Assembly (NCBI GenBank): GCA_022826245.1 | Contig: JAJDVG010000008.1 | Coordinates: forward strand, 1 to 64,000 | DNA from: Gammaproteobacteria bacterium | GTDB lineage: Bacteria > Pseudomonadota > Gammaproteobacteria > Steroidobacterales > Rariloculaceae | Length of the DNA: 64,000 nucleotides | Reading direction: 5' to 3' | Part shown: positions 1-64,000 of the stretch, one piece after another | Layout: each line of letters opens with the position of its first letter | Position numbering within the stretch: position 1 is the stretch's first letter | Notes under the pieces: model-generated | What the model was told of the DNA's origin: nothing | The model's database searches: none | Seen by the model: the letters and a program-made list of their open reading frames with translations, nothing else | Position numbers and translations under genes: made by a program

Positions 1-168
1 GCGCAGGCACGCGAGCAGACGCACGTCATCGACATGCCGAATTTCGGCGATGCGCACGGACTGGTCTGGGTTTGGTACGACGACGACGGTGAACCGCACG
101 TCGTTCGCGATCAGGGTGGATTCCACAGCGGAATTCATCCCGCCTTGGGCAACGCAGTCGATTACTAG
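1..168 (+). CDS. C-terminal fragment of cytochrome-c/beta-propeller lipoprotein (5' end outside window)
   Basis: Open from the first base in frame 1 and ending at TAG 166-168, this encodes the last 55 residues of a larger protein. Over the final 49 residues about 35 are identical to the C-terminus of the protein encoded at 3864-5654, including HVIDMP, FGD.HGLVWV, VVRDQGGFH and the DY end. It is therefore a paralogue of that protein, and the missing part probably holds the propeller and perhaps the haem domain. It lies on the strand opposite to its paralogue and converges on the DUF924 gene. Function is inferred only from that paralogue. Confidence 0.85.
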   Translation, partial: AQAREQTHVIDMPNFGDAHGLVWVWYDDDGEPHVVRDQGGFHSGIHPALGNAVDY

Positions 169-286
169 CAGCTACTTCGGATCCCAAGGAGCCATAACGG
201 GCGCAGTCTTCTGCATGCGCCGCAGACCGTTATCGGTCGATTTGCACGCTGCCGCACCGGCCGCGGAGGACAGGGGCTGAGGTCAA

Positions 287-934
287 TCAGTCCTCGGCGA
301 AAGCCTGACCGTAGGATGGCGCATCCCCGGCCAGATACGCCAGTTCGTCTGCCGTGGATTCCCGGCCCAACGCCTCGTTGCGATGCGGAAAGCGACCGAA
401 GCGGGCGACAATCTCCCGGTGTTCGCGGGCAAACGACGCCAGGGCCGCCGGGAAATTTTCGAACGCGGCTCGGCATTCGGCATCGAAACGCTTCGCGACA
501 CGCACGGAACGCTCCTGGACGGCCAGATCCTCGGCGTGCTGCAACGGCAGGCAGAAGAACGTCCGCGCTATCGGGTCGACTTCGTGGTCCATACCGCGGT
601 CGAGGGCGTCCAGCGCCAGACGAAGCGCGCGGGCGTCGCCGTCGAATGCGCCGGCGCGGCCCCGATGGATGTTGCGGTTGAACTGATCCAGAACGACGAT
701 CAGCGCCAGGCGGGACAGCGCCTGGTTCTCCCAGCTTCGGTACGATCCGCCGACAGCGGCCTCGACCGTTGTTCCGAACCGGTCCCTGATCAACGTGTCG
801 GTCGCGGCGTCGACGCCGTACCAGAGCTTGTGGCGCTCGGCCAGGCCGTCGGGTTGCATGGGCAGTTCGCCGAACCAGAATTCGATAACCTGCCGATAGT
901 CGGTCGATGGGCGATTCAATTCGGGACGCACCAT
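287..934 (-). CDS. DUF924 family protein
   Basis: A 215-residue protein of the usual DUF924 length. It has the family's N-terminal IEFWFGE element, the central LIVVLDQFNRNIHRG block and the late FGRFPHRNEALGR block. The family is all-helical, TPR-like and of unknown biochemical function. The frame is open upstream to 1177, but that part lies inside the sulfatase coding region. ATG at 934 gives the family-typical start about 15 residues before IEFWFGE and leaves 29 bases after the sulfatase stop, so it is probably the last gene of the same transcript. Cytoplasmic: no signal peptide. Confidence 0.85.
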   Translation of the reverse strand: MVRPELNRPSTDYRQVIEFWFGELPMQPDGLAERHKLWYGVDAATDTLIRDRFGTTVEAAVGGSYRSWENQALSRLALIVVLDQFNRNIHRGRAGAFDGDARALRLALDALDRGMDHEVDPIARTFFCLPLQHAEDLAVQERSVRVAKRFDAECRAAFENFPAALASFAREHREIVARFGRFPHRNEALGRESTADELAYLAGDAPSYGQAFAED

Positions 935-963
935 CCGTATCGAAGTACTCCAAACCGAGTCGC

Positions 964-2403
964 TCAATTCAGTGCTTCGAGTTGCGCTCTTAACGCCAGG
1001 TAGTGGCTTCGTTCCGACTCCGCCAGGTTGTCCAGATCCAGGGCGTGAAGCTCCGCCGGATCCTCTGCGATGTGGTAAAGCTCCTCGTTGCCGTTGTTGA
1101 TGATCAATTTGTATTCGCTGTTTCGCAGGGCGCGGAAGTTCCTCATGGCGCCCATCCGGACACTGCTGTAATTCCACTCCCGAAGCTCTTCATCGGCACT
1201 TCCGTGCAGGTACGGCACGAGACTCACGGAATCGATGGGGCGATCCGCCGGCACGACACTCTCGTTGTCTCCGGCAGCCAGTTCCAGGATCGTGGCAAAC
1301 AAATCGACCACATGAGCCATGTAGGGAATGGTTGTTCCTGCCTCGATGCCGGGTCCCCTGATGATCAACGGCACGCGCACTCCGCCCTCGTAGGTGGTCA
1401 TCTTGGCCCGTTGCGGGTCAATGGGGGCAGGCGGATCCGACCATCTGTCGGTACCGTTGTCGCCGAGAAAGATGACGTAGGTGTTGTCCAACACGTCTTC
1501 CGGTATCGATGCCGTAATACGTCCTGTCAGCGTGTCCAGGGCTTCAATCTGTGCCAGAAAGTAGGGTTGCGTGTTGTCGGGACTCACTGCGTCGGGGTCA
1601 AGATCCCTGGCCTCGCTGTGCAGCAGCTCTGTGGGCGGCAGGTGCACATGCGTGTGAGGGTTGTTGAACGCGACCCAGGCAAACCAGGGACGATCTCCCT
1701 GTTCACTAATGAACCGGATGGCATTGTCTGCATTTGTGGTGTCGACGTATCCCGTCTCCTGCCGGACCTCGCCGTTCTCGACATGCGGCCAGGCAAAATA
1801 GCTGTACGCGGTCCCGGCCAAGGTGCCCGCATAAAAGTCAAACCCGTTGGCATTGGGATGATCCAGCCAGTTTTCATTGAACGGCGAAGACAGGTGCCAC
1901 TTCCCCATTGCCCCGGTGGCATAGGGCGTGGGGAGTCGCTTGAGTAGTTCCGGTATCAGCAGCTCGGAATTCAACAATCCCGGCGTGTAGTCATCCGGCA
2001 TGGGATCGCCCACTTCCTCAATGGGCCCCAACACGGAGTTGAACAGCGCTTCCTTGTGTGCCGTGGCGGGTTTATCCGGCAGTGGAACGCCCATCCGGCC
2101 CCAGAATGCCATCAGGGGACCCGGTACGCCGTTTCGAAACGCGTAACGCCCTGTCAGGATGGCGGCGCGCGTGGGTGAACATACGGGCTCGGCCCAGAAA
2201 TTCTCGAACCGTACACCTTCGTTCGCCAGCCGGTCGAGGTTGGGTGTTACGGCTGTCGGAGTGCCGACTCCGTAGGACGAGAGAGTCTCGACACCCATGT
2301 CATCGCCGATCAGTACCAGGAAATTCGGCGGCTGCTCCTGCGCCAGAATGCCTGTTGCCATGGTAGCAAGTACCGCCAGAAGCAAAAACTTCAGGCGTTT
2401 CAT
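964..2403 (-). CDS. Type I arylsulfatase-like sulfatase, secreted
   Basis: The 479-residue protein starts with a cleavable signal peptide (MKRLKF, hydrophobic stretch, GILAQ). It then shows the sulfatase metal site (GDDMG, residues 33-37) and the CSPTR signature at 75-79, whose Cys is oxidised to formylglycine in active members. GKWHL and the later GDNGTD metal motif are also present. The start was moved from the longest frame (2466) to ATG 2403, which has AAGAG just upstream and begins the signal peptide. Expected role: hydrolysis of sulfate esters in the periplasm; the substrate cannot be read from sequence. No formylglycine-generating enzyme is encoded in the window. It sits in the minus-strand run with the M24-like gene upstream and DUF924 downstream. 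Confidence 0.92.
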   Translation of the reverse strand: MKRLKFLLLAVLATMATGILAQEQPPNFLVLIGDDMGVETLSSYGVGTPTAVTPNLDRLANEGVRFENFWAEPVCSPTRAAILTGRYAFRNGVPGPLMAFWGRMGVPLPDKPATAHKEALFNSVLGPIEEVGDPMPDDYTPGLLNSELLIPELLKRLPTPYATGAMGKWHLSSPFNENWLDHPNANGFDFYAGTLAGTAYSYFAWPHVENGEVRQETGYVDTTNADNAIRFISEQGDRPWFAWVAFNNPHTHVHLPPTELLHSEARDLDPDAVSPDNTQPYFLAQIEALDTLTGRITASIPEDVLDNTYVIFLGDNGTDRWSDPPAPIDPQRAKMTTYEGGVRVPLIIRGPGIEAGTTIPYMAHVVDLFATILELAAGDNESVVPADRPIDSVSLVPYLHGSADEELREWNYSSVRMGAMRNFRALRNSEYKLIINNGNEELYHIAEDPAELHALDLDNLAESERSHYLALRAQLEALN

Positions 2404-2473
2404 GCTCTTGCGAGGTCCATTTGGCGCTGGGCTACCGTCAGCCTCCGAGTTGCAGATAAACCGCACAACACCC

Positions 2474-3790
2474 CTACACCTGCTGGACCCGTGTCCCGAT
2501 CGTATTGATCACGTTCAGCCCGTCCGCCGTGACAATCGCTGTCGAGCCGACTTTCGCTTCGGCCATCGGACCCTCGCGGGCGCCGGGCTCGAAGGCGAAG
2601 ACCATGCCTTCCTGGACGATGACGTCAGCACCGAGGGTTCGGGAGCCCGGCGCGTTTTCACCCGGGAACACCGGACCGACAAGCGTCATCGGCAACAGAC
2701 CGTGAATGTGCGGCACGCGATGCCAGTAACCGGCGCGCCGGTTGATCTGCTCCATTTCTTCCATCAGGTCGCCGAAGCGCTTGCCGGCGCGCAGATTTTC
2801 GGCTCCGTAGTCCATGAGCTCGTGCGCGACCTCGGCCAGCGCCTCCATCTGGGCGCTCATCGTGCCCACGACCATGCACAGCGTGACCTGGCAGTAGCCG
2901 CCACCGTGGATGATCCCGTATTCGGAATTGAATACCGTACCGTCACCCATCGGTCCGGGCGCCACGCCCACGGCCTGCACGTCGGCCGTTGCGCCGTTGC
3001 GCAGCAGGTGCAGCGCCACGTTTTCGCGTAGCTGCGCCGAGTCCATGCCGACCTGCGTCGTCTCGATCAACATTTCGTGCATGCTTTCGCCGATGAGCGC
3101 TGCATTGGTGCAGGCTGCGATCTCTTCCTCGCCCTTGACCATCATCAACACGCCGAAGTCGCCCGTGATGTCACTGAATTCGGCATTTGGCAGCCCGGCA
3201 AGCACGGTGGTCCAGGTCGCGTAGGTCACGAGACCGTCATTCACGAACTCGTTCACGCCCTCGCCTCCCGTGACCGTGCCTACGACACCGATCGTGCTGT
3301 TCGCAAGTCCCAGCTCCTGGACGGCTTCGACAATCTGCTGACCCAGCGGCGCCTGCACACCGTCTTCGAAGACGACCGGTTTGGCTTGACTGATCCAGGG
3401 TGACGGAAAACGGTTCGCGACGATGATCGGATCGCCTTCGAGCGGGAAGACCACGGCGCCGTCGCCGTAGGGAAAGAAACCGCCGCCTGCCACGTAGCTT
3501 GCATACTGCAGCAGGTTGACGCCGTCACCCGCGCGGTGCGGGATGATCATGCCGTCGAGGCCCTTCTCCTCCATCATCGCGCGAACTCGCGCATGGCGCC
3601 GCTCGCCCTCAGCGGGCGTGAAAGGCGGCGGACCGAACTGCGCCCGGGCAGTTTTCGCGGGCAGCATTGGCAGCACGACAGCGGCGGCGGCGGCCCCGCC
3701 GGGAATTGCTGCCATTCGTGTCAGGAACTCGCGTCGCCCGAGTCGGCCGGACGACAGGTTCGCAATGAGGTCGTTTACTCTCTTTTCCAT
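2474..3790 (-). CDS. Tat-exported M24 (Xaa-Pro aminopeptidase/creatinase-like) protein
   Basis: The 438-residue protein begins with a Tat-type signal (LGRREFLTR followed by an Ala-rich core ending AKTARAQ). A creatinase-type N-terminal domain follows (HARVRAMMEEKGLDGMII), then a pita-bread domain containing GMVFAFEPG near the C-terminus. The two-metal ligands normally supplied by a DxG...D block are not visible: that stretch reads GIIHGGGYCQVTLCMVVG. It may therefore be a metal-independent creatinase-like hydrolase or a non-peptidase. ATG 3790 is preceded by AGGGTG nine bases upstream, which supports it over the longer frame to 3952 that would overlap the neighbouring propeller gene. Likely co-transcribed with that gene, 73 bases upstream. 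Confidence 0.85.
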   Translation of the reverse strand: MEKRVNDLIANLSSGRLGRREFLTRMAAIPGGAAAAAVVLPMLPAKTARAQFGPPPFTPAEGERRHARVRAMMEEKGLDGMIIPHRAGDGVNLLQYASYVAGGGFFPYGDGAVVFPLEGDPIIVANRFPSPWISQAKPVVFEDGVQAPLGQQIVEAVQELGLANSTIGVVGTVTGGEGVNEFVNDGLVTYATWTTVLAGLPNAEFSDITGDFGVLMMVKGEEEIAACTNAALIGESMHEMLIETTQVGMDSAQLRENVALHLLRNGATADVQAVGVAPGPMGDGTVFNSEYGIIHGGGYCQVTLCMVVGTMSAQMEALAEVAHELMDYGAENLRAGKRFGDLMEEMEQINRRAGYWHRVPHIHGLLPMTLVGPVFPGENAPGSRTLGADVIVQEGMVFAFEPGAREGPMAEAKVGSTAIVTADGLNVINTIGTRVQQV

Positions 3791-3863
3791 CGAATTCACC
3801 CTGTTATTGAGTCTCGGTGTTGTGTGCAAGCGGAGCGTCGATGACGACACCCGCAAGGTATTC

Positions 3864-5654
3864 TCAGTAGTCGAGCGCGGTGCCGAGCGCCGGGTTGACG
3901 CCGTTGTGAAAGCCGCCCTGGTCGCGTACGACCATGGAGTTGCCGTTCTCATCGTAGTGCACCCACACGAGCCCGTGCGGATCGCCGAACTTCGGCATGT
4001 CGATTACGTGGGAAGTTTCGTAGGTGTCCTGGTCAAAGACATAGATCCGACCTTCGCGATTGCTGGTGCCCCACAGCTCCCGGCCATTCGGCGCAAGCAG
4101 AATGTGGTCGATCATGTAGCCCGCAAACACCGTATGGCGTTGCTGGCCGCCGTCGGCGGCGATGACGCTGACAGTCCGCCCGAGTATGCCGGCAGGTTCG
4201 CCCTTGTCCGCCGTCCAGACCTCCGATTCATCCGCGTTGAGCGTCAATCCGTACGGACCGAGACCCGCGGTTCCGGTCGTCCAGAGAATCTCGCCCGATT
4301 CAAGATTGATCTTGCTGACGTTGGCTGACGCCCCCTTCGTGACGTACATGTTTTCCCTGGCGGAATCGATGACGATCCAGTGCGGCCGGAATCCCGGAAC
4401 CGGATACTCGCGCACAACCTCCCAGGTCGCCGGGTCAACGCGCGCAACCCAGATCGGACGCATCGTCGTAAGTTCGCCATGCACGAGTTGAATGCTGCCG
4501 GGAAACGAGCCCGGACCATAACCGAAAGGCGTCATGATCACGTAGATGAATTCATTGTCGGTGAATGCGAGATAGGGTGATCCGCCGAGATCTTCATCGC
4601 GTACGCCGCCGACGATTTCATCGGTCTCCGGATCGAGCAGAAAGATATTGAGCCCGTCCTCGGTCCGGCTGAAGCTGTCAAAGAGCAGGTGCCGATCCTG
4701 AAAGATCTGACCATGATGCATACGCGCGCCGACATCAATCGTCTTCACGGGCTGCAAGGTCAGCGCATCGACCTTGAGCAGCGACGCCTCCGACTGGAGA
4801 TCGACAACGCTGCTGTCATCGGGTGTCTCTCCCGCAGCTTGCGGTCGTGGACCGACAATATAGATGTAGCGGCCGTCGGGCGACATGACCGTGCCGTGCA
4901 CAGCCGCGCGCATCTCCGCAGGCAGCTCACTGCTCGCGATCACTTCCTTCGTCGCCGCATCTCCGACGACAACCTGACTGGAATTTGCCGTGAATTCGGT
5001 AACCGCCGTGCCTTCGTTACCCAGAATGGTCGTGTAGTAGGGCGTCGTCGTGCCGAGATTCTCGTACCAATACGTGCGTCCGGGCTCCGGTTCGAACACC
5101 GGCTCGCCGGCATCGAACGTGGCGATGACCGTTGTTTGGTAAGTCTGAACGAGCGGTCCGGGCCTGGCGCGTCTCTCCCAGTCCTCGAGCACTGTCTCGA
5201 AGCGCTCGATCTGCATGACCTGGCGATCGCGCTCGGTGACGACATAGTCCTCGACGACGGCAACATCCGGCACGGCTTCGAGCGACGCTCTGAGCGCGGC
5301 CAGATTCACGCTACCGACACCTTCGTCGGTGAGACTCTGCAGATAGAGCGAAATCGAGATGACGTCGTCGGCAGACAACGCCAGCTCCTCTTCGAGACCC
5401 GCCATCTCGGGGTTCGTGTTGAGTTGATACTGGATGTCGGCGGGACTCGGCCCGAACAGCAGCGACGGTGCCGTGTCGCCCTGAGCCTGACCCCCATGGC
5501 AGTCGGCACACGCCATACTCGCGACAAACGAGGATTCACCGCGCGCGAGCAGTTCGGAGAGACCGGGCTCGTCGCCGTCGGTGTCGCCTTGCGAACATCC
5601 CGTTGCGCCGACGGCGAGGATAATCAGTGTGCTGGCAAGATTTCGGTTATTCAT
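3864..5654 (-). CDS. Cytochrome c / beta-propeller lipoprotein
   Basis: The 596-residue protein has a lipoprotein signal (lipobox VGATGC, Cys20) and one CADCH haem-binding motif at 49-53. A roughly 400-residue repetitive domain follows, with YVTN-like propeller motifs (SPDGRYIYIVG, NADESEVWTADKG, PNGRELWGTSN). This architecture suggests a membrane-anchored periplasmic electron-transfer or sensor-like protein. Its C-terminus is duplicated in the partial gene at the left edge of the window. The upstream amidase gene ends 60 bases before it and the M24-like gene follows 73 bases after it, so an operon is likely. No substrate is known. Confidence 0.88.
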   Translation of the reverse strand: MNNRNLASTLIILAVGATGCSQGDTDGDEPGLSELLARGESSFVASMACADCHGGQAQGDTAPSLLFGPSPADIQYQLNTNPEMAGLEEELALSADDVISISLYLQSLTDEGVGSVNLAALRASLEAVPDVAVVEDYVVTERDRQVMQIERFETVLEDWERRARPGPLVQTYQTTVIATFDAGEPVFEPEPGRTYWYENLGTTTPYYTTILGNEGTAVTEFTANSSQVVVGDAATKEVIASSELPAEMRAAVHGTVMSPDGRYIYIVGPRPQAAGETPDDSSVVDLQSEASLLKVDALTLQPVKTIDVGARMHHGQIFQDRHLLFDSFSRTEDGLNIFLLDPETDEIVGGVRDEDLGGSPYLAFTDNEFIYVIMTPFGYGPGSFPGSIQLVHGELTTMRPIWVARVDPATWEVVREYPVPGFRPHWIVIDSARENMYVTKGASANVSKINLESGEILWTTGTAGLGPYGLTLNADESEVWTADKGEPAGILGRTVSVIAADGGQQRHTVFAGYMIDHILLAPNGRELWGTSNREGRIYVFDQDTYETSHVIDMPKFGDPHGLVWVHYDENGNSMVVRDQGGFHNGVNPALGTALDY

Positions 5655-5714
5655 AGCGATCCAATGGTAATCGACCGGAAAAACAATTGTTCCGCAGCCA
5701 GTGGGAATTCCCGC

Positions 5715-7445
5715 TCAAGGCGTACTCGGCGGCGGCACGCGCCGCAGGGTGGCCTGCTCGAACGCGTACGCAAGCGCGATCAATCGGGGCTCGCTGCAGG
5801 CCAGGCCGGCAAAGGACACCCCAAACGGCGCCGGTTGCGGCTCGAAGTCTTCGGGAAACGCAGGTTCCGCCTCGCCCGGAACCAGGCCCATGGGCACGAT
5901 GACGGTGGGATAACCCGGCCTTGCGGCAACATCCGCGCCCCGAGTCATCGGAAACAGGAGCGCATCCAGGTCGTTCTCGGCGATCGCGGCATCGATGCCA
6001 CGCGAACCGTTCAACTCGATGTCCTTCGCACGGTCCGCCTCGTAGCGCGCCCGATCCCGGTCGGGATCAACCTCATCGGATATATCCAGCAGCGCCTGCT
6101 CGTACTTCAGGGTGCCCAGAAGCGCGTTGTCCCCGTTCCACTCCCGCAACTGCGTCAGCGAGCGAACGGGCGCGCTGTCCCCGAGAGACGCGAGCCACGC
6201 GTTGAAATCGCGTTTCATCCCGTACTTCAGGACGATGGAGCAGTGCGCATCGTTGCCGCGCGTCGCACTCTCCGCCGCGCAGATTCCCCAGTTGAAGATG
6301 TTCCTCTCGGGATCGGGATCGATTGCCGCAGGCAGGTTGGCCGGATCGACGACGGTCGCCCCCTGAGCTTCCAGGACCGCGATGGCCTCTTCGAACAGCT
6401 CGGCCTGCGCGGCGCTGAGCCCTGCTCGCGGGCTGCTCGCCCCCGGGGGCGTTAGGGGATCGACATATCCGGCACGGGGAATGCCGATCCGGGCGCCCTG
6501 CAAGCTGTCCGCGTCAAGAAATACCGTGTAGTCGCCGTTTGGCGGCGCTTCGCAACGCCCGGTCGCGGAGTCCTCGGGGTCGGGCTCGCGGCTTTCGATC
6601 GCTCCGAACAGTATGGCGGCATCCGTGACGGTTCGCGCCATGGGCCCTGCCGTGTCCTGATCAGCCGTGATGGGAATGATGCCGTAGCGGCTGACGCGAC
6701 CCAGCGTGGGTTTGATGCCGACCAGCATGTTCTGATTTGCCGGCGACAAAATCGAACCGGACGTTTCCGTGCCCACATTGGCCACCCAGAGATTCGCGCT
6801 GGTGCCGATTCCCGAGCTCGAACCGCCCGGCGACAGCACCGGCATTCCATCGCCGATCCCGGGCCTTGGGTCGCGCCGAGGATCGTACGGATTGAAGGCG
6901 TATCCCGCCAGCGAGCTGTAGTTGCCGGGCATGCGGTAAGGCGCTCCGGCCACCCAGTTCGCAAGCTCTGTCATCACCGTCTTGGCGATGACGATGGCTC
7001 CGGCGTCGCGCAGTTGTGCGGTGACCGTGGCATCGTAGGGTGGGACGAATCCTTCGAATGCCAGAGCGCCGCCGGTCGTCGGCATTTCCGTGGTGTGAAT
7101 GTTGTCTTTCAACGCGATGGGGATTCCGTGCAGCGGCCCGCGAACCTCCGAAGCGGCGCGCTCCCGATCGAGCCGTTCGGCTTCGGCCAACGCGTTCGGA
7201 TTCACGGTGATCGTCGCGTTCAACAGGTTTTCGTAGACGGCGATCCTCGTCAGATACTGCTGCACGAGGTCGCGCGCCGTCAGTCGCCCTTCGCTCATCG
7301 CGGCCTGCAGTTCGGGGATCGTCGCTTCCGCGACTTCGATTGGTTCTGCGACGGTTCCCGTATCCGGCTCGCGCTCGATCTCACAACCGGCCAGGGTGAG
7401 CAGGAAGGCGACTATTGTGAAAAAGACGGGCGTTTTAGCGCTCAT
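5715..7445 (-). CDS. Amidase-signature hydrolase, lipoprotein
   Basis: The 576-residue protein carries a lipobox (LLTLAGC, Cys21) and a complete amidase-signature catalytic triad: Lys113 in ALKDNIH, the cis-Ser in PGGSSSG near 209, and the nucleophile Ser231 in TETSGS. Members hydrolyse C-N bonds of carboxamides; the substrate is not predictable. The longest frame starts at 7526, but ATG 7445 places the signal peptide at the very N-terminus. It is about 80 residues longer than the second amidase (13254-14735) because of insertions between the catalytic Ser residues and the C-terminal half. Probably anchored on the periplasmic side. Confidence 0.92.
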   Translation of the reverse strand: MSAKTPVFFTIVAFLLTLAGCEIEREPDTGTVAEPIEVAEATIPELQAAMSEGRLTARDLVQQYLTRIAVYENLLNATITVNPNALAEAERLDRERAASEVRGPLHGIPIALKDNIHTTEMPTTGGALAFEGFVPPYDATVTAQLRDAGAIVIAKTVMTELANWVAGAPYRMPGNYSSLAGYAFNPYDPRRDPRPGIGDGMPVLSPGGSSSGIGTSANLWVANVGTETSGSILSPANQNMLVGIKPTLGRVSRYGIIPITADQDTAGPMARTVTDAAILFGAIESREPDPEDSATGRCEAPPNGDYTVFLDADSLQGARIGIPRAGYVDPLTPPGASSPRAGLSAAQAELFEEAIAVLEAQGATVVDPANLPAAIDPDPERNIFNWGICAAESATRGNDAHCSIVLKYGMKRDFNAWLASLGDSAPVRSLTQLREWNGDNALLGTLKYEQALLDISDEVDPDRDRARYEADRAKDIELNGSRGIDAAIAENDLDALLFPMTRGADVAARPGYPTVIVPMGLVPGEAEPAFPEDFEPQPAPFGVSFAGLACSEPRLIALAYAFEQATLRRVPPPSTP

Positions 7446-7592
7446 CGGTATACGCCTTCGAAGGCGGCAAGTCGGGCAACGAGCCGCCAGGCTATTCGTA
7501 TTCGTATCGCTCAGCCTGAACTGCATCCGGCCGCTGTCAACCTCCGCTACTCTGCCTGACTCGGAACAACGACTGCATGGAGAAGTCGTCCG

Positions 7593-8624
7593 CTAGATTC
7601 TGCACTCGAACGGCTCGACCGTCATTTCGGGATACCAGACCCAGAACTTGCCGAGCGTGACGGGCTCCGTGAAGTTCACGGGATCGGTCACCGTCAACTC
7701 GTAGTCCAGGCGGCTTCCGTCTTCGCTCGGCGTGAATCGCTCGAGCAATTCCGAGTCTTCGCTCTGGGGGACGCCGACGACATCGAAATGCGCCCAGTTG
7801 AGGCGGGTCGTGCGCACCACGAGCGAGTCGCCGTCCCAGCGGCCGATCGAGTAGCCGAGCTTGCTGCGCGGCTGCCCTTCGTCGGTGGCGCCTTCGCCCA
7901 TGTGGATCAGGCGTTCAGTGTCGTACTCCTCCAGGCGCAAGAGGATGTCAGCGCCCTGCTGAACGAACTCCATCGGGTACGGCTGCTCCATGATCGTCGG
8001 CATGCCCTTCGAGACGCAGTTGAGTATCGGGCTGTCGGAGATGCGGTCGAAGCCTTCCACCGCGGCGCGTGCGGCCGCCGTCAACGGATAGCGGTCGTAG
8101 TCGAATTCGGGCTCGGTATCCTGCGGAAGAAGCAACGGCTGATCCTGTGGCGTGCTCCAGGTGCGAAAGATGCCGAGTTCCGGCGCGGAAGCATCGCCCG
8201 GACCGGACGGGCCTTCCCGACCCCGAACCACATTGGCCCAGCGCGGTGCGGCGTTGGGTCCAAGGAGGACTTCGTCGCCGTTCGCAAGCAGAATGTTCTC
8301 AACGTAAAGCATTCCGGCGTCCCGGCGTCCCGGCATTCCGGCAACCCGAATGCTGTCCCCGACCTCAAGCAGTTGGCCGGTCAGGCCCGAGCGCCGCAGG
8401 TTGGTCAGCGACGTCATTTCGATGGTCAGCGACCGGGTCGTACCGTCGGCATCCTCTTCGGTCAGTTGAAACCGCACATGCGGATTCCGCCAGGACAGTT
8501 CCGTGACCACGCCTGAAGCCTCCACCACGGTCGATGTGTCGAAGTTGGCCGATACGCTGTGATGCGCCGGCAGCGTGAGTGGATGGCTGAACAATAGAAC
8601 GATGACACTGATTGCTTTTCTCAT
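7593..8624 (-). CDS. DUF6152 family periplasmic protein
   Basis: The 343-residue protein has a signal peptide ending PAHHS. HHSVSANFD and the WRNPHVRFQL block that follow are hallmarks of DUF6152 proteins. The C-terminal half has the recurring WDGDSLVVRTT and DPVNFTEPV motifs also seen in the two paralogues at 61992-63002 and 63015-64000. Family function is unknown; members often sit beside exported oxidoreductases and cytochromes. The upstream RND gene ends 124 bases before its ATG. Confidence 0.88.
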   Translation of the reverse strand: MRKAISVIVLLFSHPLTLPAHHSVSANFDTSTVVEASGVVTELSWRNPHVRFQLTEEDADGTTRSLTIEMTSLTNLRRSGLTGQLLEVGDSIRVAGMPGRRDAGMLYVENILLANGDEVLLGPNAAPRWANVVRGREGPSGPGDASAPELGIFRTWSTPQDQPLLLPQDTEPEFDYDRYPLTAAARAAVEGFDRISDSPILNCVSKGMPTIMEQPYPMEFVQQGADILLRLEEYDTERLIHMGEGATDEGQPRSKLGYSIGRWDGDSLVVRTTRLNWAHFDVVGVPQSEDSELLERFTPSEDGSRLDYELTVTDPVNFTEPVTLGKFWVWYPEMTVEPFECRI

Positions 8625-8748
8625 GGATGCGCTTCCCGGAAGATTCTGACGTCAATGTATACGGTAACCGCAGACTGGCCGAACGCCAACCGCGCACACC
8701 GCCACGACGAGCGGGAGCAACCGTTCGCTGTGGAAGAAACTCTTGCGA

Positions 8749-11700
8749 TCAGTACGGATGCGTGACGAGCGCGCCGGAAGGAGCGAAGTCCTCGAGAATC
8801 AGATAGCAGCATGGCGCGAGAAACAGCGTGACTACCGTCGCGAAGATCACGCCCCAGGCCAGTGAGATGGCCATGGGCACGACGAACACCGTGGCCGGGT
8901 TCGTGTTGAGCATCAGCGGCAGGAGTCCCGCGAACGTGGTGGCCGATGTGATGACGATGGGGCGAAACCGCACGACGGCGGATCGATGCGCGGCCGTGAA
9001 CGCATCGGCGCCCATGCGCCGCTGCCGATTGGCGTAGTCGACCAGCACCAGGCTCGAGTTCACCACGACGCCCGCAAGAGCGATCAATCCGAGAATGGAA
9101 GCGGTCAGGATGGACCAGCCCATCACCATGTGCCCGATTACGGCGCCCACCGAGGCAAACGGAATCACGCTCATGATCACCAGCGGTTGCAGGTACGAGC
9201 GCAGCGGAATGGCCAGCAGCGCATAAATCATCAGCAATGCGATCGGTATCAGATTCATCAGGCCGGTAAAGGATTCATCGCGCGCCTCCTGCTCGCCGGT
9301 AAGGGAGTAGCTGATACCGCGGTAGCTTGCGAGGATTCCCGGCAAGGCGTCGGCCGAGATGGCGGAGAGCACCGCCTCCGCGGAGACGATGTCCCTGTCA
9401 ACGTCGGCGCGCACCGTGACCACGCGCTGCCGATCGACCCGCGTGATGTCGGAGTAGCCGGTGCCCAGGGTAAAGTCCGCCACCGCCGCGAAAGGCATCT
9501 CCGTGCCGTCGGCGGCGCGAACCCGCATGTCTTCGAGATCGCCCAGGGAGCGCCGTTCGAGTTCGGGGTAGCGGACCATGACCCGGACGTCCTCCGTGCC
9601 TCGCTGTACGCGCTGGACCTCCTCGCCGTAGAAGGCCTGCCGCGCCTGCCGCGCGAGATCGTTCAGGGTCAGGCCCACCAGCCGTCCCTCGGGACGCAGC
9701 GACAGCTTCGCCTCCTGTTTCCCGGAGCGAAATGAGTCCGAAATATCGACGACACCGTCGAAACGCGCCAGTTCGCCGCGCAATTCCGCCGCGGCGAGCG
9801 CCAGGTCGTCGACGTTCCTGCCCTGAAGCTGGATCGAGATGGCGTCCCCGATTTCAAGTCCGGTCGTCCCGAACGTCAACGACACGCTGTCGTAAATCGG
9901 TCCCGTCAATTCGCGCCATCGTTCGACCATACCGGTGACGGAGATGTTGCCGCGCTCGCGGAGCGGCAGAAGCGCGAGCACCAGTTCCGCCGTGTGACTT
10001 TGCGGAGCCGCGGTAAACCGGCCTCCGAGCGGCTGGCCCACCGAGGAGAACACATGCTGGATGAGTGAGGAGGAGAGGTCCGGATAAGCGGCATCGAGTT
10101 CCGACTTGAGTTCGATCGCCGCCTGTTCGATCTGCCTCGCGGCCCGCGCTGTTTCGGATACGTCGATGCCTTCCGGCATTTCGAGCCGGGCGATGAGATC
10201 GTCGCCCTCCGTGGCCGGGAGAAACTGTATCTCGACGCGACCGCTGGCGATCAGCGCGAAAGTGATCAGCAACGCCCCGAAGCCGCAGGTCAGCGTCACG
10301 TAGCGCCACTCCAGTACACGTTGCAACACCTGCCCGAACGTCTCATGAGCGAACCGCTCCATACCGAACGAAATCCTGTTCTGGAACCGGGTCCAGCGGC
10401 CGGCAAAGCCTTTGCCGGCGGAGTCCGGGTCGGTGATCTTTCGATGCGCAAGGTGCGCCGGCAGGATGAACTGGGATTCGATGACGCTGAATACGAGGCA
10501 GATGACGACCACGTAGCCGATGACCGAAAAGAGCTGACCGATGTCGCCCGGCGTGAAAATGAGCGGCATGAACGCCGCAACGGTGGTAATGACCCCGAAG
10601 ATGACCGGCACGGCCACTTCCGCCGTGCCCTCCACGGCCGCGGTCATCCTGTCCTTGCCGTGACGTTCGTGCGAGAACACCCGCTCGCCCACGACGATGG
10701 CATCGTCGACCACGATGCCAAGGACCAGGATGAATCCGACCACGGACAGTGTGCTGATGGTAATTCCAACGGCCCCGAAGACGGCGATCGTGCCCAGCAT
10801 CGCGATCGGAATACCCGCGGCCACCCACATGGCCAGGCGAAACTGCAGCGGCAGGCTCAACAGTATGAGCACCAGGGCCAGCCCGCTCGCAGCGGCTCCA
10901 AGGAGAATGTCGATCCGATCCCGGAGGACCTGGGATTCATCCTGCCAGATGGTCAGTTCGATGCCGTCGGGCATGCGCGCACGAGCTTCGTCCACGTAGG
11001 CCGAAACCTGTTCGACGATCTCCACGACATCTTCGTCCCCGACCTGGTATACCTTGATCATCGCGGCAGGCATGCCGTCGAACCGGGCCTGCGTGTCGCC
11101 TTCCTGAAAGCCGTCGACGATATTGGCGACCTCGTCGAGCATAACGCGCGTGCCGTCCTCCCGCGACAGGACGACGATGTCCCGGAAGTCCTCGCCGCGA
11201 TAGGCCTGCCCCTGGGTCCTGAGCATGATTTCCCCGGCGCCGGTCCTGATCGACCCGCCCGGCATGTCCAGTGACGTGCGCCGCACGGCGTCGGCCACCT
11301 GGTCGAACGTCAATCCCAGCCGCCGCAGGGTTTCCTCGGAAACCTCGATGGAGATCTCATCGGGCCGGACGTAGGTCACCTCGACCCTGGAGACGGCCGG
11401 CAGGGCCGCGATCTCCTCGCGCATCTCAAGCGCCAGTTCCTTGAGCGTACGCTCGTCGGCGTTCCCGTAGATCGCGACTTCCATGCCATCGTTGAGCAGG
11501 GTCACCAGCGAGACGATGGGCCGTTCGGTTTCCACCGGAAATGTGTTGATGGCGTCCACCTGGCCCTTGACTTCGTTCAGCACCTGGATCCTGTCGGCGC
11601 CTTCCTCGATCTCGACGATGACCTGACTGCGGCCTTCGCTCGAGGTCGAAGTGATCCGGTCGACGCCCTGGATGCCTTCCAGCGCTTCCTCGATTCTGAG

Positions 11701-11895
11701 GCTGACTCCGTTTTCGACCTCTTCCGGCGCGGCGCCGAGGTACGGGACAGTTATCTGGATGATGCCGAGGTCGATGGGCGGCATTTCCTCCTGTCGAAGC
11801 TGAAAAACGGAGATCAGTCCTCCGACTATGAGGATCGTCATCAACAGGTTTGCGGCGACGGGGTTGTAGACGAACCAGCCGATTATGCGCTTCAT
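8749..11895 (-). CDS. RND efflux pump inner-membrane transporter (HAE1/AcrB type)
   Basis: The 1048-residue protein has the full RND length, with an N-terminal membrane helix after MKRIIGWFVYNPVAANLLM, two large periplasmic loops and two blocks of membrane helices. TM4 contains GIVVDDAIVVGE, the proton-relay aspartate pair of HAE1 pumps. It starts inside the last codons of the adaptor gene (4-base ATGA overlap), so the two are translationally coupled. A proton-driven tripartite drug/amphiphile exporter is expected, but no TolC-like outer-membrane factor is encoded in the window. The substrate is unknown. Confidence 0.95.
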   Translation of the reverse strand: MKRIIGWFVYNPVAANLLMTILIVGGLISVFQLRQEEMPPIDLGIIQITVPYLGAAPEEVENGVSLRIEEALEGIQGVDRITSTSSEGRSQVIVEIEEGADRIQVLNEVKGQVDAINTFPVETERPIVSLVTLLNDGMEVAIYGNADERTLKELALEMREEIAALPAVSRVEVTYVRPDEISIEVSEETLRRLGLTFDQVADAVRRTSLDMPGGSIRTGAGEIMLRTQGQAYRGEDFRDIVVLSREDGTRVMLDEVANIVDGFQEGDTQARFDGMPAAMIKVYQVGDEDVVEIVEQVSAYVDEARARMPDGIELTIWQDESQVLRDRIDILLGAAASGLALVLILLSLPLQFRLAMWVAAGIPIAMLGTIAVFGAVGITISTLSVVGFILVLGIVVDDAIVVGERVFSHERHGKDRMTAAVEGTAEVAVPVIFGVITTVAAFMPLIFTPGDIGQLFSVIGYVVVICLVFSVIESQFILPAHLAHRKITDPDSAGKGFAGRWTRFQNRISFGMERFAHETFGQVLQRVLEWRYVTLTCGFGALLITFALIASGRVEIQFLPATEGDDLIARLEMPEGIDVSETARAARQIEQAAIELKSELDAAYPDLSSSLIQHVFSSVGQPLGGRFTAAPQSHTAELVLALLPLRERGNISVTGMVERWRELTGPIYDSVSLTFGTTGLEIGDAISIQLQGRNVDDLALAAAELRGELARFDGVVDISDSFRSGKQEAKLSLRPEGRLVGLTLNDLARQARQAFYGEEVQRVQRGTEDVRVMVRYPELERRSLGDLEDMRVRAADGTEMPFAAVADFTLGTGYSDITRVDRQRVVTVRADVDRDIVSAEAVLSAISADALPGILASYRGISYSLTGEQEARDESFTGLMNLIPIALLMIYALLAIPLRSYLQPLVIMSVIPFASVGAVIGHMVMGWSILTASILGLIALAGVVVNSSLVLVDYANRQRRMGADAFTAAHRSAVVRFRPIVITSATTFAGLLPLMLNTNPATVFVVPMAISLAWGVIFATVVTLFLAPCCYLILEDFAPSGALVTHPY

Positions 11896-13079
11896 GGCCC
11901 GGGCGCCTGCTGCCCTCCGGACGCGTCGTCGGTCACAACCTCCACGCGCATGCCGTCGACCACGGCCTGCAGCGCAGAGACGCTGACGCGTTCGCCCCGG
12001 TCAAGCCCGCCGTCGATATAGGCGTCGTCGCCGTAAATGCGGGCGATGTTTACCGTCCGAAACCGCAGCCGGTCGTCGGCGCCCACAACCAGCACCTGGT
12101 TGCCGTTGCGGATCGCCGAGCGCGGCAGAATGACGATATCGTCGGTCGAGCGGCCAAGGATTTCCGCGTTGACGAACAGGCCCACCGGAGGTGGCACGTA
12201 TGCGGGGTCGCCGGACATGTTCTCCGCGGCATTGATACGCGCAACCGCATGCACCATGCGGCTGCGCAAGTCGATTTCCGCTTCGGTGCGGGCGAGCTTG
12301 CCGTGCCACTGCTGGTGACTGCCCGCGAATTCCGCCGACAACACAACGTCCGGGGCGGTGGCCTGATCCAGTTCGCCGTACTGCATCGGCGGAAGATCGA
12401 GAAAGGCGAGCTGCCGGTCGGCGATCGGCAGGCGAATCTCCAGATAGTCCAACGCGTAAAGGCGTGCAATGGGCGCGCCGCGGCTCACGAATTGCCCCGG
12501 GTCGACCTGCTCGGCACGCACCAGCCCCGAAAAAGCTGCGCGCACTTCGGTTCTCGACAGGTCGCGTTCCGCCTGTTCCAGCGCCGCCCGGGCATCTTCC
12601 AGCGCCGCGGCGGCGACGCGCGCGACTCGCATCCCCGATTCCACGTCGGACGGGCTGATGAGACGACGGGTTTCCATCTCCTGGAGCCGCTGCAGTTCGA
12701 ACCGGGCAAATTCATCTTCCGCGGTCGTTCGGTCCACCGCCGCGCGTGCCCGTACCACGGCGCTGCGATAGTCCCGGTCATCGATGCGCAGCAGCGGCTC
12801 GCCTGCGTCGAAATACCCGCCGGGAACCAAGTTTGGAGCGATCCACACGACGTTTCCCGAAACCTCGGGCACGAGGTCGACCTCCGTGCGCGGGGCGACC
12901 GTTCCCTGAGCGTGCACGATCATGCGCACGCTCGTGGGCGCCACTTCGACGACGCGGACGGTCGGCGCCGCAGCTTCGGGCTCGCTCGGGGCAAGCTGCC
13001 GGCTGGTCGCCATAAGTACCGCCGTGATCGCAATGGAAACGGCGACCACAGCCATCGCGACACGCCACTTGCGTTTCAT
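11892..13079 (-). CDS. RND efflux periplasmic adaptor (membrane fusion protein)
   Basis: The 395-residue protein has one N-terminal membrane anchor, a lipoyl/hairpin region (VHAQGTVAPRTEVDLVPEVSG, then a helical hairpin rich in Ala, Arg and Glu) and the second lipoyl half (VEQVDPGQFVSRGAPIARL). A beta-barrel domain follows. This is the standard layout of an RND adaptor bridging the inner-membrane pump to an outer-membrane channel. Its stop overlaps the pump start by 4 bases. A 7-4-7 inverted repeat (13162-13179) in the divergent promoter region may be its operator. Confidence 0.93.
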   Translation of the reverse strand: MKRKWRVAMAVVAVSIAITAVLMATSRQLAPSEPEAAAPTVRVVEVAPTSVRMIVHAQGTVAPRTEVDLVPEVSGNVVWIAPNLVPGGYFDAGEPLLRIDDRDYRSAVVRARAAVDRTTAEDEFARFELQRLQEMETRRLISPSDVESGMRVARVAAAALEDARAALEQAERDLSRTEVRAAFSGLVRAEQVDPGQFVSRGAPIARLYALDYLEIRLPIADRQLAFLDLPPMQYGELDQATAPDVVLSAEFAGSHQQWHGKLARTEAEIDLRSRMVHAVARINAAENMSGDPAYVPPPVGLFVNAEILGRSTDDIVILPRSAIRNGNQVLVVGADDRLRFRTVNIARIYGDDAYIDGGLDRGERVSVSALQAVVDGMRVEVVTDDASGGQQAPGP

Positions 13080-13123
13080 ACGTGCTGCTCCTCGGCGGCG
13101 AAAACTCGCCCGCCCGCTACAGG

Positions 13124-13179
13124 CTTGCGCTTGTTTTCGCTTGTCCGAACGCTACACGGTTCTTGCGCAGTGGCGCAAG
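13124..13179. promoter_or_regulatory. Inverted repeat with a third half-site, candidate operator for divergent efflux/amidase genes
   Basis: CTTGCGC-AGTG-GCGCAAG (13162-13179) is a perfect 7-bp dyad, and CTTGCGC also occurs at 13124-13130. It lies in the 174-base gap between the divergently transcribed adaptor gene and amidase gene, a typical place for a repressor site. No local regulator gene (for example TetR or MarR) is present to pair it with, so this is tentative. Confidence 0.35.
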
Positions 13180-13253
13180 CGAATCATCTTCCCCCTGGAA
13201 CTACTCCACCCTAAAATCGCTGTCGAACTGTCCAGCGATTGGGGACCACTTCC

Positions 13254-14735
13254 GTGAATACCAAGGTCGTTCGGTGTAGTGCGATAATTCCGGCGCTCTT
13301 GATCCTGGGAGCCCAGCTCCCCCCGAGCGCCGTGACCCCGGATACGTCCGTCTACACTTACCAGCAGTTAATGGCCGAAGGTACGATTTCGAGCGAGCAG
13401 CTTACCGCGACCGCGCTGGATGAGATCGAGCGCCGTAGCGACCTGAACGCCTTCATTTCCGTCGATGCCGCCGGCGCGCTTGCGCAAGCGAGGAGACTGG
13501 ACCAACAGCGCGGCCAGGCGCAGGTGCTGGGTCCGCTGTACGGCATCCCTATAGCGGTCAAGGACAACATTCACGTTGCCGGTATGCCGAATACGGCCGG
13601 AACGCCGCTCCTTGAATCCTTCGTACCCGATGAAGATGCACCGGTCGTGGCCCGTCTGAAGGCCGCAGGTGCGATCGTGGTGGGCAAGACCAATCTGCAC
13701 GAACTGGCGTTCGGGATTACCAGCATGAACGAGGCGTACGGTTTCGTAGGCAACGCATGCGACCCGGAATTCATGGCCGGCGGCAGCAGCGGGGGAACGG
13801 CGGTTGCGGTTGCGGCGGGCATGGCGGTTGCGGGGCTCGGCACCGATACCGGGGGCAGTTCCCGCATTCCCGCCGCGCTCAATGGCATCGTGGGCTTCCG
13901 GCCCACCGTGGGGCGCTATCCGTCGGAAGGCCTGACGCTGATCTCCAGCACCCGAGACACGGTGGGACCCATGGCACGAAGCGTTGCCGATGTCGCCGTG
14001 CTCGACGCCGTGATGGCCGCTGAGAGCACGGAACTTCCTGAATTGGACCTGGCGGGCATTCGCCTGGGTGTGCCGCGAGACTACTTCCACGACGGTCTCG
14101 AGACGCTGGTCGGCGAACGCATCGAGGCGCTGCTCCGCGATTTGCGCGATGCCGGCGTGATCCTTGTCGAGGAAGACCTTGCGGACATTGCCTCCCTGAC
14201 CGTAGCGGCGAGGCTTCCTGTCGTGCCGTTCGAAGCCGGTATCCTGCTGCGTGAATACCTGGCCGAGTTCGTCCCCGGTCAGACGCTTGAGGCCCTGGCC
14301 GATTCAATCGCCAGTCCGGACGTCAGAACCATGTTCGCCGGCGTGGTTGGCGGCAACATATCCGAATCGGTCTACCGGCAAGCGATCGACATTGACCGAC
14401 CACGACTCCAGGAAGCCTATGCGAATTACTTTGCCCGGCACCGCGTCGAAGCGATCCTCTTTCCCACCACGCCGCTGACGGCTCGGCGAATGGCGGATGT
14501 CGGCGAAACCGTCGAGTTGAACGGTGAGCAGGTTCCGACCTTCGCCACCTACGTCCGCAACACCGATCCCGGAAGCAACGCCGGAATCCCTGGCCTGTCG
14601 ATTCCGCTCGCCGCTGCCGTCGATGAGATGCCGGCCGGAGTTGAAATCGACGGCCCCGAAGGCAGCGACCGGCGACTGCTCGCTATCGGAGCAGCAATCG
14701 AGAGTCTGATTCGGCAACGCGCGGGGAACCGGTAG
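13254..14735 (+). CDS. Amidase-signature hydrolase, exported
   Basis: The 493-residue protein has the triad Lys103 (AVKDNIH), cis-Ser178 (AGGSSGG) and Ser202 (TDTGGSSR), all intact. An N-terminal hydrophobic segment (AIIPALLILGAQLPPSA) looks like a signal peptide. The longest frame begins with TTG at 13239. GTG at 13254 is preferred because GGGGA lies eight bases upstream and it gives a clean signal peptide. The closest homologues by motif are GatA-like amidases, but the export signal argues against transamidosome function. It is divergent from the RND pump operon and convergent with rarA. Confidence 0.9.
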   Translation: MNTKVVRCSAIIPALLILGAQLPPSAVTPDTSVYTYQQLMAEGTISSEQLTATALDEIERRSDLNAFISVDAAGALAQARRLDQQRGQAQVLGPLYGIPIAVKDNIHVAGMPNTAGTPLLESFVPDEDAPVVARLKAAGAIVVGKTNLHELAFGITSMNEAYGFVGNACDPEFMAGGSSGGTAVAVAAGMAVAGLGTDTGGSSRIPAALNGIVGFRPTVGRYPSEGLTLISSTRDTVGPMARSVADVAVLDAVMAAESTELPELDLAGIRLGVPRDYFHDGLETLVGERIEALLRDLRDAGVILVEEDLADIASLTVAARLPVVPFEAGILLREYLAEFVPGQTLEALADSIASPDVRTMFAGVVGGNISESVYRQAIDIDRPRLQEAYANYFARHRVEAILFPTTPLTARRMADVGETVELNGEQVPTFATYVRNTDPGSNAGIPGLSIPLAAAVDEMPAGVEIDGPEGSDRRLLAIGAAIESLIRQRAGNR

Positions 14736-14751
14736 CAAGCCTTTGAATGCA

Positions 14752-14778
14752 CGGGACCTGCGGGATTGGCAGGACCCG
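14752..14778 (+). terminator. Hairpin between convergent amidase and rarA genes
   Basis: CGGGACCTGC and GCAGGACCCG form a 10-bp stem with one internal mismatch and a 7-nt loop, just after the amidase stop. There is no T-run, so intrinsic termination is uncertain. Confidence 0.25.
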
Positions 14779-14809
14779 GGCTTGCAGTCATGGAGCGCGG
14801 GCGCTCAAG

Positions 14810-16117
14810 TTATCGCCTGGCGCGCGCTTCCCGATTCGCTTCGCGCAGCCGCTTGAGCTTTTCGGCGATCCTCTGCTCCAGCCCGCGGTCGACCGGCTCA
14901 TAATAAGTCTTCTCGGGCATATCATCGGGAAAGTAGGTTTGCCCGGTCGCGAAGGCGCCCTCCTCATCGTGATCGTAGCGGTAGCCCTTGCCGTGACCGA
15001 GTTCCTTCATCAACCGGGTCGGTGCATTGCGCAGGTGAGGCGGAACATCCAGTGAGCCGTACTGTTTGACGTCACGCGCAGCAGCCTTCATCGCTGTCTC
15101 GACGGCGTTGCTCTTGGCCGCGCAGGCCAGAAAAACGGCCGCCTGAGCGAGTGCGAGGTCGCCCTCAGGGCTGCCCAGGCGTTCGTAGCTCTCCCAGGCG
15201 TCAAGCGCCAGACGCAGCGCCCGTGGGTCGGCGTTGCCGACGTCCTCCGATGCCATTCGAACCAGCCGGCGGGCGATGTACATGGGGTCGCAGCCGCCAT
15301 CGAGCATCCGCACCAACCAGTACAGGGCGGCATCCGGATTCGAGCCCCGTACCGACTTGTGCAGCGCTGAAATCTGGTCGTAGAAGACATCGCCCTGCCG
15401 GTCGAAGCGTCGGTAGCTGCCCTGGAGCACGGCATCGATCGCCTGCGGTGTCAGAGTCTCTCGACCATCGACCCGCTCGCTGAGCCCGGCGGCGAGCTCA
15501 AGCAGGTTGTAGCCCCGGCGCGCGTCGCCATCCGCCGAATCCGCAAGCCGCTGGATCAGTTCCGGCGCGGCCTCGAGTTCCGCCTCCCCAAGCCCGTGTT
15601 CGCGGTCCTCGATCGCGCGCTGCAACAACTGCTCGATGTCTCCGGCATCCAGGGGTTTGAGCACATACGTGCTGGCCCGGGACAACAGAGCGTTGTTCAG
15701 GGCGAACGACGGGTTTTCGGTGGTGGCGCCGATGAAAACCAGCGTGCCGTCCTCGACGAACGGCAGGAATGCGTCCTGCTGGGCCTTGTTGAACCGGTGC
15801 ACTTCATCGAGAAAAAGCACCGTCGCCCGGTTGTTGTTCGAGCGAACGAGCTGAGCCTGGTCGACTGCCGAGCGGACGTCCTTCACACCCGCCATGACGG
15901 CGGACAACGCGATGAACTCGGCATCGCAGGCGCTTGCGACCATCCTCGCCACGGTCGTCTTGCCGGTGCCGGGCGGCCCCCACAGGATCAATGAATGCAG
16001 GCCACGTCCCTCGAGCAGCGAGCGTAGCGGCCGGTCGGGTCCAAGCAGGTGTTGCTGACCGACCATCTCGGCAAGATTGCGCGGCCGCATGCGGTCTGCC
16101 AAGGGTCTGATCTGCAT
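14810..16117 (-). CDS. rarA: Replication-associated recombination protein A (AAA+ ATPase)
   Basis: The 435-residue protein shows the RarA/MgsA layout: MRPRNLAEMVGQQHLLG at the N-terminus, Walker A GPPGTGKTT (near 48-56), Walker B LFLDEVHRFNKAQQD and the sensor GATTENPSF. The C-terminal tetramerisation region contains KSVRGSNPDAALYWL and HLRNAPTRLMKE. It acts at stalled forks with the clamp/SSB machinery. An alternative name is MgsA. It is a housekeeping gene among accessory catabolic genes. A TATACT box lies only about ten bases upstream of the ATG and no ribosome site is visible, so a leaderless or very short-leader mRNA is possible. Confidence 0.96.
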   Translation of the reverse strand: MQIRPLADRMRPRNLAEMVGQQHLLGPDRPLRSLLEGRGLHSLILWGPPGTGKTTVARMVASACDAEFIALSAVMAGVKDVRSAVDQAQLVRSNNNRATVLFLDEVHRFNKAQQDAFLPFVEDGTLVFIGATTENPSFALNNALLSRASTYVLKPLDAGDIEQLLQRAIEDREHGLGEAELEAAPELIQRLADSADGDARRGYNLLELAAGLSERVDGRETLTPQAIDAVLQGSYRRFDRQGDVFYDQISALHKSVRGSNPDAALYWLVRMLDGGCDPMYIARRLVRMASEDVGNADPRALRLALDAWESYERLGSPEGDLALAQAAVFLACAAKSNAVETAMKAAARDVKQYGSLDVPPHLRNAPTRLMKELGHGKGYRYDHDEEGAFATGQTYFPDDMPEKTYYEPVDRGLEQRIAEKLKRLREANREARARR

Positions 16118-16126
16118 GGTTCACGG

Positions 16127-16132
16127 AGTATA
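16127..16132 (-). promoter_or_regulatory. Candidate -10 element for rarA
   Basis: On the minus strand TATACT ends ten bases before the rarA ATG, five of six matching the sigma-70 consensus. No convincing -35 is seen 16-18 bases upstream. If used, the transcript would begin within a few bases of the start codon. Confidence 0.3.
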
Positions 16133-16198
16133 GGGCACGCCGATTCTCGGTAGGCGAGAAGAGTGGGGTGTTGCCGAAGTCTCTCGACAAGGAGAGCG

Positions 16199-16336
16199 AT
16201 GTCGGACAGATTCAGCGCAATAGTTGCAGGCAAGCGCACGACGCCGGCGTCGAAATCGTGTTCGGTACCGACAGGCGTGTGCGGTAAGCACGGAGCCTGC
16301 GGCGAACTGCCTCAGTTCAACTCGACCGGATTGTAG
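16199..16336 (+). CDS. Possible 45-aa Cys-containing small protein
   Basis: ATG 16199 is preceded by AAGGAG with a 4-base spacer. The frame encodes 45 residues with three cysteines in CSVPTGVCGKHGAC and ends at TAG 16334, overlapping the last 25 bases of the ankyrin gene on the other strand. No promoter or family match was recognised. It could be chance in GC-rich intergenic DNA. Confidence 0.18.
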   Translation: MSDRFSAIVAGKRTTPASKSCSVPTGVCGKHGACGELPQFNSTGL

Positions 16337-18282
16337 TTCGCCGAGCAGACTTCGACGATGCAGATCGATTCGAGCGTGCGGCCGGCGGGCGGCGGTTCAA
16401 GTCCCGCTTCTTCCATGAGCGTGCGCAGCACTTCAGCCGTTTCGGGATGGGCAATGGCGGACTGGACTCCGACCCGAACGAGGCCATCTGCGTAATCGAT
16501 CGGTAGCCAGGTACGCGCCGCGAGTTCGGGGCTCCCGCGGTTGTCGGTGTTCCCGAAGTCGCGGACGTCCATCCGGGCGCCTGCTGCAACGAGAACTCGC
16601 GCGACCTCGGTGGCTCCCTTGTGGGCGGCGCCATGCAGGGCGACGCGGCCCGTGTCGGCCTGGTAGTTGGGATCGATCCCGAGCTCGAGCAACAGCCTGA
16701 CGGCTTCGATCGTCTGCTCGGTCGACCACTCGCTCGTGATGCCTTCGACCCAACCGATACCGGCGGCCACCGACAGCGGCGTCACGCCAAGCTCGGTATA
16801 GATGTGCGGATCGGCGCCGTAGTCGAGCAGGAGCCGCATCAACTCGATATCGCCGGATTGCGACGCCCTCAGGAAGGCGGTTGCGCCATTCTCGTCGAGC
16901 CACTGGTTCGTGAAGACCGTCCGGGTTTCGGTGCTCTCGATCAATCGCGCGTTGGGGTCCGCGCCTTCTTCCAGCAGCAGCGTGATGAACCGAAGTTCGT
17001 CCATGTCGGGCTGCCGCGTCGGATAGTCCCCACCCTCGAGGTTGCGGTTGTCCGTCGCGAGATACAGCGGGGTCCAACCGCCCTTGTTGGCGATATTGAC
17101 GTCCGCTCCGTTCTCGATCAGGAAGTTTGCGAGCTGGTAGTTGCGGTTCTGAGTCGCCGCGAGCAGGGGACTCCAGCCGTAGCGGGAAACCTGGTTGATG
17201 TCGGCGCCGGCTTCGAGCAGGACGCGCGCGGCGTCAATGTGCCCCGCGCGGGCCGCATACACCAGCGGCGTCAGTTCGCCGCCGTCAGGCTCGCGGGGAC
17301 CCCCGCGGCCGAAAAAGCTGTTGCGGGCAGCCTGCTGGTCGCCGGCGTCATCATCGTCACTCTCGTCGGCGGTCTCCTCCGCGGTCTCCTCAGCGCTCTC
17401 CTCATCGCTACCGACCGCGCCCACGTTCACCAGCAGCGCAGCGTCGTTGTCATCCTGATCGTCCCCATCGCTTGCGCCGCCGCCACGCACGAACCCGAGG
17501 GCATCGACTTGCTGGTCGCACGCCTCCGCGGCCGCCTCCGGCGATCCGCTGGAAAGCGCCAGCAACGCGTCTTCCGTCGTTCCGCTGGCAAGCGCGCTCA
17601 GCGCGCGCAGCGTGCCGAGATCCGGGGCCTCCTGTTCGCAGAGGACGGCGATCACCTGGCGCCGCACCTGGTTGCGGGGATCGTTGGATTTGCCCAGTGC
17701 GGCCGTGCGACCGCCGCGCAAGACCGGAGCCGAACCCGCGGCGAAATCGGCGCCGTACTCGACCAGGACGTCGATGACGTCGGCATGGCCCTGATCGGCG
17801 GCCTGCATCAATGCGGTCGTCCCACGCTCCGCTTCCGCGGCGTTCGGGTCCGCGCCGTGTTCGAGCAGCACGCGCACCGCATCGACGACACCGGAGCGCG
17901 CGGCCAGCATCAGGGGCCTTCGTCCGAGCGGCAACTCTTCGTCGGCGTTCGCGCCGCCTTCGAGGAGAGCCTCGATCATCGCTGAGTCGCCATGATTCGC
18001 TGCGAGCCACAATGGCGTGGAACCGTTGCGGTTGGCCGCCGACGCGTCGGCGCCCGCGTCGAGCAGCAATCCGGCGAGGCTGACATTGCCGTGGTATGCC
18101 GCCCAGTGCAGCGCCGTCGCTCCGTCGGCCTGAGCCAGATTCACGTCGGCGCCGGTCTCGATCAGCGCCGCCGCCAGCGTATTGTCACGCTGCATCGCGG
18201 CGTCGGCCACCGGCGACTCGGCGACGGCGCTGTTCGTGCAGACCAGCGTCAGCGCCAGCGCGACTGCCCATCCGGCCCGCAT
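16312..18282 (-). CDS. Secreted ankyrin-repeat protein
   Basis: The 656-residue protein has a signal peptide (WAVALALTLVCTNSAVAES) and two blocks of ankyrin repeats, roughly residues 28-190 and 335-600. Typical units read DGATALHWAAYHGN, LLDAGADASAANRNG and LLLEAGADINQVSRYGWSP. The blocks are separated by an acidic, low-complexity linker (ESAEETAEETADESDDDD). A late CIVEVCSA pair could form a disulfide. The ATG abuts the TAG of the DUF1552 gene, so it is the third gene of the DUF1592-DUF1552-ankyrin operon. A periplasmic protein-protein scaffold is the likely role. Confidence 0.92.
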   Translation of the reverse strand: MRAGWAVALALTLVCTNSAVAESPVADAAMQRDNTLAAALIETGADVNLAQADGATALHWAAYHGNVSLAGLLLDAGADASAANRNGSTPLWLAANHGDSAMIEALLEGGANADEELPLGRRPLMLAARSGVVDAVRVLLEHGADPNAAEAERGTTALMQAADQGHADVIDVLVEYGADFAAGSAPVLRGGRTAALGKSNDPRNQVRRQVIAVLCEQEAPDLGTLRALSALASGTTEDALLALSSGSPEAAAEACDQQVDALGFVRGGGASDGDDQDDNDAALLVNVGAVGSDEESAEETAEETADESDDDDAGDQQAARNSFFGRGGPREPDGGELTPLVYAARAGHIDAARVLLEAGADINQVSRYGWSPLLAATQNRNYQLANFLIENGADVNIANKGGWTPLYLATDNRNLEGGDYPTRQPDMDELRFITLLLEEGADPNARLIESTETRTVFTNQWLDENGATAFLRASQSGDIELMRLLLDYGADPHIYTELGVTPLSVAAGIGWVEGITSEWSTEQTIEAVRLLLELGIDPNYQADTGRVALHGAAHKGATEVARVLVAAGARMDVRDFGNTDNRGSPELAARTWLPIDYADGLVRVGVQSAIAHPETAEVLRTLMEEAGLEPPPAGRTLESICIVEVCSANYNPVELN

Positions 18283-19635
18283 CTATACGTTCTCCAGTCG
18301 TCCCGTGCTGTCGCCGAAGCTCTCGAGGTGGATATCGAACTGATCCAGAAGGCTCAGCAGCAGGTTGCCCGTGGAGATGGTCTTCCTCGGGTACGCCAGG
18401 TGGCGCCCGCCCGCCATCCTGCCGCCGTTGCCACCGAGAATCACGTGCGGCACGTCGTAGTGCAGATGCTGGTTGGGATTCCCCATGTTGCTGCCGTACA
18501 GAACCAGCGAATTGTCGAGCAGCGTACCGCCGTCGCCATCTTCGGTATTCGCGAGTTTCTCGACGAAATGGGCCAGCATCTCGACGTGGTATTGGTTGAT
18601 CTTGGCGAAATCCGCAATGATGTCGGGAGCCTCGCCGTGATGCGAGCCGCCGTGGAAGCTCATATTCGGAGACCCGCATTCCGGATATCTGCGGTTGGTC
18701 AGATCGCGTGCGAATAGCATGGTGCCGACACGCGTGATGTCGGCCTGGTAGCCCAGCGCCAGCAGGTCGAACATGAGCTTGATGTGATCGTCGAAGGACT
18801 GCGGAATGCCCGGCGGCACGGCGAAATCCTCCGGCGCCGTCGTCGTCGCACTGGCCGCCACCTCGAGCCGGCGTTCGATCTCGCGAACGTTCTCGGTGAA
18901 GCTATCCAGTCGCGAGCGGTCCGGAGCGCTGATCTCGCTCCTGAGACTGGCGATCTTGCCGGTGATCGAGTCGAGGATGCTCTGGTTGCGCTCGCGACGC
19001 GCGACGCGCTGCTCCGGTGTGCTGCCGCTGCCGAACATGCGCTCGAATACGACCTGCGGATTCAACTCCATCGGCAGCGGCGTCGTCGGCGACGCCCACG
19101 AGATCGTATTCGTGTAGACGCAGCTATAGCCTTCGCCGCAGTTGCTCGAACCGGAACCGGGATCCTCGACCGATATCTCGACCGACGGCAGAAGCGTTTC
19201 CTGGCCGATCTTCTCGGCGATGATCTGGTCGATCGTGTGGCCGGCGCGCACATCGGCGCCGGCAGTTTTCTTCGGTTTCCGGGCACTCAGGAAAGCCGCG
19301 GCGACCCAGTGGTCGGCACCCGTCTCGCCCGGAGGCGGCTCCGACGACGTCGCATGCAGGCCCGTCAGGATGGTCAGGCTGTCGCGGTACGGCTCAAGCG
19401 GTTGCCAGATGAACGGAAGTTGTTCGGGCAGCGGGCCTTCCCTCTCGGGGACCCAATGGCCTGGCGCCGCACCGTGAGGGACGAAGCCCCCGAAAAATCG
19501 TCGCGGCGGTACGGCGGCCGTCTGGGCCAGCGCCGTCGCGGCGGGCACCATCGAATCGAGCAGCGGGAGCCCGAGCGTCACGCCGGCGCCCCGCAGCAGA
19601 GTACGTCGCGAGATGTGCTTTTTGGTAATGAACAT
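18283..19635 (-). CDS. DUF1552 family Tat-exported protein
   Basis: The 450-residue protein begins with a Tat-like signal (KKHISRRTLLRGAGVTLGLP, ending AATALAQ). The DUF1552 hallmarks that follow are RFFGGFVPHGAAPGHW, the LTGLH region, GHTIDQIIAEKIG and GLSTH-type elements replaced here by GGSHHGEAPD. ATG 19635 has GAGGG nine bases upstream and follows the DUF1592 stop by four bases, so the upstream ATG in the frame was rejected. DUF1552 proteins occur almost always next to DUF1592 haem proteins, as here; a shared envelope function is inferred but uncharacterised. Confidence 0.9.
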   Translation of the reverse strand: MFITKKHISRRTLLRGAGVTLGLPLLDSMVPAATALAQTAAVPPRRFFGGFVPHGAAPGHWVPEREGPLPEQLPFIWQPLEPYRDSLTILTGLHATSSEPPPGETGADHWVAAAFLSARKPKKTAGADVRAGHTIDQIIAEKIGQETLLPSVEISVEDPGSGSSNCGEGYSCVYTNTISWASPTTPLPMELNPQVVFERMFGSGSTPEQRVARRERNQSILDSITGKIASLRSEISAPDRSRLDSFTENVREIERRLEVAASATTTAPEDFAVPPGIPQSFDDHIKLMFDLLALGYQADITRVGTMLFARDLTNRRYPECGSPNMSFHGGSHHGEAPDIIADFAKINQYHVEMLAHFVEKLANTEDGDGGTLLDNSLVLYGSNMGNPNQHLHYDVPHVILGGNGGRMAGGRHLAYPRKTISTGNLLLSLLDQFDIHLESFGDSTGRLENV

Positions 19636-19639
19636 TGGT

Positions 19640-22024
19640 TTATCCCTCACTCGCACCCGACTTCATGTTCATTGTAAAGGCCGGGCTCTCGATCACGCCC
19701 ATGAGCAGCGATGAGAATCGATAATCGTCTTCCGCCGCCCGGCGCATGATCGACCGGATCAGCGGCATGTCCTCGTGTTCCATACCCCGCCCGACGGCAT
19801 AGGTCAGCAACTTTTCGGTCACGACCTTGGCAAACAGATCGCCGTTGCTCACCGCGAGTTCCCTCAGGCTGTGGATTCCGTCGAGCGGTATGCCGTCGCT
19901 CGTGACGCCGGTCGGATCGATCGGGGCGCCGGCATCCTCGGTTCGCCACGCGCCGACCGCGTCGAAGTTCTCCATCGCGAACCCCATGGGCTCGAAAATC
20001 TGATGACAGGCGGCGCAACTGGGGCTGGCGCGATGCGCTTCCAGCCGCGCGCGCAGCGAAGTTGGCGCGCCGCCCTCAACGGGCGCAAGATCGGTGTCGA
20101 CGCCCGGCGGCGGTTCCGGGGCGCCGATCGCCAGGAACGTCTCCAGGAACCAGCTACCCCTCGCGACCGGCGACGTGCGCTCGCCCTGAGACGTGATGGT
20201 CAGCAAGGCCCCCTTGCCGAGGAGCCCGCGCCGCATGTCGAGTTCCGGCCCGAGTTCCACCCGCCGGAACCGGGGCCCGTAGACATCGGGGACTCCGTAG
20301 TGCCGAGCGAGCCTTTCATTGACGTAGGTGTAATCCGCCGTCAAAAGATCAAAGATGCTGCGATCCTCGTGAATGACGCTGCCGAAGAACAGTTCGATTT
20401 CGCGCCGGTAAGCGTCGCGCAACGTGCTGTCGAAATCCGGGAAGAGTTCCACGACCGGCTCGCTGGCTGCGATGCCGCGCACGTTCAGCCATTGCCCGGT
20501 GAAGTTCTCGATGAACGCTTGCGAACGCGGGTCCGCAATCATGCGCCGCACCTGTTGTTCGAGCACGTCGGGCTCGTGGAGACGGCCCTCGACGCCGAGC
20601 TGGACCAGCTCCTCGTCCGGAATGCTGCTCCAGAGGAAGAACGATAGCCGCGAGGCGAGTTCGAGGTCGCTGATTCGGTACGGCGACCCGGGCGCTGTGT
20701 CGTCGGGCTCGATCTCGGAACGGTAGATGAACTCGGGGTCCGCCAGAGTGCGCTGGATCACGGCCTCGATACCATGATCGAAGCTGCCGCCTTCCGCGCG
20801 TCCGGCCGTGAAGAAATCCATCATCACATCAACGTCGGCATCGCTCGCGGGACGGCGGAAAGCGTTGGCGACGAGCGTTGATGCGATCTGCCGCGCGCAG
20901 CCGGCTTCTGCGTCCGTGGTCGCCGGATAGCACTCGAAGACCCTGTCGCGGCTCTGCGTGCTCACGGCCGGTTGGCCGTTGAACGGCCCCTCGATGAAGA
21001 CCTGGCCGACGTGCGGATAGAACGTGAAGCCCGAGATGGCGCCCGGCGAGTTCATGGTTCGAACGAAAGACTTGTTGAGCCCGGTGTCGGGCAGATCGCT
21101 CGTGACGAGGAAGGTTACGCCGACCGTGTGGAAACCGGCCGCGATCTCGATCGGCGGTGTCCGCCCGCCGTTGCCTTCCGTATTGCCGATCTCCGAGTCC
21201 CAGTCGAAGAGATACACGCGTTCGCCGTCGATCGTGACCTCGAGCTGCTCGCCGCTGACGTTGCCGAGCACGCGCGTGAAATAGCCGGTCATCCCCTTGA
21301 CCGTGAAGACATATTCGCCGTCGGCCGGAAACTCGTGCTCGATCAGCATGCCGCCGCGCGTGCCGAACGGCAGCCCTTCGATATGGGTGTTCTGGGAAGT
21401 GTCGTGCGGCACATCGAAAACGGCAAGCGTCGGGGCCGTCTCCGTGCCGATGGCCAGGCGCGCGATCCTGCCCGCGGCGGAGAGATACGCTTCCATGAGC
21501 GCCGGCGACGTGGTCAGGGTCCCGGCCATGTTGTCGAAGCCGAAACTCGAGTCGTCCGGAGGAAGAAAGCTCGTGGCGTCGATATTCAGCGCCAGCAGGT
21601 CACGAATCGCGTTCGAGTATTCGGTGCGGTTCAGGCGATGCAGGCCCGGGGCCGGCAGATGGAGTTCGGCGCTGCTGTCGATTTCGCGCTCGAGGAACGC
21701 GACAAACTCGGAGCGCGTGTCAGGGTCGAGGCCCGGCCCGTCTGCCGGCGGCATCAGACCCGAGCGCAACTTGGCGATGACCATTTCCCAAGTCTCCGCT
21801 TCAGACGCCAGGGCGTCGAAGCTGACCGACTCGAGGTTCAGATTCCCGGCCTGTTCGATCTCGTTGTGGCAGTCAACGCAAGTGCTGTTGATGACGGCTG
21901 CGTGCTGCTCGGCCTCGTCGCCCACCAGGCCGCAGCCGGCCACGAGCACGCCGGCCAGCCCGGCAGCTCCGAGCAGCTTGGACCTCACACGCTTCTCCGA
22001 TCCGAATGCAGTTGCCATCGCCAT
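19640..22024 (-). CDS. DUF1592-type (planctomycete cytochrome C domain) lipoprotein
   Basis: The 794-residue protein has a lipobox (VLVAGC, Cys31), one CVDCH haem motif at 49-53, then the DUF1587 block (LHRLNRTEYSNAIRDLL). Carbohydrate-binding-like, DUF1592 (SRLSFFLWSSIPDEEL), DUF1588 (RRGLLGKGALLTITS) and DUF1585 (KVVTEKLLTYAVGRGMEHEDMP) domains follow. A second CAACHQIFEPMGFAMENFD motif near residue 675 is a further haem-type CxxCH. First gene of the operon with DUF1552 and ankyrin proteins. Likely a periplasm-facing redox protein; no substrate is established. Confidence 0.92.
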   Translation of the reverse strand: MAMATAFGSEKRVRSKLLGAAGLAGVLVAGCGLVGDEAEQHAAVINSTCVDCHNEIEQAGNLNLESVSFDALASEAETWEMVIAKLRSGLMPPADGPGLDPDTRSEFVAFLEREIDSSAELHLPAPGLHRLNRTEYSNAIRDLLALNIDATSFLPPDDSSFGFDNMAGTLTTSPALMEAYLSAAGRIARLAIGTETAPTLAVFDVPHDTSQNTHIEGLPFGTRGGMLIEHEFPADGEYVFTVKGMTGYFTRVLGNVSGEQLEVTIDGERVYLFDWDSEIGNTEGNGGRTPPIEIAAGFHTVGVTFLVTSDLPDTGLNKSFVRTMNSPGAISGFTFYPHVGQVFIEGPFNGQPAVSTQSRDRVFECYPATTDAEAGCARQIASTLVANAFRRPASDADVDVMMDFFTAGRAEGGSFDHGIEAVIQRTLADPEFIYRSEIEPDDTAPGSPYRISDLELASRLSFFLWSSIPDEELVQLGVEGRLHEPDVLEQQVRRMIADPRSQAFIENFTGQWLNVRGIAASEPVVELFPDFDSTLRDAYRREIELFFGSVIHEDRSIFDLLTADYTYVNERLARHYGVPDVYGPRFRRVELGPELDMRRGLLGKGALLTITSQGERTSPVARGSWFLETFLAIGAPEPPPGVDTDLAPVEGGAPTSLRARLEAHRASPSCAACHQIFEPMGFAMENFDAVGAWRTEDAGAPIDPTGVTSDGIPLDGIHSLRELAVSNGDLFAKVVTEKLLTYAVGRGMEHEDMPLIRSIMRRAAEDDYRFSSLLMGVIESPAFTMNMKSGASEG

Positions 22025-22090
22025 CGACTCGCCGATCGCCTGGTCGCCCGAAATCGGTCAACCACGACCATCGTTTGCCTCGCGTTCCCG

Positions 22091-22145
22091 TTGCTTCCGA
22101 GCGCCGGAAGCAAATGTATTACAAACTTAACAATTGTACTCCAAA
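22091..22145 (-). promoter_or_regulatory. AT-rich promoter region with 8-bp inverted repeat upstream of the DUF1592 operon
   Basis: TTGCTTCC-N7-GGAAGCAA (22091-22113) is a perfect 8-bp dyad. It sits immediately downstream, in minus-strand sense, of the only AT-rich patch nearby, which contains TACAAT (five of six -10 matches) on the minus strand. A dyad just after a promoter and about 70 bases before the first ATG of the operon is a plausible operator. No -35 match is convincing. Confidence 0.35.
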
Positions 22146-22197
22146 GGTCCGCAAACGGGGACTGCCGCGCCACGGTACATCTTGCATGGGCCGTCTG

Positions 22198-22815
22198 CTA
22201 GAAACCGGGCTTCAGCGTGCCGTGCTCGCGCGCGGCCTCGAGCGCCGTCGGATAGAACTGCACGAACGTGCGCTCGACCGCCGTGTGCTCGGTGTGACAC
22301 TCGATGCAGGGAGCAACCCGCTCACCGGTGAGCGGCTCGGCAGCATCGGCGAGATCGTCGGCGCGCCCAAATTCGAAGAACGCCCAGCCGTCCGGAAACC
22401 GCGCGTCCTTGACCTCGGCTTCGAGCATGAGGAGTTCGGTCTGAAACCACCCGGCCTCGTTGATCGACACTTCGGACGCGGACTGGCGGAACTCGAGAAC
22501 GAATGTGGTCCGGTCGGGCCAGACCCCCGTCTCCATGAACCCGCGGTACGACGACGGGTTGACGAAGACGTTCGAAAACAACTGCGACCCCACACCGGGA
22601 ACGCCGTCAGCCGTTCCGTCCCCCTCCTCCGCGTAGGTCATACCGAGACCGGCACCCAGAAATGTCCATTCGCGGTAGTTGTCCGGAAGCACCAGATTCG
22701 TCCCGTCCACGTAGCGCGGGCCGTCATCGGGCGCTTGCTGGGCCAGCGCAAGACTCGCGCCGACGCTCATGCACACCGCGCATGCGATGGCCAATGTCGG
22801 GTTGCTTCGGGTCAT
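22198..22815 (-). CDS. Cytochrome P460-family protein
   Basis: The 205-residue protein has a signal peptide (ending GASLALAQ) and a P460-type domain (LPDNYREWTFLGAGLGM at the N-terminus). A CIECH haem motif near residue 172 is followed by HTAVERTFVQFYP. Cytochromes P460 are periplasmic c-type haem proteins that oxidise hydroxylamine in some nitrifiers; many homologues in heterotrophs have no known role. ATG 22815 overlaps the TGA of the 63-aa gene (TGATG); GTG 22818 is an alternative. Transcribed with the 63-aa peptide and DUF1295 genes. Confidence 0.88.
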   Translation of the reverse strand: MTRSNPTLAIACAVCMSVGASLALAQQAPDDGPRYVDGTNLVLPDNYREWTFLGAGLGMTYAEEGDGTADGVPGVGSQLFSNVFVNPSSYRGFMETGVWPDRTTFVLEFRQSASEVSINEAGWFQTELLMLEAEVKDARFPDGWAFFEFGRADDLADAAEPLTGERVAPCIECHTEHTAVERTFVQFYPTALEAAREHGTLKPGF

Positions 22816-23006
22816 CACTCCTTCTCCTCTCGCCGTACCGCCAGCCCCTTGTCGCGGGACTTACGATCGTTACGGGCGCCATAGTCGTGTTCAAGGACGA
22901 GAAACGCAAGCGACGGGCGTGAATCGCTATTCCACGGCGCGATCGAAGACCATTCGCTGAGGTATCGCAGAAGCTCGAGATCCTCGTAGATCGCGAAACG
23001 CTTCAT
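22815..23006 (-). CDS. 63-aa protein coupled between DUF1295 and P460 genes
   Basis: The ATG at 23006 overlaps the DUF1295 stop as ATGA and its TGA at 22815-22817 overlaps the P460 ATG as TGATG, so it is coupled on both sides. The product (starting MKRFAIYEDLELLRYLSEW, ending RREEKE) is soluble, rich in charged residues and has no signal peptide. I recognise no family. The double overlap is the main reason to call it a gene rather than spacer. Confidence 0.55.
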   Translation of the reverse strand: MKRFAIYEDLELLRYLSEWSSIAPWNSDSRPSLAFLVLEHDYGARNDRKSRDKGLAVRREEKE

Positions 23007-23854
23007 TGGGCTCTCGGGGACTTTCCGCGGCGTCGCGGCAGCGGAATCAATGCAGGCGTTGAGGCCTGATAGTCGCGGTACGCCGGATACTTTTCCGCGG
23101 AGATCGATTCGGTCAACCGCGTCGACGAGATGAACAGTCCCGTCAGGAGAAGGAAGCCGGCGCCCGTCCAGTGCAGCCACTGGCCTGAAGCGGCGACCGC
23201 GAACAGGTAGAAGATCCACCACATCGCCATTTCGCAGAAGAAGTTGGGGTGGCGGCAGAAGCGGAAGAGCCCCGTCGTGATGAAGGGTTCGGCGACCTCC
23301 TCGCCCGCCGCGATGCGGCGGCGCTTGTCCTGCTGGAAGCGCCACATCTGTTGATCGGCGATGGTCTCGATAACCAGGAAGATCAGGAACAGCGCGGCCG
23401 CAAGCAGGTCGAGCCAACCGAGCGCCGTGTCGCGCCAGACCCATGCCTGGTGAATCGGCGAGGTGAAGAGCCAGATCAGCAGCATCTGCCCCGGCGCGAC
23501 GAAGGTGATGTTGAGCACCTGGAACCCGACCGGCCCCATCCGCTCGCGAACGACCGCCCAGCGGTAGTCCTCGCCGCCCTTGCCGAATCCTCCCTTGCGG
23601 GCGAAGTTGAAGGTCAGGCGCGCGCCCCAGAGGACGACCAGCGCGGTCATGATATTCACGCGCGCCGAGTCGAATCCGGAAGCGCTCGCCACGATCAGGC
23701 AATACGCGGGCGGACAGATCGACCAGACGCGATCCACCCAGGAGCATTCGCGGGTCACGACCGACAGGACCCAGATGACCACTGCGAGCACGAGGCACAG
23801 TTCGAGCGCCGTCCCATACGGCGTTCCTGAAAGCGGGTGGGCAAATAGGTTCAC
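23003..23854 (-). CDS. DUF1295 family membrane protein (steroid 5-alpha-reductase-like fold)
   Basis: The 283-residue protein, from GTG 23854, is strongly hydrophobic with about seven membrane helices. It contains DUF1295 marks: SWVDRVWSICP, LVVLWGARLTFNFARKGG, GEDYRWAVVRERM and the C-terminal TTGLFRFCRHPNFFCEM, which resembles the isoprenylcysteine-methyltransferase/5-alpha-reductase cofactor-binding region. An upstream ATG at 23938 would overlap the preceding gene by 29 bases and add an unconserved tail, so GTG is preferred; the start is uncertain. A lipid or steroid reductase role is a family-level guess. Confidence 0.82.
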   Translation of the reverse strand: MNLFAHPLSGTPYGTALELCLVLAVVIWVLSVVTRECSWVDRVWSICPPAYCLIVASASGFDSARVNIMTALVVLWGARLTFNFARKGGFGKGGEDYRWAVVRERMGPVGFQVLNITFVAPGQMLLIWLFTSPIHQAWVWRDTALGWLDLLAAALFLIFLVIETIADQQMWRFQQDKRRRIAAGEEVAEPFITTGLFRFCRHPNFFCEMAMWWIFYLFAVAASGQWLHWTGAGFLLLTGLFISSTRLTESISAEKYPAYRDYQASTPALIPLPRRRGKSPRAQ

Positions 23855-23909
23855 GGTGCTTCTATCGGCAGGTGAGCAAACGGGATGCGCAAGGGGCGGT
23901 CCGGCAGAC

Positions 23910-24644
23910 TCAATGGCCGACCACGCTGTAGTTCCCATCGAGGATCAGGCGAACGGCGACGTATAGCCCGAACAGCGGAACGACTATCCACACGGCGTTG
24001 GGACCCCACACATAAATCCATCGCTGCGTCCTCGGCAGCGCCTTGCGCTGCTCCGACAGCCAGAAACTCACCGCGTAGAGCGAACTCACGTACACCCACT
24101 GCCAGAATAGCGCAACAGCGAGGATCCCGACGAATACGGGCGGCATGATCTCGAAGGTCAATGCGGCCAGCAGAACGATCGTCGGAATCGGCGTGAAGAA
24201 ACCGTTGCCGATGTCGGCATTGAAACCGAACGTACTGCTATCGGTATAGGCGTCGTCATAGAGCGCGTAAGCCGCCCACACGTCCGCCCAGAGCGTCGGC
24301 GACGCGACACGCCGCAACGGCACGGCTGCGGCAAGAAACTCGACGGCCGGCGTAAGCCCGGTCGAAGCGCGCCGTTCGCGCCAGTAGTCGGCCCGCTCCA
24401 CGATGTAGTCCCGCCTGAACCACAGACACATCTCCCAATAACAGATCAGCAGATTCGTCGACAGGAAAAGGCTCAACACGAAATAGACGGGATCGAGACT
24501 TCCCTGCAAGCGGTAACTGACCGCATTGCAGATCACTGTCAGGATGGCGATGACGGCCCCGGCGAACACCGCGACGACGATTTTCGGACCGCGCTCCTTC
24601 GCATAAGGAGCAAGCTGTGCGTTGGCGGCGTTGTCTTCGTGCAT
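23910..24644 (-). CDS. Integral membrane protein of unknown function
   Basis: The 244-residue protein has about five predicted membrane helices (IVVAVFAGAVIAILTVIC, YFVLSLFLSTNLLICYW, IVLLAALTFEIMPPVFVGI, and others) and conserved-looking aromatic/charged loops such as WRERRAS and WADVWAAYALYDDAY. ATG 24644 has GAGGA about nine bases upstream; the longer frame would run into the divergent promoter region. It is followed by DUF1295 on the same strand, so a joint lipid or sterol function is possible but unproven. No family was recognised. Confidence 0.75.
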   Translation of the reverse strand: MHEDNAANAQLAPYAKERGPKIVVAVFAGAVIAILTVICNAVSYRLQGSLDPVYFVLSLFLSTNLLICYWEMCLWFRRDYIVERADYWRERRASTGLTPAVEFLAAAVPLRRVASPTLWADVWAAYALYDDAYTDSSTFGFNADIGNGFFTPIPTIVLLAALTFEIMPPVFVGILAVALFWQWVYVSSLYAVSFWLSEQRKALPRTQRWIYVWGPNAVWIVVPLFGLYVAVRLILDGNYSVVGH

Positions 24645-24957
24645 TCGGCGCGGTCCTCGATTCGCTGATCGGCGCTTGTCGGTCGCGGGCGTAACAACCC
24701 GAGCCCGGGGTCGCAAGTTACCGAAGGGCGGCCGAACGGACAAACGCCTTGAAGGATCAGGCTCCCGTCGTCTGGCCCGGCAGCAAACGTCCCCGTTAGT
24801 GGCCCGTCTTTCGTTGGACGGAAGATGGAGCGACAGCCGGCAGTTGACACCCTGCGCGTTCGGGCTGTCGGCACCGGACTCGCGGCTTGACCGCATACGC
24901 TGCCGACCGGGACAATGGCCGTACATGCATTGGCCGTCGCAACAGTGACACATCGAT
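24645..24957. other. 313-base divergent intergenic region
   Basis: This gap separates the minus-strand membrane-protein gene from the plus-strand AlkB-fusion gene. Apart from a plausible plus-strand promoter (24887-24916) and a TTGACA at 24844-24849 without a matching -10, I see no structured RNA, repeat or coding frame in it. Confidence 0.5.
24887..24916 (+). promoter_or_regulatory. Candidate sigma-70 promoter of the AlkB-fusion gene
   Basis: TTGACC (five of six -35 matches) is followed after 18 bases by GACAAT (four of six -10 matches). The ATG lies 41 bases downstream. No clear ribosome-binding site precedes that ATG. Confidence 0.4.
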
Positions 24958-27351
24958 ATGGCTGAGCAACCCGGCGCGACTCCCGACGCGGCGGTGCCGG
25001 AAACACCCGTCCTGCCGTCGTTTTCCAACTCGCTTCCTTACTTTCTTTCCCTCGGGGTGTTTCCCCTGATGGCCTTGGCCGCGGTGCAGGGTAGCTGGTG
25101 GATCGCCGCCCCGTACCTGTATTTCATGATTCCGGACGTCTTCGATGCCATGTCCGGCCCTGACAAGCGGAACATGGACCCGCGCGACACGCTCGACAGC
25201 CAGTTGTCGTGGTACAAGCTGTCGGCCTGGGCGTGGGGCATCCTGTGGCCGGTCACGTTCGTGTTCTCGCTCTGGCAGATGCTGGTATCGGACCATCTGT
25301 CGCTGCTCGAAGTCATCCTGATGGCGTTCGTGCTGACGACCGTGGGCCAGGTCTCGTTCATCATTGGCCATGAACTGATTCATCGGCGCCCGGTGTGGGA
25401 ACGCCGGCTTGGCGAGCTCATACTGGCTTCGGTTTCCTATCCGACCTACGCATCGGAACACATCTTCGTCCACCATGCCCTGGCCTGCACGCCGGGAGAC
25501 CCCGGTTCGGCGCCCAGGGGCGTAAGTTTCTGGCGTTATCTGCCGAGGGAAGTCAAGAGCAACCTCACGAGCGCCTGGGCCTTCGAGCAGCAACGGCTGG
25601 CGCGGCGCCACCTGCCGGTCTGGCACTACACGAACCCGTTCTGGCGCTATACAGGCCTGGCCGCGGCCTGGTATGCGCTGGTGTACTGGATGGGCGGGCC
25701 CTGGGCGATGCTCGGATATGCGCTATTGAGCGGCTGCATCATCCTGTCGATGAAGCTCATCAACTACGTCCAGCACTACGGGCTCCGGCGCATCCGGCTG
25801 CCCAACGGCCGCTACGAGCGAGTCCGGTCCTGGCACTCCTGGAGCGCGGCGTACAAGTTGAGCAACTGGTTCTTCTACAACATGCAGCGCCATCCTGACC
25901 ACCACATCTCCCCGGGGCGGCGCTTCCCGCTTCTGCAGCACTGCGGCGCCGATGCCGCGCCGCAACTGCCCGGAACCTACGTCGAAATGGCCGGCCTCGC
26001 GGTGCGGCCGCGCGCCTGGTTCAGGAAGATCGATCCGCTCGTGGATCACTGGCGCAAGCACTTCTATCCGGATATCGACGACTGGAGCGCCTACGACAGC
26101 CCGGCAACCGCTGAACGCCCCGAGGCGTTCGAGGAGATCGCGGAGATTTTCGCGTCGGCTCCGCGGCTGGCAAGCTGGATCGACCGGGCTCCGGAACTGC
26201 TCGACAATCTCAGGGGCCGGGAGTTCACGGATCTCGACCTGCCGAAAGGCTTCGGCCCGAACGCGGAAGTCGAGTCGATCGCGCGCCGCGGCCTCACGCG
26301 GCTCTACTGGACGCGGGAGTTCGATGTCGCCGAAATGCGCGAACGCATCGACGATTACCCGGTCCAGGACGTGCGCGAAACCGTGGACCACACGAGGAAC
26401 TGGTCCAACGACAAGGCGTTCCAGATCGCGATGCACACCCTGCGCGGCAACCTGACGCCGAGCGAGGCCGGGACGGCGCTCTCCAACATCGCCGAAGCGT
26501 CAATGGGCGCGGTACTCGCAGCGATCGACGAGGACTTCGCCGGCCGCGGCGCCACCGGTGGGCTTGCAGCCGTCGCGCTCGGCGATGTTGCAAGCGGCGA
26601 GGCGGCGCCGGGCCTCGAGCTGCGGCTCGTGCTCGTCTACGAAGGCAGCCCGGCGGCGCACTACGCGGCGCTTTGCCGGCGCATCCGCGATGCGCTGCAC
26701 ACCCTCACCCGCGACAACCTGCTGTTTGCGCCAGCGCCGCGCGACGAGACTTCCGTCGCCGCCGTCTCACTGGCTGACTTGGCGGCAGAGTTCGACGATT
26801 CCGGACTGTCGATCGAACCTGGGGACCTGACCCGCGCGAAGTGCATCTACACTTACGGCGATGCCAGGATCGAGTCGCGATTCGAGGCGGCGCGTCGCGA
26901 AGCACTCGCGCGCGAGACCGGCCGCGAGCGTTTCGGCGACGGACCCGAGCAGCGTACGGAACCTTCCGACGAGACGGCGTCCGCATTGCTCGAACCCGAG
27001 CACGGCGGTTTCGCTGCGGTCGAGCGTGCTGCCGGCAAGCTGCGCCTGCAACTCGCCGGCGGTGACGACGGCATGTGGTCGCTCGATGCGTCAAGCGCGT
27101 TCCGAACGGCCGGGGAGCGTGGCCTGATTCCCGGCGATGCCGCCGAACGCTTGGCTCGAGCCGCGACCTTGTGGCGCAATCTGCACGGCATTCGCCGGCT
27201 CATCGCCGACGGGGCAGTCGATGTCGACTCGGCCAAGCCAGGTGTCAGGGCGGCAATCGCCCGCGCGTGCGGTTTCGACGATTTCGACTCGCTGACGACA
27301 GCCGTGAACGAAACGGCAAGCCAGGCCGCCGCAGATATCGAAGCGCTGTAA
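24958..27351 (+). CDS. AlkB-type diiron monooxygenase fused to a degenerate GlnE-like adenylyltransferase domain
   Basis: Residues 1-380 form a membrane alkane-hydroxylase domain with all AlkB histidine boxes: HELIH 138-142, HIFVHH 168-173, NYVQHYG 269-275 and RHPDHH 311-316, between several membrane helices. AlkB enzymes hydroxylate terminal C-H bonds using rubredoxin as electron donor; no rubredoxin is fused or adjacent. Residues 390-797 align by eye with GlnE (glutamine-synthetase adenylyltransferase): LSNIAEASMGAV, the GLAAVALG...LELRLVLVYE region at 535-561, RAKCIYTYGDARIESRFEAA, GGFAAVE and a terminal helical bundle. The catalytic SDLDL element reads PGLEL, so nucleotidyl transfer is probably lost. 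It is convergent with the halogenase gene, 14 bases away. Confidence 0.88.
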   Translation: MAEQPGATPDAAVPETPVLPSFSNSLPYFLSLGVFPLMALAAVQGSWWIAAPYLYFMIPDVFDAMSGPDKRNMDPRDTLDSQLSWYKLSAWAWGILWPVTFVFSLWQMLVSDHLSLLEVILMAFVLTTVGQVSFIIGHELIHRRPVWERRLGELILASVSYPTYASEHIFVHHALACTPGDPGSAPRGVSFWRYLPREVKSNLTSAWAFEQQRLARRHLPVWHYTNPFWRYTGLAAAWYALVYWMGGPWAMLGYALLSGCIILSMKLINYVQHYGLRRIRLPNGRYERVRSWHSWSAAYKLSNWFFYNMQRHPDHHISPGRRFPLLQHCGADAAPQLPGTYVEMAGLAVRPRAWFRKIDPLVDHWRKHFYPDIDDWSAYDSPATAERPEAFEEIAEIFASAPRLASWIDRAPELLDNLRGREFTDLDLPKGFGPNAEVESIARRGLTRLYWTREFDVAEMRERIDDYPVQDVRETVDHTRNWSNDKAFQIAMHTLRGNLTPSEAGTALSNIAEASMGAVLAAIDEDFAGRGATGGLAAVALGDVASGEAAPGLELRLVLVYEGSPAAHYAALCRRIRDALHTLTRDNLLFAPAPRDETSVAAVSLADLAAEFDDSGLSIEPGDLTRAKCIYTYGDARIESRFEAARREALARETGRERFGDGPEQRTEPSDETASALLEPEHGGFAAVERAAGKLRLQLAGGDDGMWSLDASSAFRTAGERGLIPGDAAERLARAATLWRNLHGIRRLIADGAVDVDSAKPGVRAAIARACGFDDFDSLTTAVNETASQAAADIEAL

Positions 27352-27365
27352 AGGTTCGCGAGGCG

Positions 27366-28640
27366 CTAAACACCCAGACCCTGAGACATCTGGGCGTAGC
27401 TGGTTAGCGGGACCGCGCACATCCGGTCCCAGTCCGCCTTGTCGATGACGGGCCGATTCAACAGTTCGATCATTGCGTTGAACTTTCCGAGCGCCGAACA
27501 ATCCACCACCTCGGGGTCCGCCGCCGTGCGGTGTCTCGGCCACACGTCGTGGCGAGCGTAACGCCAGAATTCGCTGTCGTACCTCGATCCGCAGCTATAG
27601 TGCCAGCCGACGAACAGGCCGTAGCAGAGCATGTTGTTGACGAGGAATCGATTGACCACCGGGGCGTCGCTCTCGAGATGCTCCACCGAACGGTTCAGCC
27701 GTATGTGAAGCACCATGCCGATCTGCAACTGGGCCGATACGATCGCCGTCGCTTCGAGCGGCTCCATGAAGGCCGCCGCGTTGCCGATGCGGGCCACGGC
27801 GCCGTCGAAAATCTGCCGGTGAACGAAATTGGGAAACGGGATGACGGCGCGCTGCTCGAATTCCGCCACGCCATCGGCGTCGAGGAACTCGTCAAAGTCC
27901 GCTTCGACTTCGGCAAGGCTCGAAACGTCGCGGTTGAAGATGTACCCGTAGGAGGTGTGCACGGTCAGCGGAATGACGAATATCCAACCATGCGGACGCG
28001 CAACGGCGCGCGTATAGGTGTGTTGCAGGGCCGGCCCGTCCTCGTCTCCCCCGACGATTGAAGGGCAGCGGCGGATGACTGCCGTATTGGTTGGGATGAA
28101 GGAGATGTCGATGTGTTCGTCGGCATCGAGTTCCTTGCCGAACCCGCGGGCATCGAAGACCAGGTCGTAACGTTCCGGCTCCCGGCCCTCGAATTCGACC
28201 CGCGCGCCATCGTCGACCCGGGTGACATCGAGCACCTTCGCGTCGATGTGCCGCGCGCGCGTACTTTCCTGTAACAGTTCGACCACGAGATCGGCGGACA
28301 GGTGGTACGCGTAGGACACCTGTTGCGGTGTGAAGTAGTGGGTAAAGTCCCGAGCGAGTCGACCCCAACCCTCGAATGCAACACCGTATTTGCGAGTTCC
28401 CTTCAAGCGCTGCTGAACGGTTTCATGCGGCAGCTTCGTCAATTGCTGCAGTTCCTGAACGAGGCTCGGCCAACTGCCTTCGCCGACTCCGATAATCGGT
28501 ATGCGCGAGTCGTATATGTGGTGCAGTTCGTGGTCGCCGTCGGGGAGCAGACCGGTGACGCTCGCGGCCGCCAGGGAGCCGGCGGTTCCCCGCCCGATAA
28601 CGGCAACCTTCCTCAAGGATTGACTACCCGGCTGTATCAC
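27366..28640 (-). CDS. Flavin-dependent tryptophan-halogenase-family protein
   Basis: The 424-residue protein has the FAD-binding GRGTAG (16-21), the halogenase lysine in RKYGVAFEGW (Lys84, the equivalent of the catalytic Lys in PrnA-type enzymes), a WIFVIP variant of the WxWxIP motif, and GNAAAFMEPLEATA near the end of the FAD domain. GTG 28640 is chosen because GGAGGT lies eight bases upstream; longer frames lack this. Such enzymes use reduced flavin, O2 and halide to chlorinate or brominate indoles. It is the third gene of the LolA-like/barrel/halogenase operon beside the LCCCW precursor, so the precursor's C-terminal Trp is the obvious candidate substrate. No flavin reductase is seen nearby. 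Confidence 0.87.
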   Translation of the reverse strand: MIQPGSQSLRKVAVIGRGTAGSLAAASVTGLLPDGDHELHHIYDSRIPIIGVGEGSWPSLVQELQQLTKLPHETVQQRLKGTRKYGVAFEGWGRLARDFTHYFTPQQVSYAYHLSADLVVELLQESTRARHIDAKVLDVTRVDDGARVEFEGREPERYDLVFDARGFGKELDADEHIDISFIPTNTAVIRRCPSIVGGDEDGPALQHTYTRAVARPHGWIFVIPLTVHTSYGYIFNRDVSSLAEVEADFDEFLDADGVAEFEQRAVIPFPNFVHRQIFDGAVARIGNAAAFMEPLEATAIVSAQLQIGMVLHIRLNRSVEHLESDAPVVNRFLVNNMLCYGLFVGWHYSCGSRYDSEFWRYARHDVWPRHRTAADPEVVDCSALGKFNAMIELLNRPVIDKADWDRMCAVPLTSYAQMSQGLGV

Positions 28641-28736
28641 GCCGCACGACCTCCGCAGGCAAGGGTCGATTACCGCTTCCCGGAGCACTCATCTCAATCA
28701 CGCAGATTCTTGCATGAAGGCCAGCCGCCTGGGCCG

Positions 28737-29963
28737 TCAGAAGCTGTAGGTGAAATCAAAGCCGATGAAACTGTCACGCCGTCCATCGTAGGTCAGATCC
28801 TCCGGATCCGTGCTCACGACGACGATCGATTCGATGCGCATCGACCAGTTCCCCGCGAGGCGGCGCTTCAGATCGAAGTTCACGGCTCGGTAGTCATGGC
28901 TCAGGTCGCCGAGGACGCCTGCGATGAGCTCGGTGCCCTGCACGTCGTTGAACGCGAGGAAGCCCGCGATGAATACATCATTGTCCCAGACGGTTGGCGC
29001 ACGCCGGCCGCGCCCGTCGTGGTGCCACTCGGCGAGCAGCGTCAGGTCCCGGGCCGAACCGAAGAGACCATAGAGACTGCGTTCAACGCCCAGGATGGAG
29101 GCCCGGTAAGCCTCCTCCTGGCCGAACAGATTGCGCACGCCGCTACGGTAGATGGCTTCCATCTTGTAGAGCCAGGTCTCGGTCGTGATCTGCGCGTCGA
29201 TTCCGAATTGCCGGATCTGCTCGTAGTACGGGATCAGGGCTGCGTCACCGGGCGAGAGCGGCTCTGACGGGTCGGCGAACAGAAACGACGGTTCGCGGCT
29301 CGTGCCCACGAACGCGCTCAGCCCGAAATCCAGCAAGCCCACGTAGTTGCTGTAGCGGGCCGCGTAATCGACGTGCTGCTCTTCGTCGCTGCTTTCGTAC
29401 AGAGCGTCGTCGGCGATCGGGAGGCCCGAGCGCAGGCGCCCGGCAGGCCCCGGAAACGTGCGCTCGCGGTGATACGGCAGCACGAACGCTTCGGCGATGC
29501 CCCAGTCGCCTGAGATCGTCAGGTGCGCCATGGGCTGGCCGAGCTTGGGACGATCGCGCGGATGCTCGACGAGGTCCAACTGGTTGACGATATCCACGAG
29601 GTTGTTGAGTTCGGCCACGCCCCAGAAAACGCGGTCGACCCCGAGCCGCAGTTCCCAGGCACTTTCGCCCCAGTCGCCGTAGGTCAGGAAGTAGGCCTCG
29701 CGCACGTCGGCATGCGTACGCTGCGAATCGGCGCTGTCGTATCGATAAAACGGCGTGAATGTGAAGCTGCTTCCCTGTGCGGACTCCGCGTACAGCGTCG
29801 GCTCCAGGACAATGCCGCTGGCGTTTGACCGCTGCCCCGGGAAGGCCGGCGATTCCGGGTACCGCCGCCCCTGCAGGCTCAGGTCGCCCGAGAAATCGAA
29901 ATCTTGCGCCTCGGCGCCGGCGGCCACGAGCGCGAGGGCCGCGATTGTGCCGCGAAAGAGCAT
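28737..29963 (-). CDS. Outer-membrane beta-barrel protein (DUF1302-like)
   Basis: The 408-residue protein has a signal peptide (MLFRGTIAALALVAAGAEAQ) followed by alternating hydrophobic/aromatic strands. It ends in FDFTYSF, a C-terminal aromatic barrel signal. Repeated Tyr/Trp-rich strands (FTFTPFYRYDSAD, AWELRLGVDRVFWGV) fit a porin-like barrel. The ATG overlaps the stop of the LolA-like gene (TGATG). Such barrels often travel with LolA-like proteins and MMPL/RND exporters; here an RND gene lies at 42158. Likely role: outer-membrane step of an export or envelope-lipid system, by inference. Confidence 0.85.
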   Translation of the reverse strand: MLFRGTIAALALVAAGAEAQDFDFSGDLSLQGRRYPESPAFPGQRSNASGIVLEPTLYAESAQGSSFTFTPFYRYDSADSQRTHADVREAYFLTYGDWGESAWELRLGVDRVFWGVAELNNLVDIVNQLDLVEHPRDRPKLGQPMAHLTISGDWGIAEAFVLPYHRERTFPGPAGRLRSGLPIADDALYESSDEEQHVDYAARYSNYVGLLDFGLSAFVGTSREPSFLFADPSEPLSPGDAALIPYYEQIRQFGIDAQITTETWLYKMEAIYRSGVRNLFGQEEAYRASILGVERSLYGLFGSARDLTLLAEWHHDGRGRRAPTVWDNDVFIAGFLAFNDVQGTELIAGVLGDLSHDYRAVNFDLKRRLAGNWSMRIESIVVVSTDPEDLTYDGRRDSFIGFDFTYSF

Positions 29964-30835
29964 CAACGTATGCGTCGAAGTGCCGTTTGCGTGAACTCGC
30001 CGTCGTCCAGATTGGCGCCGAACTGAAAGTCGGCCCAGCGAAGCACCGTGCTCGCGCCGGTCAGGTGATTCACCATCGTCTGCTCTCCCGCCCGCCAGAA
30101 CCGATCCTGGTATTGCCGATAGTCGACAAACGTGAGCGTCTTCAGGTGCGAGCCCCTGCGGTCGTACAGCTCCATCTTCCACGTTCTGAGCTCGTCCATG
30201 TCCTGCCAGATGACCTTGCGGCTGTATCCCGATTTCTCGTCCAGCGGAAACTGCTCGGTGACCGTGCAGTTGAGTTCGCCGCAGGGTTCGTCGCGAAGAT
30301 ACCGGTACGTGAATTCCTCGACCTCCGGAGCGCTCATGTCTTCGTACGAGAACTCGCTCCCCATGAACGACCCCGAGCGCGTCGAGGCGCTGATGCGCTT
30401 GACCCTCTCCAGGGCCGGCAGGTACAGCCACTGGTCGTCCTGGGTGTTGACGTGAGCGTGGGTCAGCAGCGCGGTACCCTGCACGTCTCGCGGCCGATCG
30501 AACACGAACAGGCTCTTGTCGCCGTCGCCGGGAACCTCGAGCACCTTGAAGCGCATCTCGCGAACGCTCTCGCGACCCTGCCGGTCGCGCAGCACCATCG
30601 TCAATCCGGCGGTGAAATCCCCGAAGCCGTCGTTGCTGGCGCTTGCTTCCTGCGCAATCCGCAGACCCTTCTGCTCCGGAGTCTCGTCCTGGGCAAGGCC
30701 CTGTCCAGCCGGCATGCACAAGCACGACAACGACAGAACCAGGATGCCGAATGAAGTACCGTGGGGGAATGGAAAACGCGTCGTCGAGCCTTGGCCGGTA
30801 ATCCGTTTTCCGGCGCTTTGCTGGCGAGGGAACAT
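29963..30835 (-). CDS. LolA-like outer-membrane lipoprotein-sorting family protein
   Basis: The 290-residue protein has an N-terminal signal (SFGILVLSLSCLCMPAGQG preceded by a 29-residue basic stretch). It then shows the family's RDRQGRESVREMRFKVLE, DDQWLYLPALERVKRIS and GSFMGSEFSYEDMS blocks. These LolA-fold proteins are typically paired with MMPL/RND exporters and are thought to shuttle hydrophobic cargo in the periplasm. ATG 30835 is the best start because frames upstream run across the promoter. First gene of the operon with the barrel and halogenase genes. Confidence 0.85.
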   Translation of the reverse strand: MFPRQQSAGKRITGQGSTTRFPFPHGTSFGILVLSLSCLCMPAGQGLAQDETPEQKGLRIAQEASASNDGFGDFTAGLTMVLRDRQGRESVREMRFKVLEVPGDGDKSLFVFDRPRDVQGTALLTHAHVNTQDDQWLYLPALERVKRISASTRSGSFMGSEFSYEDMSAPEVEEFTYRYLRDEPCGELNCTVTEQFPLDEKSGYSRKVIWQDMDELRTWKMELYDRRGSHLKTLTFVDYRQYQDRFWRAGEQTMVNHLTGASTVLRWADFQFGANLDDGEFTQTALRRIR

Positions 30836-30865
30836 ACGCACAGCTCCCGCGATGGGCCTTGCCGC

Positions 30866-30894
30866 ATGGTACCTTGATTGCCCGAAACCGTAAA
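30866..30894 (-). promoter_or_regulatory. Candidate promoter of the LolA-like/barrel/halogenase operon
   Basis: On the minus strand TTTACG (four of six) and TACCAT (four of six) are separated by exactly 17 bases. They place a start site about 25 bases before ATG 30835. Confidence 0.42.
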
Positions 30895-31064
30895 TCGCGC
30901 CAAGCTCGCGAGAAAGACGGTCAAGCGCATGCCCGTGCGTCCTGTGATCGAGGCTCGTCAGCGCTGCCCCGGGGAGCGCGCGGTGGCGGCGACCAGGGGC
31001 GCGAACAACCGCTGGCAAACGCCGCTAAGCCGGTGAAACGTCTTGGGAAATCCGCGAAAATGCA

Positions 31065-31094
31065 TTGCGTGTCGCGCGCGCCCTGTGCTATAAG
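31065..31094 (+). promoter_or_regulatory. Candidate promoter of the RiPP precursor gene
   Basis: TATAAG (five of six) at 31089-31094 with TTGCGT 18 bases upstream predicts a leader of about 40 bases. The mRNA then carries AAGGAG (31128-31133) six bases before ATG 31140, the strongest ribosome site in the locus. Confidence 0.5.
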
Positions 31095-31139
31095 CAGGAA
31101 GGGTGCAATTCGTCCCGTTTAGATTATAAGGAGATAGCT

Positions 31140-31391
31140 ATGCGTAGTGGCGATGAAATGCTGCAACAAATCGTGGAGAAGTCAGCCCTCGACGAGGACT
31201 TCAGGCAATCGCTTCTTTCCGACCCGAAGACGACCATCAGTCAGGAATTGGGCATCACGATCCCTGAGTCGATGACCATCAAGGTCCATGAGAGCGACAT
31301 GCAGACGGTTCACCTCGCTCTGCCGCCGGATCCGAACATCACCGAGGAGCAACTCGAGGCCATCTCGGCCGGGCTTTGCTGCTGCTGGTAG
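31140..31391 (+). CDS. NHLP-leader RiPP precursor with five-residue core LCCCW
   Basis: The 83-residue peptide is a nitrile-hydratase-alpha-like leader (about residues 1-78) with the family pattern: IVEKSALDEDFRQSLLSDP, a GI-TIPESMTIKVHE stretch, HLALPPDPN, and acidic EEQLEAISAG. The SAG end fits cleavage by the C39 protease of the adjacent exporter, leaving LCCCW at the extreme C-terminus. Three consecutive Cys are ideal substrates for the YcaO cyclodehydratase (thiazolines or thiazoles), and the terminal Trp suits the halogenase homologue. ATG 31140 follows AAGGAG by six bases. The gene has its own promoter and a strong terminator and faces the convergent biosynthetic operon. Product structure is inferred; the sequence is directly visible. 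Confidence 0.93.
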   Translation: MRSGDEMLQQIVEKSALDEDFRQSLLSDPKTTISQELGITIPESMTIKVHESDMQTVHLALPPDPNITEEQLEAISAGLCCCW

Positions 31392-31458
31392 ACACGTAGC
31401 CGGTGAATAGCCGGTTCGGATGCAGAACACGGAGAGTCTGCACATCGCTTTAACCTGG

Positions 31459-31499
31459 CCCCCGCCGCCCCTGTAAAGGGGCCGGCGGGGGTTTGTTTT
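31459..31499 (+). terminator. Rho-independent terminator of the precursor gene
   Basis: CCCCCGCCG and CGGCGGGGG pair perfectly around an inner CCCC/GGGG stem (one bulged C) with loop TGTAAA. TTTGTTTT follows. On the other strand there is no T-run, so it terminates plus-strand transcription only. Confidence 0.93.
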
Positions 31500-31517
31500 G
31501 TGTGCTTTAGGCAGACG

Positions 31518-32636
31518 TCAAAAGTCCAACGCTGCCGACATCACCATGAATACGTAGGCCTTGGCCTGCCGTAGCCGATCGCCCGATATGACCAGCTTGA
31601 TGTGGTGAATGCCGCGTAGCAGGACAAACCGCCCGGACTTCGCGAACAGCGGTGTGGCTTTCGAAACCCAGCCGGCAAGCGCTGCAAGTTTTTCGGGCAC
31701 GACCAGGTCTTCCTGGCTCAGGGCTTCGAGAAACGGGTCCCAGTCGGTCAGGCCGTCGAGCCAATAGCGAGCATCCTTCGTATATCTCTGCCTGACGATG
31801 AGCGTCACGCCGAGCGCCGGACCCGGACCGTCCGCCCGCACGTCGAGATTGACCCCGGTCCGGACGATGTTCGCGCGTTCCCTGAAACGTGAGATCACGG
31901 ACTCTACGGCCTCGATCCGACCAGGCCATCCGGTGTCTTGGAGATACGAACGCACTTCCCGGTCTGCCTTGAAGCCCATGATCGCCAGACGTATCGAGCG
32001 TGAGCGAGACGGGAACACGCCAAACGAATCCATTCGCGTATCTTCCGGCTGCGCCAGGTAGGCCCGTTCGACGTTCTGCCGCTCGGCCCCGTTCCTCTCC
32101 CAGCCCACGCAGGACACGAGCGCGTCAACCACCGTGGCGACATCGTTCTCCTGACCGCAGGCGCCCAGGATCGGGCGTTCGCCGGGCCGCAGGAACATCG
32201 CCGGATGCGGACGTTCGCCGTCCCGCGCCGAACCGATGTCGTATTCGAGCATCAACTTGCGGCCGACGATGTCGCGCAGGGGCGAGTCTTCGGTATCCAT
32301 TTGTTCGAACAGCCGCGCGATCGAACTCGCGGTCTCATCGGTCTTGTCGGCCCGCGCGCGCTCCTCGAAAACCGTCGCCGATCGCGTTCCGCTCGCGAGC
32401 GAGACGCCGAAATCCGCCTCGGGCTTCGGTTCATGCAGCGGCAGTTCAAAACCGAACGGAAGGGCGCCCATCGTGATCGGATGTCTCCCGGCGCAATCGA
32501 GTACGCGCTCCCATTCGGAGTCGCCGATGAGGACCGGCGAGACCCTGTTGCGAAAGTACCCGAGCAGGTCGCCCATGGTGCCGCCCTCTTCGGCCAGACG
32601 GTCCTGGGTCAGCGTGACTGCCTGGTCAATGTCCAT
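31518..32636 (-). CDS. RiPP-cluster protein of unknown function (372 aa)
   Basis: The soluble 372-residue protein has no signal peptide or membrane helix and starts nine bases after the YcaO stop, so it is the last gene of the biosynthetic operon. Possible motif areas are LVSCVGWERNG, SRSIRLAIMGFKADREV, YLQDTGWPGR and the C-terminal GIHHIKLVISG and AKAYVFM. I do not recognise the family. It lacks the flavin nitroreductase signatures expected of a SagB-type azoline dehydrogenase. Candidates to test by structure prediction are a tailoring enzyme (for example a peptide prenyltransferase) or a leader-binding partner. Confidence 0.8.
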   Translation of the reverse strand: MDIDQAVTLTQDRLAEEGGTMGDLLGYFRNRVSPVLIGDSEWERVLDCAGRHPITMGALPFGFELPLHEPKPEADFGVSLASGTRSATVFEERARADKTDETASSIARLFEQMDTEDSPLRDIVGRKLMLEYDIGSARDGERPHPAMFLRPGERPILGACGQENDVATVVDALVSCVGWERNGAERQNVERAYLAQPEDTRMDSFGVFPSRSRSIRLAIMGFKADREVRSYLQDTGWPGRIEAVESVISRFRERANIVRTGVNLDVRADGPGPALGVTLIVRQRYTKDARYWLDGLTDWDPFLEALSQEDLVVPEKLAALAGWVSKATPLFAKSGRFVLLRGIHHIKLVISGDRLRQAKAYVFMVMSAALDF

Positions 32637-32645
32637 GCTTTCGCC

Positions 32646-34994
32646 TCATGCGATCACCGGCTCGGGATTCAGGTCGGCTTCATCGAGCGGGCGCTCGCGC
32701 CGACCCAGACTGACCGGCACGTCGTACAGGCGTCCGGGCGCGAATCTCGCCCAGAAATGGCGCATGCCCGGCACGACGACCCGCACCACCGGCATGCCGA
32801 TATCGGGCCGGGTCTGGTCCAGCACCAGGAACTCCATGCCCCCGGCTTCGACGAGCGCGCGGCAGCGCTCCACGTCGTCGCGCATGTCCGTCGATTCGAT
32901 CGCCGGATAATGCGCCGCCTCGCGCAAGGGCTCGTCGGCCGCCGGAACGAGCCACGGGCAGTCGTCGAGTCGAGCCGTCTGCCACCACCGAAGTGCCATC
33001 GGATCGTCGATCATGGGTCGGCCGTCGCGGCTTCCGGGACGCGGCAGCCAGGTCAGGCACTGGTTCAACTCGCAGATCGCGCGCAACGCCGCCGTGCGCG
33101 CGTCGGCGTGGGCGCCGGCGCCGTAGATGATGTCCTCGGTCGGCGCGTCCGGTCGGCGCGAGAGCGCGACGAAGGTCGGGATGCCGATATCGGCAGTGAC
33201 ATCGAGCATCCAGACGTCCCGTTCGCGGCGCCCGTAATAGTCCGTGGCCGAAGCGAGGTAGTCGTCGTCGAAGCTTGCGAGATCCACGGCGGGCACGCGC
33301 AGCCGGTTGTACCACCAGATGCCGAACGCATCGCGCTCTACGAGTTCGTAGAAACCCTGCAGGATGGCCTCCTCCAGGGTATTGCCCGCGGCGCAGCCGT
33401 TGGAATCGGCGATCAGGTCGGCGGGACCGCGCTGTTCGGGCGCCATGCTGTAGAGCATCGACGTCGGCATGTAGCGATGCCGCCCCTGCGTGAGCGACCA
33501 CAGCGGTGTCCAGTCGATTTCTGCGTCCGGATCGAGACGCGGCGGGACGATGTTGTACGGGTGGCCCTCGGCGTTGATGGTCGCCGCGTTGTCGAGCTGA
33601 TCGTCGCTGAAGAGCTGCGCGTCGTTCGGATGGATCGCCTCGTCCGCGCCCGTGAATTCCGTGAATCGCCTGCGCACGCGGATCTCGTCACCGTGAAAGG
33701 CCCCCGAATAACGCTCGACCGCCTCGCACAGCGCGCTGACCTCGGATTGCTCTCGCGTGCTGCCCTTGCCGGCGCTCTTGCTGCGCAGGCTGCGCCTGAG
33801 CGAACTCAGGCTCCGGCTTCTGATGCCGAGATTGCTTCCCGCCCAGTAGACATGCAGCCACGAATCGGTCTCGTCGGTCGTGCGCGCAAGCCAGGTCACG
33901 ACGCCGCTGATCGGGCTTACGAGGTGGCGGTACTTCGCCAGCGTGACTTCCGGGGTAACGGTACGCACGCCGCCGCTGTTGAGATGGGCCTTGGGGCTTG
34001 CGTTCAGGGACAAGGCAACCGGCGGTCGATCCGGCCGATGCAACGCCGCGTCGCCACAGGCCGGGCATTGCGGCCGACGCATCACACGATGCCGCGAACT
34101 TGCGAACGTGCCAACGTTCATCGCGATCGCGTGGTCGTGAACCGGTGCCGCTGCATCGAGCACCAGCCACTTGACGATCTCCGCAGCGATCAGGCCATGG
34201 AGCGCTTCGAGGACGACCGGCTCCGCCGCGAACGGCTTGAAAGCAGCCTCATCGCCCGCGATGTTGCGCAGGAAATGGTGGACCTCCTGGTGGCTGCGCA
34301 GGCGGTAGGCCAGACACTCCCAGCAGGGTCCTTTCTCATCGGCGTGAAAGACCGGGCCGAACAGCGCCTCGACGCCGCGCGGCCGCGCGAGCATCCACGG
34401 GGCTCTCTTCCGAAGCTGCCCCCGATTCACGTCGGCAAGAGCCGCTTCGAGATAGTCGTCGCAAACGATGACGGTGAGCTCGGCGGCATCGGTTCCCACG
34501 CGGGCGCCGCTCGCTTGCAGGCGCCTGATCAAGCGGCCGTCGTCACCGTCCACCGCGACGCATGCCTCCGCAAGTCGTTGTTCGACCCAGCGCGGCGAGG
34601 CGCCGAGCGACGACCACCAGGCTGCCCGGGCCGCGTCCATGCCGTGATCCGCCGAGACGACATAGCCCCGCGCGGACAGCGAAACGATGGCCGCGAGAAC
34701 ATCGGTCGCCGCATGAGCGCCGGCGAGCTTCGCGACAATCTCCTCCTGCGGATGCCGACCGTCGAGCAGCGGCAGCAGATCGCGATTCAGCTTGCCGTGC
34801 AGCAGGGTGTTGAAGGACTCCGAGACCAGCAGCGTCTGCCGTTCGCCGATGTCGCGGAACTGCAGGTGGGGAGCAAGCGCCGGCAGCTTGACGAGACCCC
34901 GGTCCGCAGGAGTGGTTCTCGTCAGTATCCCGCGCCGTGAATTCGTGTCCGTCCGGGTTTTCACCTGGAGATTCCGTGCCGGATCAGCCGGCAT
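32646..34994 (-). CDS. Fused ThiF-like/YcaO azoline cyclodehydratase
   Basis: The 782-residue protein fuses an N-terminal E1/ThiF-like leader-binding half (about 1-340) to a C-terminal YcaO half. The N-terminal half has a Zn site from CWEC and CPAC. The YcaO half shows SEVSALCEAVERYSG and SNGCAAGNTLEEAILQGFYELVERDAF-type ATP/Mg-binding motifs, split here for brevity. YcaO proteins phosphorylate the amide backbone to cyclise Cys or Ser onto the preceding carbonyl. The C-terminus reads LNPEPVIA rather than PxPxP. It overlaps the preceding gene by 11 bases. The fused form is the TOMM F/C-D arrangement, and its substrate is presumably LCCCW. Confidence 0.93.
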   Translation of the reverse strand: MPADPARNLQVKTRTDTNSRRGILTRTTPADRGLVKLPALAPHLQFRDIGERQTLLVSESFNTLLHGKLNRDLLPLLDGRHPQEEIVAKLAGAHAATDVLAAIVSLSARGYVVSADHGMDAARAAWWSSLGASPRWVEQRLAEACVAVDGDDGRLIRRLQASGARVGTDAAELTVIVCDDYLEAALADVNRGQLRKRAPWMLARPRGVEALFGPVFHADEKGPCWECLAYRLRSHQEVHHFLRNIAGDEAAFKPFAAEPVVLEALHGLIAAEIVKWLVLDAAAPVHDHAIAMNVGTFASSRHRVMRRPQCPACGDAALHRPDRPPVALSLNASPKAHLNSGGVRTVTPEVTLAKYRHLVSPISGVVTWLARTTDETDSWLHVYWAGSNLGIRSRSLSSLRRSLRSKSAGKGSTREQSEVSALCEAVERYSGAFHGDEIRVRRRFTEFTGADEAIHPNDAQLFSDDQLDNAATINAEGHPYNIVPPRLDPDAEIDWTPLWSLTQGRHRYMPTSMLYSMAPEQRGPADLIADSNGCAAGNTLEEAILQGFYELVERDAFGIWWYNRLRVPAVDLASFDDDYLASATDYYGRRERDVWMLDVTADIGIPTFVALSRRPDAPTEDIIYGAGAHADARTAALRAICELNQCLTWLPRPGSRDGRPMIDDPMALRWWQTARLDDCPWLVPAADEPLREAAHYPAIESTDMRDDVERCRALVEAGGMEFLVLDQTRPDIGMPVVRVVVPGMRHFWARFAPGRLYDVPVSLGRRERPLDEADLNPEPVIA

Positions 34995-36291
34995 CTTCCA
35001 GACTTTCGACGAGACGCTCCAGAGCTTCGATACAGAACGCGGTGGTCAGGGATTCGGAGGCGTGCCCGATCTGGCCAACGGCGCCCCATCGCAGCGATTG
35101 GTCGCCAAACGCGAGAACCTCGGGCCAGCTACCGTCCTCGCGTTGTGAACTCATGAACCTCTCCACTTCGCGTTTCGCGTCGATGCGGTCAAGGCTGCCG
35201 ATATTGTAGAGCGCCGATATCGCCTGAGCGGTCTGAAGGACATTGCCGAATGCTCCCTGCGGGTCGCGCAGGCCGAGGATGCGATCGGCGAGTATCGGGC
35301 GCAGTCGATCGAGGGCGGGACGGGCTCGGACCATGGCGCGCGTGGTTGCGTAGTAGATCGTGACCTTGTCCGGATACCACTTGGACGAACCGTCGAGGCG
35401 GTCTTCGGCAATCATGGATTCGAGCCATCGTTGTGCGTCCCTCGTTTCGGGGTGGTCGCCAAGGTAGGCGATGACGTTCGCATTGACGACGGGGTCGGCT
35501 TCGATACGAAAGCTCGACACGACGCCCGGTTCGTCGGCAGCGAGAACCCAGGTCAGAAAACAGCCCTGCTCGTCGCGATTCGCCAGCATCCGGGGAACGT
35601 TGCGTCCGAGCAATATCCAGGGATGCGTCCCGATGACGAGCGAACACAGTGTCGTGCTGTCCAGATCCTGCGGAAGATGCCGGTAGTAGCGCCAGAACCC
35701 GGGATACTCCATCGTGTCGGCGAGGTAAGCCTTCGTGCGCGCGCAGATGTTCCTGGCCCGCGCATCATCGCTGCTTTCAAGAGCCAGTGCGCAGAACGCC
35801 GAAACGAACGCGGGCCTTTCGAAATGGCGCGGTATGTCGGGGTCGGCGATATTGAAGCGGATGCAGTGCCACGCCCCGTTCCCGTCGATCGCCGATTCGA
35901 GGAATTCGAGGCCGCGGCGGATGCTCCGGCGACCTGCCTTCGCCAGCGCCCCGGCGTCGAGGGAACTCATCCCGGCAGCCGCCGGATTCCCGGCGGGAGG
36001 CCGAATCGGCGGCGCCGGGTCGTACATCGTCTTCTTCAGGAACTCGAGCGAGGCTGCGCCGGTCCTCGCCGCCTCCCGTTCTTCCTCGCTGAACTTGCTC
36101 TTCGGTGGAAGCACGAGGTGCGTCACGGCATCGGTTTCTTCATGCACGCGAATCTCGTGGACCTCGTCCAGCATCACGCCGAGTTCCCGCTCGATCGCAT
36201 CCGCGGGATCGGCGAGCAGGCGATCGCGAAACTCGCTGTCCTTCGCTGCTTTCGCGAGGAGGCGTTCGGTCGCGTCGATGGGCCCCTTCAT
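34984..36291 (-). CDS. NHLP-leader domain fused to terpene-cyclase/prenyltransferase-like alpha/alpha-barrel
   Basis: The 435-residue protein begins with an NHLP-type domain (about 1-80: ERLLAKAAKDSEFRDRLLADP, then IRVHEETDAVTHLVLPPKSK), clearly related to the precursor leader. A helical-repeat domain of the squalene-hopene cyclase/prenyltransferase superfamily follows, with DLDST at 209-213 (compare class II DxDD) and a QW-like FMSSQREDGSW near 380. ATG 36291 lies five bases after the ABC gene stop. The leader-like domain may dock the enzyme on the same partner as the precursor, or it may itself be processed. Function is unknown: the fourth Asp of DxDD is Ser. Confidence 0.85.
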   Translation of the reverse strand: MKGPIDATERLLAKAAKDSEFRDRLLADPADAIERELGVMLDEVHEIRVHEETDAVTHLVLPPKSKFSEEEREAARTGAASLEFLKKTMYDPAPPIRPPAGNPAAAGMSSLDAGALAKAGRRSIRRGLEFLESAIDGNGAWHCIRFNIADPDIPRHFERPAFVSAFCALALESSDDARARNICARTKAYLADTMEYPGFWRYYRHLPQDLDSTTLCSLVIGTHPWILLGRNVPRMLANRDEQGCFLTWVLAADEPGVVSSFRIEADPVVNANVIAYLGDHPETRDAQRWLESMIAEDRLDGSSKWYPDKVTIYYATTRAMVRARPALDRLRPILADRILGLRDPQGAFGNVLQTAQAISALYNIGSLDRIDAKREVERFMSSQREDGSWPEVLAFGDQSLRWGAVGQIGHASESLTTAFCIEALERLVESLEDAG

Positions 36292-36295
36292 GAGT

Positions 36296-39241
36296 TCAGG
36301 CGACTTGCCGCTTGACCAGTTCCCTGAACACCCCGTCAACCTCCATGAGCTCGCCGAAGGAGCCCGATTGCACGACCTTTCCGGCCTGCATCACGTAGAT
36401 GCGGTCAGCCTGTTCGAGGGTCGACAGGCGATGGGCGATGACGATGCGCGTCGAGGTCAGAAGCGCCAGGTTGTGCATGACCTCGGCCTGGCTTTCGTTG
36501 TCGAGCCAGTTGGTGGCCTCGTCAAGCAGCATGATGCGCGGATTGCCGATCAGTGAGCGGGCGATGGTGACGCGCTGACTCTCCCCGCCCGACACGACGG
36601 AACCGCTCGCCCCGACCATCGTCATCATGCCCATCGGCATGGCCTTGATTTCACGTTCGATTCCGGCGGTTCTGGCCGTTTTCCACACTTCCTCGGTGGT
36701 CGTACCCTCGTGGTGCGCGACGATGTTGTCCCAGAGATCCTGGGGATGCAGTCGCACCGACTGCGGTACCGCGCCAATCTTGCGGCGCAGTTGTTTCAGG
36801 TTCAGGTGTTTCAGATCGCGTCCGTCGTAGTACACCGCCCCGGCGGATGGCCGGTCGATGCCGAGCGCGAGCCGGAACAGCGTGCTCTTGCCAGCGCCGG
36901 ACTCGCCGGCGATCGCAATGAACTCACCGGGACGGGCGCGGATCGTGACATCGTCGAGAATCAGCGGGCCGTCGGGATCGTAGCGGAACGAAATGTGGTC
37001 GAACAGGACCTCGCCACCCAGACGTTCGACCGGCGCGCCCTCGATCTCGCTCTCCGGAACCGCGGCGAGTATCGGTCGCATCTGGTCGAACGCCGGCAGC
37101 ATGGCGGCGATGGCGCCGAACGATTCGCCCAGTCGGGCAATGGCGGACTGGAAGATGATGAAGACGGTGTAGACGACCAGAAAATCGCCGACCGGGACGC
37201 TCCGGTCGCCCATCGTGACCACTGCCAGGAGCAGTACGCCAGCGGCCAGAAACGGGAGCGCGGCGCCGAACGCCCGCGAATGGCCTTCAAGCGCGCCGAG
37301 TTCGAGTTCCGCGCGTTTCTGCTCGCGATAATCCCGCGCCCAGATGGCGAAAGCCGATCCTTCGGCGTTTTCCACGCGCAGCTTGGCGATGCCCTCCACG
37401 ATCTGGAACAGGCGGCCGGCGACGCGGCGCGCAGCACTGATCATCCGCCCGTAAGGCGGCATCTGGCGCAAGCCGAGGATCACGGTCACCAGCAGCGAAA
37501 CGACGCTGAAGACGAGCGCGATGACCCCGAGCGTCGCATCGTAGAAAAAGATGACGGCGAAAACCGGAAGCAGAAAGATGATCGACAACAGGCTCTCGGC
37601 GACGACGCCCTGCAAGCCGTCGCGCAGGTTCTGGAACGTCATGCCCGACATGGCCAGATCGCCGGCCGAATGGCCATGCAGAAGACCTGGCGGAAGGCGC
37701 ATGAGGCGGTCCCAGAAGGCCGCTTCGACGCGCGACGCCGAGCGCCCCTCGAGCCGCATCATCGCGTTGCTTTGCAACAGATGCAGCAGCGCGCCGAGCA
37801 GCCCGAAAACCGCCAGCGTCACGGCCACGCCGTAGAGCACTCCGGCGCTGCCGCCCGCCACGATATGGTTCGCGACGAATCCCAGCGCCAGTGCCGGCAG
37901 CAGTCTGATCAACCCGCCCGGAAGGCCGGCGATCACGAGCCGCAGCAGATCCCCGGCCGAGCCATGCAAGGCGATACGCAACAGGTCTGCCGGTTTCACG
38001 TTCCCCGAAGGCAACGGCGGATAGAACATCCAGGCTTCCTGCTGCAGCGCCGCGGCGCGATCGGCCGTCATCCGCACACTGCGCTTGCTGACCGGATCGA
38101 CCTCCCGGTAGCCCCCGAACATTCCCGGCAGCAGCGCGACCGGCTGGCCGTCCACGGCACGAAACGCCAGTAGTGCGTTGCTGTCGCCGCGCCACCACTT
38201 GCCCTCGCCCTTGAATCTCACGCGCCGGGCGCGTATTCCTGACGCATCGAGAATGTCGACGAGGCCGACAGGGGAGTCCGACGTTCCCGAGCGCCCCGGA
38301 ATCCTGAACTCGATGCCCTGATGGCGGCCGACGATCTTCAGGGCATCCGCCAGCGCCGTGTCCTCGACATCGGCATCCCGGTCGACCGGCAGGTCGTAGA
38401 TGTTGAACAGCCGCTGCCGGGCAGTTCTTTCGGCCGTGCGGTGGCTGCTTGTTCGATCGCGTTCGAGATTCGCATCGTCGACCACGGCCAGGCGGCGGTT
38501 GAGGCGCTCCAGCGCGAAAGCCACCGCGTGAAAGGAGGCGAGCGCCGGCAGCAGCGTGCCCTCGCTCACCAGCGTTTCGGTCGACTTGCCCGAAATCGTC
38601 GCCTCGTCGAACAGGGTGAGCCAGCTCGTCCGCGTCAGCGGCATTACCGGCTCGTGCGGGCCGCTTGCCTCGTCGAGTGCCGCCTGGTCGAGCATGTCCA
38701 TGAACAGGCTCGCTCCGAGCGACGGTTCCGACACCCATACGACTCCGCGCCGTGCGGACAGCGTACCGGGGCGCAGGGTCCGGTCCAGACCCGCTTCGGC
38801 CAGCGCGGTCGGGCGCGGAAAACGGGTTACGAAACGTGCAAGCGCGTCAGTGATGTCGGTCAGCCAGGCGTCGATCTGTTCCGCGAGTTCTGCCGGAGCA
38901 ACTTCCGACAGCGAGGATGCCGGCACGCGTTTCAGAAGCGTTCCGGGCAGGCCCTTGGCCACGAGGCTCAGCGTCGTACCCTTGTCTCCGTCGTCCTGTT
39001 CGTCGGGCGCGACACCCGGCAGCAGGGTGCCCGACTCACGGCGCAGCAGATGCTGCGGCGCCGCCTGTTCCACGCCGTCCCGGTATTCGACCAGGAACAG
39101 ATCGACGGCGCCCTCGTCGATGAACCAGGCGCTGCCCGGATCGTCGAGATTCACCGGCTGGTTGCCGGCGCAGGGCACGGATGCGCCGGAGCGAGCCGCG
39201 AGTTCGGCGATCGATGTGAATTGCGTGCCTGTGTCCTGCAT
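36296..39241 (-). CDS. NHLP-type RiPP export ABC transporter, permease/ATPase
   Basis: The 981-residue protein has a long, non-catalytic N-terminal region of about 400 residues, then six membrane helices. The ATPase carries Walker A GESGAGKST (near 770), signature VSGGESQRV and Walker B IMLLDEATNWLD. This is the layout of the second ABC subunit found beside NHLP precursors. The ATG overlaps the C39-ABC stop by one base (TGATG), so the two are coupled and probably form the heteromeric exporter. The N-terminus lacks a C39 peptidase. Confidence 0.92.
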   Translation of the reverse strand: MQDTGTQFTSIAELAARSGASVPCAGNQPVNLDDPGSAWFIDEGAVDLFLVEYRDGVEQAAPQHLLRRESGTLLPGVAPDEQDDGDKGTTLSLVAKGLPGTLLKRVPASSLSEVAPAELAEQIDAWLTDITDALARFVTRFPRPTALAEAGLDRTLRPGTLSARRGVVWVSEPSLGASLFMDMLDQAALDEASGPHEPVMPLTRTSWLTLFDEATISGKSTETLVSEGTLLPALASFHAVAFALERLNRRLAVVDDANLERDRTSSHRTAERTARQRLFNIYDLPVDRDADVEDTALADALKIVGRHQGIEFRIPGRSGTSDSPVGLVDILDASGIRARRVRFKGEGKWWRGDSNALLAFRAVDGQPVALLPGMFGGYREVDPVSKRSVRMTADRAAALQQEAWMFYPPLPSGNVKPADLLRIALHGSAGDLLRLVIAGLPGGLIRLLPALALGFVANHIVAGGSAGVLYGVAVTLAVFGLLGALLHLLQSNAMMRLEGRSASRVEAAFWDRLMRLPPGLLHGHSAGDLAMSGMTFQNLRDGLQGVVAESLLSIIFLLPVFAVIFFYDATLGVIALVFSVVSLLVTVILGLRQMPPYGRMISAARRVAGRLFQIVEGIAKLRVENAEGSAFAIWARDYREQKRAELELGALEGHSRAFGAALPFLAAGVLLLAVVTMGDRSVPVGDFLVVYTVFIIFQSAIARLGESFGAIAAMLPAFDQMRPILAAVPESEIEGAPVERLGGEVLFDHISFRYDPDGPLILDDVTIRARPGEFIAIAGESGAGKSTLFRLALGIDRPSAGAVYYDGRDLKHLNLKQLRRKIGAVPQSVRLHPQDLWDNIVAHHEGTTTEEVWKTARTAGIEREIKAMPMGMMTMVGASGSVVSGGESQRVTIARSLIGNPRIMLLDEATNWLDNESQAEVMHNLALLTSTRIVIAHRLSTLEQADRIYVMQAGKVVQSGSFGELMEVDGVFRELVKRQVA

Positions 39242-41451
39242 CAGCCTGACTTGACCAGCTTGAAATAGCTCCCGTCCTCGTCCGCAATCAGCTCATCGTG
39301 TGTGCCGCGCTGCACCTCGACGCCCTTGTCGAGCACGATGATCTCGTCGCAATCGCGCACGGTGCTGAGACGGTGCGCCACGATCAGGCAGGTGACGCCG
39401 CGCCGCCGCAAGGCATCGTCGACGTATTCCTCTGTCGCGGCGTCGAGCGCGCTGGTCGCCTCGTCGAGCACGAGCATCGTCGGATTGCCCACCAGCGCGC
39501 GGGCGATTTCGAGCCGTTGCCGCTGGCCGCCGCTGAAATTCGCCCCGCCCTCCTCGACCTGGGTCGAGTATCCTTGCGGTCTCTGGAGAATGTCGTCATG
39601 GATGCCGGCATCGCGCGCCGCGGCGATGATGACTTCATCCGGAATGGCGGGGTTCCACATGGTGATGTTGTCGCGTACGGAGGCGGAAAAGAGCACGACC
39701 TCCTGATCCACCATGGAAATGGATCGCCGCAGCACTTCATCGGGAATCGCGTCGCGCGGATGGCCGTCAAGCAGGACATCACCCGACCAGGGCTGATAGA
39801 TGCCCGAAACCAGGTGCGCCACGGTCGACTTGCCGGATCCGCTCGGACCAACCAGCGCAACCCGCTGCCCCGGCTTGATCACGAGGTTGAAGTCCTTGAT
39901 CAGGGGAGGCCGGCTCTTGTTGAAGCCGAACGTGACGTCGCGCAGTTCGAGCTGGCCCGCAAGCTGGAGCCGGCCGTTGAATGTTGAAATCGAGTCGGTT
40001 GCCGAATTCCGGCGGCTGAATACAGGGTCTTCGGCGGTCTTCGAGATGTCTTCGAGACGTTGCAGATCCGTCTCCAGCGCCTGGCGTTCGTCGGCGAACT
40101 CGAGAAAGCGCCCGACAGGCGCCAGAAACATCTCTGCGAGAATGTAGATCGCGACCAGCGTGCCGAGCGTCATGTCCCCGGCAATGACCATGCCCGCCCC
40201 CAAGGCCAGTATCGCGGCGCTGCGCAATGCGGCGATTAGGCCCGGAAGCGCTGTATTGACATGGCCGAGTTGCGCATGGAACTGGCGGGCATGCAGTTCG
40301 CGCGCCTGCTGACCGCTCCAACGCGAATAGAAGCGGTCGTCGGAGCCCGTCATGCGCAGGTTGTCCGCATGACTCAGCATCTGCATGCCGAAACCGATCA
40401 GCAACCCCTGTTCGCGCCGCATCGCCTGGATTCGAACGCGGCGTTGCGCGTTGAGGAAGTGGGCGAGCACGCCGTGCAGGAGAGCCAGCAGAAGCACGGC
40501 CAGCGTGAGAACGACGTCGTAGGCCAACATGGCGACGAGCAACACCGCGCTCATCGCCATGTCGATGATGAGCACGAGAAACTTGTCCGTCAGATTCCTT
40601 GCGACCCTGTCGATGGACGAGACGCGGTCGGTCAGGTCGCCGACGAGCCTGTGGGCAAAGAACTCCACCGGCAAGCGCAGCAGCCGCGACAGGCCCTGAT
40701 CGTAGCCGATCACCGAGATTCGGACCGCGAGTCGCTGCAGGAAGCGGTGCTTGAGCAGGGACAGGATGTATACGAGGACGCCGCCGCCAATCAGGGCCGC
40801 CACGATCGCGCCCCACGGGCCGCCGTTTTCGAGAACTTCGTCCACGAAAACGCTCAGGGATACGGGAATGGCCAACGCCAGCAGCGTCAGCATGAGCGCG
40901 CAGGCAACCGCGCCGGTCAATACGCTCCACTCGCCGGCGAGCAAGGCGCTCAATTGCGCCAACAGGCCCTGTTGTTCGCCGCCGGGCTTGAAATCGTCGC
41001 CACGCGTGAATCGCAGCGCGATTCCACTGTAGCCCCTGGTGAACTCGGCAGCCGAGAGCCTGCGGCGTCCCGTGGCCGGGTCATTGAGGTAGAAGTGACG
41101 CTCGTCGATCCCTTCGACGACGACGAAGTGGCTGAATTGCCAGAATACGATCAGCGGCAACTCGAGCTTCTGGAGCTGATGCGCGCGTATGCTGAGTCCC
41201 TTGCACTCCAGGCCGTAGTGTCGAGCGGCCCGCACGATGCTCGCGGCGCTGCTGCCGTCCCGGCTCACCTCGCACTTGTCGCGCAATTCGGTAAGCGGCG
41301 CCCAGCGTCCGAAGTAGCCCAGTACGATTCCGAGGCAGGCAGCACCGCATTCCGTCGCATGCATCTGCAACAGAACCGGCGTGGTCAGCCTTTGCGTCGA
41401 AGGCTCCGATCCGGCCTTGCGGCCGCCCCGCTTGAAGATGCCCGACAGCAT
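39241..41451 (-). CDS. C39 peptidase-ABC exporter of the RiPP cluster
   Basis: The 736-residue protein has an N-terminal C39 protease with Gln29, catalytic Cys35 (ECGAACL), His in FSHFVVVEG and Asp in LNDPATG. A six-helix permease follows, then an ATPase with GPSGSGKST, FSGGQRQRLEIARAL and MLVLDEATSALD. C39 domains cut leaders after Gly-Gly or Gly-Ala-type sites, so the ISAG end of the precursor is its expected target. The gene starts one base after the HlyD-like stop. It exports mature peptide to the periplasm. Confidence 0.95.
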   Translation of the reverse strand: MLSGIFKRGGRKAGSEPSTQRLTTPVLLQMHATECGAACLGIVLGYFGRWAPLTELRDKCEVSRDGSSAASIVRAARHYGLECKGLSIRAHQLQKLELPLIVFWQFSHFVVVEGIDERHFYLNDPATGRRRLSAAEFTRGYSGIALRFTRGDDFKPGGEQQGLLAQLSALLAGEWSVLTGAVACALMLTLLALAIPVSLSVFVDEVLENGGPWGAIVAALIGGGVLVYILSLLKHRFLQRLAVRISVIGYDQGLSRLLRLPVEFFAHRLVGDLTDRVSSIDRVARNLTDKFLVLIIDMAMSAVLLVAMLAYDVVLTLAVLLLALLHGVLAHFLNAQRRVRIQAMRREQGLLIGFGMQMLSHADNLRMTGSDDRFYSRWSGQQARELHARQFHAQLGHVNTALPGLIAALRSAAILALGAGMVIAGDMTLGTLVAIYILAEMFLAPVGRFLEFADERQALETDLQRLEDISKTAEDPVFSRRNSATDSISTFNGRLQLAGQLELRDVTFGFNKSRPPLIKDFNLVIKPGQRVALVGPSGSGKSTVAHLVSGIYQPWSGDVLLDGHPRDAIPDEVLRRSISMVDQEVVLFSASVRDNITMWNPAIPDEVIIAAARDAGIHDDILQRPQGYSTQVEEGGANFSGGQRQRLEIARALVGNPTMLVLDEATSALDAATEEYVDDALRRRGVTCLIVAHRLSTVRDCDEIIVLDKGVEVQRGTHDELIADEDGSYFKLVKSG

Positions 41452-41452
41452 C

Positions 41453-42004
41453 CTACGATCGCGTCATTCCGAAAATTGCGGCCGGAGATTGCCTGCCGAG
41501 TTCGATGACGATCCGGCACTCCCGGCCTGCGAGGGAAGCGAAGTCGATTTCTTCCGCGAGCGCGATATCGACGCGGTGCACGGACACCGGCACCGCGGAC
41601 TCGAACTCCCCCAGTCCCTCCATCAGGCTGACGGTGGCAATCGTCACGACCTCTCCGCCAAGCGTGTCGGCTTCTCCGTCAGTCGTGGTCAGCTCGATCT
41701 CGGCCTGCATGCCGGCTTCGATGCTCGGCGCGACGTCGCTCGCGAGCCAGACGAGCGCTTGCACCGACCGATTGCCCTCGCCCGGGTTTCCGCCGCTCTC
41801 GATGAGCAAACCGTCAACCGCAACGCTGCGGGCGACGTTGCCGAAGATGAGCCATGCCGCGACGATGACCAGCAACGCCGCGACACCCGCGACGAGCAGA
41901 CGTTCCCTCGGTGTGGAAATCGTCAGCAGCCGGTCGAGCTGTTCGCGCTCTTCCTTCGCGTCGGCGACTGTATCGTGAAATGAGTCGAATGGATTGTTGA
42001 ACAT
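41453..42004 (-). CDS. Short HlyD-like adaptor of the NHLP exporter
   Basis: The 183-residue protein has one membrane helix (LLVAGVAALLVIVAAWLIF, about 41-60) followed by a periplasmic domain with barrel-like VPVSVHRVDIALAEE and GRECRIVIELG. It resembles the NHLP secretion-protein family but lacks the lipoyl and coiled-coil hairpin that usual HlyD adaptors use to reach an outer-membrane channel. ATG 42004 is preferred to the longer frame from 42067. First gene of the downstream biosynthetic operon after the RND gene. Confidence 0.78.
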   Translation of the reverse strand: MFNNPFDSFHDTVADAKEEREQLDRLLTISTPRERLLVAGVAALLVIVAAWLIFGNVARSVAVDGLLIESGGNPGEGNRSVQALVWLASDVAPSIEAGMQAEIELTTTDGEADTLGGEVVTIATVSLMEGLGEFESAVPVSVHRVDIALAEEIDFASLAGRECRIVIELGRQSPAAIFGMTRS

Positions 42005-42037
42005 GACCGTGCGTAGCCGCTCCCTGGATATCGGATC

Positions 42038-42067
42038 AGTGTACCGTCCGCGCAGTCCGGTCCACAA
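42038..42067 (-). promoter_or_regulatory. Candidate promoter of the RiPP biosynthesis/export operon
   Basis: On the minus strand TTGTGG and TACACT (four of six -10 matches) are separated by 18 bases. The start site would be about 27 bases before ATG 42004. The 153-base gap after the RND gene allows an internal promoter. Confidence 0.38.
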
Positions 42068-42157
42068 AAGCCGGCTGTTTTCCTTGTAACATCAACAAGA
42101 TAAAAGCACGCAAACTCGCGGGGCAGGACACCGGGACGAGGTAAGTCTCATCAGGCC

Positions 42158-44476
42158 TCAAGCGTCGGCCCGCTGCGCGGAGTCGCGGTCCACCGCCGTC
42201 AACAGCGCCGGCAGGAGCGTCAGATCGGCGATGAGAGCGAAGCCGATGATCATTGCGGTCAGGATTCCGACCTGCGCCGTGGGAATCAATGGAGAAAACG
42301 CGAATATCAGGAAACCCGCCACGAGTACGATTGTCGTCGTGACCAGGGCCCGGCCGGCCGTGTCAAAGGCGTAATGCACGGCGTCCTCGGGATCGTAGCC
42401 GTACTCGCGCCGCGCTCGAAGGTACTTGCTCAGAAAGTGCACGGTATCGTCCACGACGATGCCCACGGTCATGGCCACGACCACCGATAGCGACAGGCTC
42501 ACCTGCTGGACCGTCAGGCCCCAGACGCCGAAGCCGAGCACCGCGGGAATCAGATTGGGAACGATGCTTATGAGCCCCACGCGCAACGATCTGAGGGTAA
42601 TGAGAAGAATGGCGGAAATGGCGACGAGCACGACCACCGTCCCGAGCAGCATGGCGCGGATGTTGCGTTGCCCGATATAGGCGAAGAGCGTCGCGGGCCC
42701 GGTGCTGTTGACGTCGTCCACTCTCGGCGCGTTTTCCGCAAGCCAGTCCTCGGCACGAGCGTTGAGTTCCAGCAGGTCGGCGGAATACAGCGTCTCCGCC
42801 GATATCGACACTCGCGTGGACGTTCTGGACCTGTCGATCTGGTTGTTCACGTCCAGGCCCTGCGGAAGCGAGAGTTCGTAAAGCAACAGGTACTGCGCAG
42901 CCAGCTCCTGGCTTTCCGGAATCCGGTACTCGGCAGGATCGTCGCCGTGCATGCTCTGGTTGAGTCGCCGGAAGGTATCGGTGATGACCGCCACATGGCG
43001 TACCGGCGGTTGCCCACGATACCAGTCGGCGAAGTTGGAAACTTCCGTGAGGAATTCCGGATCGGTGACGCCGCCCTCGGTGTCGGCGTGCAACGAATAC
43101 TCAAGCAGCGTGTTGCCGCTCAGGCGCTCGTCCATGAAATCCGTATCCTGCCGAAACTCGACGCTCTCATCGAAGAAATGAACCAGCACGTCGTTGAGTT
43201 CGTTGCGCGGTATGGACGCGATCATCGCGGCCACGATCGCCAACCAGGCGAAAAACAGCGCCTTTCTGTGCCGCAACGCAACGTCCGAAAGTCGCCTCAT
43301 CGAGAATCCGAGGAACCGTCGTTCCCTTGCGGCGCGAACCGGGAGCAGAGAAAGCAGGGCCGGCAGGAAGGTGACGGAGAGCACGAACGAGGAGCCGATG
43401 CCGAAGGCGACGAAGTTCCCGAGATCGCGGTACGGCGGCACTTCGGAGAAGTTCATGCTCAGGAAGCCGAGCGCGGTCGTGAGACTTGCCAGAAACACCG
43501 GATGCAGGTTGAGCCTGAGCGATTCGACGATAGCGTCGTGCCGGGAATCCCCGGCTCGCAGGCGCTGCTGCAAGGCCACCAGGAGGTGTACGCAGCTTGC
43601 CACGACGATCATCAACACGATGGTCGGCGCCGGCGCGATGGGCGGGGAAAAGGGCAAACCGGCCCATACGCCCAGGCCCATCGATGCCAGTATCGAGAAG
43701 ACGATGACCAGCCCCGTGCCCGCGACGCCCGCCCAGCCCCGGACGAGGACGCCGAGGACCACGGCCATGAGCACGAGACTTGCGGGCAGGAAGATCATCT
43801 GGCTGTCGATGGAGGCTTCGACGAAGGTCTGGTTGACCATCACCGTGCCGACCGTTCGCAGGTCGATGCCCGGAAACCGTTCCTCTGCCTGCGCGGCGAC
43901 TTCACGTGCGAATTCGGCGACTTCGGCTACAGCCTCCAACTGGCCTTCGGCCGGAAGTTCGATCGTGACGTTGACCACGCTGACATCGCCGTTGCGGGCC
44001 AGAATGCTGCCTGCGATCCGCGGGTCGGACGAAGCGATGTCACGGATTCGCGATCGCGCTTCAGGGTCGGGCAGTGCTTGCGGATCAATGAGATCGCGCA
44101 CATACAGGTCGTCGCCCTCCGCGGTCGTGTACTGGAAATTGGCGAGCGAATCCACGCGCCTTGTGAAGGGTGTCTGCCAGGCGGCGTCCGTGAGCCACAC
44201 GGTCGCCTCGAGCGCTTCTTCGGAGGTGGCGTCGCCATCGTCGGGAACGACCAGGAATGCGATGTTCTCGTTCTTCCCGTAGGTATTCTCGAGCGCTTCC
44301 AGACCGAGAAGCTGCGGATTGTCTTCGTCAAAGAAGATGCGGTAGTCGGCGGCGAACTCGAACCGGAAGATGCCGCTTGCCGCCACCGCAACCCAGACCA
44401 GACTTGCGGCGATGACGAGCCAACGGGCTGCGAGCACCCGTTCGGCGAATCGCTTTGCGAATTTTTCTCTTGCCAT
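42158..44476 (-). CDS. MMPL/RND-superfamily exporter
   Basis: The 772-residue protein has twelve predicted membrane helices in two blocks, each preceded by a large periplasmic loop; paired hydrophobic repeats with GIVVDDTVHFLSKYLRARRE mark the second block. It is shorter than HAE1 pumps and fits the HAE3/MMPL group. ATG 44476 is preferred over TTG 44491. It is in the same direction as, and 153 bases upstream of, the HlyD-like gene. Together with the LolA-like and barrel genes it may export a hydrophobic peptide or lipid. Confidence 0.88.
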   Translation of the reverse strand: MAREKFAKRFAERVLAARWLVIAASLVWVAVAASGIFRFEFAADYRIFFDEDNPQLLGLEALENTYGKNENIAFLVVPDDGDATSEEALEATVWLTDAAWQTPFTRRVDSLANFQYTTAEGDDLYVRDLIDPQALPDPEARSRIRDIASSDPRIAGSILARNGDVSVVNVTIELPAEGQLEAVAEVAEFAREVAAQAEERFPGIDLRTVGTVMVNQTFVEASIDSQMIFLPASLVLMAVVLGVLVRGWAGVAGTGLVIVFSILASMGLGVWAGLPFSPPIAPAPTIVLMIVVASCVHLLVALQQRLRAGDSRHDAIVESLRLNLHPVFLASLTTALGFLSMNFSEVPPYRDLGNFVAFGIGSSFVLSVTFLPALLSLLPVRAARERRFLGFSMRRLSDVALRHRKALFFAWLAIVAAMIASIPRNELNDVLVHFFDESVEFRQDTDFMDERLSGNTLLEYSLHADTEGGVTDPEFLTEVSNFADWYRGQPPVRHVAVITDTFRRLNQSMHGDDPAEYRIPESQELAAQYLLLYELSLPQGLDVNNQIDRSRTSTRVSISAETLYSADLLELNARAEDWLAENAPRVDDVNSTGPATLFAYIGQRNIRAMLLGTVVVLVAISAILLITLRSLRVGLISIVPNLIPAVLGFGVWGLTVQQVSLSLSVVVAMTVGIVVDDTVHFLSKYLRARREYGYDPEDAVHYAFDTAGRALVTTTIVLVAGFLIFAFSPLIPTAQVGILTAMIIGFALIADLTLLPALLTAVDRDSAQRADA

Positions 44477-44698
44477 GCGGCGCTTGTCCAAAGGACTGGA
44501 GTCGCTGGCCGCCCGGATCTCGCCGACAACCGAATGGGGACATGCGGTTGCCGGGGAAAGCCGCCCTGTGCGCGTGCCCGCAACGTATCAAAAATCATCG
44601 AGGTATACCAAATCGCCGTCTCGGCCATTGCGGACTGCCGAAGTCCTCTGGCGTGCGACTGCCAGCGTGGGCACTCGACGCGTGGCAGCCCCTGTATC

Positions 44699-46429
44699 AT
44701 GTTCGGCGTCCAGGCGCAGCATCGCGGTGACTTCCAGTTGATCAGAACGGCCTTCTTTCTCTGTCTCCTGTTGCCCGCTGCACTATCGGCACAGACCGAC
44801 CGGCCAAACTTCCTGATCATCGTCGCCGACGATGTCGGTATGGCCGAGCTTGGGCCCTTTGGCAGCGAAATCGATACGCCGGCACTGGATGCCCTGGCCG
44901 CGGAGGGTATCCGGTTCACGAGCTTCTACGCCCAGATGAACTGCTCGCCCACCCGGGCCATGCTGATGTCCGGCACCGACAATCATCTGGCGGGCCTGGG
45001 GACGATGGGCGCCGGGCTGCAAAGCCCCAACCAGGAAGGTGTGCCGGGATATGAGGGCGTGCTCAGCGACCGCGTGGTGACCTTCAGCAGGCTGTTGAAG
45101 GACAGCGGCTACCGGACCTATGCCACCGGCAAATGGCACCTGGGGCGCTCGCCGGACAAACTCCCGGTTGCGAGGGGCTTTGACCAGGCCTTCATCCAGA
45201 CCGGCGGCGGTCCGGCCGACAGTCATTTCAATCTGAACGGGCGCGGCCCCGATGCGCGCGGCGGCTATTTCGAGAACGCGGTGGACGTTACCGGGATGCC
45301 CGTGGTGGACGACTTCTTTTCCAGCGATTTCTATACCGACAAGATCATCGAGTACTTGCGTAGCGATCCGGCGCAGGACAAGCCCTTTCTCGCCTACCTG
45401 AATTTCACTGCGCCGCACATTCCGGTGCAGGCGCCGGAGACGCACATCGACCTCTATCGCGGGCGATATGACGACGGTTACGACGTTCTGCGGGAAACGC
45501 GCCTGGCCGGCATGATCGATATGGGACTGTTCCCGCCCGGTACCGGGCTGAGTGAACGGGCGCCGACGGTCACGCCCTGGGTAGAGCTCAGCGAGGCTGC
45601 GCGGCGGATTCATGCCCGCCGCATGGAGGTCTATGCCGGCGCCATCGACAACATGGACGACAACATCGGCAAGGTGTTCGACTACCTGAAACAGGCGGGA
45701 CTGTACGAAAACACGGTCATCCTGTTCATGTCCGATAACGGTGCAGCCGGATTCTTCGGTTGGAATGAAGGGCCGGCGGCTGCCAGGTATGCCAACGCGG
45801 ACAACAGCATCGAGAACATGGGACGCGAAGGATCGGTGATGTTTTACGGGCCGGGTTGGGGGTCGGCGGGCAGCGTGCCGTTCAACCTGTTCAAGCGCCA
45901 CGCGGCCGAGGGCGGCATTCGCGTGCCGGCGATCATCGGCGGCCCCGGCGTCAGCGCCCCGGGAGCCATCAGCCACAGCGTTCTGATGGTTAGCGACGTC
46001 GCACCCACCCTGTTGGAACTGGCGGGCGTCGAGTATCCCGAAGGCTCCTACGACGGGCGGGAAATCCTGCCGCAGACCGGCAGGAGCTTTACGCGGCTAT
46101 TGAGCAATCCCGGTGCGATCGTCCACGACGAGCACGAAGTGCTCGGCCTGGAACTGTGGGGGCGAATCGCGGTGCGCAAGGGCGACTGGAAGCTGTTGCG
46201 CACCGAACCGCCGTTCCGGGACGATCGCTGGTACCTGTACAACGTGAAGGAAGATCCAGGAGAAACCACCGACCTGTCCATTACGATGCCGGCAAAGCTC
46301 GAAGAGATGACCGCCGCGTGGGAACAATTCCGAACGGAGAGCAACGTGATACCCCCGCTCAGCCTCCCGAGCATGATTCGACCCCTATGGCTGATCGACG
46401 ATTCGCCGCATCCGGATCCGATGCCATAG
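44699..46429 (+). CDS. Type I arylsulfatase-like sulfatase, secreted
   Basis: The 576-residue protein has a signal peptide (LIRTAFFLCLLLPAALSAQ) and RPNFLIIVADDVG. The CSPTR signature, with Cys82 as formylglycine precursor, is followed by the GKWHLG substrate/metal motif and SDNGAAGFFG. The open frame extends 2 kb upstream, but that part lies antisense to the RND exporter. ATG 44699 gives the shortest frame with a normal signal peptide; TTG 44738, preceded by GGTGA, would begin the signal even more neatly. Only about 30% of visible motifs match the first sulfatase, so it is a different subfamily. A terminator-like hairpin follows. Confidence 0.93.
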   Translation: MFGVQAQHRGDFQLIRTAFFLCLLLPAALSAQTDRPNFLIIVADDVGMAELGPFGSEIDTPALDALAAEGIRFTSFYAQMNCSPTRAMLMSGTDNHLAGLGTMGAGLQSPNQEGVPGYEGVLSDRVVTFSRLLKDSGYRTYATGKWHLGRSPDKLPVARGFDQAFIQTGGGPADSHFNLNGRGPDARGGYFENAVDVTGMPVVDDFFSSDFYTDKIIEYLRSDPAQDKPFLAYLNFTAPHIPVQAPETHIDLYRGRYDDGYDVLRETRLAGMIDMGLFPPGTGLSERAPTVTPWVELSEAARRIHARRMEVYAGAIDNMDDNIGKVFDYLKQAGLYENTVILFMSDNGAAGFFGWNEGPAAARYANADNSIENMGREGSVMFYGPGWGSAGSVPFNLFKRHAAEGGIRVPAIIGGPGVSAPGAISHSVLMVSDVAPTLLELAGVEYPEGSYDGREILPQTGRSFTRLLSNPGAIVHDEHEVLGLELWGRIAVRKGDWKLLRTEPPFRDDRWYLYNVKEDPGETTDLSITMPAKLEEMTAAWEQFRTESNVIPPLSLPSMIRPLWLIDDSPHPDPMP

Positions 46430-46442
46430 GCGTCGAACTGCG

Positions 46443-46466
46443 GCGCGCCGCCAGGCCGCGCTTTTT
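46443..46466 (+). terminator. Candidate intrinsic terminator after the second sulfatase
   Basis: GCGCG and CGCGC pair around a 9-base loop and are followed directly by TTTTT, 13 bases after the sulfatase stop. The stem is short. Confidence 0.45.
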
Positions 46467-46695
46467 CTCTGGCCGTGGAATTTCGTCACCCGGGCCGCGA
46501 ACTCGACACCTTGATCTCGTCGAGCCCCGACGCCCGACGATAGTTCAGTGTGCGCGCGCGCCGCTTCGCTTCCACGCGCGTGGTCTCTTCTACGCTCTAC
46601 CGTGAACCAGCGCCGTTTTGCCGTAATCACAATACCGTTCTTGCGACGGCCTGCTTCCCGAGGACCGGGCTGTCCGAAACGACAAGGTTCCAGCT

Positions 46696-47778
46696 TCAGT
46701 CCATGAGTTCGGAAAGCTTCACTCCATCCGCACTCCGCGCGCGATGCAGCGCGATTATGTGCTCGGGCTCCGACGTGAACCATGCGAATGATTGCCATGC
46801 CAATTCGCTTACGGAGCGCTTGAACGCAGAGTTGTCGCGGTCAGAGAAGGCAGTTACGAACGCCACCTGTTTCTTCGTGAACTCCGCGTCGGTCGCGATC
46901 GTCTGCAATGCCGACCTGCGCGCCTCGCTGACGGGACCGGCCGTTGCCACGACCTCAACAAACACCAGAACAGGATCGCCTGAGCCGAGATCCACGAGGA
47001 TCGCGTCCGGTAAATTACGGTCCGACTCGATTCGGAGACCGATCGCCCTGGCCAGGTCGTCATCCCTCGCCACCACCTGATTGCTGCTCTCGCTCAGCCA
47101 GATGACGCCGGGCTCTTTCAGAAATCGAGGCGCGAACTCCTCTACCACCGCCTTGGAAATGATCGAACTCGGTCCCGGAGCCATATTGCGAGTTTCGCCG
47201 TTGGGAAACGTAACCAGGACACGTCCCTCGCGGGCGACTGCACCGCGGCGCAGTATCTCGACGCGAGCCAGTGCACCACTGGACAAGTGCGCAGCTCGCC
47301 ATGCAGCGATCTCGGTGTCGAGCGCGTCCCCGACCAACGCTGGATCCAGCAAACTCGCAAAATCCTGAGCCAGCGCGTAACGCGGTTGCGGCGATGTAGT
47401 CGGCAGATCTACGCGCTCTGTAACCGCACCTGTTCGGATCAAACCGTCACGCAATGTCTCGTCGCGGATCGGCTCGCGCGTATTCGCCGCATACCATCGG
47501 CGTCGAATCGACCCCGTAGCCGGCCGTAGCGACGTTTCCGCCCAGGCTTCCCGTTCCGCGACACCAGATTCAGTGGCTTGCGCATCCGTCATGCGCGTTA
47601 CCTGATCGGGTCGCAGCCAGCGTTCAGTTCCCTCCACCGCGCCGACGTACAGCATGACGAATACCGTTTTCGCCGCGATTTCCCGGGTTACGTAGTTACG
47701 ATTGGAGGTACCTTCCGGGAATATCCCCTGTAACCGGGCATGTATGTCGGATACCGGCAGCAGTGGCGGCAAGGGCAC
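46696..47778 (-). CDS. BsuBI/PstI-family type II restriction endonuclease
   Basis: The 360-residue protein contains the PD-(D/E)xK-like LPDAILVDLGSGDPVLVFVEVV block. It is followed by TAGPVSEARRSAL, characteristic of the BsuBI/PstI endonuclease family (known members cut CTGCAG; the specificity here is inferred). The GTG start at 47778 overlaps the methylase TAG (TAGTG), giving tight coupling so that methylase is made first. The longest family members have an N-terminal DNA-recognition half, which is present here. Confidence 0.85.
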   Translation of the reverse strand: MPLPPLLPVSDIHARLQGIFPEGTSNRNYVTREIAAKTVFVMLYVGAVEGTERWLRPDQVTRMTDAQATESGVAEREAWAETSLRPATGSIRRRWYAANTREPIRDETLRDGLIRTGAVTERVDLPTTSPQPRYALAQDFASLLDPALVGDALDTEIAAWRAAHLSSGALARVEILRRGAVAREGRVLVTFPNGETRNMAPGPSSIISKAVVEEFAPRFLKEPGVIWLSESSNQVVARDDDLARAIGLRIESDRNLPDAILVDLGSGDPVLVFVEVVATAGPVSEARRSALQTIATDAEFTKKQVAFVTAFSDRDNSAFKRSVSELAWQSFAWFTSEPEHIIALHRARSADGVKLSELMD

Positions 47779-49586
47779 TACGAGTCCTCGTACGCATACA
47801 AGCGATTTACAGCTTGTTCTATGCTGGGGCGGCCAGCGCGGCTGGCCACCAGAGCCTCGACTTCCCCGAGGCTGTCAGGCGGCGGAAGCGGCAGAGCTTC
47901 GAGTTCGTACGCGGACACCGCCACGCTGCCACTGATGCAACGAAACGCCTGATCCACGGCCTCCGTATTCAGCAAGGCGGCGAGGACCGTCTGCCGCACC
48001 TTCGGGGCGCCGTTCGTCGGCTTGATCATGTTCAGGTGGTTCTCGATCACGACCGCCCGATGTTCGTCCAGAAACGACTCCGGCAGTTCGGCCGCGATCA
48101 GACGCCGACTCTGCTCCTTCGCCGTCGTTCTTTGCACCAGCACGCATGCGAAATCGGTCACCACCCAGTTTTCCCTCGGTGTCGGTGCGAAATAAGGCTG
48201 ATGGTTTCGCTTGCGCGCGCGAAACTCGAACGTACCATCCGGACGCACGGATTCCGCCCAGACCAGAGGAAACCGACCCTTGCCGGCCTGCTGTCGCAGA
48301 CCGGTCTTGTGACGGTTCCAGACGAGCGGACCGGTACTCACGCAATAGCCGTAATCGGCCAGGCGGCAAGGAAATTGTTCAAGCTGGCGAACCAGTCCGA
48401 ACTGAGATTTCGTACGCGGAACGAGCCAGGGCTGTTCCGGGACTTCGGGCAATGTGAACGATCCCGTTGCCGTCTTCTCGATGCACCCGTTGGAATCGGG
48501 AAAGATATGGTGAACGCTTGCGTCGGCACGACCGTCTCCGCGACGAAACACGGACAGCACCGTCTCTTGCAACACATCCGCGAACACTCCCTTGCGCGCT
48601 CCGACGAAGTCGATGCAGACCGGCGGTGCTTCCCTGCCCAGCAAGCCACGCAAGGCCTTGAAGTACTCGCCGGCGAGGAAGCTCGTCGGTGTGACGTACG
48701 CTATTGCGCCGCCGGGTTTCGCAAACCGCAAGGCGAGATCCGTGAACACACCGTAGAGGTTTGCATGACCAAACAGGCTCCGGCGAAATCGATCGCGCAT
48801 ACTCGGAGTCAATCGGACGCGTCCGTAAGGCGGATTGCCGACGACGAGATCGTATCGGTCAGATTCAGGTGTCTGTTCAAGGGCATCCACTGCCCGGACC
48901 ACCGGACGCAGCCTGTTCCCGGCATCGCCATAAAGTGGGTCAAGGGTCGCGTCCACAAAGACCTGCGCCATCCAGCCCGCAAACGGGTCCAATTCGAAGC
49001 CATGCAGGTGCCGCTGAATGTGCGTCAACGAGTTGTTGGCGGGCAAGCTCTCAAGACCCGCGGCCATCCGCCGCGCCGCGGCCACAAGGAATGCCCCGCC
49101 ACCGCTGGCTGGATCCAGGACCCGCGCCGAGCGCCAGTCGACACCCGCGTCCGACGCCAGATCGAGCAGCCGTTCGCACAACGCAGGCGGGGTGTAGTAC
49201 GCGCCCTGTTGCGCCCGCAATCGCGCCGGCATCATCCCTGTATACAGCGACCCGATGATGTAGCTGGCATCCTCAACGCTCAATCTGGCGGCGACCCGCC
49301 CGACGGCATCCGCCAACGGCTCGGCATGCAAAGTCAAGTCCGAATGCTCCAGTTCGAAAGGCAATTCGCGCAGTGGCCAGGGGCGCGATGACCTGGCCCG
49401 AATCTCCTGCCAGTAGGAGCGGATGACATGTATCGTTACTCGCCGTGCGAACTCGAGACGATCTTCGGGTTTTACGGAAGCCACAAGAAGGCGCGCACTC
49501 TTCGAGTGGTCCGCCAAAAAAGTGCTCAACCAGGCCGAGGAGAGTTCAGCTCTTGCCTGGCCGATATTCGCCCGTGCCGTTGCCAT
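47778..49586 (-). CDS. DNA adenine-N6 methyltransferase (BsuBI/PstI cognate type)
   Basis: The 602-residue protein has SAM-binding motif I DPASGGGAF at 158-166 and catalytic motif IV NPPYG at 251-255. It belongs to the gamma-type N6-adenine methylases. It protects the sites cut by the overlapping endonuclease. It starts 19 bases after the ribbon-helix-helix gene, giving operon order regulator, methylase, endonuclease. The N-terminal 100 residues are helical and poorly characterised. Confidence 0.9.
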   Translation of the reverse strand: MATARANIGQARAELSSAWLSTFLADHSKSARLLVASVKPEDRLEFARRVTIHVIRSYWQEIRARSSRPWPLRELPFELEHSDLTLHAEPLADAVGRVAARLSVEDASYIIGSLYTGMMPARLRAQQGAYYTPPALCERLLDLASDAGVDWRSARVLDPASGGGAFLVAAARRMAAGLESLPANNSLTHIQRHLHGFELDPFAGWMAQVFVDATLDPLYGDAGNRLRPVVRAVDALEQTPESDRYDLVVGNPPYGRVRLTPSMRDRFRRSLFGHANLYGVFTDLALRFAKPGGAIAYVTPTSFLAGEYFKALRGLLGREAPPVCIDFVGARKGVFADVLQETVLSVFRRGDGRADASVHHIFPDSNGCIEKTATGSFTLPEVPEQPWLVPRTKSQFGLVRQLEQFPCRLADYGYCVSTGPLVWNRHKTGLRQQAGKGRFPLVWAESVRPDGTFEFRARKRNHQPYFAPTPRENWVVTDFACVLVQRTTAKEQSRRLIAAELPESFLDEHRAVVIENHLNMIKPTNGAPKVRQTVLAALLNTEAVDQAFRCISGSVAVSAYELEALPLPPPDSLGEVEALVASRAGRPSIEQAVNRLYAYEDS

Positions 49587-49605
49587 GTTGTCGCCTCTCC
49601 GCCAG

Positions 49606-49803
49606 CTAGCGCTGCGCTTCGCGCCGTTCCGGAATCAGGTTCAGCGGCAATTGCAGTTCGTCGCCCTCGTTCCTTTGCAGGAACTCGACGATCGCACGGC
49701 GCCCGAGCCATGCAAGCGAAACGCTGTATTTTTCCGCCATGGCGGACAATTGGCTGTATTCGACGGCCTCGAGGTTGACAGTCATGCGGTGTGTTGCCGC
49801 CAC
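49606..49803 (-). CDS. Ribbon-helix-helix (CopG-like) regulator of the R-M operon
   Basis: The 65-residue protein has a beta strand (THRMTVNLEAVEY) and two short helices (SQLSAMAEKYSVSLAWLGRRAIVEFLQRN), the MetJ/Arc/CopG fold. GTG 49803 is preceded by AAGGGAG with a suitable spacer. Placed first in the R-M operon and directly downstream of a symmetric four-half-site operator that covers the -10, it most likely autorepresses the operon, replacing the helix-turn-helix C protein of other systems. Confidence 0.75.
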   Translation of the reverse strand: MAATHRMTVNLEAVEYSQLSAMAEKYSVSLAWLGRRAIVEFLQRNEGDELQLPLNLIPERREAQR

Positions 49804-49824
49804 CTCGCGCTCCCTTGACGTAGA

Positions 49825-49861
49825 TGCTGCGAACTGCTGCAGTGTGCAGCACCTTGCAGCA
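49825..49861 (-). promoter_or_regulatory. 37-bp four-half-site operator
   Basis: TGCTGC-N4-TGCTGCA-N3-TGCAGCA-N4-GCAGCA is a perfect nested palindrome with half-sites spaced about one helical turn apart. It covers the -10 of the promoter at 49841-49869 and lies 22 bases before the regulator start. The spacing suits cooperative binding of RHH dimers. Confidence 0.75.
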
Positions 49862-49869
49862 ATTGTCCA
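49841..49869 (-). promoter_or_regulatory. Candidate promoter of the R-M operon
   Basis: On the minus strand TGGACA (five of six -35 matches) and CACACT (three of six) are 17 bases apart. The -10 is inside the central dyad of the operator, a classic repression geometry. Confidence 0.5.
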
Positions 49870-49995
49870 CGGTGCGGTGCCGAAGGCTGATCGTGTGGCA
49901 GGTGTCGATCGTGCGCCATGCGATCGCCTTGTCGACGGGAACGAGTTTCCGCCTACAACAGGATCTCGGCTCCTGTGAGCTCCTGCGGGCTGGTG

Positions 49996-51216
49996 CTAGC
50001 CACCCGGCCCGGCGACGATCCCTGCGTCGTGAAGCTCGCCGATCCTTGCAGCCGAAAGCCCAAGCGCTTCCGCGAGCACCGCGTCGGTATCCTGCCCGAG
50101 GACCGGCGCCGGCCGCACCTGCGTACGCGGCAAAGCGCTGAAATCGATGATGCCCCCGGCTGCGCGGTGAGAGCCGATTCCCGGCTGCTCGATGTCTTCG
50201 AACAGCGGGCTCTCCGTCGAAGCGCGCGGGTCTTCGGCCAGGGCTTGCGCGAATGTCTGGTACGGTCCCCAACATGCGCCCGCGGCATCGAGCGCTGTAC
50301 GCACCTCGGCGAGGCTGCGGACGCTGAACCAGGGTTCGAGAATCTCGCCGATCGCCTGGCGTGCCGCGTAGCGCTGTTCTTCGTTGCGCAATTCGGCTCC
50401 GAGCCTGTGCTCTAGCGCGCGCATCGCCTCGGCCGTGCCGGTCGCCTCGAGCAGTGCTTGCCAATGACGGGCAGTCATCGCTGTAACCATGACCCGCCGC
50501 CCGTCAGCAGTTTCAAAGTCACGTCCGTAGCTGCCGTAGACGTCGTTGCCGGTGCGAGGACGTTCGACCCCGTTGACCTCGGCCTCGGCGACGTAGCCGA
50601 GATGGCTCAACATCGCGAACGCGGTGTCAGCCAGCGCAAGCCGCGCGAGCTGTCCCTCGCCGGTGGCGCGCCGATGCCGCTCGGCGGCCAGCAGCGCCTG
50701 TGCAGCGGAAAACCCGGCGATCACATCCCAGACGGGCATGACGTGATTGATCGGCCCTTCGTGGTCGGGCGGACCTGTCACGAAGGGAAAACCGGCTGCC
50801 GCGTTGACCGTGTAGTCGAGCGCCACCCGGCCATCGCGGCTGCCGGTGACGGCGACCATGACGAGGTCCGCGCGCTTCACGCGCAGCGCCTCGTAATCGA
50901 GCCAGCCGCGCACCGGCAGGTTGGTAATTACGAGCCCTGCGTTCGGACCGGGTCGCGTCATGAGCGCCTGCGCGATTTCGCGGCCTTCGGCTTCGCGGAC
51001 GTTGAGCATGATCGACCGCTTGCCCTTGTTGAGGCCCGCCCAGTAGAGACTCAGGCCGTCTTTCGTGACCGGCCAGCGCTGATAGTCGAGCCCTCCCCCG
51101 ACGGGATCGATGCGGATGACATCGGCCCCCATCTGTGCCAGCAGGAGTCCGCCGAGTGGCGCCGCGATGAAGGCGGACGCCTCAACGACGCGCATGTCCG
51201 TGAGGATTTCGTTCAC
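49996..51216 (-). CDS. CaiB/BaiF class III CoA-transferase
   Basis: The 406-residue protein has the family start (RVVEASAFIAAPLGGLLLAQ), the MGADVIRIDP block, and the central GTGEGQLARLALADTAFAM-like stretch followed by YGSYGRDFETADGRRVMVTAMT. It moves CoA between a CoA thioester and a carboxylic acid. GTG 51216 (VNEILTDMRVVE) is preferred to the 5' extension to 51564, which crosses the divergent promoter. It is divergent from the 2HCT/AtuA/DUF4387 genes, with which it probably forms one catabolic module. Confidence 0.9.
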   Translation of the reverse strand: MNEILTDMRVVEASAFIAAPLGGLLLAQMGADVIRIDPVGGGLDYQRWPVTKDGLSLYWAGLNKGKRSIMLNVREAEGREIAQALMTRPGPNAGLVITNLPVRGWLDYEALRVKRADLVMVAVTGSRDGRVALDYTVNAAAGFPFVTGPPDHEGPINHVMPVWDVIAGFSAAQALLAAERHRRATGEGQLARLALADTAFAMLSHLGYVAEAEVNGVERPRTGNDVYGSYGRDFETADGRRVMVTAMTARHWQALLEATGTAEAMRALEHRLGAELRNEEQRYAARQAIGEILEPWFSVRSLAEVRTALDAAGACWGPYQTFAQALAEDPRASTESPLFEDIEQPGIGSHRAAGGIIDFSALPRTQVRPAPVLGQDTDAVLAEALGLSAARIGELHDAGIVAGPGG

Positions 51217-51475
51217 AGCTTCGAGAATAGCAATGCAGGAACTGGCGCCGTGTTGTCGGCCATCAGTCCTCCCGCCCGGTACCGGTCGCTTACGGTCCAC
51301 CAACCGCGGGCTACTTTCGCATAGCTGGCCGGCGGTGTGCCAATGCCGATATCCGTTGCTTTCGTGAGGGCCGGCATTACCATCCGCGAAGCTGACGGAA
51401 TACCATGCACGTCTCCCGGGGTCGCGACGCCTCCATCGCAGGAAGGACCTTGACCCGGACGACGATGCCGGAACG

Positions 51476-52813
51476 ATGAAGCCAGCGAGCGAGATGCCTG
51501 AAACGACGACACCGAACACGGGCTTCTGGTCGCGCATCGTCGATACCCGGAAGCCTTTCGACATCGAAGGTATTCCGCTGTGGCTTTACGCGCTCAATAC
51601 CGTGCTGGCAGTCGGCATCCTGGCGCTCGGTCAGTTGCCCGTGGCGGGCGTGGCCGGCGCGTTTTCGGTGCTCTGGGCCATCGGGCTCTTCTTTTTCGCC
51701 ATCGGCGAACGGGTTCGGATTCTGAAGGCCCTGCTCGGCGGCGGGCTCGTGGTGGCGTGGGCGGGCGCTGCGTTCTTCGCGCGATGGGGGCTCATCGGGC
51801 CGGAAGATGTCGAGTATCTGCAGGCGCAGATCATCGACAACCGGTTCCTGTATTTCGTGTTGGCCGCGTTGGTCAGCAGCAGCGTGCTGAGTGTCGAGAC
51901 GGCGGTCCTGAAGCGGGCGCTCGCATCGTACGCACCCATCGTGCTGGGAGGATTGATCCTCGCGGCGGCGTTCGGGCTCTTCACCGGTACGCTGGTCGGC
52001 ATTCCCGCGGACCGCGTCGTGACCATGTTCTTCCTGCCGATCATGGGCGGCGGCGCCGGCGGCGGTGCGCTGCCCATGTCGGAAGTCTACGCGGACGTCA
52101 CGGGCGGCAGTGCGCTCGACTACTTCAATTACGCGATCGGCGTCCTGACGCTCGGCAATATCACGGCCATTCTGATAGCAGCCCTGATATACCAGATCGG
52201 AACGCGATTCCGATACCTGAGCGGCGACGGCAAGCTCGTGCGCGGAGAAGAGCAGTTTTCCGTCGGAACGGAAGCCGTCGACGAGGCGAAGGTCAACACG
52301 CACTCGGCGATGATTTTCGTCGTCTGCGTGCTGCTGGCCGGCATCACCCTCGCGACGTTCACGCCGCTGCATTTCTTCGCCTGGGTGACCATCATCGCGG
52401 TCGTATTGAACCTGACGCGAGCCGTATCGCCCGTGATGCGCGCGTCGCTGCGCAGACTGTCCGCCTGGGGCCTGAGGGCGTTTCTCGTCACGATTCTCGT
52501 CGCGTTCGGCCTGACCGCCGATTTCGACGTCATCTTCGGGCTACTGGCGCCGGGCAACCTGCTCGTCATCGTGTCCATCGTGACCGGCGCGGCCCTCGGC
52601 GCGGGCATCACGTCGCATTTCGTGAAGCTCTACCCGCTCGAAGGCGCACTGACTGGCGGGCTCTGCATGGCCGACGCCGGCGGCTCGGGAGATCTCCAGG
52701 TGCTGAGCGCGGCCCGGCGCATCGTGCTTTATCCGTATTCGCAGCTTTCCTCACGGGTCGGCGGCGCGTTCGTGCTCATACTTGCGAACTACCTGTTCGC
52801 TGTGTTCGTTTGA
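51476..52813 (+). CDS. 2-hydroxycarboxylate (2HCT/CitS-type) transporter
   Basis: The 445-residue protein has about eleven membrane helices and the two reentrant-loop signatures of the 2HCT family, GGGAGGGALPMSE in the first half and ADAGGSGDLQVL in the second. These proteins use Na+ or H+ to take up citrate, malate or related hydroxy acids. ATG 51476 is used; ATG 51494 is also possible. Followed by AtuA and DUF4387 in the same direction. Confidence 0.9.
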   Translation: MKPASEMPETTTPNTGFWSRIVDTRKPFDIEGIPLWLYALNTVLAVGILALGQLPVAGVAGAFSVLWAIGLFFFAIGERVRILKALLGGGLVVAWAGAAFFARWGLIGPEDVEYLQAQIIDNRFLYFVLAALVSSSVLSVETAVLKRALASYAPIVLGGLILAAAFGLFTGTLVGIPADRVVTMFFLPIMGGGAGGGALPMSEVYADVTGGSALDYFNYAIGVLTLGNITAILIAALIYQIGTRFRYLSGDGKLVRGEEQFSVGTEAVDEAKVNTHSAMIFVVCVLLAGITLATFTPLHFFAWVTIIAVVLNLTRAVSPVMRASLRRLSAWGLRAFLVTILVAFGLTADFDVIFGLLAPGNLLVIVSIVTGAALGAGITSHFVKLYPLEGALTGGLCMADAGGSGDLQVLSAARRIVLYPYSQLSSRVGGAFVLILANYLFAVFV

Positions 52814-52899
52814 ATCGGCGTGGCGGCCCGTGCTGAAAGTTCCACCGTATTTGCAGATGCGACAGCCCACTGCTGTCGTTCGATTCTGAGGACCATCGC

Positions 52900-54246
52900 A
52901 TGAGAATAGTTTCCCTGACCGGCGCGCTCGGCTACGGGTTTTCCATCGACGCACTGAACCGGGTGCTGGAGCATGACGTGGACCTGATCGGCGTCGACGG
53001 CGGTTCCACCGACCCTGGGCCGCACTATCTCGGCGGCGGCAAGGTCGGCTTTACGCGCGAATCCCTCAAGCGCGATCTCGAGGTCGGCATTCTTGCGGCG
53101 CTCGAGAAGAAAGTACCTTTCGTACTCGGTTCGGCGGGGCTTGCCGGCGGCGAGCCGCACCTCGAATTCATCGTGGCGCTGGTCGACGAAATCGTCGAGG
53201 AACACGAGCTCGAATTCAAGCTGGCGCTGATTCACACCGAACTCGACAAGCAATACCTGAAGGACAAGCTCAGGCAAGGCAAGATCGCACCGTTCAGCGA
53301 CCAGATCGAACTGACCGGGGCGAGCATCGATCAGAGCGCCCGCATCGTCGGTCAGATCGGTATCGAACCGTTCGTCGAGGCTCTGGAAGCGGGCGCCGAG
53401 GTCATCCTGGCGGGAAGAGCTTGCGACACCGCCATCTTCGCGGCTCTGCCGATCAGCAAGGGATATCCGCCCGGCCTCGCCTTCCACATGGCGAAGATCA
53501 TCGAATGCGGCGCGATGTGCGCCTATCCGTCGGGGGTCGATGTCGTCGTTGCCGAGATTTTCGACGATCACTTCGTGCTTGAACCGGGCGGCCTCGATCG
53601 GAAATGCACGGTCGAGCGCGTTGCCGGCCACACGCTCTATGAGCAGGCGTCGCCGATCCACATCCATGAGCCTCACGGCGTCGCGGACCTCTCCGAGTCG
53701 CGCTACGAACAGCTTACGGACCGATCGGTCAAGGTCAGCAACAGCAAGTTCGTTCCGGCAGAGTCGAAGACCGTCAAGATCGAAGGCGCGAAACTCGTCG
53801 GCTACAGGACAATATGCATCGGCGGTTCGAACGAGCCGCTTTTCGTCGAGCAGCTCGATGAAATCGTCAGCGACACGAAAAGCTTCGTCGCGGAGCAGGT
53901 GCGCGACAGCGTGACGCCCGATGACTACACCCTGAATGTGCGCGTGTATGGCGGCGCGGTGAACGGAGCCGAATATGTCGACCTCGCCTCCGCTCAGGTC
54001 GGGCTTGTCATCGATGTCGTCGGCGCGACACAGGCCATTGCCGATTACGTTCTCGCGACGGCCCGAGGCAGGATGATGCACTTCGACTACGCGGGCCGGA
54101 AGTCGACGGCCGGCAACCTGGCCTGTCCATACTCGCCGTCGGACCTGTCTCTCGGACCGGTTTACGAGTTCAGCGCCTATCACCTCGTCACCGTCGACGA
54201 CTTTTCCGAGGCCTATCGGATCGAGTATCGGCCGGTCGGTGGCTGA
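52900..54246 (+). CDS. AtuA-like (DUF1446) protein
   Basis: The 448-residue protein has the DUF1446 N-terminus (LIGVDGGSTDPGPHYLGGG), GSAGLAGGEPH and the GRACDTAIFAALP motif. AtuA is required for acyclic terpene utilisation in pseudomonads, but many homologues sit with CoA-transferases and uptake systems for unknown acids, as here. Codon overlap with the next gene is near (two bases between TGA and ATG). Confidence 0.88.
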   Translation: MRIVSLTGALGYGFSIDALNRVLEHDVDLIGVDGGSTDPGPHYLGGGKVGFTRESLKRDLEVGILAALEKKVPFVLGSAGLAGGEPHLEFIVALVDEIVEEHELEFKLALIHTELDKQYLKDKLRQGKIAPFSDQIELTGASIDQSARIVGQIGIEPFVEALEAGAEVILAGRACDTAIFAALPISKGYPPGLAFHMAKIIECGAMCAYPSGVDVVVAEIFDDHFVLEPGGLDRKCTVERVAGHTLYEQASPIHIHEPHGVADLSESRYEQLTDRSVKVSNSKFVPAESKTVKIEGAKLVGYRTICIGGSNEPLFVEQLDEIVSDTKSFVAEQVRDSVTPDDYTLNVRVYGGAVNGAEYVDLASAQVGLVIDVVGATQAIADYVLATARGRMMHFDYAGRKSTAGNLACPYSPSDLSLGPVYEFSAYHLVTVDDFSEAYRIEYRPVGG

Positions 54247-54247
54247 G

Positions 54248-54562
54248 ATGAGCAGACTGGTTGACCTCGCAGCCGTGTTGCGCACCAAGAACGCGGGCCC
54301 GCTGACCCTGACAATCGACATCATCTTCGACGACCATGCGAAGTACGACCGGGTCGTGCGATCGGGAGTCATCAACGCGAAGCGCATCAGCGAGATCTAC
54401 GCTGTCGACGAAGACGATGTCATGATTACCGAATATGCGATCGTCAACGCCATCAAGGTTTCGTTTCCGCGTTCATGCGTGAGCGGCAGCGTGCTCGATG
54501 ACGACGTGTACGGGTGCCAGCAGCACCGGCCCGTCGCCGACATCGAAATCGGCCCGGACTGA
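54248..54562 (+). CDS. DUF4387 protein
   Basis: The 104-residue protein (RTKNAGPLTLTIDIIFDD, then INAKRISEIYAVDEDDV and SCVSGSVLDDDVYG) matches the small partner that almost always follows AtuA-like genes. ATG 54248 lies one base after the AtuA TGA; the in-frame GTG at 54239 is less likely. Possibly the second subunit of a heteromeric enzyme. No catalytic residues are known. Confidence 0.87.
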   Translation: MSRLVDLAAVLRTKNAGPLTLTIDIIFDDHAKYDRVVRSGVINAKRISEIYAVDEDDVMITEYAIVNAIKVSFPRSCVSGSVLDDDVYGCQQHRPVADIEIGPD

Positions 54563-54647
54563 CTGTCCGGCATCGCAAGCGCAGCAAGGAAAACCGCGGT
54601 CCGGCTAGTCGCGATTCAACGCGGAACCGGTACCCCGAAATCGGGCA

Positions 54648-56711
54648 TCAGGGCCGCGGCCCGTAGTGCGGCACTTCGGCGCCGATCTCCAGTGCGCCGA
54701 GGTCCGGCGCATCCCCGCTGTAGCCGTCCGTGACGTTCGCAATCGCGATGCCGCGGTCCACGGCAGCCGAGTCCGGTTCCAGGCGAAAGTCGTAGTCCTC
54801 GGCGCGATACAGGCGCTGCAGCGTGCTCGCATCGCTGGCGTCGAGTTGCGGCACGTTACGGAAGACATCGTAGTCCACGAGAACACTGTTGCGATCCTGA
54901 CCGGTCGCCCGGCTGTAGGTTGCGAGCGTCGCAAACTCCCGCGGCGCGAGCGTGACGGTCCCGTCGGGCCCGCTGAACTCGGCGATCGCGCCTGAAGCGG
55001 GCAGGGCCCATTCGAATGCCACCTCGGCGTCGGGGTTCGGGCGGAAACCGTTGTAGTCCGACGACGTATAGCGCGTGTAGGTGTTGACGCTGAAGATCGC
55101 GGGCGCCGCGTTCTGGCCGAGCATGAGGTTGTTGCGCCAGTGGATATTCGAGCCGCCCGCCACGGCCGTCTCCGACAGGATCGTGTTGTTGTACATCAGG
55201 ATGCCGGCCGAGCCCGCCGTGATGCGCGTCGAACCGCCCGGGAGGTTGTAGGCGATGTTGCGGATCCAGTAGACCGGGCCGCCGAGCGCGGGCTGATTGC
55301 AGAACGCGTGCGAGGGGTGGTTGATGAACATGTTCCGCATGACGCGGATGTTGTGCATGCTGCCGTCGGCCTCGATCGGGTTGTCGTGCGAGTTCGTGAT
55401 GTAGTTGTTGTAGAAGTCGATCGCGACCGGGCGCCGGTCCCAGTAGTCCGGCGGCGGGTAGTGCGGACCGTCGACGATGCCGGGACCGCTTGCCGTTGCG
55501 CCGTCCGGACTGCCGTAGGTCTCGACGTTGATGCCGTCGTGAAAATTGGCGATGTAGTTGTAGGCCACGACATGCCCGGGACCGTACAGCTTTACCGCGA
55601 CATATGAGTCCATCCGCGGCGGGAACACCTGACCCTCGACACCCTCGAACTGGGCCCAGACATCGCCGCGCCAGGCCATCATGTGCTCGGGATCGTTGCG
55701 GCCGATGAACGTGTTGTCGGCGATGTAGAAGCCGCTTGATCCCGAGTAGTTCGTGAATATGCCGGCGCCCACGTCCTCGAAACGGCTTCGCTTGACGGTC
55801 AGTCCCCTGGCGCCGGCCAGGAACTGCGTCCCGGCCAGGATGCCGATCTCGGCGTTGCGAAACGTGATCCCTTCGAAATACGTGTGGTTCGCCGCGCGCA
55901 CGTCGAAGAGCGCGTAGTTGCCGTTGCCGTCGAAGACGACCTCGCCGTCACCTGCGGCCCTGATCGCGATCGGTCGCTCGGACGTGCCGTCGCCGGTGAG
56001 GTAGTACGTGCCGTCGAGCGGTGTCGTGCGGTTGACGCTCGGGTCGTTGGTGTACTCGTAGCGGTCGTAGCGGTAGACGCCCGCGTGGACCAGAATCGTG
56101 TCTCCGGCCCGTACCCGGGGCCGGCCGGCTGTCGCCCAGTCGGTCCCCGCGCACCAGAAATTGTAGGCGCACATCAGGCCTTCGAAGGACGGCTCGATCT
56201 TCGGGCCGTCGTGTCCGTGCGGATAGACGTGAAAGACGCGGCCGCCGGCCCAGGGTTCGGGCTCGGCACGCGTGCTCACGGTCAGTAAGCGCTCGGCCGC
56301 GCCATGCACGCCGTCGGGGTCCGACATCACGAAGCGAACCTCGTATTCCGTGTCGGGTTCGAGATCGAGCACGCTGCCGGCGAACATGTTCGGCGCGATC
56401 ACGTCGACGCGGGATTCAGCGTAGATGCGTTCGCCCTGAAGGCGTAGCAACGGCATCGCTTCGACCCACGCAGCCTGTCCCTGCGCCCGGTACGAGACCG
56501 CCACGGCCGCATTGCGGTTCGAATCCCCCTGGATGAACCACTCGAACCCGAGATTGTGCAGGGTCGGCGGCTCGGTCAGCAGCTCGCCGGCCACGACGGC
56601 TTCGGGCGACGCGGTCGACGTGCTCTGATCGGCCGCGACCTGCGCCCAGGACGTTCCCGCTGCCAGGCACAAAGCGGGAATCAGGGCGAGAAACTTTGAC
56701 GCTCGGCTCAT
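54648..56711 (-). CDS. Secreted right-handed beta-helix protein
   Basis: The 687-residue protein has a signal peptide (MSRASKFLALIPALCLAAG...) and a fibronectin-like N-terminal part with LDLEPDTEYEVRFVMSD. The parallel beta-helix repeats that follow have short Asn/Ile/Gly ladders (HTYFEGITFRNAEIGIL, GFYIADNTFIG, HNIRVMRNMFINH). These folds are used by polysaccharide lyases and hydrolases, but no lyase catalytic set is evident to me. ATG 56711 has AAGGTGA upstream. The function is unassigned. Confidence 0.85.
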   Translation of the reverse strand: MSRASKFLALIPALCLAAGTSWAQVAADQSTSTASPEAVVAGELLTEPPTLHNLGFEWFIQGDSNRNAAVAVSYRAQGQAAWVEAMPLLRLQGERIYAESRVDVIAPNMFAGSVLDLEPDTEYEVRFVMSDPDGVHGAAERLLTVSTRAEPEPWAGGRVFHVYPHGHDGPKIEPSFEGLMCAYNFWCAGTDWATAGRPRVRAGDTILVHAGVYRYDRYEYTNDPSVNRTTPLDGTYYLTGDGTSERPIAIRAAGDGEVVFDGNGNYALFDVRAANHTYFEGITFRNAEIGILAGTQFLAGARGLTVKRSRFEDVGAGIFTNYSGSSGFYIADNTFIGRNDPEHMMAWRGDVWAQFEGVEGQVFPPRMDSYVAVKLYGPGHVVAYNYIANFHDGINVETYGSPDGATASGPGIVDGPHYPPPDYWDRRPVAIDFYNNYITNSHDNPIEADGSMHNIRVMRNMFINHPSHAFCNQPALGGPVYWIRNIAYNLPGGSTRITAGSAGILMYNNTILSETAVAGGSNIHWRNNLMLGQNAAPAIFSVNTYTRYTSSDYNGFRPNPDAEVAFEWALPASGAIAEFSGPDGTVTLAPREFATLATYSRATGQDRNSVLVDYDVFRNVPQLDASDASTLQRLYRAEDYDFRLEPDSAAVDRGIAIANVTDGYSGDAPDLGALEIGAEVPHYGPRP

Positions 56712-56871
56712 GGGATCACCTTCCGGCTCGCTCGACTTCGAGCGGACCGGCATTGTAGCGGTCGAGTTCGGCCCTGTCGCAGAGCCGGCTGCCGCCCGAA
56801 CGTATGGACACGTATCGGTACTATCGTGCCAAAATGCCGAAATCCCATCCTGACAACGAGGAAACCGGAAA

Positions 56872-57831
56872 ATGTTCGATCTGCTGACCCGGCGCCGCCT
56901 GTTCGAGAACAGCTCCCTGCTGGCCCTCGCTTCGGCGTTCGGGCCCGCTTTCTCGCAAACTGTGCCCCGGAGTGAATTCGGTGCGGGGTCGACGGCCGAG
57001 GAAGTGACCGAGGGGCTCGATCTGAGCGGCAAGACCGCCGTCGTGACCGGCTGCAACTCAGGTATCGGCTACGAGACGATGCGCGTGCTCGCGCTTCGCG
57101 GTGCGCATGTGATCGGTACGGCGCGATCCGCTGAGAAGGGCCAGGAAGCCGCGGCCGGCGTGACGGGCCGCGTCACTCCGGTGGTACTGGAGCTTACGGA
57201 CTTCGATTCGATCGTTGCCTGCGGCGACCAGATCCAGACGATGGACGTTCCCATCGACATGCTGATCCTGAACGCAGGGGTGCTCCTCAAGGAGCTGCAG
57301 CAGGTGAGAGGCCTCGAAATGCAATTCGTCGTCAATCACCTCGGCCATTTCATTCTGGGCAACCGGCTCATGAACCGCGTTACCGAGGCGCCCGAAGGAC
57401 GAGTGGTTGTCGTCGGCAGTACGGCGCACCGAGGCGCACCGGAAGGCGGCATCCAGTTCGACAACCTTTCGGGGGAAGGCTGGATCCGGCAATCCTACGG
57501 GCATTCCAAGCTCGCCAACGGGCTGTACTCGCTCGAACTCTCCAGCCGTCTGGCCGGCACGCAAGCCACGTCGAACTGCGTTCATCCGGGCGGCGTAAGG
57601 ACGAATATCCTGCGCAATGTCTCGCCAGGCCAAAGCAGCGGCGGAAAGTCGCCGGAACAGGGCGCCGCGACCCAGTGCTATGTCGCGACGCATCCCTCCC
57701 TCGCCGGTGTCACGGGCCAGTACTTCGCCGACTGCAATCCCGCCGAGCAGAGCGACTACCAGACGGATGAAGCGATGGCGGCGCGGCTCTGGGAGGTGTC
57801 CGAGGAACTCACGCGAGACTACCTCGTGTAG
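56872..57831 (+). CDS. Short-chain dehydrogenase/reductase with hydrophobic N-terminus
   Basis: The 319-residue protein has TGCNSGIG cofactor loop (59-66), LNAGVLL and YGHSK as the catalytic Tyr-Lys pair, so it is a complete SDR. An added 48-residue N-terminus (RRRLFENSSLLALASAFGP) looks like a weak Tat or membrane signal, unusual for SDRs. It resembles retinol-dehydrogenase-type members. It is separated by 161 bases from the beta-helix gene and divergent to it. Confidence 0.88.
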   Translation: MFDLLTRRRLFENSSLLALASAFGPAFSQTVPRSEFGAGSTAEEVTEGLDLSGKTAVVTGCNSGIGYETMRVLALRGAHVIGTARSAEKGQEAAAGVTGRVTPVVLELTDFDSIVACGDQIQTMDVPIDMLILNAGVLLKELQQVRGLEMQFVVNHLGHFILGNRLMNRVTEAPEGRVVVVGSTAHRGAPEGGIQFDNLSGEGWIRQSYGHSKLANGLYSLELSSRLAGTQATSNCVHPGGVRTNILRNVSPGQSSGGKSPEQGAATQCYVATHPSLAGVTGQYFADCNPAEQSDYQTDEAMAARLWEVSEELTRDYLV

Positions 57832-57930
57832 GTGGCCGTAAAGCCGGTCGAAGCAGCGGTTTCGTCATGTGACGCCGATGACGGCATGGTCGGCGACGAC
57901 GCCGTGAACCCGCAGGCGATTTTCTAGCGG

Positions 57931-59076
57931 CTACGGCTCTTCGGTGCGCTCCACCTGCGCGGCTTCCTCGGTGTCGAGCCAGTCTTCGTACCACCTGAAT
58001 ACGTTGCCGGTGAGGCTGCCGATAAAGATCTCGCCCGCAGGGGTCACGTCGATCCAGTGTCCCGGGCTCTCCATCGCGCCCAGGATCTCGCCCGTATCGA
58101 TGTCGACGCGCATGATGCGGCCTGCCAGCGTGTCGTAGGTGATGTTCTCGACGTTGTCACGATGCGTCATGACCCACACGTCGTCCTCGGGCGTGATGAA
58201 AATGTTCTGGGTTGCACCGAGGTGGTTCCAGATTCTGAGCAGATTGCCTTCGGAATCGAAGATCTGGATGCGGTTGTTCTCGCGGTCGCTGGCATAGACG
58301 TTGCCCTGCGAATCCACCGCGACGGAGTGCACGAGGTCGAACTCGCCGGGCGCGGAGCCGGGCGTGCCCCATGCCTTGACGAAATTCCCGTCCGCGTCGT
58401 ACTTCACTACCCGGCTGTTGCCGTAACCGTCGGCGACGTACAGCTCATCGTTCGGCCCGAAAGCGATATCGGCAGGCCGGTCGAAGGTCTCATCCGTGGT
58501 GCCCGCCTGCCCTTCGATCCCGAGCGTCATGAGCAACTCGCCGTCATTGCTGAATTTCATGACGGTGTGATCGCGGTTGTCGGTGACCCAGACGTTGTCG
58601 TACCGGTCGATGCGCAGGCCATGTTCGTTCGCGAAGTCGATGTCGCGGCCGAACGAGCGCAGGTAGCGGCCGTCGGAATCGAACACGACGATCGGATCGG
58701 CGACATCGCCGCGGTGAAACACGAAGACGTCGCCGTTCGAATCGGTCGCCACGGCGGACACGCGGCCGAAGTGCCATTGGTCGGGCATCGTGTTGGGCTC
58801 CATCCCGAAGCGGATATTGACGCGGTATCGCATGAGGCCGCCCTCGTGCGGGTACCACCCGAGCCGGCCCTGCGAATCGATGACCTGGCCGACGGCCGTG
58901 CTGCGGTCGACGTCGATGCCCGGCGGCGGCTTCAGCACCTGGGCAACGGGGGTTTCTGCCGTCGCGTCCGGCGCCGCCGATGCGCTCTGAGTGTCCATGC
59001 CGTCCCCACTGCACGCTGCGGTGAAGCCCGCGGCGAGCGTCAGATAGACGAGCCGAAGAGAACTGCTTGCAGTCAT
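57931..59076 (-). CDS. NHL-repeat six-bladed propeller lipoprotein
   Basis: The 381-residue lipoprotein (lipobox GFTAAC, Cys22) is built of NHL-type repeats such as DSNGDVFVFHRGD, DGYGNSRVVKYDADGN and DRENNRIQIFDSEGN, giving a beta-propeller. GGAGG lies five bases before ATG 59076. Similar propellers occur in peptidyl-alpha-hydroxyglycine lyases, but the catalytic set is not evident. Probably periplasmic, membrane-anchored. Confidence 0.87.
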   Translation of the reverse strand: MTASSSLRLVYLTLAAGFTAACSGDGMDTQSASAAPDATAETPVAQVLKPPPGIDVDRSTAVGQVIDSQGRLGWYPHEGGLMRYRVNIRFGMEPNTMPDQWHFGRVSAVATDSNGDVFVFHRGDVADPIVVFDSDGRYLRSFGRDIDFANEHGLRIDRYDNVWVTDNRDHTVMKFSNDGELLMTLGIEGQAGTTDETFDRPADIAFGPNDELYVADGYGNSRVVKYDADGNFVKAWGTPGSAPGEFDLVHSVAVDSQGNVYASDRENNRIQIFDSEGNLLRIWNHLGATQNIFITPEDDVWVMTHRDNVENITYDTLAGRIMRVDIDTGEILGAMESPGHWIDVTPAGEIFIGSLTGNVFRWYEDWLDTEEAAQVERTEEP

Positions 59077-59213
59077 CACAGCCTCCGATTGCGGGCGAAT
59101 TCGACCGACGACAGCTACGATGGTACGGTACATTGATGCCTGTCGGCATGGGGATTTGAGTAGAACATACACTTCGATTCGGTGATGACCGGGTTCACGG
59201 AGCAGAAATCGCA

Positions 59214-59795
59214 ATGATCAGTCGCAGAACACTCTTGATATCCGGAGCGGCGGCAAGCGTCGCGGGTGTGATTGCCGGTGTTTCCGGAGCAGCCAACGCT
59301 GCGGACCGCGCCGCCTCTCCCGGCAGGCGATTCCGAGCCGTATTCCAGCCGCGCCACGAAGCTTCTGTCGCATTTGCCCGAACCCTGAACGATCGCTGCA
59401 TGGGCGTCAGCGAAGTGTCCGGCGACCTGGGACAACTCTGGTACGGCGAACTGCGCGGTCAACTACGCCGCACGAAGGTGCCGCTCACAGGGTTGACAGA
59501 TCGGGCAACGCTATTTTGCCTTGAAGAACTGGCGCGCGATGTCGACATGAAGATGCGTTTTCGCGTCGATCGCGTGGTCGAGCAGGGAGGGCGCATTCGC
59601 CATGAAGTCGCGGGGCAACCGCGCCTTGTAACCGGACTCCACGACCTCGGCACGGACGAGAGCTTCGGCAACGCGATGGCGAGCGTGGTCCGCCGTATCG
59701 ATTTCAGTTCATCGCGCGATGTTCGCATCCAGAGGCGCACTGGACCTTTCCACAACGCCAGCGAGCGTGTGCTGGTTGCCTGGGTCATCGCCTGA
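59214..59795 (+). CDS. Tat-exported hypothetical protein
   Basis: The 193-residue protein has a Tat signal (ISRRTLLISGAAASVAGV, ending GAANAAD). The mature part (GRRFRAVFQPRHEASVAF...) contains many Arg and no recognised motif. It lies just upstream of the PchF/PchC-like pair in the same direction, so it may be an accessory of that redox system. No family recognised. Confidence 0.75.
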   Translation: MISRRTLLISGAAASVAGVIAGVSGAANAADRAASPGRRFRAVFQPRHEASVAFARTLNDRCMGVSEVSGDLGQLWYGELRGQLRRTKVPLTGLTDRATLFCLEELARDVDMKMRFRVDRVVEQGGRIRHEVAGQPRLVTGLHDLGTDESFGNAMASVVRRIDFSSSRDVRIQRRTGPFHNASERVLVAWVIA

Positions 59796-59872
59796 CATTG
59801 CGACGCGTGCTGCCCGTCGCCCCCTGCTTTCCCGGATGCCGGTGAGACAAACAGAACAAGGAGACCATTGAG

Positions 59873-61498
59873 ATGGCACTACCTCCAAATGTAAGCGAAG
59901 AGGTATTCGCGTCTGCGCTTTCGGAATTCGCACAAGCCGTCGGCGACGAATGGGTGTTCAGCTCCGACGAAGACGTCGCGCTGTACCGCGACTCGTACTC
60001 GATTTACTGGGACGAGCCCGAAGAACGTGTCGCGTCTGCGGCAGTGGCGCCGGCCAACGTCGAAGAAGTACAGCAGATCGTTCGCGTGGCGAACCGGTAC
60101 GGCATCCCGATATATCCGATCTCGACGGGCAGGAATCTGACGTACGGCGGCGCTGCGCCGACGCTCTCAGGCAGCGTTGTCGTTGACCTGAAACGCATGA
60201 ACCGTGTTCTTGAGGTCGACGAGGATCGCCACTTTGCGCTGGTTGAACCGGGCGTTTCCTACTTCGACCTTTACAACTACATCCAGGAGCGTGGACTGAA
60301 CGTCATGCTCGATGTGCCCGATCCGGGCTGGGGCAGTCCGATCGGCAACAGTCTGGATCATGGCGTCGGGTACACGATGTCGCCCTACCGGGACCATTTC
60401 GGTTCGCACTGCGGTATGGAATTCGTGACCGCGGAGGGCGAAGTAGTCCGCACCGGCAACGGCGCCATGCCGGGGTCGGAGAGCTGGCAGGATTACCGTT
60501 ACGGCGTCGGTCCGATGATCGACGGACTGCTTGCACAGTCCAATTTCGGGATCGTCACGAAGATGGGTTTCTGGCTCATGCCGATGCCGGAGACATTCCT
60601 GACAGGCACGGTGACGGTGCCTCGCTATGGCGACTTCGATGCGCTTGTCAAGGAGGTCAGTTACCTCGAGGACTCGTTCCTGACCGGCATGCCGTCGTTT
60701 GGCAGTCCCGCAGCCAGAGGTGGTATCGGCCGTCAGGCGCCAACTCAATTGGCTGAACTCATGCAAGACGGTTGGCCGTCGGTCGAACGGCTCGAGGATT
60801 TCGTAAGTGCGCAGGGCCGGCCCGCCTGGTCGGTCGAACTGCGATTCTATGGTCCCGAGGAAGTCGTTCGCGCAAGCTGGGAAGCCGCGAAACGCCGCTT
60901 TGGCGATCGCGTTGCAGGGGCGTCGTTCGAAGACGGTGACTTCTGGCGGCTGCCGCTGCCCGCCGACGAGTTGGCAACGAATCCTCGCAAGGCTGTGCTC
61001 GGCGTTCCGGCGCTCGAGATCTTCGCCACAATGGCGCGAAACCCGCAAACGAATGAGGCTCCGTTGGAGGGTCACGCCGACCTCTTCGCGTTTCTTCCCA
61101 GGAAAGCGGAGGCAGTGCATGACGCGGCTCGCATGATGTCCGAAACATACAGTGAGTTCGGCACACCGCCCGCGCACCATCCATTCTCCACGCCGATCAA
61201 TTTCTACTCGCGCGCATTCATCGTCGCCGCGATTGTTCCGACATGGCGCGACGCGGCCAAGAACGCGCAAAGCCGGGCACTGTACTCACGGCTCATCGAT
61301 CGCTGCGCGGAAAATGGCTGGATCGTGTATCGCACGAATCCCGCGTTTCAGGATCAGTTGGTCAGCAAGCTTTCCTTCAACAACAATGCGCTGTTGCGCT
61401 TCGAGGAAAAACTCAAGGACGGCATCGATCCCAAGGGCATCATTTCCCCGGGCCGCTACGGTATCTGGCCGGCCAGCATGAGGAGCGGGCGGGCATGA
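59873..61498 (+). CDS. 4-cresol/vanillyl-alcohol-oxidase-like FAD oxidoreductase
   Basis: The 541-residue protein has a PCMH-type FAD domain (PISTGRNLTYGGAAP, VVVDLKRMN) and the VAO/PchF block (DVPDPGWGSPIGNSLDHGVGY). A C-terminal cap ends with FNNNALLRFEEKLKDGIDPKG. Such flavoproteins oxidise 4-alkylphenols or benzyl alcohols. There is no signal peptide. The 4-base ATGA overlap with a secreted cytochrome c fits the PchF/PchC pair, where the flavoprotein passes electrons to the cytochrome. Confidence 0.9.
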   Translation: MALPPNVSEEVFASALSEFAQAVGDEWVFSSDEDVALYRDSYSIYWDEPEERVASAAVAPANVEEVQQIVRVANRYGIPIYPISTGRNLTYGGAAPTLSGSVVVDLKRMNRVLEVDEDRHFALVEPGVSYFDLYNYIQERGLNVMLDVPDPGWGSPIGNSLDHGVGYTMSPYRDHFGSHCGMEFVTAEGEVVRTGNGAMPGSESWQDYRYGVGPMIDGLLAQSNFGIVTKMGFWLMPMPETFLTGTVTVPRYGDFDALVKEVSYLEDSFLTGMPSFGSPAARGGIGRQAPTQLAELMQDGWPSVERLEDFVSAQGRPAWSVELRFYGPEEVVRASWEAAKRRFGDRVAGASFEDGDFWRLPLPADELATNPRKAVLGVPALEIFATMARNPQTNEAPLEGHADLFAFLPRKAEAVHDAARMMSETYSEFGTPPAHHPFSTPINFYSRAFIVAAIVPTWRDAAKNAQSRALYSRLIDRCAENGWIVYRTNPAFQDQLVSKLSFNNNALLRFEEKLKDGIDPKGIISPGRYGIWPASMRSGRA

Positions 61499-61857
61499 GG
61501 GTAACGATCGTCATGGCGGCACTGGCCGTTCTGGCCACGGCTGCTTTCGCTCAGGACTCGCCATCCGCCGACAACGGGAAGGTGGTATTCGACAAGTGGT
61601 GCACACCGTGTCATGGCGCCGTCGCACCGCCCGAAATGCCTTTCGGCGGCGACGGTCTTCCGGGTACGTCTGCGCTGGGAGTCAAGTACCGCGGCGAGCT
61701 TCCGGCAGTGCTCGAAGAACGCACCGATCTCGCACCGGAGTTCATCGAAACGGTCGTGCGAGGCGGGCTGTTCGGCATGCCCATCACCAGAAAGACCGAA
61801 GTCAGCGAGTCCGAGCTCGAGGACGTCATCGCCTATTTGACGAGAAACAATAACTAG
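61495..61857 (+). CDS. Small c-type cytochrome, PchC-like subunit
   Basis: The 120-residue protein has a signal peptide (MAALAVLATAAFAQ) and one haem motif CTPCH at 36-40. A Met ligand is likely in FGMPITRKTEVS. It overlaps the flavoprotein stop by four bases, so it is its electron acceptor. The flavoprotein itself lacks an obvious signal, so where the two meet is an open point. Confidence 0.9.
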   Translation: MRVTIVMAALAVLATAAFAQDSPSADNGKVVFDKWCTPCHGAVAPPEMPFGGDGLPGTSALGVKYRGELPAVLEERTDLAPEFIETVVRGGLFGMPITRKTEVSESELEDVIAYLTRNNN

Positions 61858-61991
61858 CGCGTACTTCCGCGATCACGGTCGTTCCTTTTGACATCCTGGG
61901 GTTTCGCGTTCGCACTACCTGGGGCCGTCTGTCGCGAATGCGCCGGCTAGTTTCAGCATCCATGGACATTGCAAACCAGGGACGTCGCACC

Positions 61992-63002
61992 ATGAGAATT
62001 CCTTTCGCATCGTTGATCACGTGCGTGCTCGTCTCTTCGCCCGCCGCACACGCACATCATTCCCACGCGAACCTCGACAACAACGATATTCGGCAGCACA
62101 CCGGCGTCGTGACGAAGTACAGTTGGCGCATGCCGCATGTGTTTCTGCAGGTTCAGGGACCCAATCAGGCCGGCGAGCTCGTCAACTGGAGCATCGAGCT
62201 GTTGCATCCACCGGGAATGATCGAGTGGGGTTGGAGCCGGGACAGTTTCAAACCCGGTGACCGGATCACCTGGGAAGGCGCAAGGGACAGAGACCCTGAC
62301 CGCTACTATTCCGGCTTGCATTGGGCCGAGAAGTCGGACGGCACGCGGCTCTACAACCTCGGTAGCGGTCGAACGCGAGCCGAGCGTCCAGTTACGGCGT
62401 CCGCTGACTTTACGGGACTGTGGGTACGCGACAGCAGCCGCGTCGGGTTCACATACGCTCCACCGGCCGGTTGGCCCTACAGCGAGCACGCTCAAGCGTT
62501 GGTGGCGAGGTTCGACGAAACGCAAAACCCGCAGCTCGACTGTGAAGACCCGGGACCGCCCAAGTCGACGCTCCTGCCCTATCCGATCAGGATCTCGAGG
62601 CCTGAGCAAGGCGTACTGGTCCTCGACTACGAATTACGCGATCAGCAACGGATATTCCGACTCGACGCCGAGGCGATACCGGCTCCGCGGTCGAAGGTCG
62701 GCCAATCCAAAGCGTGGTTGGACGGCGATGAACTGGTGGTGGAGACGACCAACTTCGTTGCCGATCGCTGGGGCAGCCACACGGGGGTGGATTCCAGCGA
62801 GCAGAAGCACCTGCTGGAACGCTTCTCGTTGATCGAAGGCGGATTGACGCTGCGCATCCAGATGACCCTCACGGACCCGGTCTACTTCACCGAACCCATC
62901 GAAATCGATTACTACATGAGAAAGATCGCCGATCGCGAACTGGTATCGGCCGACTGCACTCTGGAGAGCGCCCGGCTTTTTGTCGAGGCCGGCTTCGAAT
63001 AG
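61992..63002 (+). CDS. DUF6152 family periplasmic protein
   Basis: The 336-residue protein has a signal peptide ending AHAHHSHA and the HANLDNNDIRQHTGVVTKYSW-type DUF6152 opening. It then has the WLDGDELVVETTNF motif. GGGAC lies upstream of ATG 61992; two upstream ATGs are less likely. Paralogous to 7593-8624 and to the next gene, 12 bases downstream. Confidence 0.87.
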   Translation: MRIPFASLITCVLVSSPAAHAHHSHANLDNNDIRQHTGVVTKYSWRMPHVFLQVQGPNQAGELVNWSIELLHPPGMIEWGWSRDSFKPGDRITWEGARDRDPDRYYSGLHWAEKSDGTRLYNLGSGRTRAERPVTASADFTGLWVRDSSRVGFTYAPPAGWPYSEHAQALVARFDETQNPQLDCEDPGPPKSTLLPYPIRISRPEQGVLVLDYELRDQQRIFRLDAEAIPAPRSKVGQSKAWLDGDELVVETTNFVADRWGSHTGVDSSEQKHLLERFSLIEGGLTLRIQMTLTDPVYFTEPIEIDYYMRKIADRELVSADCTLESARLFVEAGFE

Positions 63003-63014
63003 CCAGGGAGACAC

Positions 63015-64000
63015 ATGATGAAACGCATCGCTATTTCCGGTTTCTGCCTGATCGTGATGGCGGCAAGCGATTCCGGCTTCACGCACCACTCTTCAGTGGT
63101 CTTCGACAACACGGCGACCATCCTGAAGACCGGCACGGTCAGCGAGTTCATATTCCGCAATCCGCACCTGATCATCGGGCTCGAAGTGCCTGACGAAAAC
63201 GGCGAGACGGTGACCTGGAACATCGAAGGCCAGAGCATCGCCGCCATGCAGGCCATGGGCTTCGACAGAAACTCCATCGAGATCGGCGACGAGATCACGA
63301 TGAAGATCTATCCGCTGCGCTCCGGCCAACCGGGCGGTCTCGTGGAAGGGCTCATCGGCGCCAACGGCCGCGCTTACAACATGGATGCGCCCGCGCCATC
63401 GGCGCACCGGCAAACGTATCCCGCACTCATGGAATGGGTACCGCCTCCGGAAGGCGAAACGTGGCAGGAACGAGAGCGAAAAACGCGGCCGACTCAACTG
63501 CCCGTTGTCTCGCAGGGTCTGGCGCCCGGCGATGCCCCGGCAACCGGCCAGATGGCCGGCGCGCTCGATCCGGACAATCTGGCGAGAGAGCGCCCGCCGG
63601 CGCCGTTCGATCTGACCGGCGTCTGGCAATTCCGCGGTGAGGATGAGTGGCGGGCCAACTACGGCTCGTTCGAATTCAAGCCGAAACCCAGATTGACGCC
63701 GAAAGCGCAGGCGTACTTGGACGCCTACATCGAGGCCAGCAACCGCGGCGAACGTTTCGGCGATCCGACAGCGCTGTGTTATCCGCCGGGAATGCCGCGT
63801 TTCATGACGCGCTACGGTTCCCTGATGATGCTGCAGTACCCCACGGCGATATACATGGTGTCGCGCCTTAACAATGACTACCGTGTGATATATCTCGACG
63901 GTCGCGAACGGCTGCCGGACGGCCAGTTGGACCGAAACTGGCACGGCGAATCCCTGGGATCCTGGGACGGCGATACGCTGGTCGTCGAGACCACCGGCTT
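63015..64000 (+). CDS. DUF6152 family periplasmic protein (3' end outside window)
   Basis: ATG 63015 is preceded by AGGGAG. The open frame runs to the window end without a stop. It begins with a signal peptide (ISGFCLIVMAASDSGFTHHS), followed by FDNTATILKTGTVSEF and FRNPHLIIGL, typical of DUF6152. WDGDTLVVETTGF is at the cut end. Tandem with 61992-63002, and longer because of a middle insertion (PAPSAHRQTYPALMEW and onwards). Confidence 0.87.
   Translation, partial: MMKRIAISGFCLIVMAASDSGFTHHSSVVFDNTATILKTGTVSEFIFRNPHLIIGLEVPDENGETVTWNIEGQSIAAMQAMGFDRNSIEIGDEITMKIYPLRSGQPGGLVEGLIGANGRAYNMDAPAPSAHRQTYPALMEWVPPPEGETWQERERKTRPTQLPVVSQGLAPGDAPATGQMAGALDPDNLARERPPAPFDLTGVWQFRGEDEWRANYGSFEFKPKPRLTPKAQAYLDAYIEASNRGERFGDPTALCYPPGMPRFMTRYGSLMMLQYPTAIYMVSRLNNDYRVIYLDGRERLPDGQLDRNWHGESLGSWDGDTLVVETTG

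Follow-up and report, generated by a model that had tools for sequence, protein, structure and literature searches.

The window, the whole stretch of 64,000 nucleotides that was analysed, carries at positions 31140–31391 of the plus strand an open reading frame of 83 amino acids, which starts with ATG (N-terminus MRSGDEMLQQ) and is translated up to the C-terminus EQLEAISAG-LCCCW-stop. The encoded peptide matches the NHLP leader model TIGR03793 with 73.5 bits (cut-off 50.9), and since this match spans residues 6–78, the core consists of the five remaining residues. An LX4L-like motif, NITEEQL, occupies leader residues 66–72, with Ile at position 67 in place of Leu. A preliminary description of this DNA had already proposed the split into leader and core, the five-residue core, its three cyclisable Cys and its C-terminal Trp, and all of these hold in the translation and the profile match. 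The features found around the precursor gene are listed in Table 1.

Table 1. Precursor gene, neighbouring genes and signals in the window, with the basis of each assignment.
Feature	Positions	Strand	Basis and remarks
AlkB-like di-iron oxygenase at residues about 45-374; GlnE-like domain at the C-terminus	24958..27351	+	profile match and alignment
SrpI-type flavin halogenase P0123	27366..28640	-	Trp-halogenase-family match; open frame to 28688
DUF1302-like protein, possibly outer-membrane	28737..30725	-	19.5 bits, cut-off 23.2
Ribosome-binding-site-like AAGGAGAT	31128..31135	+	by eye; ends 4 nt 5' of the precursor ATG
Residues 1-78 of the SrpE-type precursor: NHLP leader, C-terminal ISAG	31140..31373	+	profile match
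Core LCCCW, residues 79-83; stop 31389-31391	31374..31388	+	translation
Terminator-like: GC-rich hairpin, then T run	31459..31499	+	by eye
P0124 (372 aa), gene convergent with srpE; fold predicted as that of an ABBA/indole prenyltransferase	31518..32636	-	structure model and fold search
SrpC-like: YcaO cyclodehydratase (TIGR03604) with a fused leader-binding domain (TIGR03882)	32646..34994	-	both above cut-off
P0122: toroid like that of class II terpene cyclases, with invariant DLDS, joined to an NHLP domain	34984..36291	-	fold search and alignment
NHLM ABC2-like exporter subunit	36296..39241	-	690 bits, cut-off 709
NHLM ABC1-like exporter with C39 peptidase	39241..41451	-	842 bits, cut-off 853
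Short HlyD-like secretion protein	41453..42067	-	weak TIGR03794 match
MMPL/HAE3 transporter	42158..44491	-	hopanoid transporter HpnN models also match, below cut-off

Comparison of the precursor with 80 homologous loci (the best 80 of 162) gave 2330 synonymous and 654 nonsynonymous codon differences, with base differences of 655, 286 and 2587 at the three codon positions, so that 2587 of 3528 fall on third positions. Within the core, the codons for Leu and Cys drift synonymously, and L-C-C-C-W is retained in 80 of these 80 loci. From the codon statistics and this drift under a constant core, the precursor reading frame is a real gene under selection for its peptide.

In the protein database, 679 homologues of the precursor were found at E 1e-3. 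Among the best 120 of them the C-terminus is LCCCW in 118, LSCCW in one and LRCCW in one, and none extends beyond the Trp. Named genomes contain 162 confirmed stretches encoding a precursor relative, of which the best 80, thus the nearest relatives, were used as named loci; all of them end in AGLCCCW-stop. Apart from the two single substitutions, close relatives therefore have neither a longer core nor a loss of the Cys or Trp. In distant paralogues the residues behind the Cys triad vary (CCCGI, CCCGV, CCC-stop and others), and cores without Trp do exist. According to the record titles, the best 80 of the 162 loci come from Gamma-, Alpha- and Deltaproteobacteria, Acidobacteria, Gemmatimonadetes, Nitrospira, Binatia and Rhodothermales. 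The host is seldom named in the titles of the matching genomes, and most isolates behind these records are presumably of sponge origin. The YcaO proteins of a gammaproteobacterial (L024), an alphaproteobacterial (L039) and an acidobacterial locus (L033) are 82%, 82% and 78% identical to that of the window, and this high identity across the three groups suggests that the cluster has spread horizontally.

Among 369 genomes drawn from the class, two gave a precursor match, one of them being the window's own genome. Six of the 80 named loci (L028, L075, L077, L083, L094 and L102) have no full cluster gene within the 3–17 kb examined. An orphan copy lies in genome G001 (L107, 10421–10669), where the LCCCW precursor is 82% identical and the genome, 97% complete, has no match to the YcaO protein, P0124, the NHLP-linked cyclase, the AlkB-like enzyme or an SrpI-class halogenase. 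LCCCW is also present in G002 (92% complete) and G016 (88%), with no SrpI-class or AlkB match in either.

LCCCW is in print as the core of SrpE, the substrate of the YcaO enzyme SrpC and the brominase SrpI in sponge-derived srp clusters, in which SrpC forms thiazolines and SrpI brominates the indole (PMC10858898, PMC10286304). A full-text literature search for LCCCW gave, besides these two papers, only one on leaf traits. By its title, as cited in PMC9426513, the study of Nguyen et al. (2021, JACS) describes srp clusters as highly distributed in sponge microbiomes. An LX4L-type motif of SrpE, with the LX4L itself at residues 67–72 of the stretch 66–72, is used by SrpI (PMC10858898). SrpC yielded partial products in E. 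coli, the remainder being provided by MprC/MprD and SrpI, and Lys84, Tyr102, Tyr110 and the LysC fragments 81–135 and 85–135 are named for SrpI (PMC10286304). In P0123, K96, K100, Y118, Y126 and K151 correspond to five published SrpI positions with a single offset of 16, a comparison of published numbering alone; no other Lys occurs from K100 to K151, and codon 17 is GTG, the start implied by the SrpI numbering.

As judged from the sequence, the locus is an srp cluster with an SrpE-type precursor, an assignment that draws on the LCCCW core, the YcaO protein with its leader-binding domain, the NHLM-like exporters, the SrpI spacing and the motif at 66–72. Such a short core had earlier been regarded as exceptional, and this rarity was rejected, the core being published and having 679 database homologues. 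LCCCW is already in print as SrpE and hence not new; new are the predicted terpenoid arm and the family of mini-cores without Trp. Prenyltransferases or terpene cyclases in srp clusters were not mentioned in the literature searched, a body of text outside which the founding 2021 paper falls, and the genus name Rariloculus returned nothing. The accessible text of PMC10858898, PMC10286304 and related literature describes no isolated srp end product.

Next to the precursor gene, P0124 was modelled as a prenyltransferase barrel with five alpha-alpha-beta-beta repeats, as seen in the model and in fold searches with Foldseek TM-scores of just 0.39–0.56. At E 0.01 it matches nothing in Pfam or NCBIfam, neither the protein nor its alignment retrieved a prenyltransferase from Pfam, NCBIfam or the PDB sequences, and among the 120 of 939 homologues that were listed none bears a Pfam domain. 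H344, H345, K347, R216 and Y361 are invariant in 18 sequences, and P0124 is retained with srpE across loci. By its fold, P0124 is predicted to be an ABBA-type prenyltransferase. Two relatives, P0124-like proteins of 27–32% identity, were also found in a second NHLP cluster (L158 in genome G423, contig C14, at ~9.0–19.5 kb), together with a 502-aa frame that resembles a halogenase. Its three precursors end in GG-FAPTNDSY, GG-IGDIDTW and GG-GCVN, and the 20 kb gave no YcaO match. Judging by this one locus, the P0124 family also accompanies short-core NHLP precursors that lack a Cys triad, two of them ending in an aromatic residue, as would be conceivable for a prenyltransferase acting on peptides.

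For P0122, structure comparison of the model (pLDDT 79.8, with a poor NHLP part) found the toroid fold. Its motif is an invariant DLDS with T or S as the next residue, the textbook form being DxDD, and it comes to lie near D333 of AsDMS and D109 of MstE when placed by counting along the structural alignment only. The whole protein matched drimenol synthase among the PDB sequences (E 1.7e-4), whereas the cyclase part alone matched nothing there at E 0.01. The open frame reaches 36339 (TTG), and codon 17 is ATG, the start of many homologues.

The histidine boxes of the AlkB-like enzyme (HELIH, EHxxxHH, QHYG and QRHxDHH) align to 8f6t and are kept in the homologue alignment except in one protein (L087, 13848–16175, minus strand), which has a deletion over the first box; the window protein shares just 44–57% identity with most others. 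An active adenylyltransferase at its C-terminus was considered and rejected, as the DxD, which we take to be the catalytic pair of the GlnE nucleotidyltransferase, is not conserved in the homologue alignment, and the domain is therefore called GlnE-like only. This half matches, at 32–33% identity, part of a separate frame of ~1544–1558 aa in other genomes (G045:C53, G424:C3, G425:C49, G426:C36 and G056:C3).

Both exporter proteins score below the curated cut-offs of TIGR03796/TIGR03797 and are hence labelled NHLM-like only. The MMPL gene adjoins the precursor in Trp-less clusters (L147–L151, L153 and L157) and was not found in L104 of genome G032; an MMPL protein would suit a lipophilic product. 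Scans of window proteins against Pfam and NCBIfam brought up no azoline dehydrogenase of the SagB/McbC type. Unless the rings are oxidised by the AlkB-like enzyme, this absence from the scanned proteins speaks for thiazolines. Across 43 well-flanked loci, srpE is linked to YcaO in 40, P0122 in 40, P0124 in 37, the AlkB-like gene in 34 and the halogenase in 31; transporters were left out of these counts, as the ABC1 and ABC2 queries match each other.

Sister precursors end in mini-cores without Trp (MCCCGI, LCCCG[IVLA], one LGCCGI, RCCC, LCCC, LCCCL, LCCCT, LTCCGC and LSCCI), and AG or GG precedes the core in the variants listed. The presence of the enzymes was compared in 20 genomes, counting as SrpI-class only matches with E below 1e-30 and excluding weaker halogenase matches (E 1e-19 and above; G000, G001, G002, G016 and G019). 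This comparison leaves aside genomes without a match and three with weak matches in longer frames (G014, G020 and G026; E 4e-6 to 6e-4), and includes incomplete genomes such as G016 (88%), G426 (66%) and G429 (76%). Eleven genomes carry LCCCW (G000, G001, G002, G016, G019, G045, G056, G423, G424, G426 and G427), the last six of which, from G045 onwards, belong to genus g21 and encode MCCCGI in addition. In these eleven, YcaO, P0124 and the NHLP-linked cyclase each occur in 10, and the AlkB-like enzyme and the SrpI-class halogenase each in 8, including a halogenase fragment of only 127 aa in G427. All seven genomes with Trp-less precursors only (G032, G425, G235, G428, G429, G431 and G432) have YcaO, P0124 and the AlkB-like enzyme (7/7 each), and none has the halogenase or the NHLP-linked cyclase (0/7 each). 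Two family members without a precursor, G422 and G430, have none of the five enzymes. Since only four genera supply the 18 genomes that carry a precursor, these counts are not independent; genus g21 includes both LCCCW and Trp-less-only genomes. One in-frame stop interrupts some matches (the cyclase in G045 and G427, YcaO in G056 and the AlkB-like enzyme in G427).

A single Trp-less locus illustrates the pattern: L104 in G032 encodes precursors with the cores LCCCGV (7385–7639) and RCCC (16936–17187) and two tandem P0124 homologues, and no SrpI-class halogenase or NHLP-cyclase match was found in the whole genome. We read this distribution as a putative shared arm of YcaO, the prenyltransferase-fold protein and the AlkB-like enzyme acting on X-C-C-C, and a Trp arm of brominase and NHLP-linked cyclase. 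Because P0124 and the AlkB-like enzyme are kept in Trp-less clusters, Trp cannot be the sole prenyl acceptor; the acceptor may be Trp where the core is LCCCW, or else a position that every core has. A third NHLP-like match in the window's genome (G000:C30:204293–204475, L003) was discarded as a precursor, as it carries VCTLCSCYPW, presumably the motif of the nitrile hydratase alpha subunit, and probably represents this subunit; it is this fold that NHLP leaders are named after.

Taken together, the precursor is of the SrpE type, and its neighbours would equip the core with three thiazolines and a bromotryptophan, likely also with a cyclised terpenoid, before export, a reading to which we assign a probability of about 0.8. 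By analogy with published orthologues, the NHLP leader would dock the enzymes, NITEEQL serving as an LX4L-type binding place for SrpI, and the SrpC-like YcaO enzyme would cyclodehydrate C80–C82 to thiazolines. The SrpI-type halogenase would brominate C6 of the Trp83 indole, as published for orthologues whose residue spacing is matched here. P0124 is predicted from its fold and gene linkage to attach an isoprenoid to the core. Folds, motifs and linkage further predict that this isoprenoid is oxidised by the AlkB-like enzyme and cyclised by P0122, the class II cyclase with the NHLP domain. Finally, cleavage behind AG and export would fall to the C39 exporter, with the MMPL and DUF1302-like proteins perhaps helping.

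The masses calculated earlier for LCCCW were reproduced on recomputation (626.20 unmodified, 572.17 with three thiazolines, 566.12 with three thiazoles and 600.08 with three thiazoles and one Cl); with Br, 650.08 is calculated for three thiazolines and 644.03 for three thiazoles. The product had been pictured as a minimal tris-thiazoline or thiazole peptide. This picture is probably incomplete, as the cluster encodes proteins with prenyltransferase and terpene-cyclase folds and an AlkB-like protein.

The product might instead be just the published tris-thiazoline pentapeptide with 6-bromo-Trp, P0124, P0122 and the AlkB-like enzyme having drifted into roles as scaffold, chaperone or immunity protein, or serving another pathway. 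The accessible text of PMC10858898, PMC10286304 and PMC12615548 describes no srp steps other than azoline formation and bromination, and the azolines and bromine were installed without these three proteins, as far as PMC10286304 could be consulted. P0124 gives no detectable prenyltransferase sequence match, and the GlnE-like tail is a case of a domain without its catalytic pair within the cluster. However, the linkage of the three genes to srpE nearly equals that of YcaO, the three proteins keep invariant polar residues, and G422 and G430, which lack the precursor, lack all three as well, so that this simpler outcome is regarded as rather unlikely.

The processing site varies among NHLP systems, and cleavage elsewhere would make the mature core longer or shorter than LCCCW. 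Such a shift is considered improbable in view of the AG or GG before the core of the listed variants and of the exporter's C39 peptidase, which has the C, H and D of what we take to be the peptidase motif in place. Moreover, LahT150 released the modified LCCCW from a chimeric precursor, MprEX-LCCCW (PMC10286304). The preliminary description had proposed, among others, a chlorinated or unhalogenated tris-thiazole, and a Trp-halogenase-family gene does lie within the window. But the residue pattern of SrpI recurs in P0123, SrpI is reported as an obligate brominase that brominates only (PMC12615548), and the dehydrogenase of the SagB/McbC type is missing from the scanned proteins; chlorine on the core is accordingly abandoned, and we hold this product to be the least probable of all.

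With the published srp system (SrpE/SrpC/SrpI), the window shares the NHLP leader, LCCCW, the YcaO cyclodehydratase and an SrpI-type brominase of matching spacing. No defining difference was noticed, the prenyltransferase fold, NHLP-linked cyclase and AlkB-like enzyme being unmentioned in the accessible text of PMC10858898 and PMC10286304. NctPC, an ABBA-barrel prenyltransferase fused to an MstE-like cyclase, geranylgeranylates Trp and cyclises the chain (PMC13290415). The window likewise combines a predicted ABBA-barrel prenyltransferase with an MstE-like class II cyclase fold, next to a ribosomal peptide that contains Trp, but in two separate genes, with an NHLP domain on the cyclase-like protein, and with an azoline proteusin as substrate accompanied by a brominase and an AlkB-like enzyme. 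A simple copy of NctPC is disfavoured, since P0124 is kept where Trp is absent. The MppC/MppI system of a Moorena lanthipeptide (PMC11791876, PMC12715784) resembles the window in that a single RiPP cluster provides both for leader-dependent prenylation and for bromination of the SrpI kind; it differs by a lanthionine macrocycle and a Nif11-type leader, and in the accessible text no terpene cyclase or YcaO is named. The Mpr and nostatin azoline proteusins share NHLP leaders and YcaO azolines, whereas no SrpI or terpene-cyclase set is named for them in the text available, and MprC is reported not to accept the SrpE leader (PMC12455567).

As a wider and more tentative proposal, for which we would not quite claim even odds, srp clusters may generally make leader-guided hybrids of RiPP and terpenoid, that is brominated tris-thiazoline pentapeptides that are prenylated by an ABBA enzyme cryptic at the sequence level, AlkB-oxidised and cyclised by the NHLP-linked class II cyclase, the products of their Trp-less sisters (LCCC, LCCCGI and others) being unbrominated and uncyclised. 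If the terpenoid arm is true, searches for bare peptides of 572–650 Da aim at a mass that is not that of the product, which could then be found, a further route besides NctPC would lead to terpene-cyclised ribosomal peptides, and P0124 would stand for a predicted prenyltransferase family without a Pfam domain among those 120 listed of 939 homologues. The fusion of an enzyme to a leader domain in P0122 would then be informative about the role of NHLP leaders in organising tailoring enzymes. The Trp-less sister cores offer a natural experiment that sets the Trp arm (brominase and cyclase) apart from the shared arm (YcaO, prenyltransferase fold and AlkB).

Elsewhere in the window, flanking the srp cluster, a BsuBI/PstI-type restriction endonuclease adjoins an Eco57I-type adenine methyltransferase at 46696–49586 on the minus strand, likely as a restriction-modification pair. 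A 656-aa ankyrin-repeat protein is encoded at 16312–18282, also on the minus strand, and DUF1552 and DUF1592/1588/1587/1585 (planctomycete-type cytochrome) genes lie next to it at 18283–22024.
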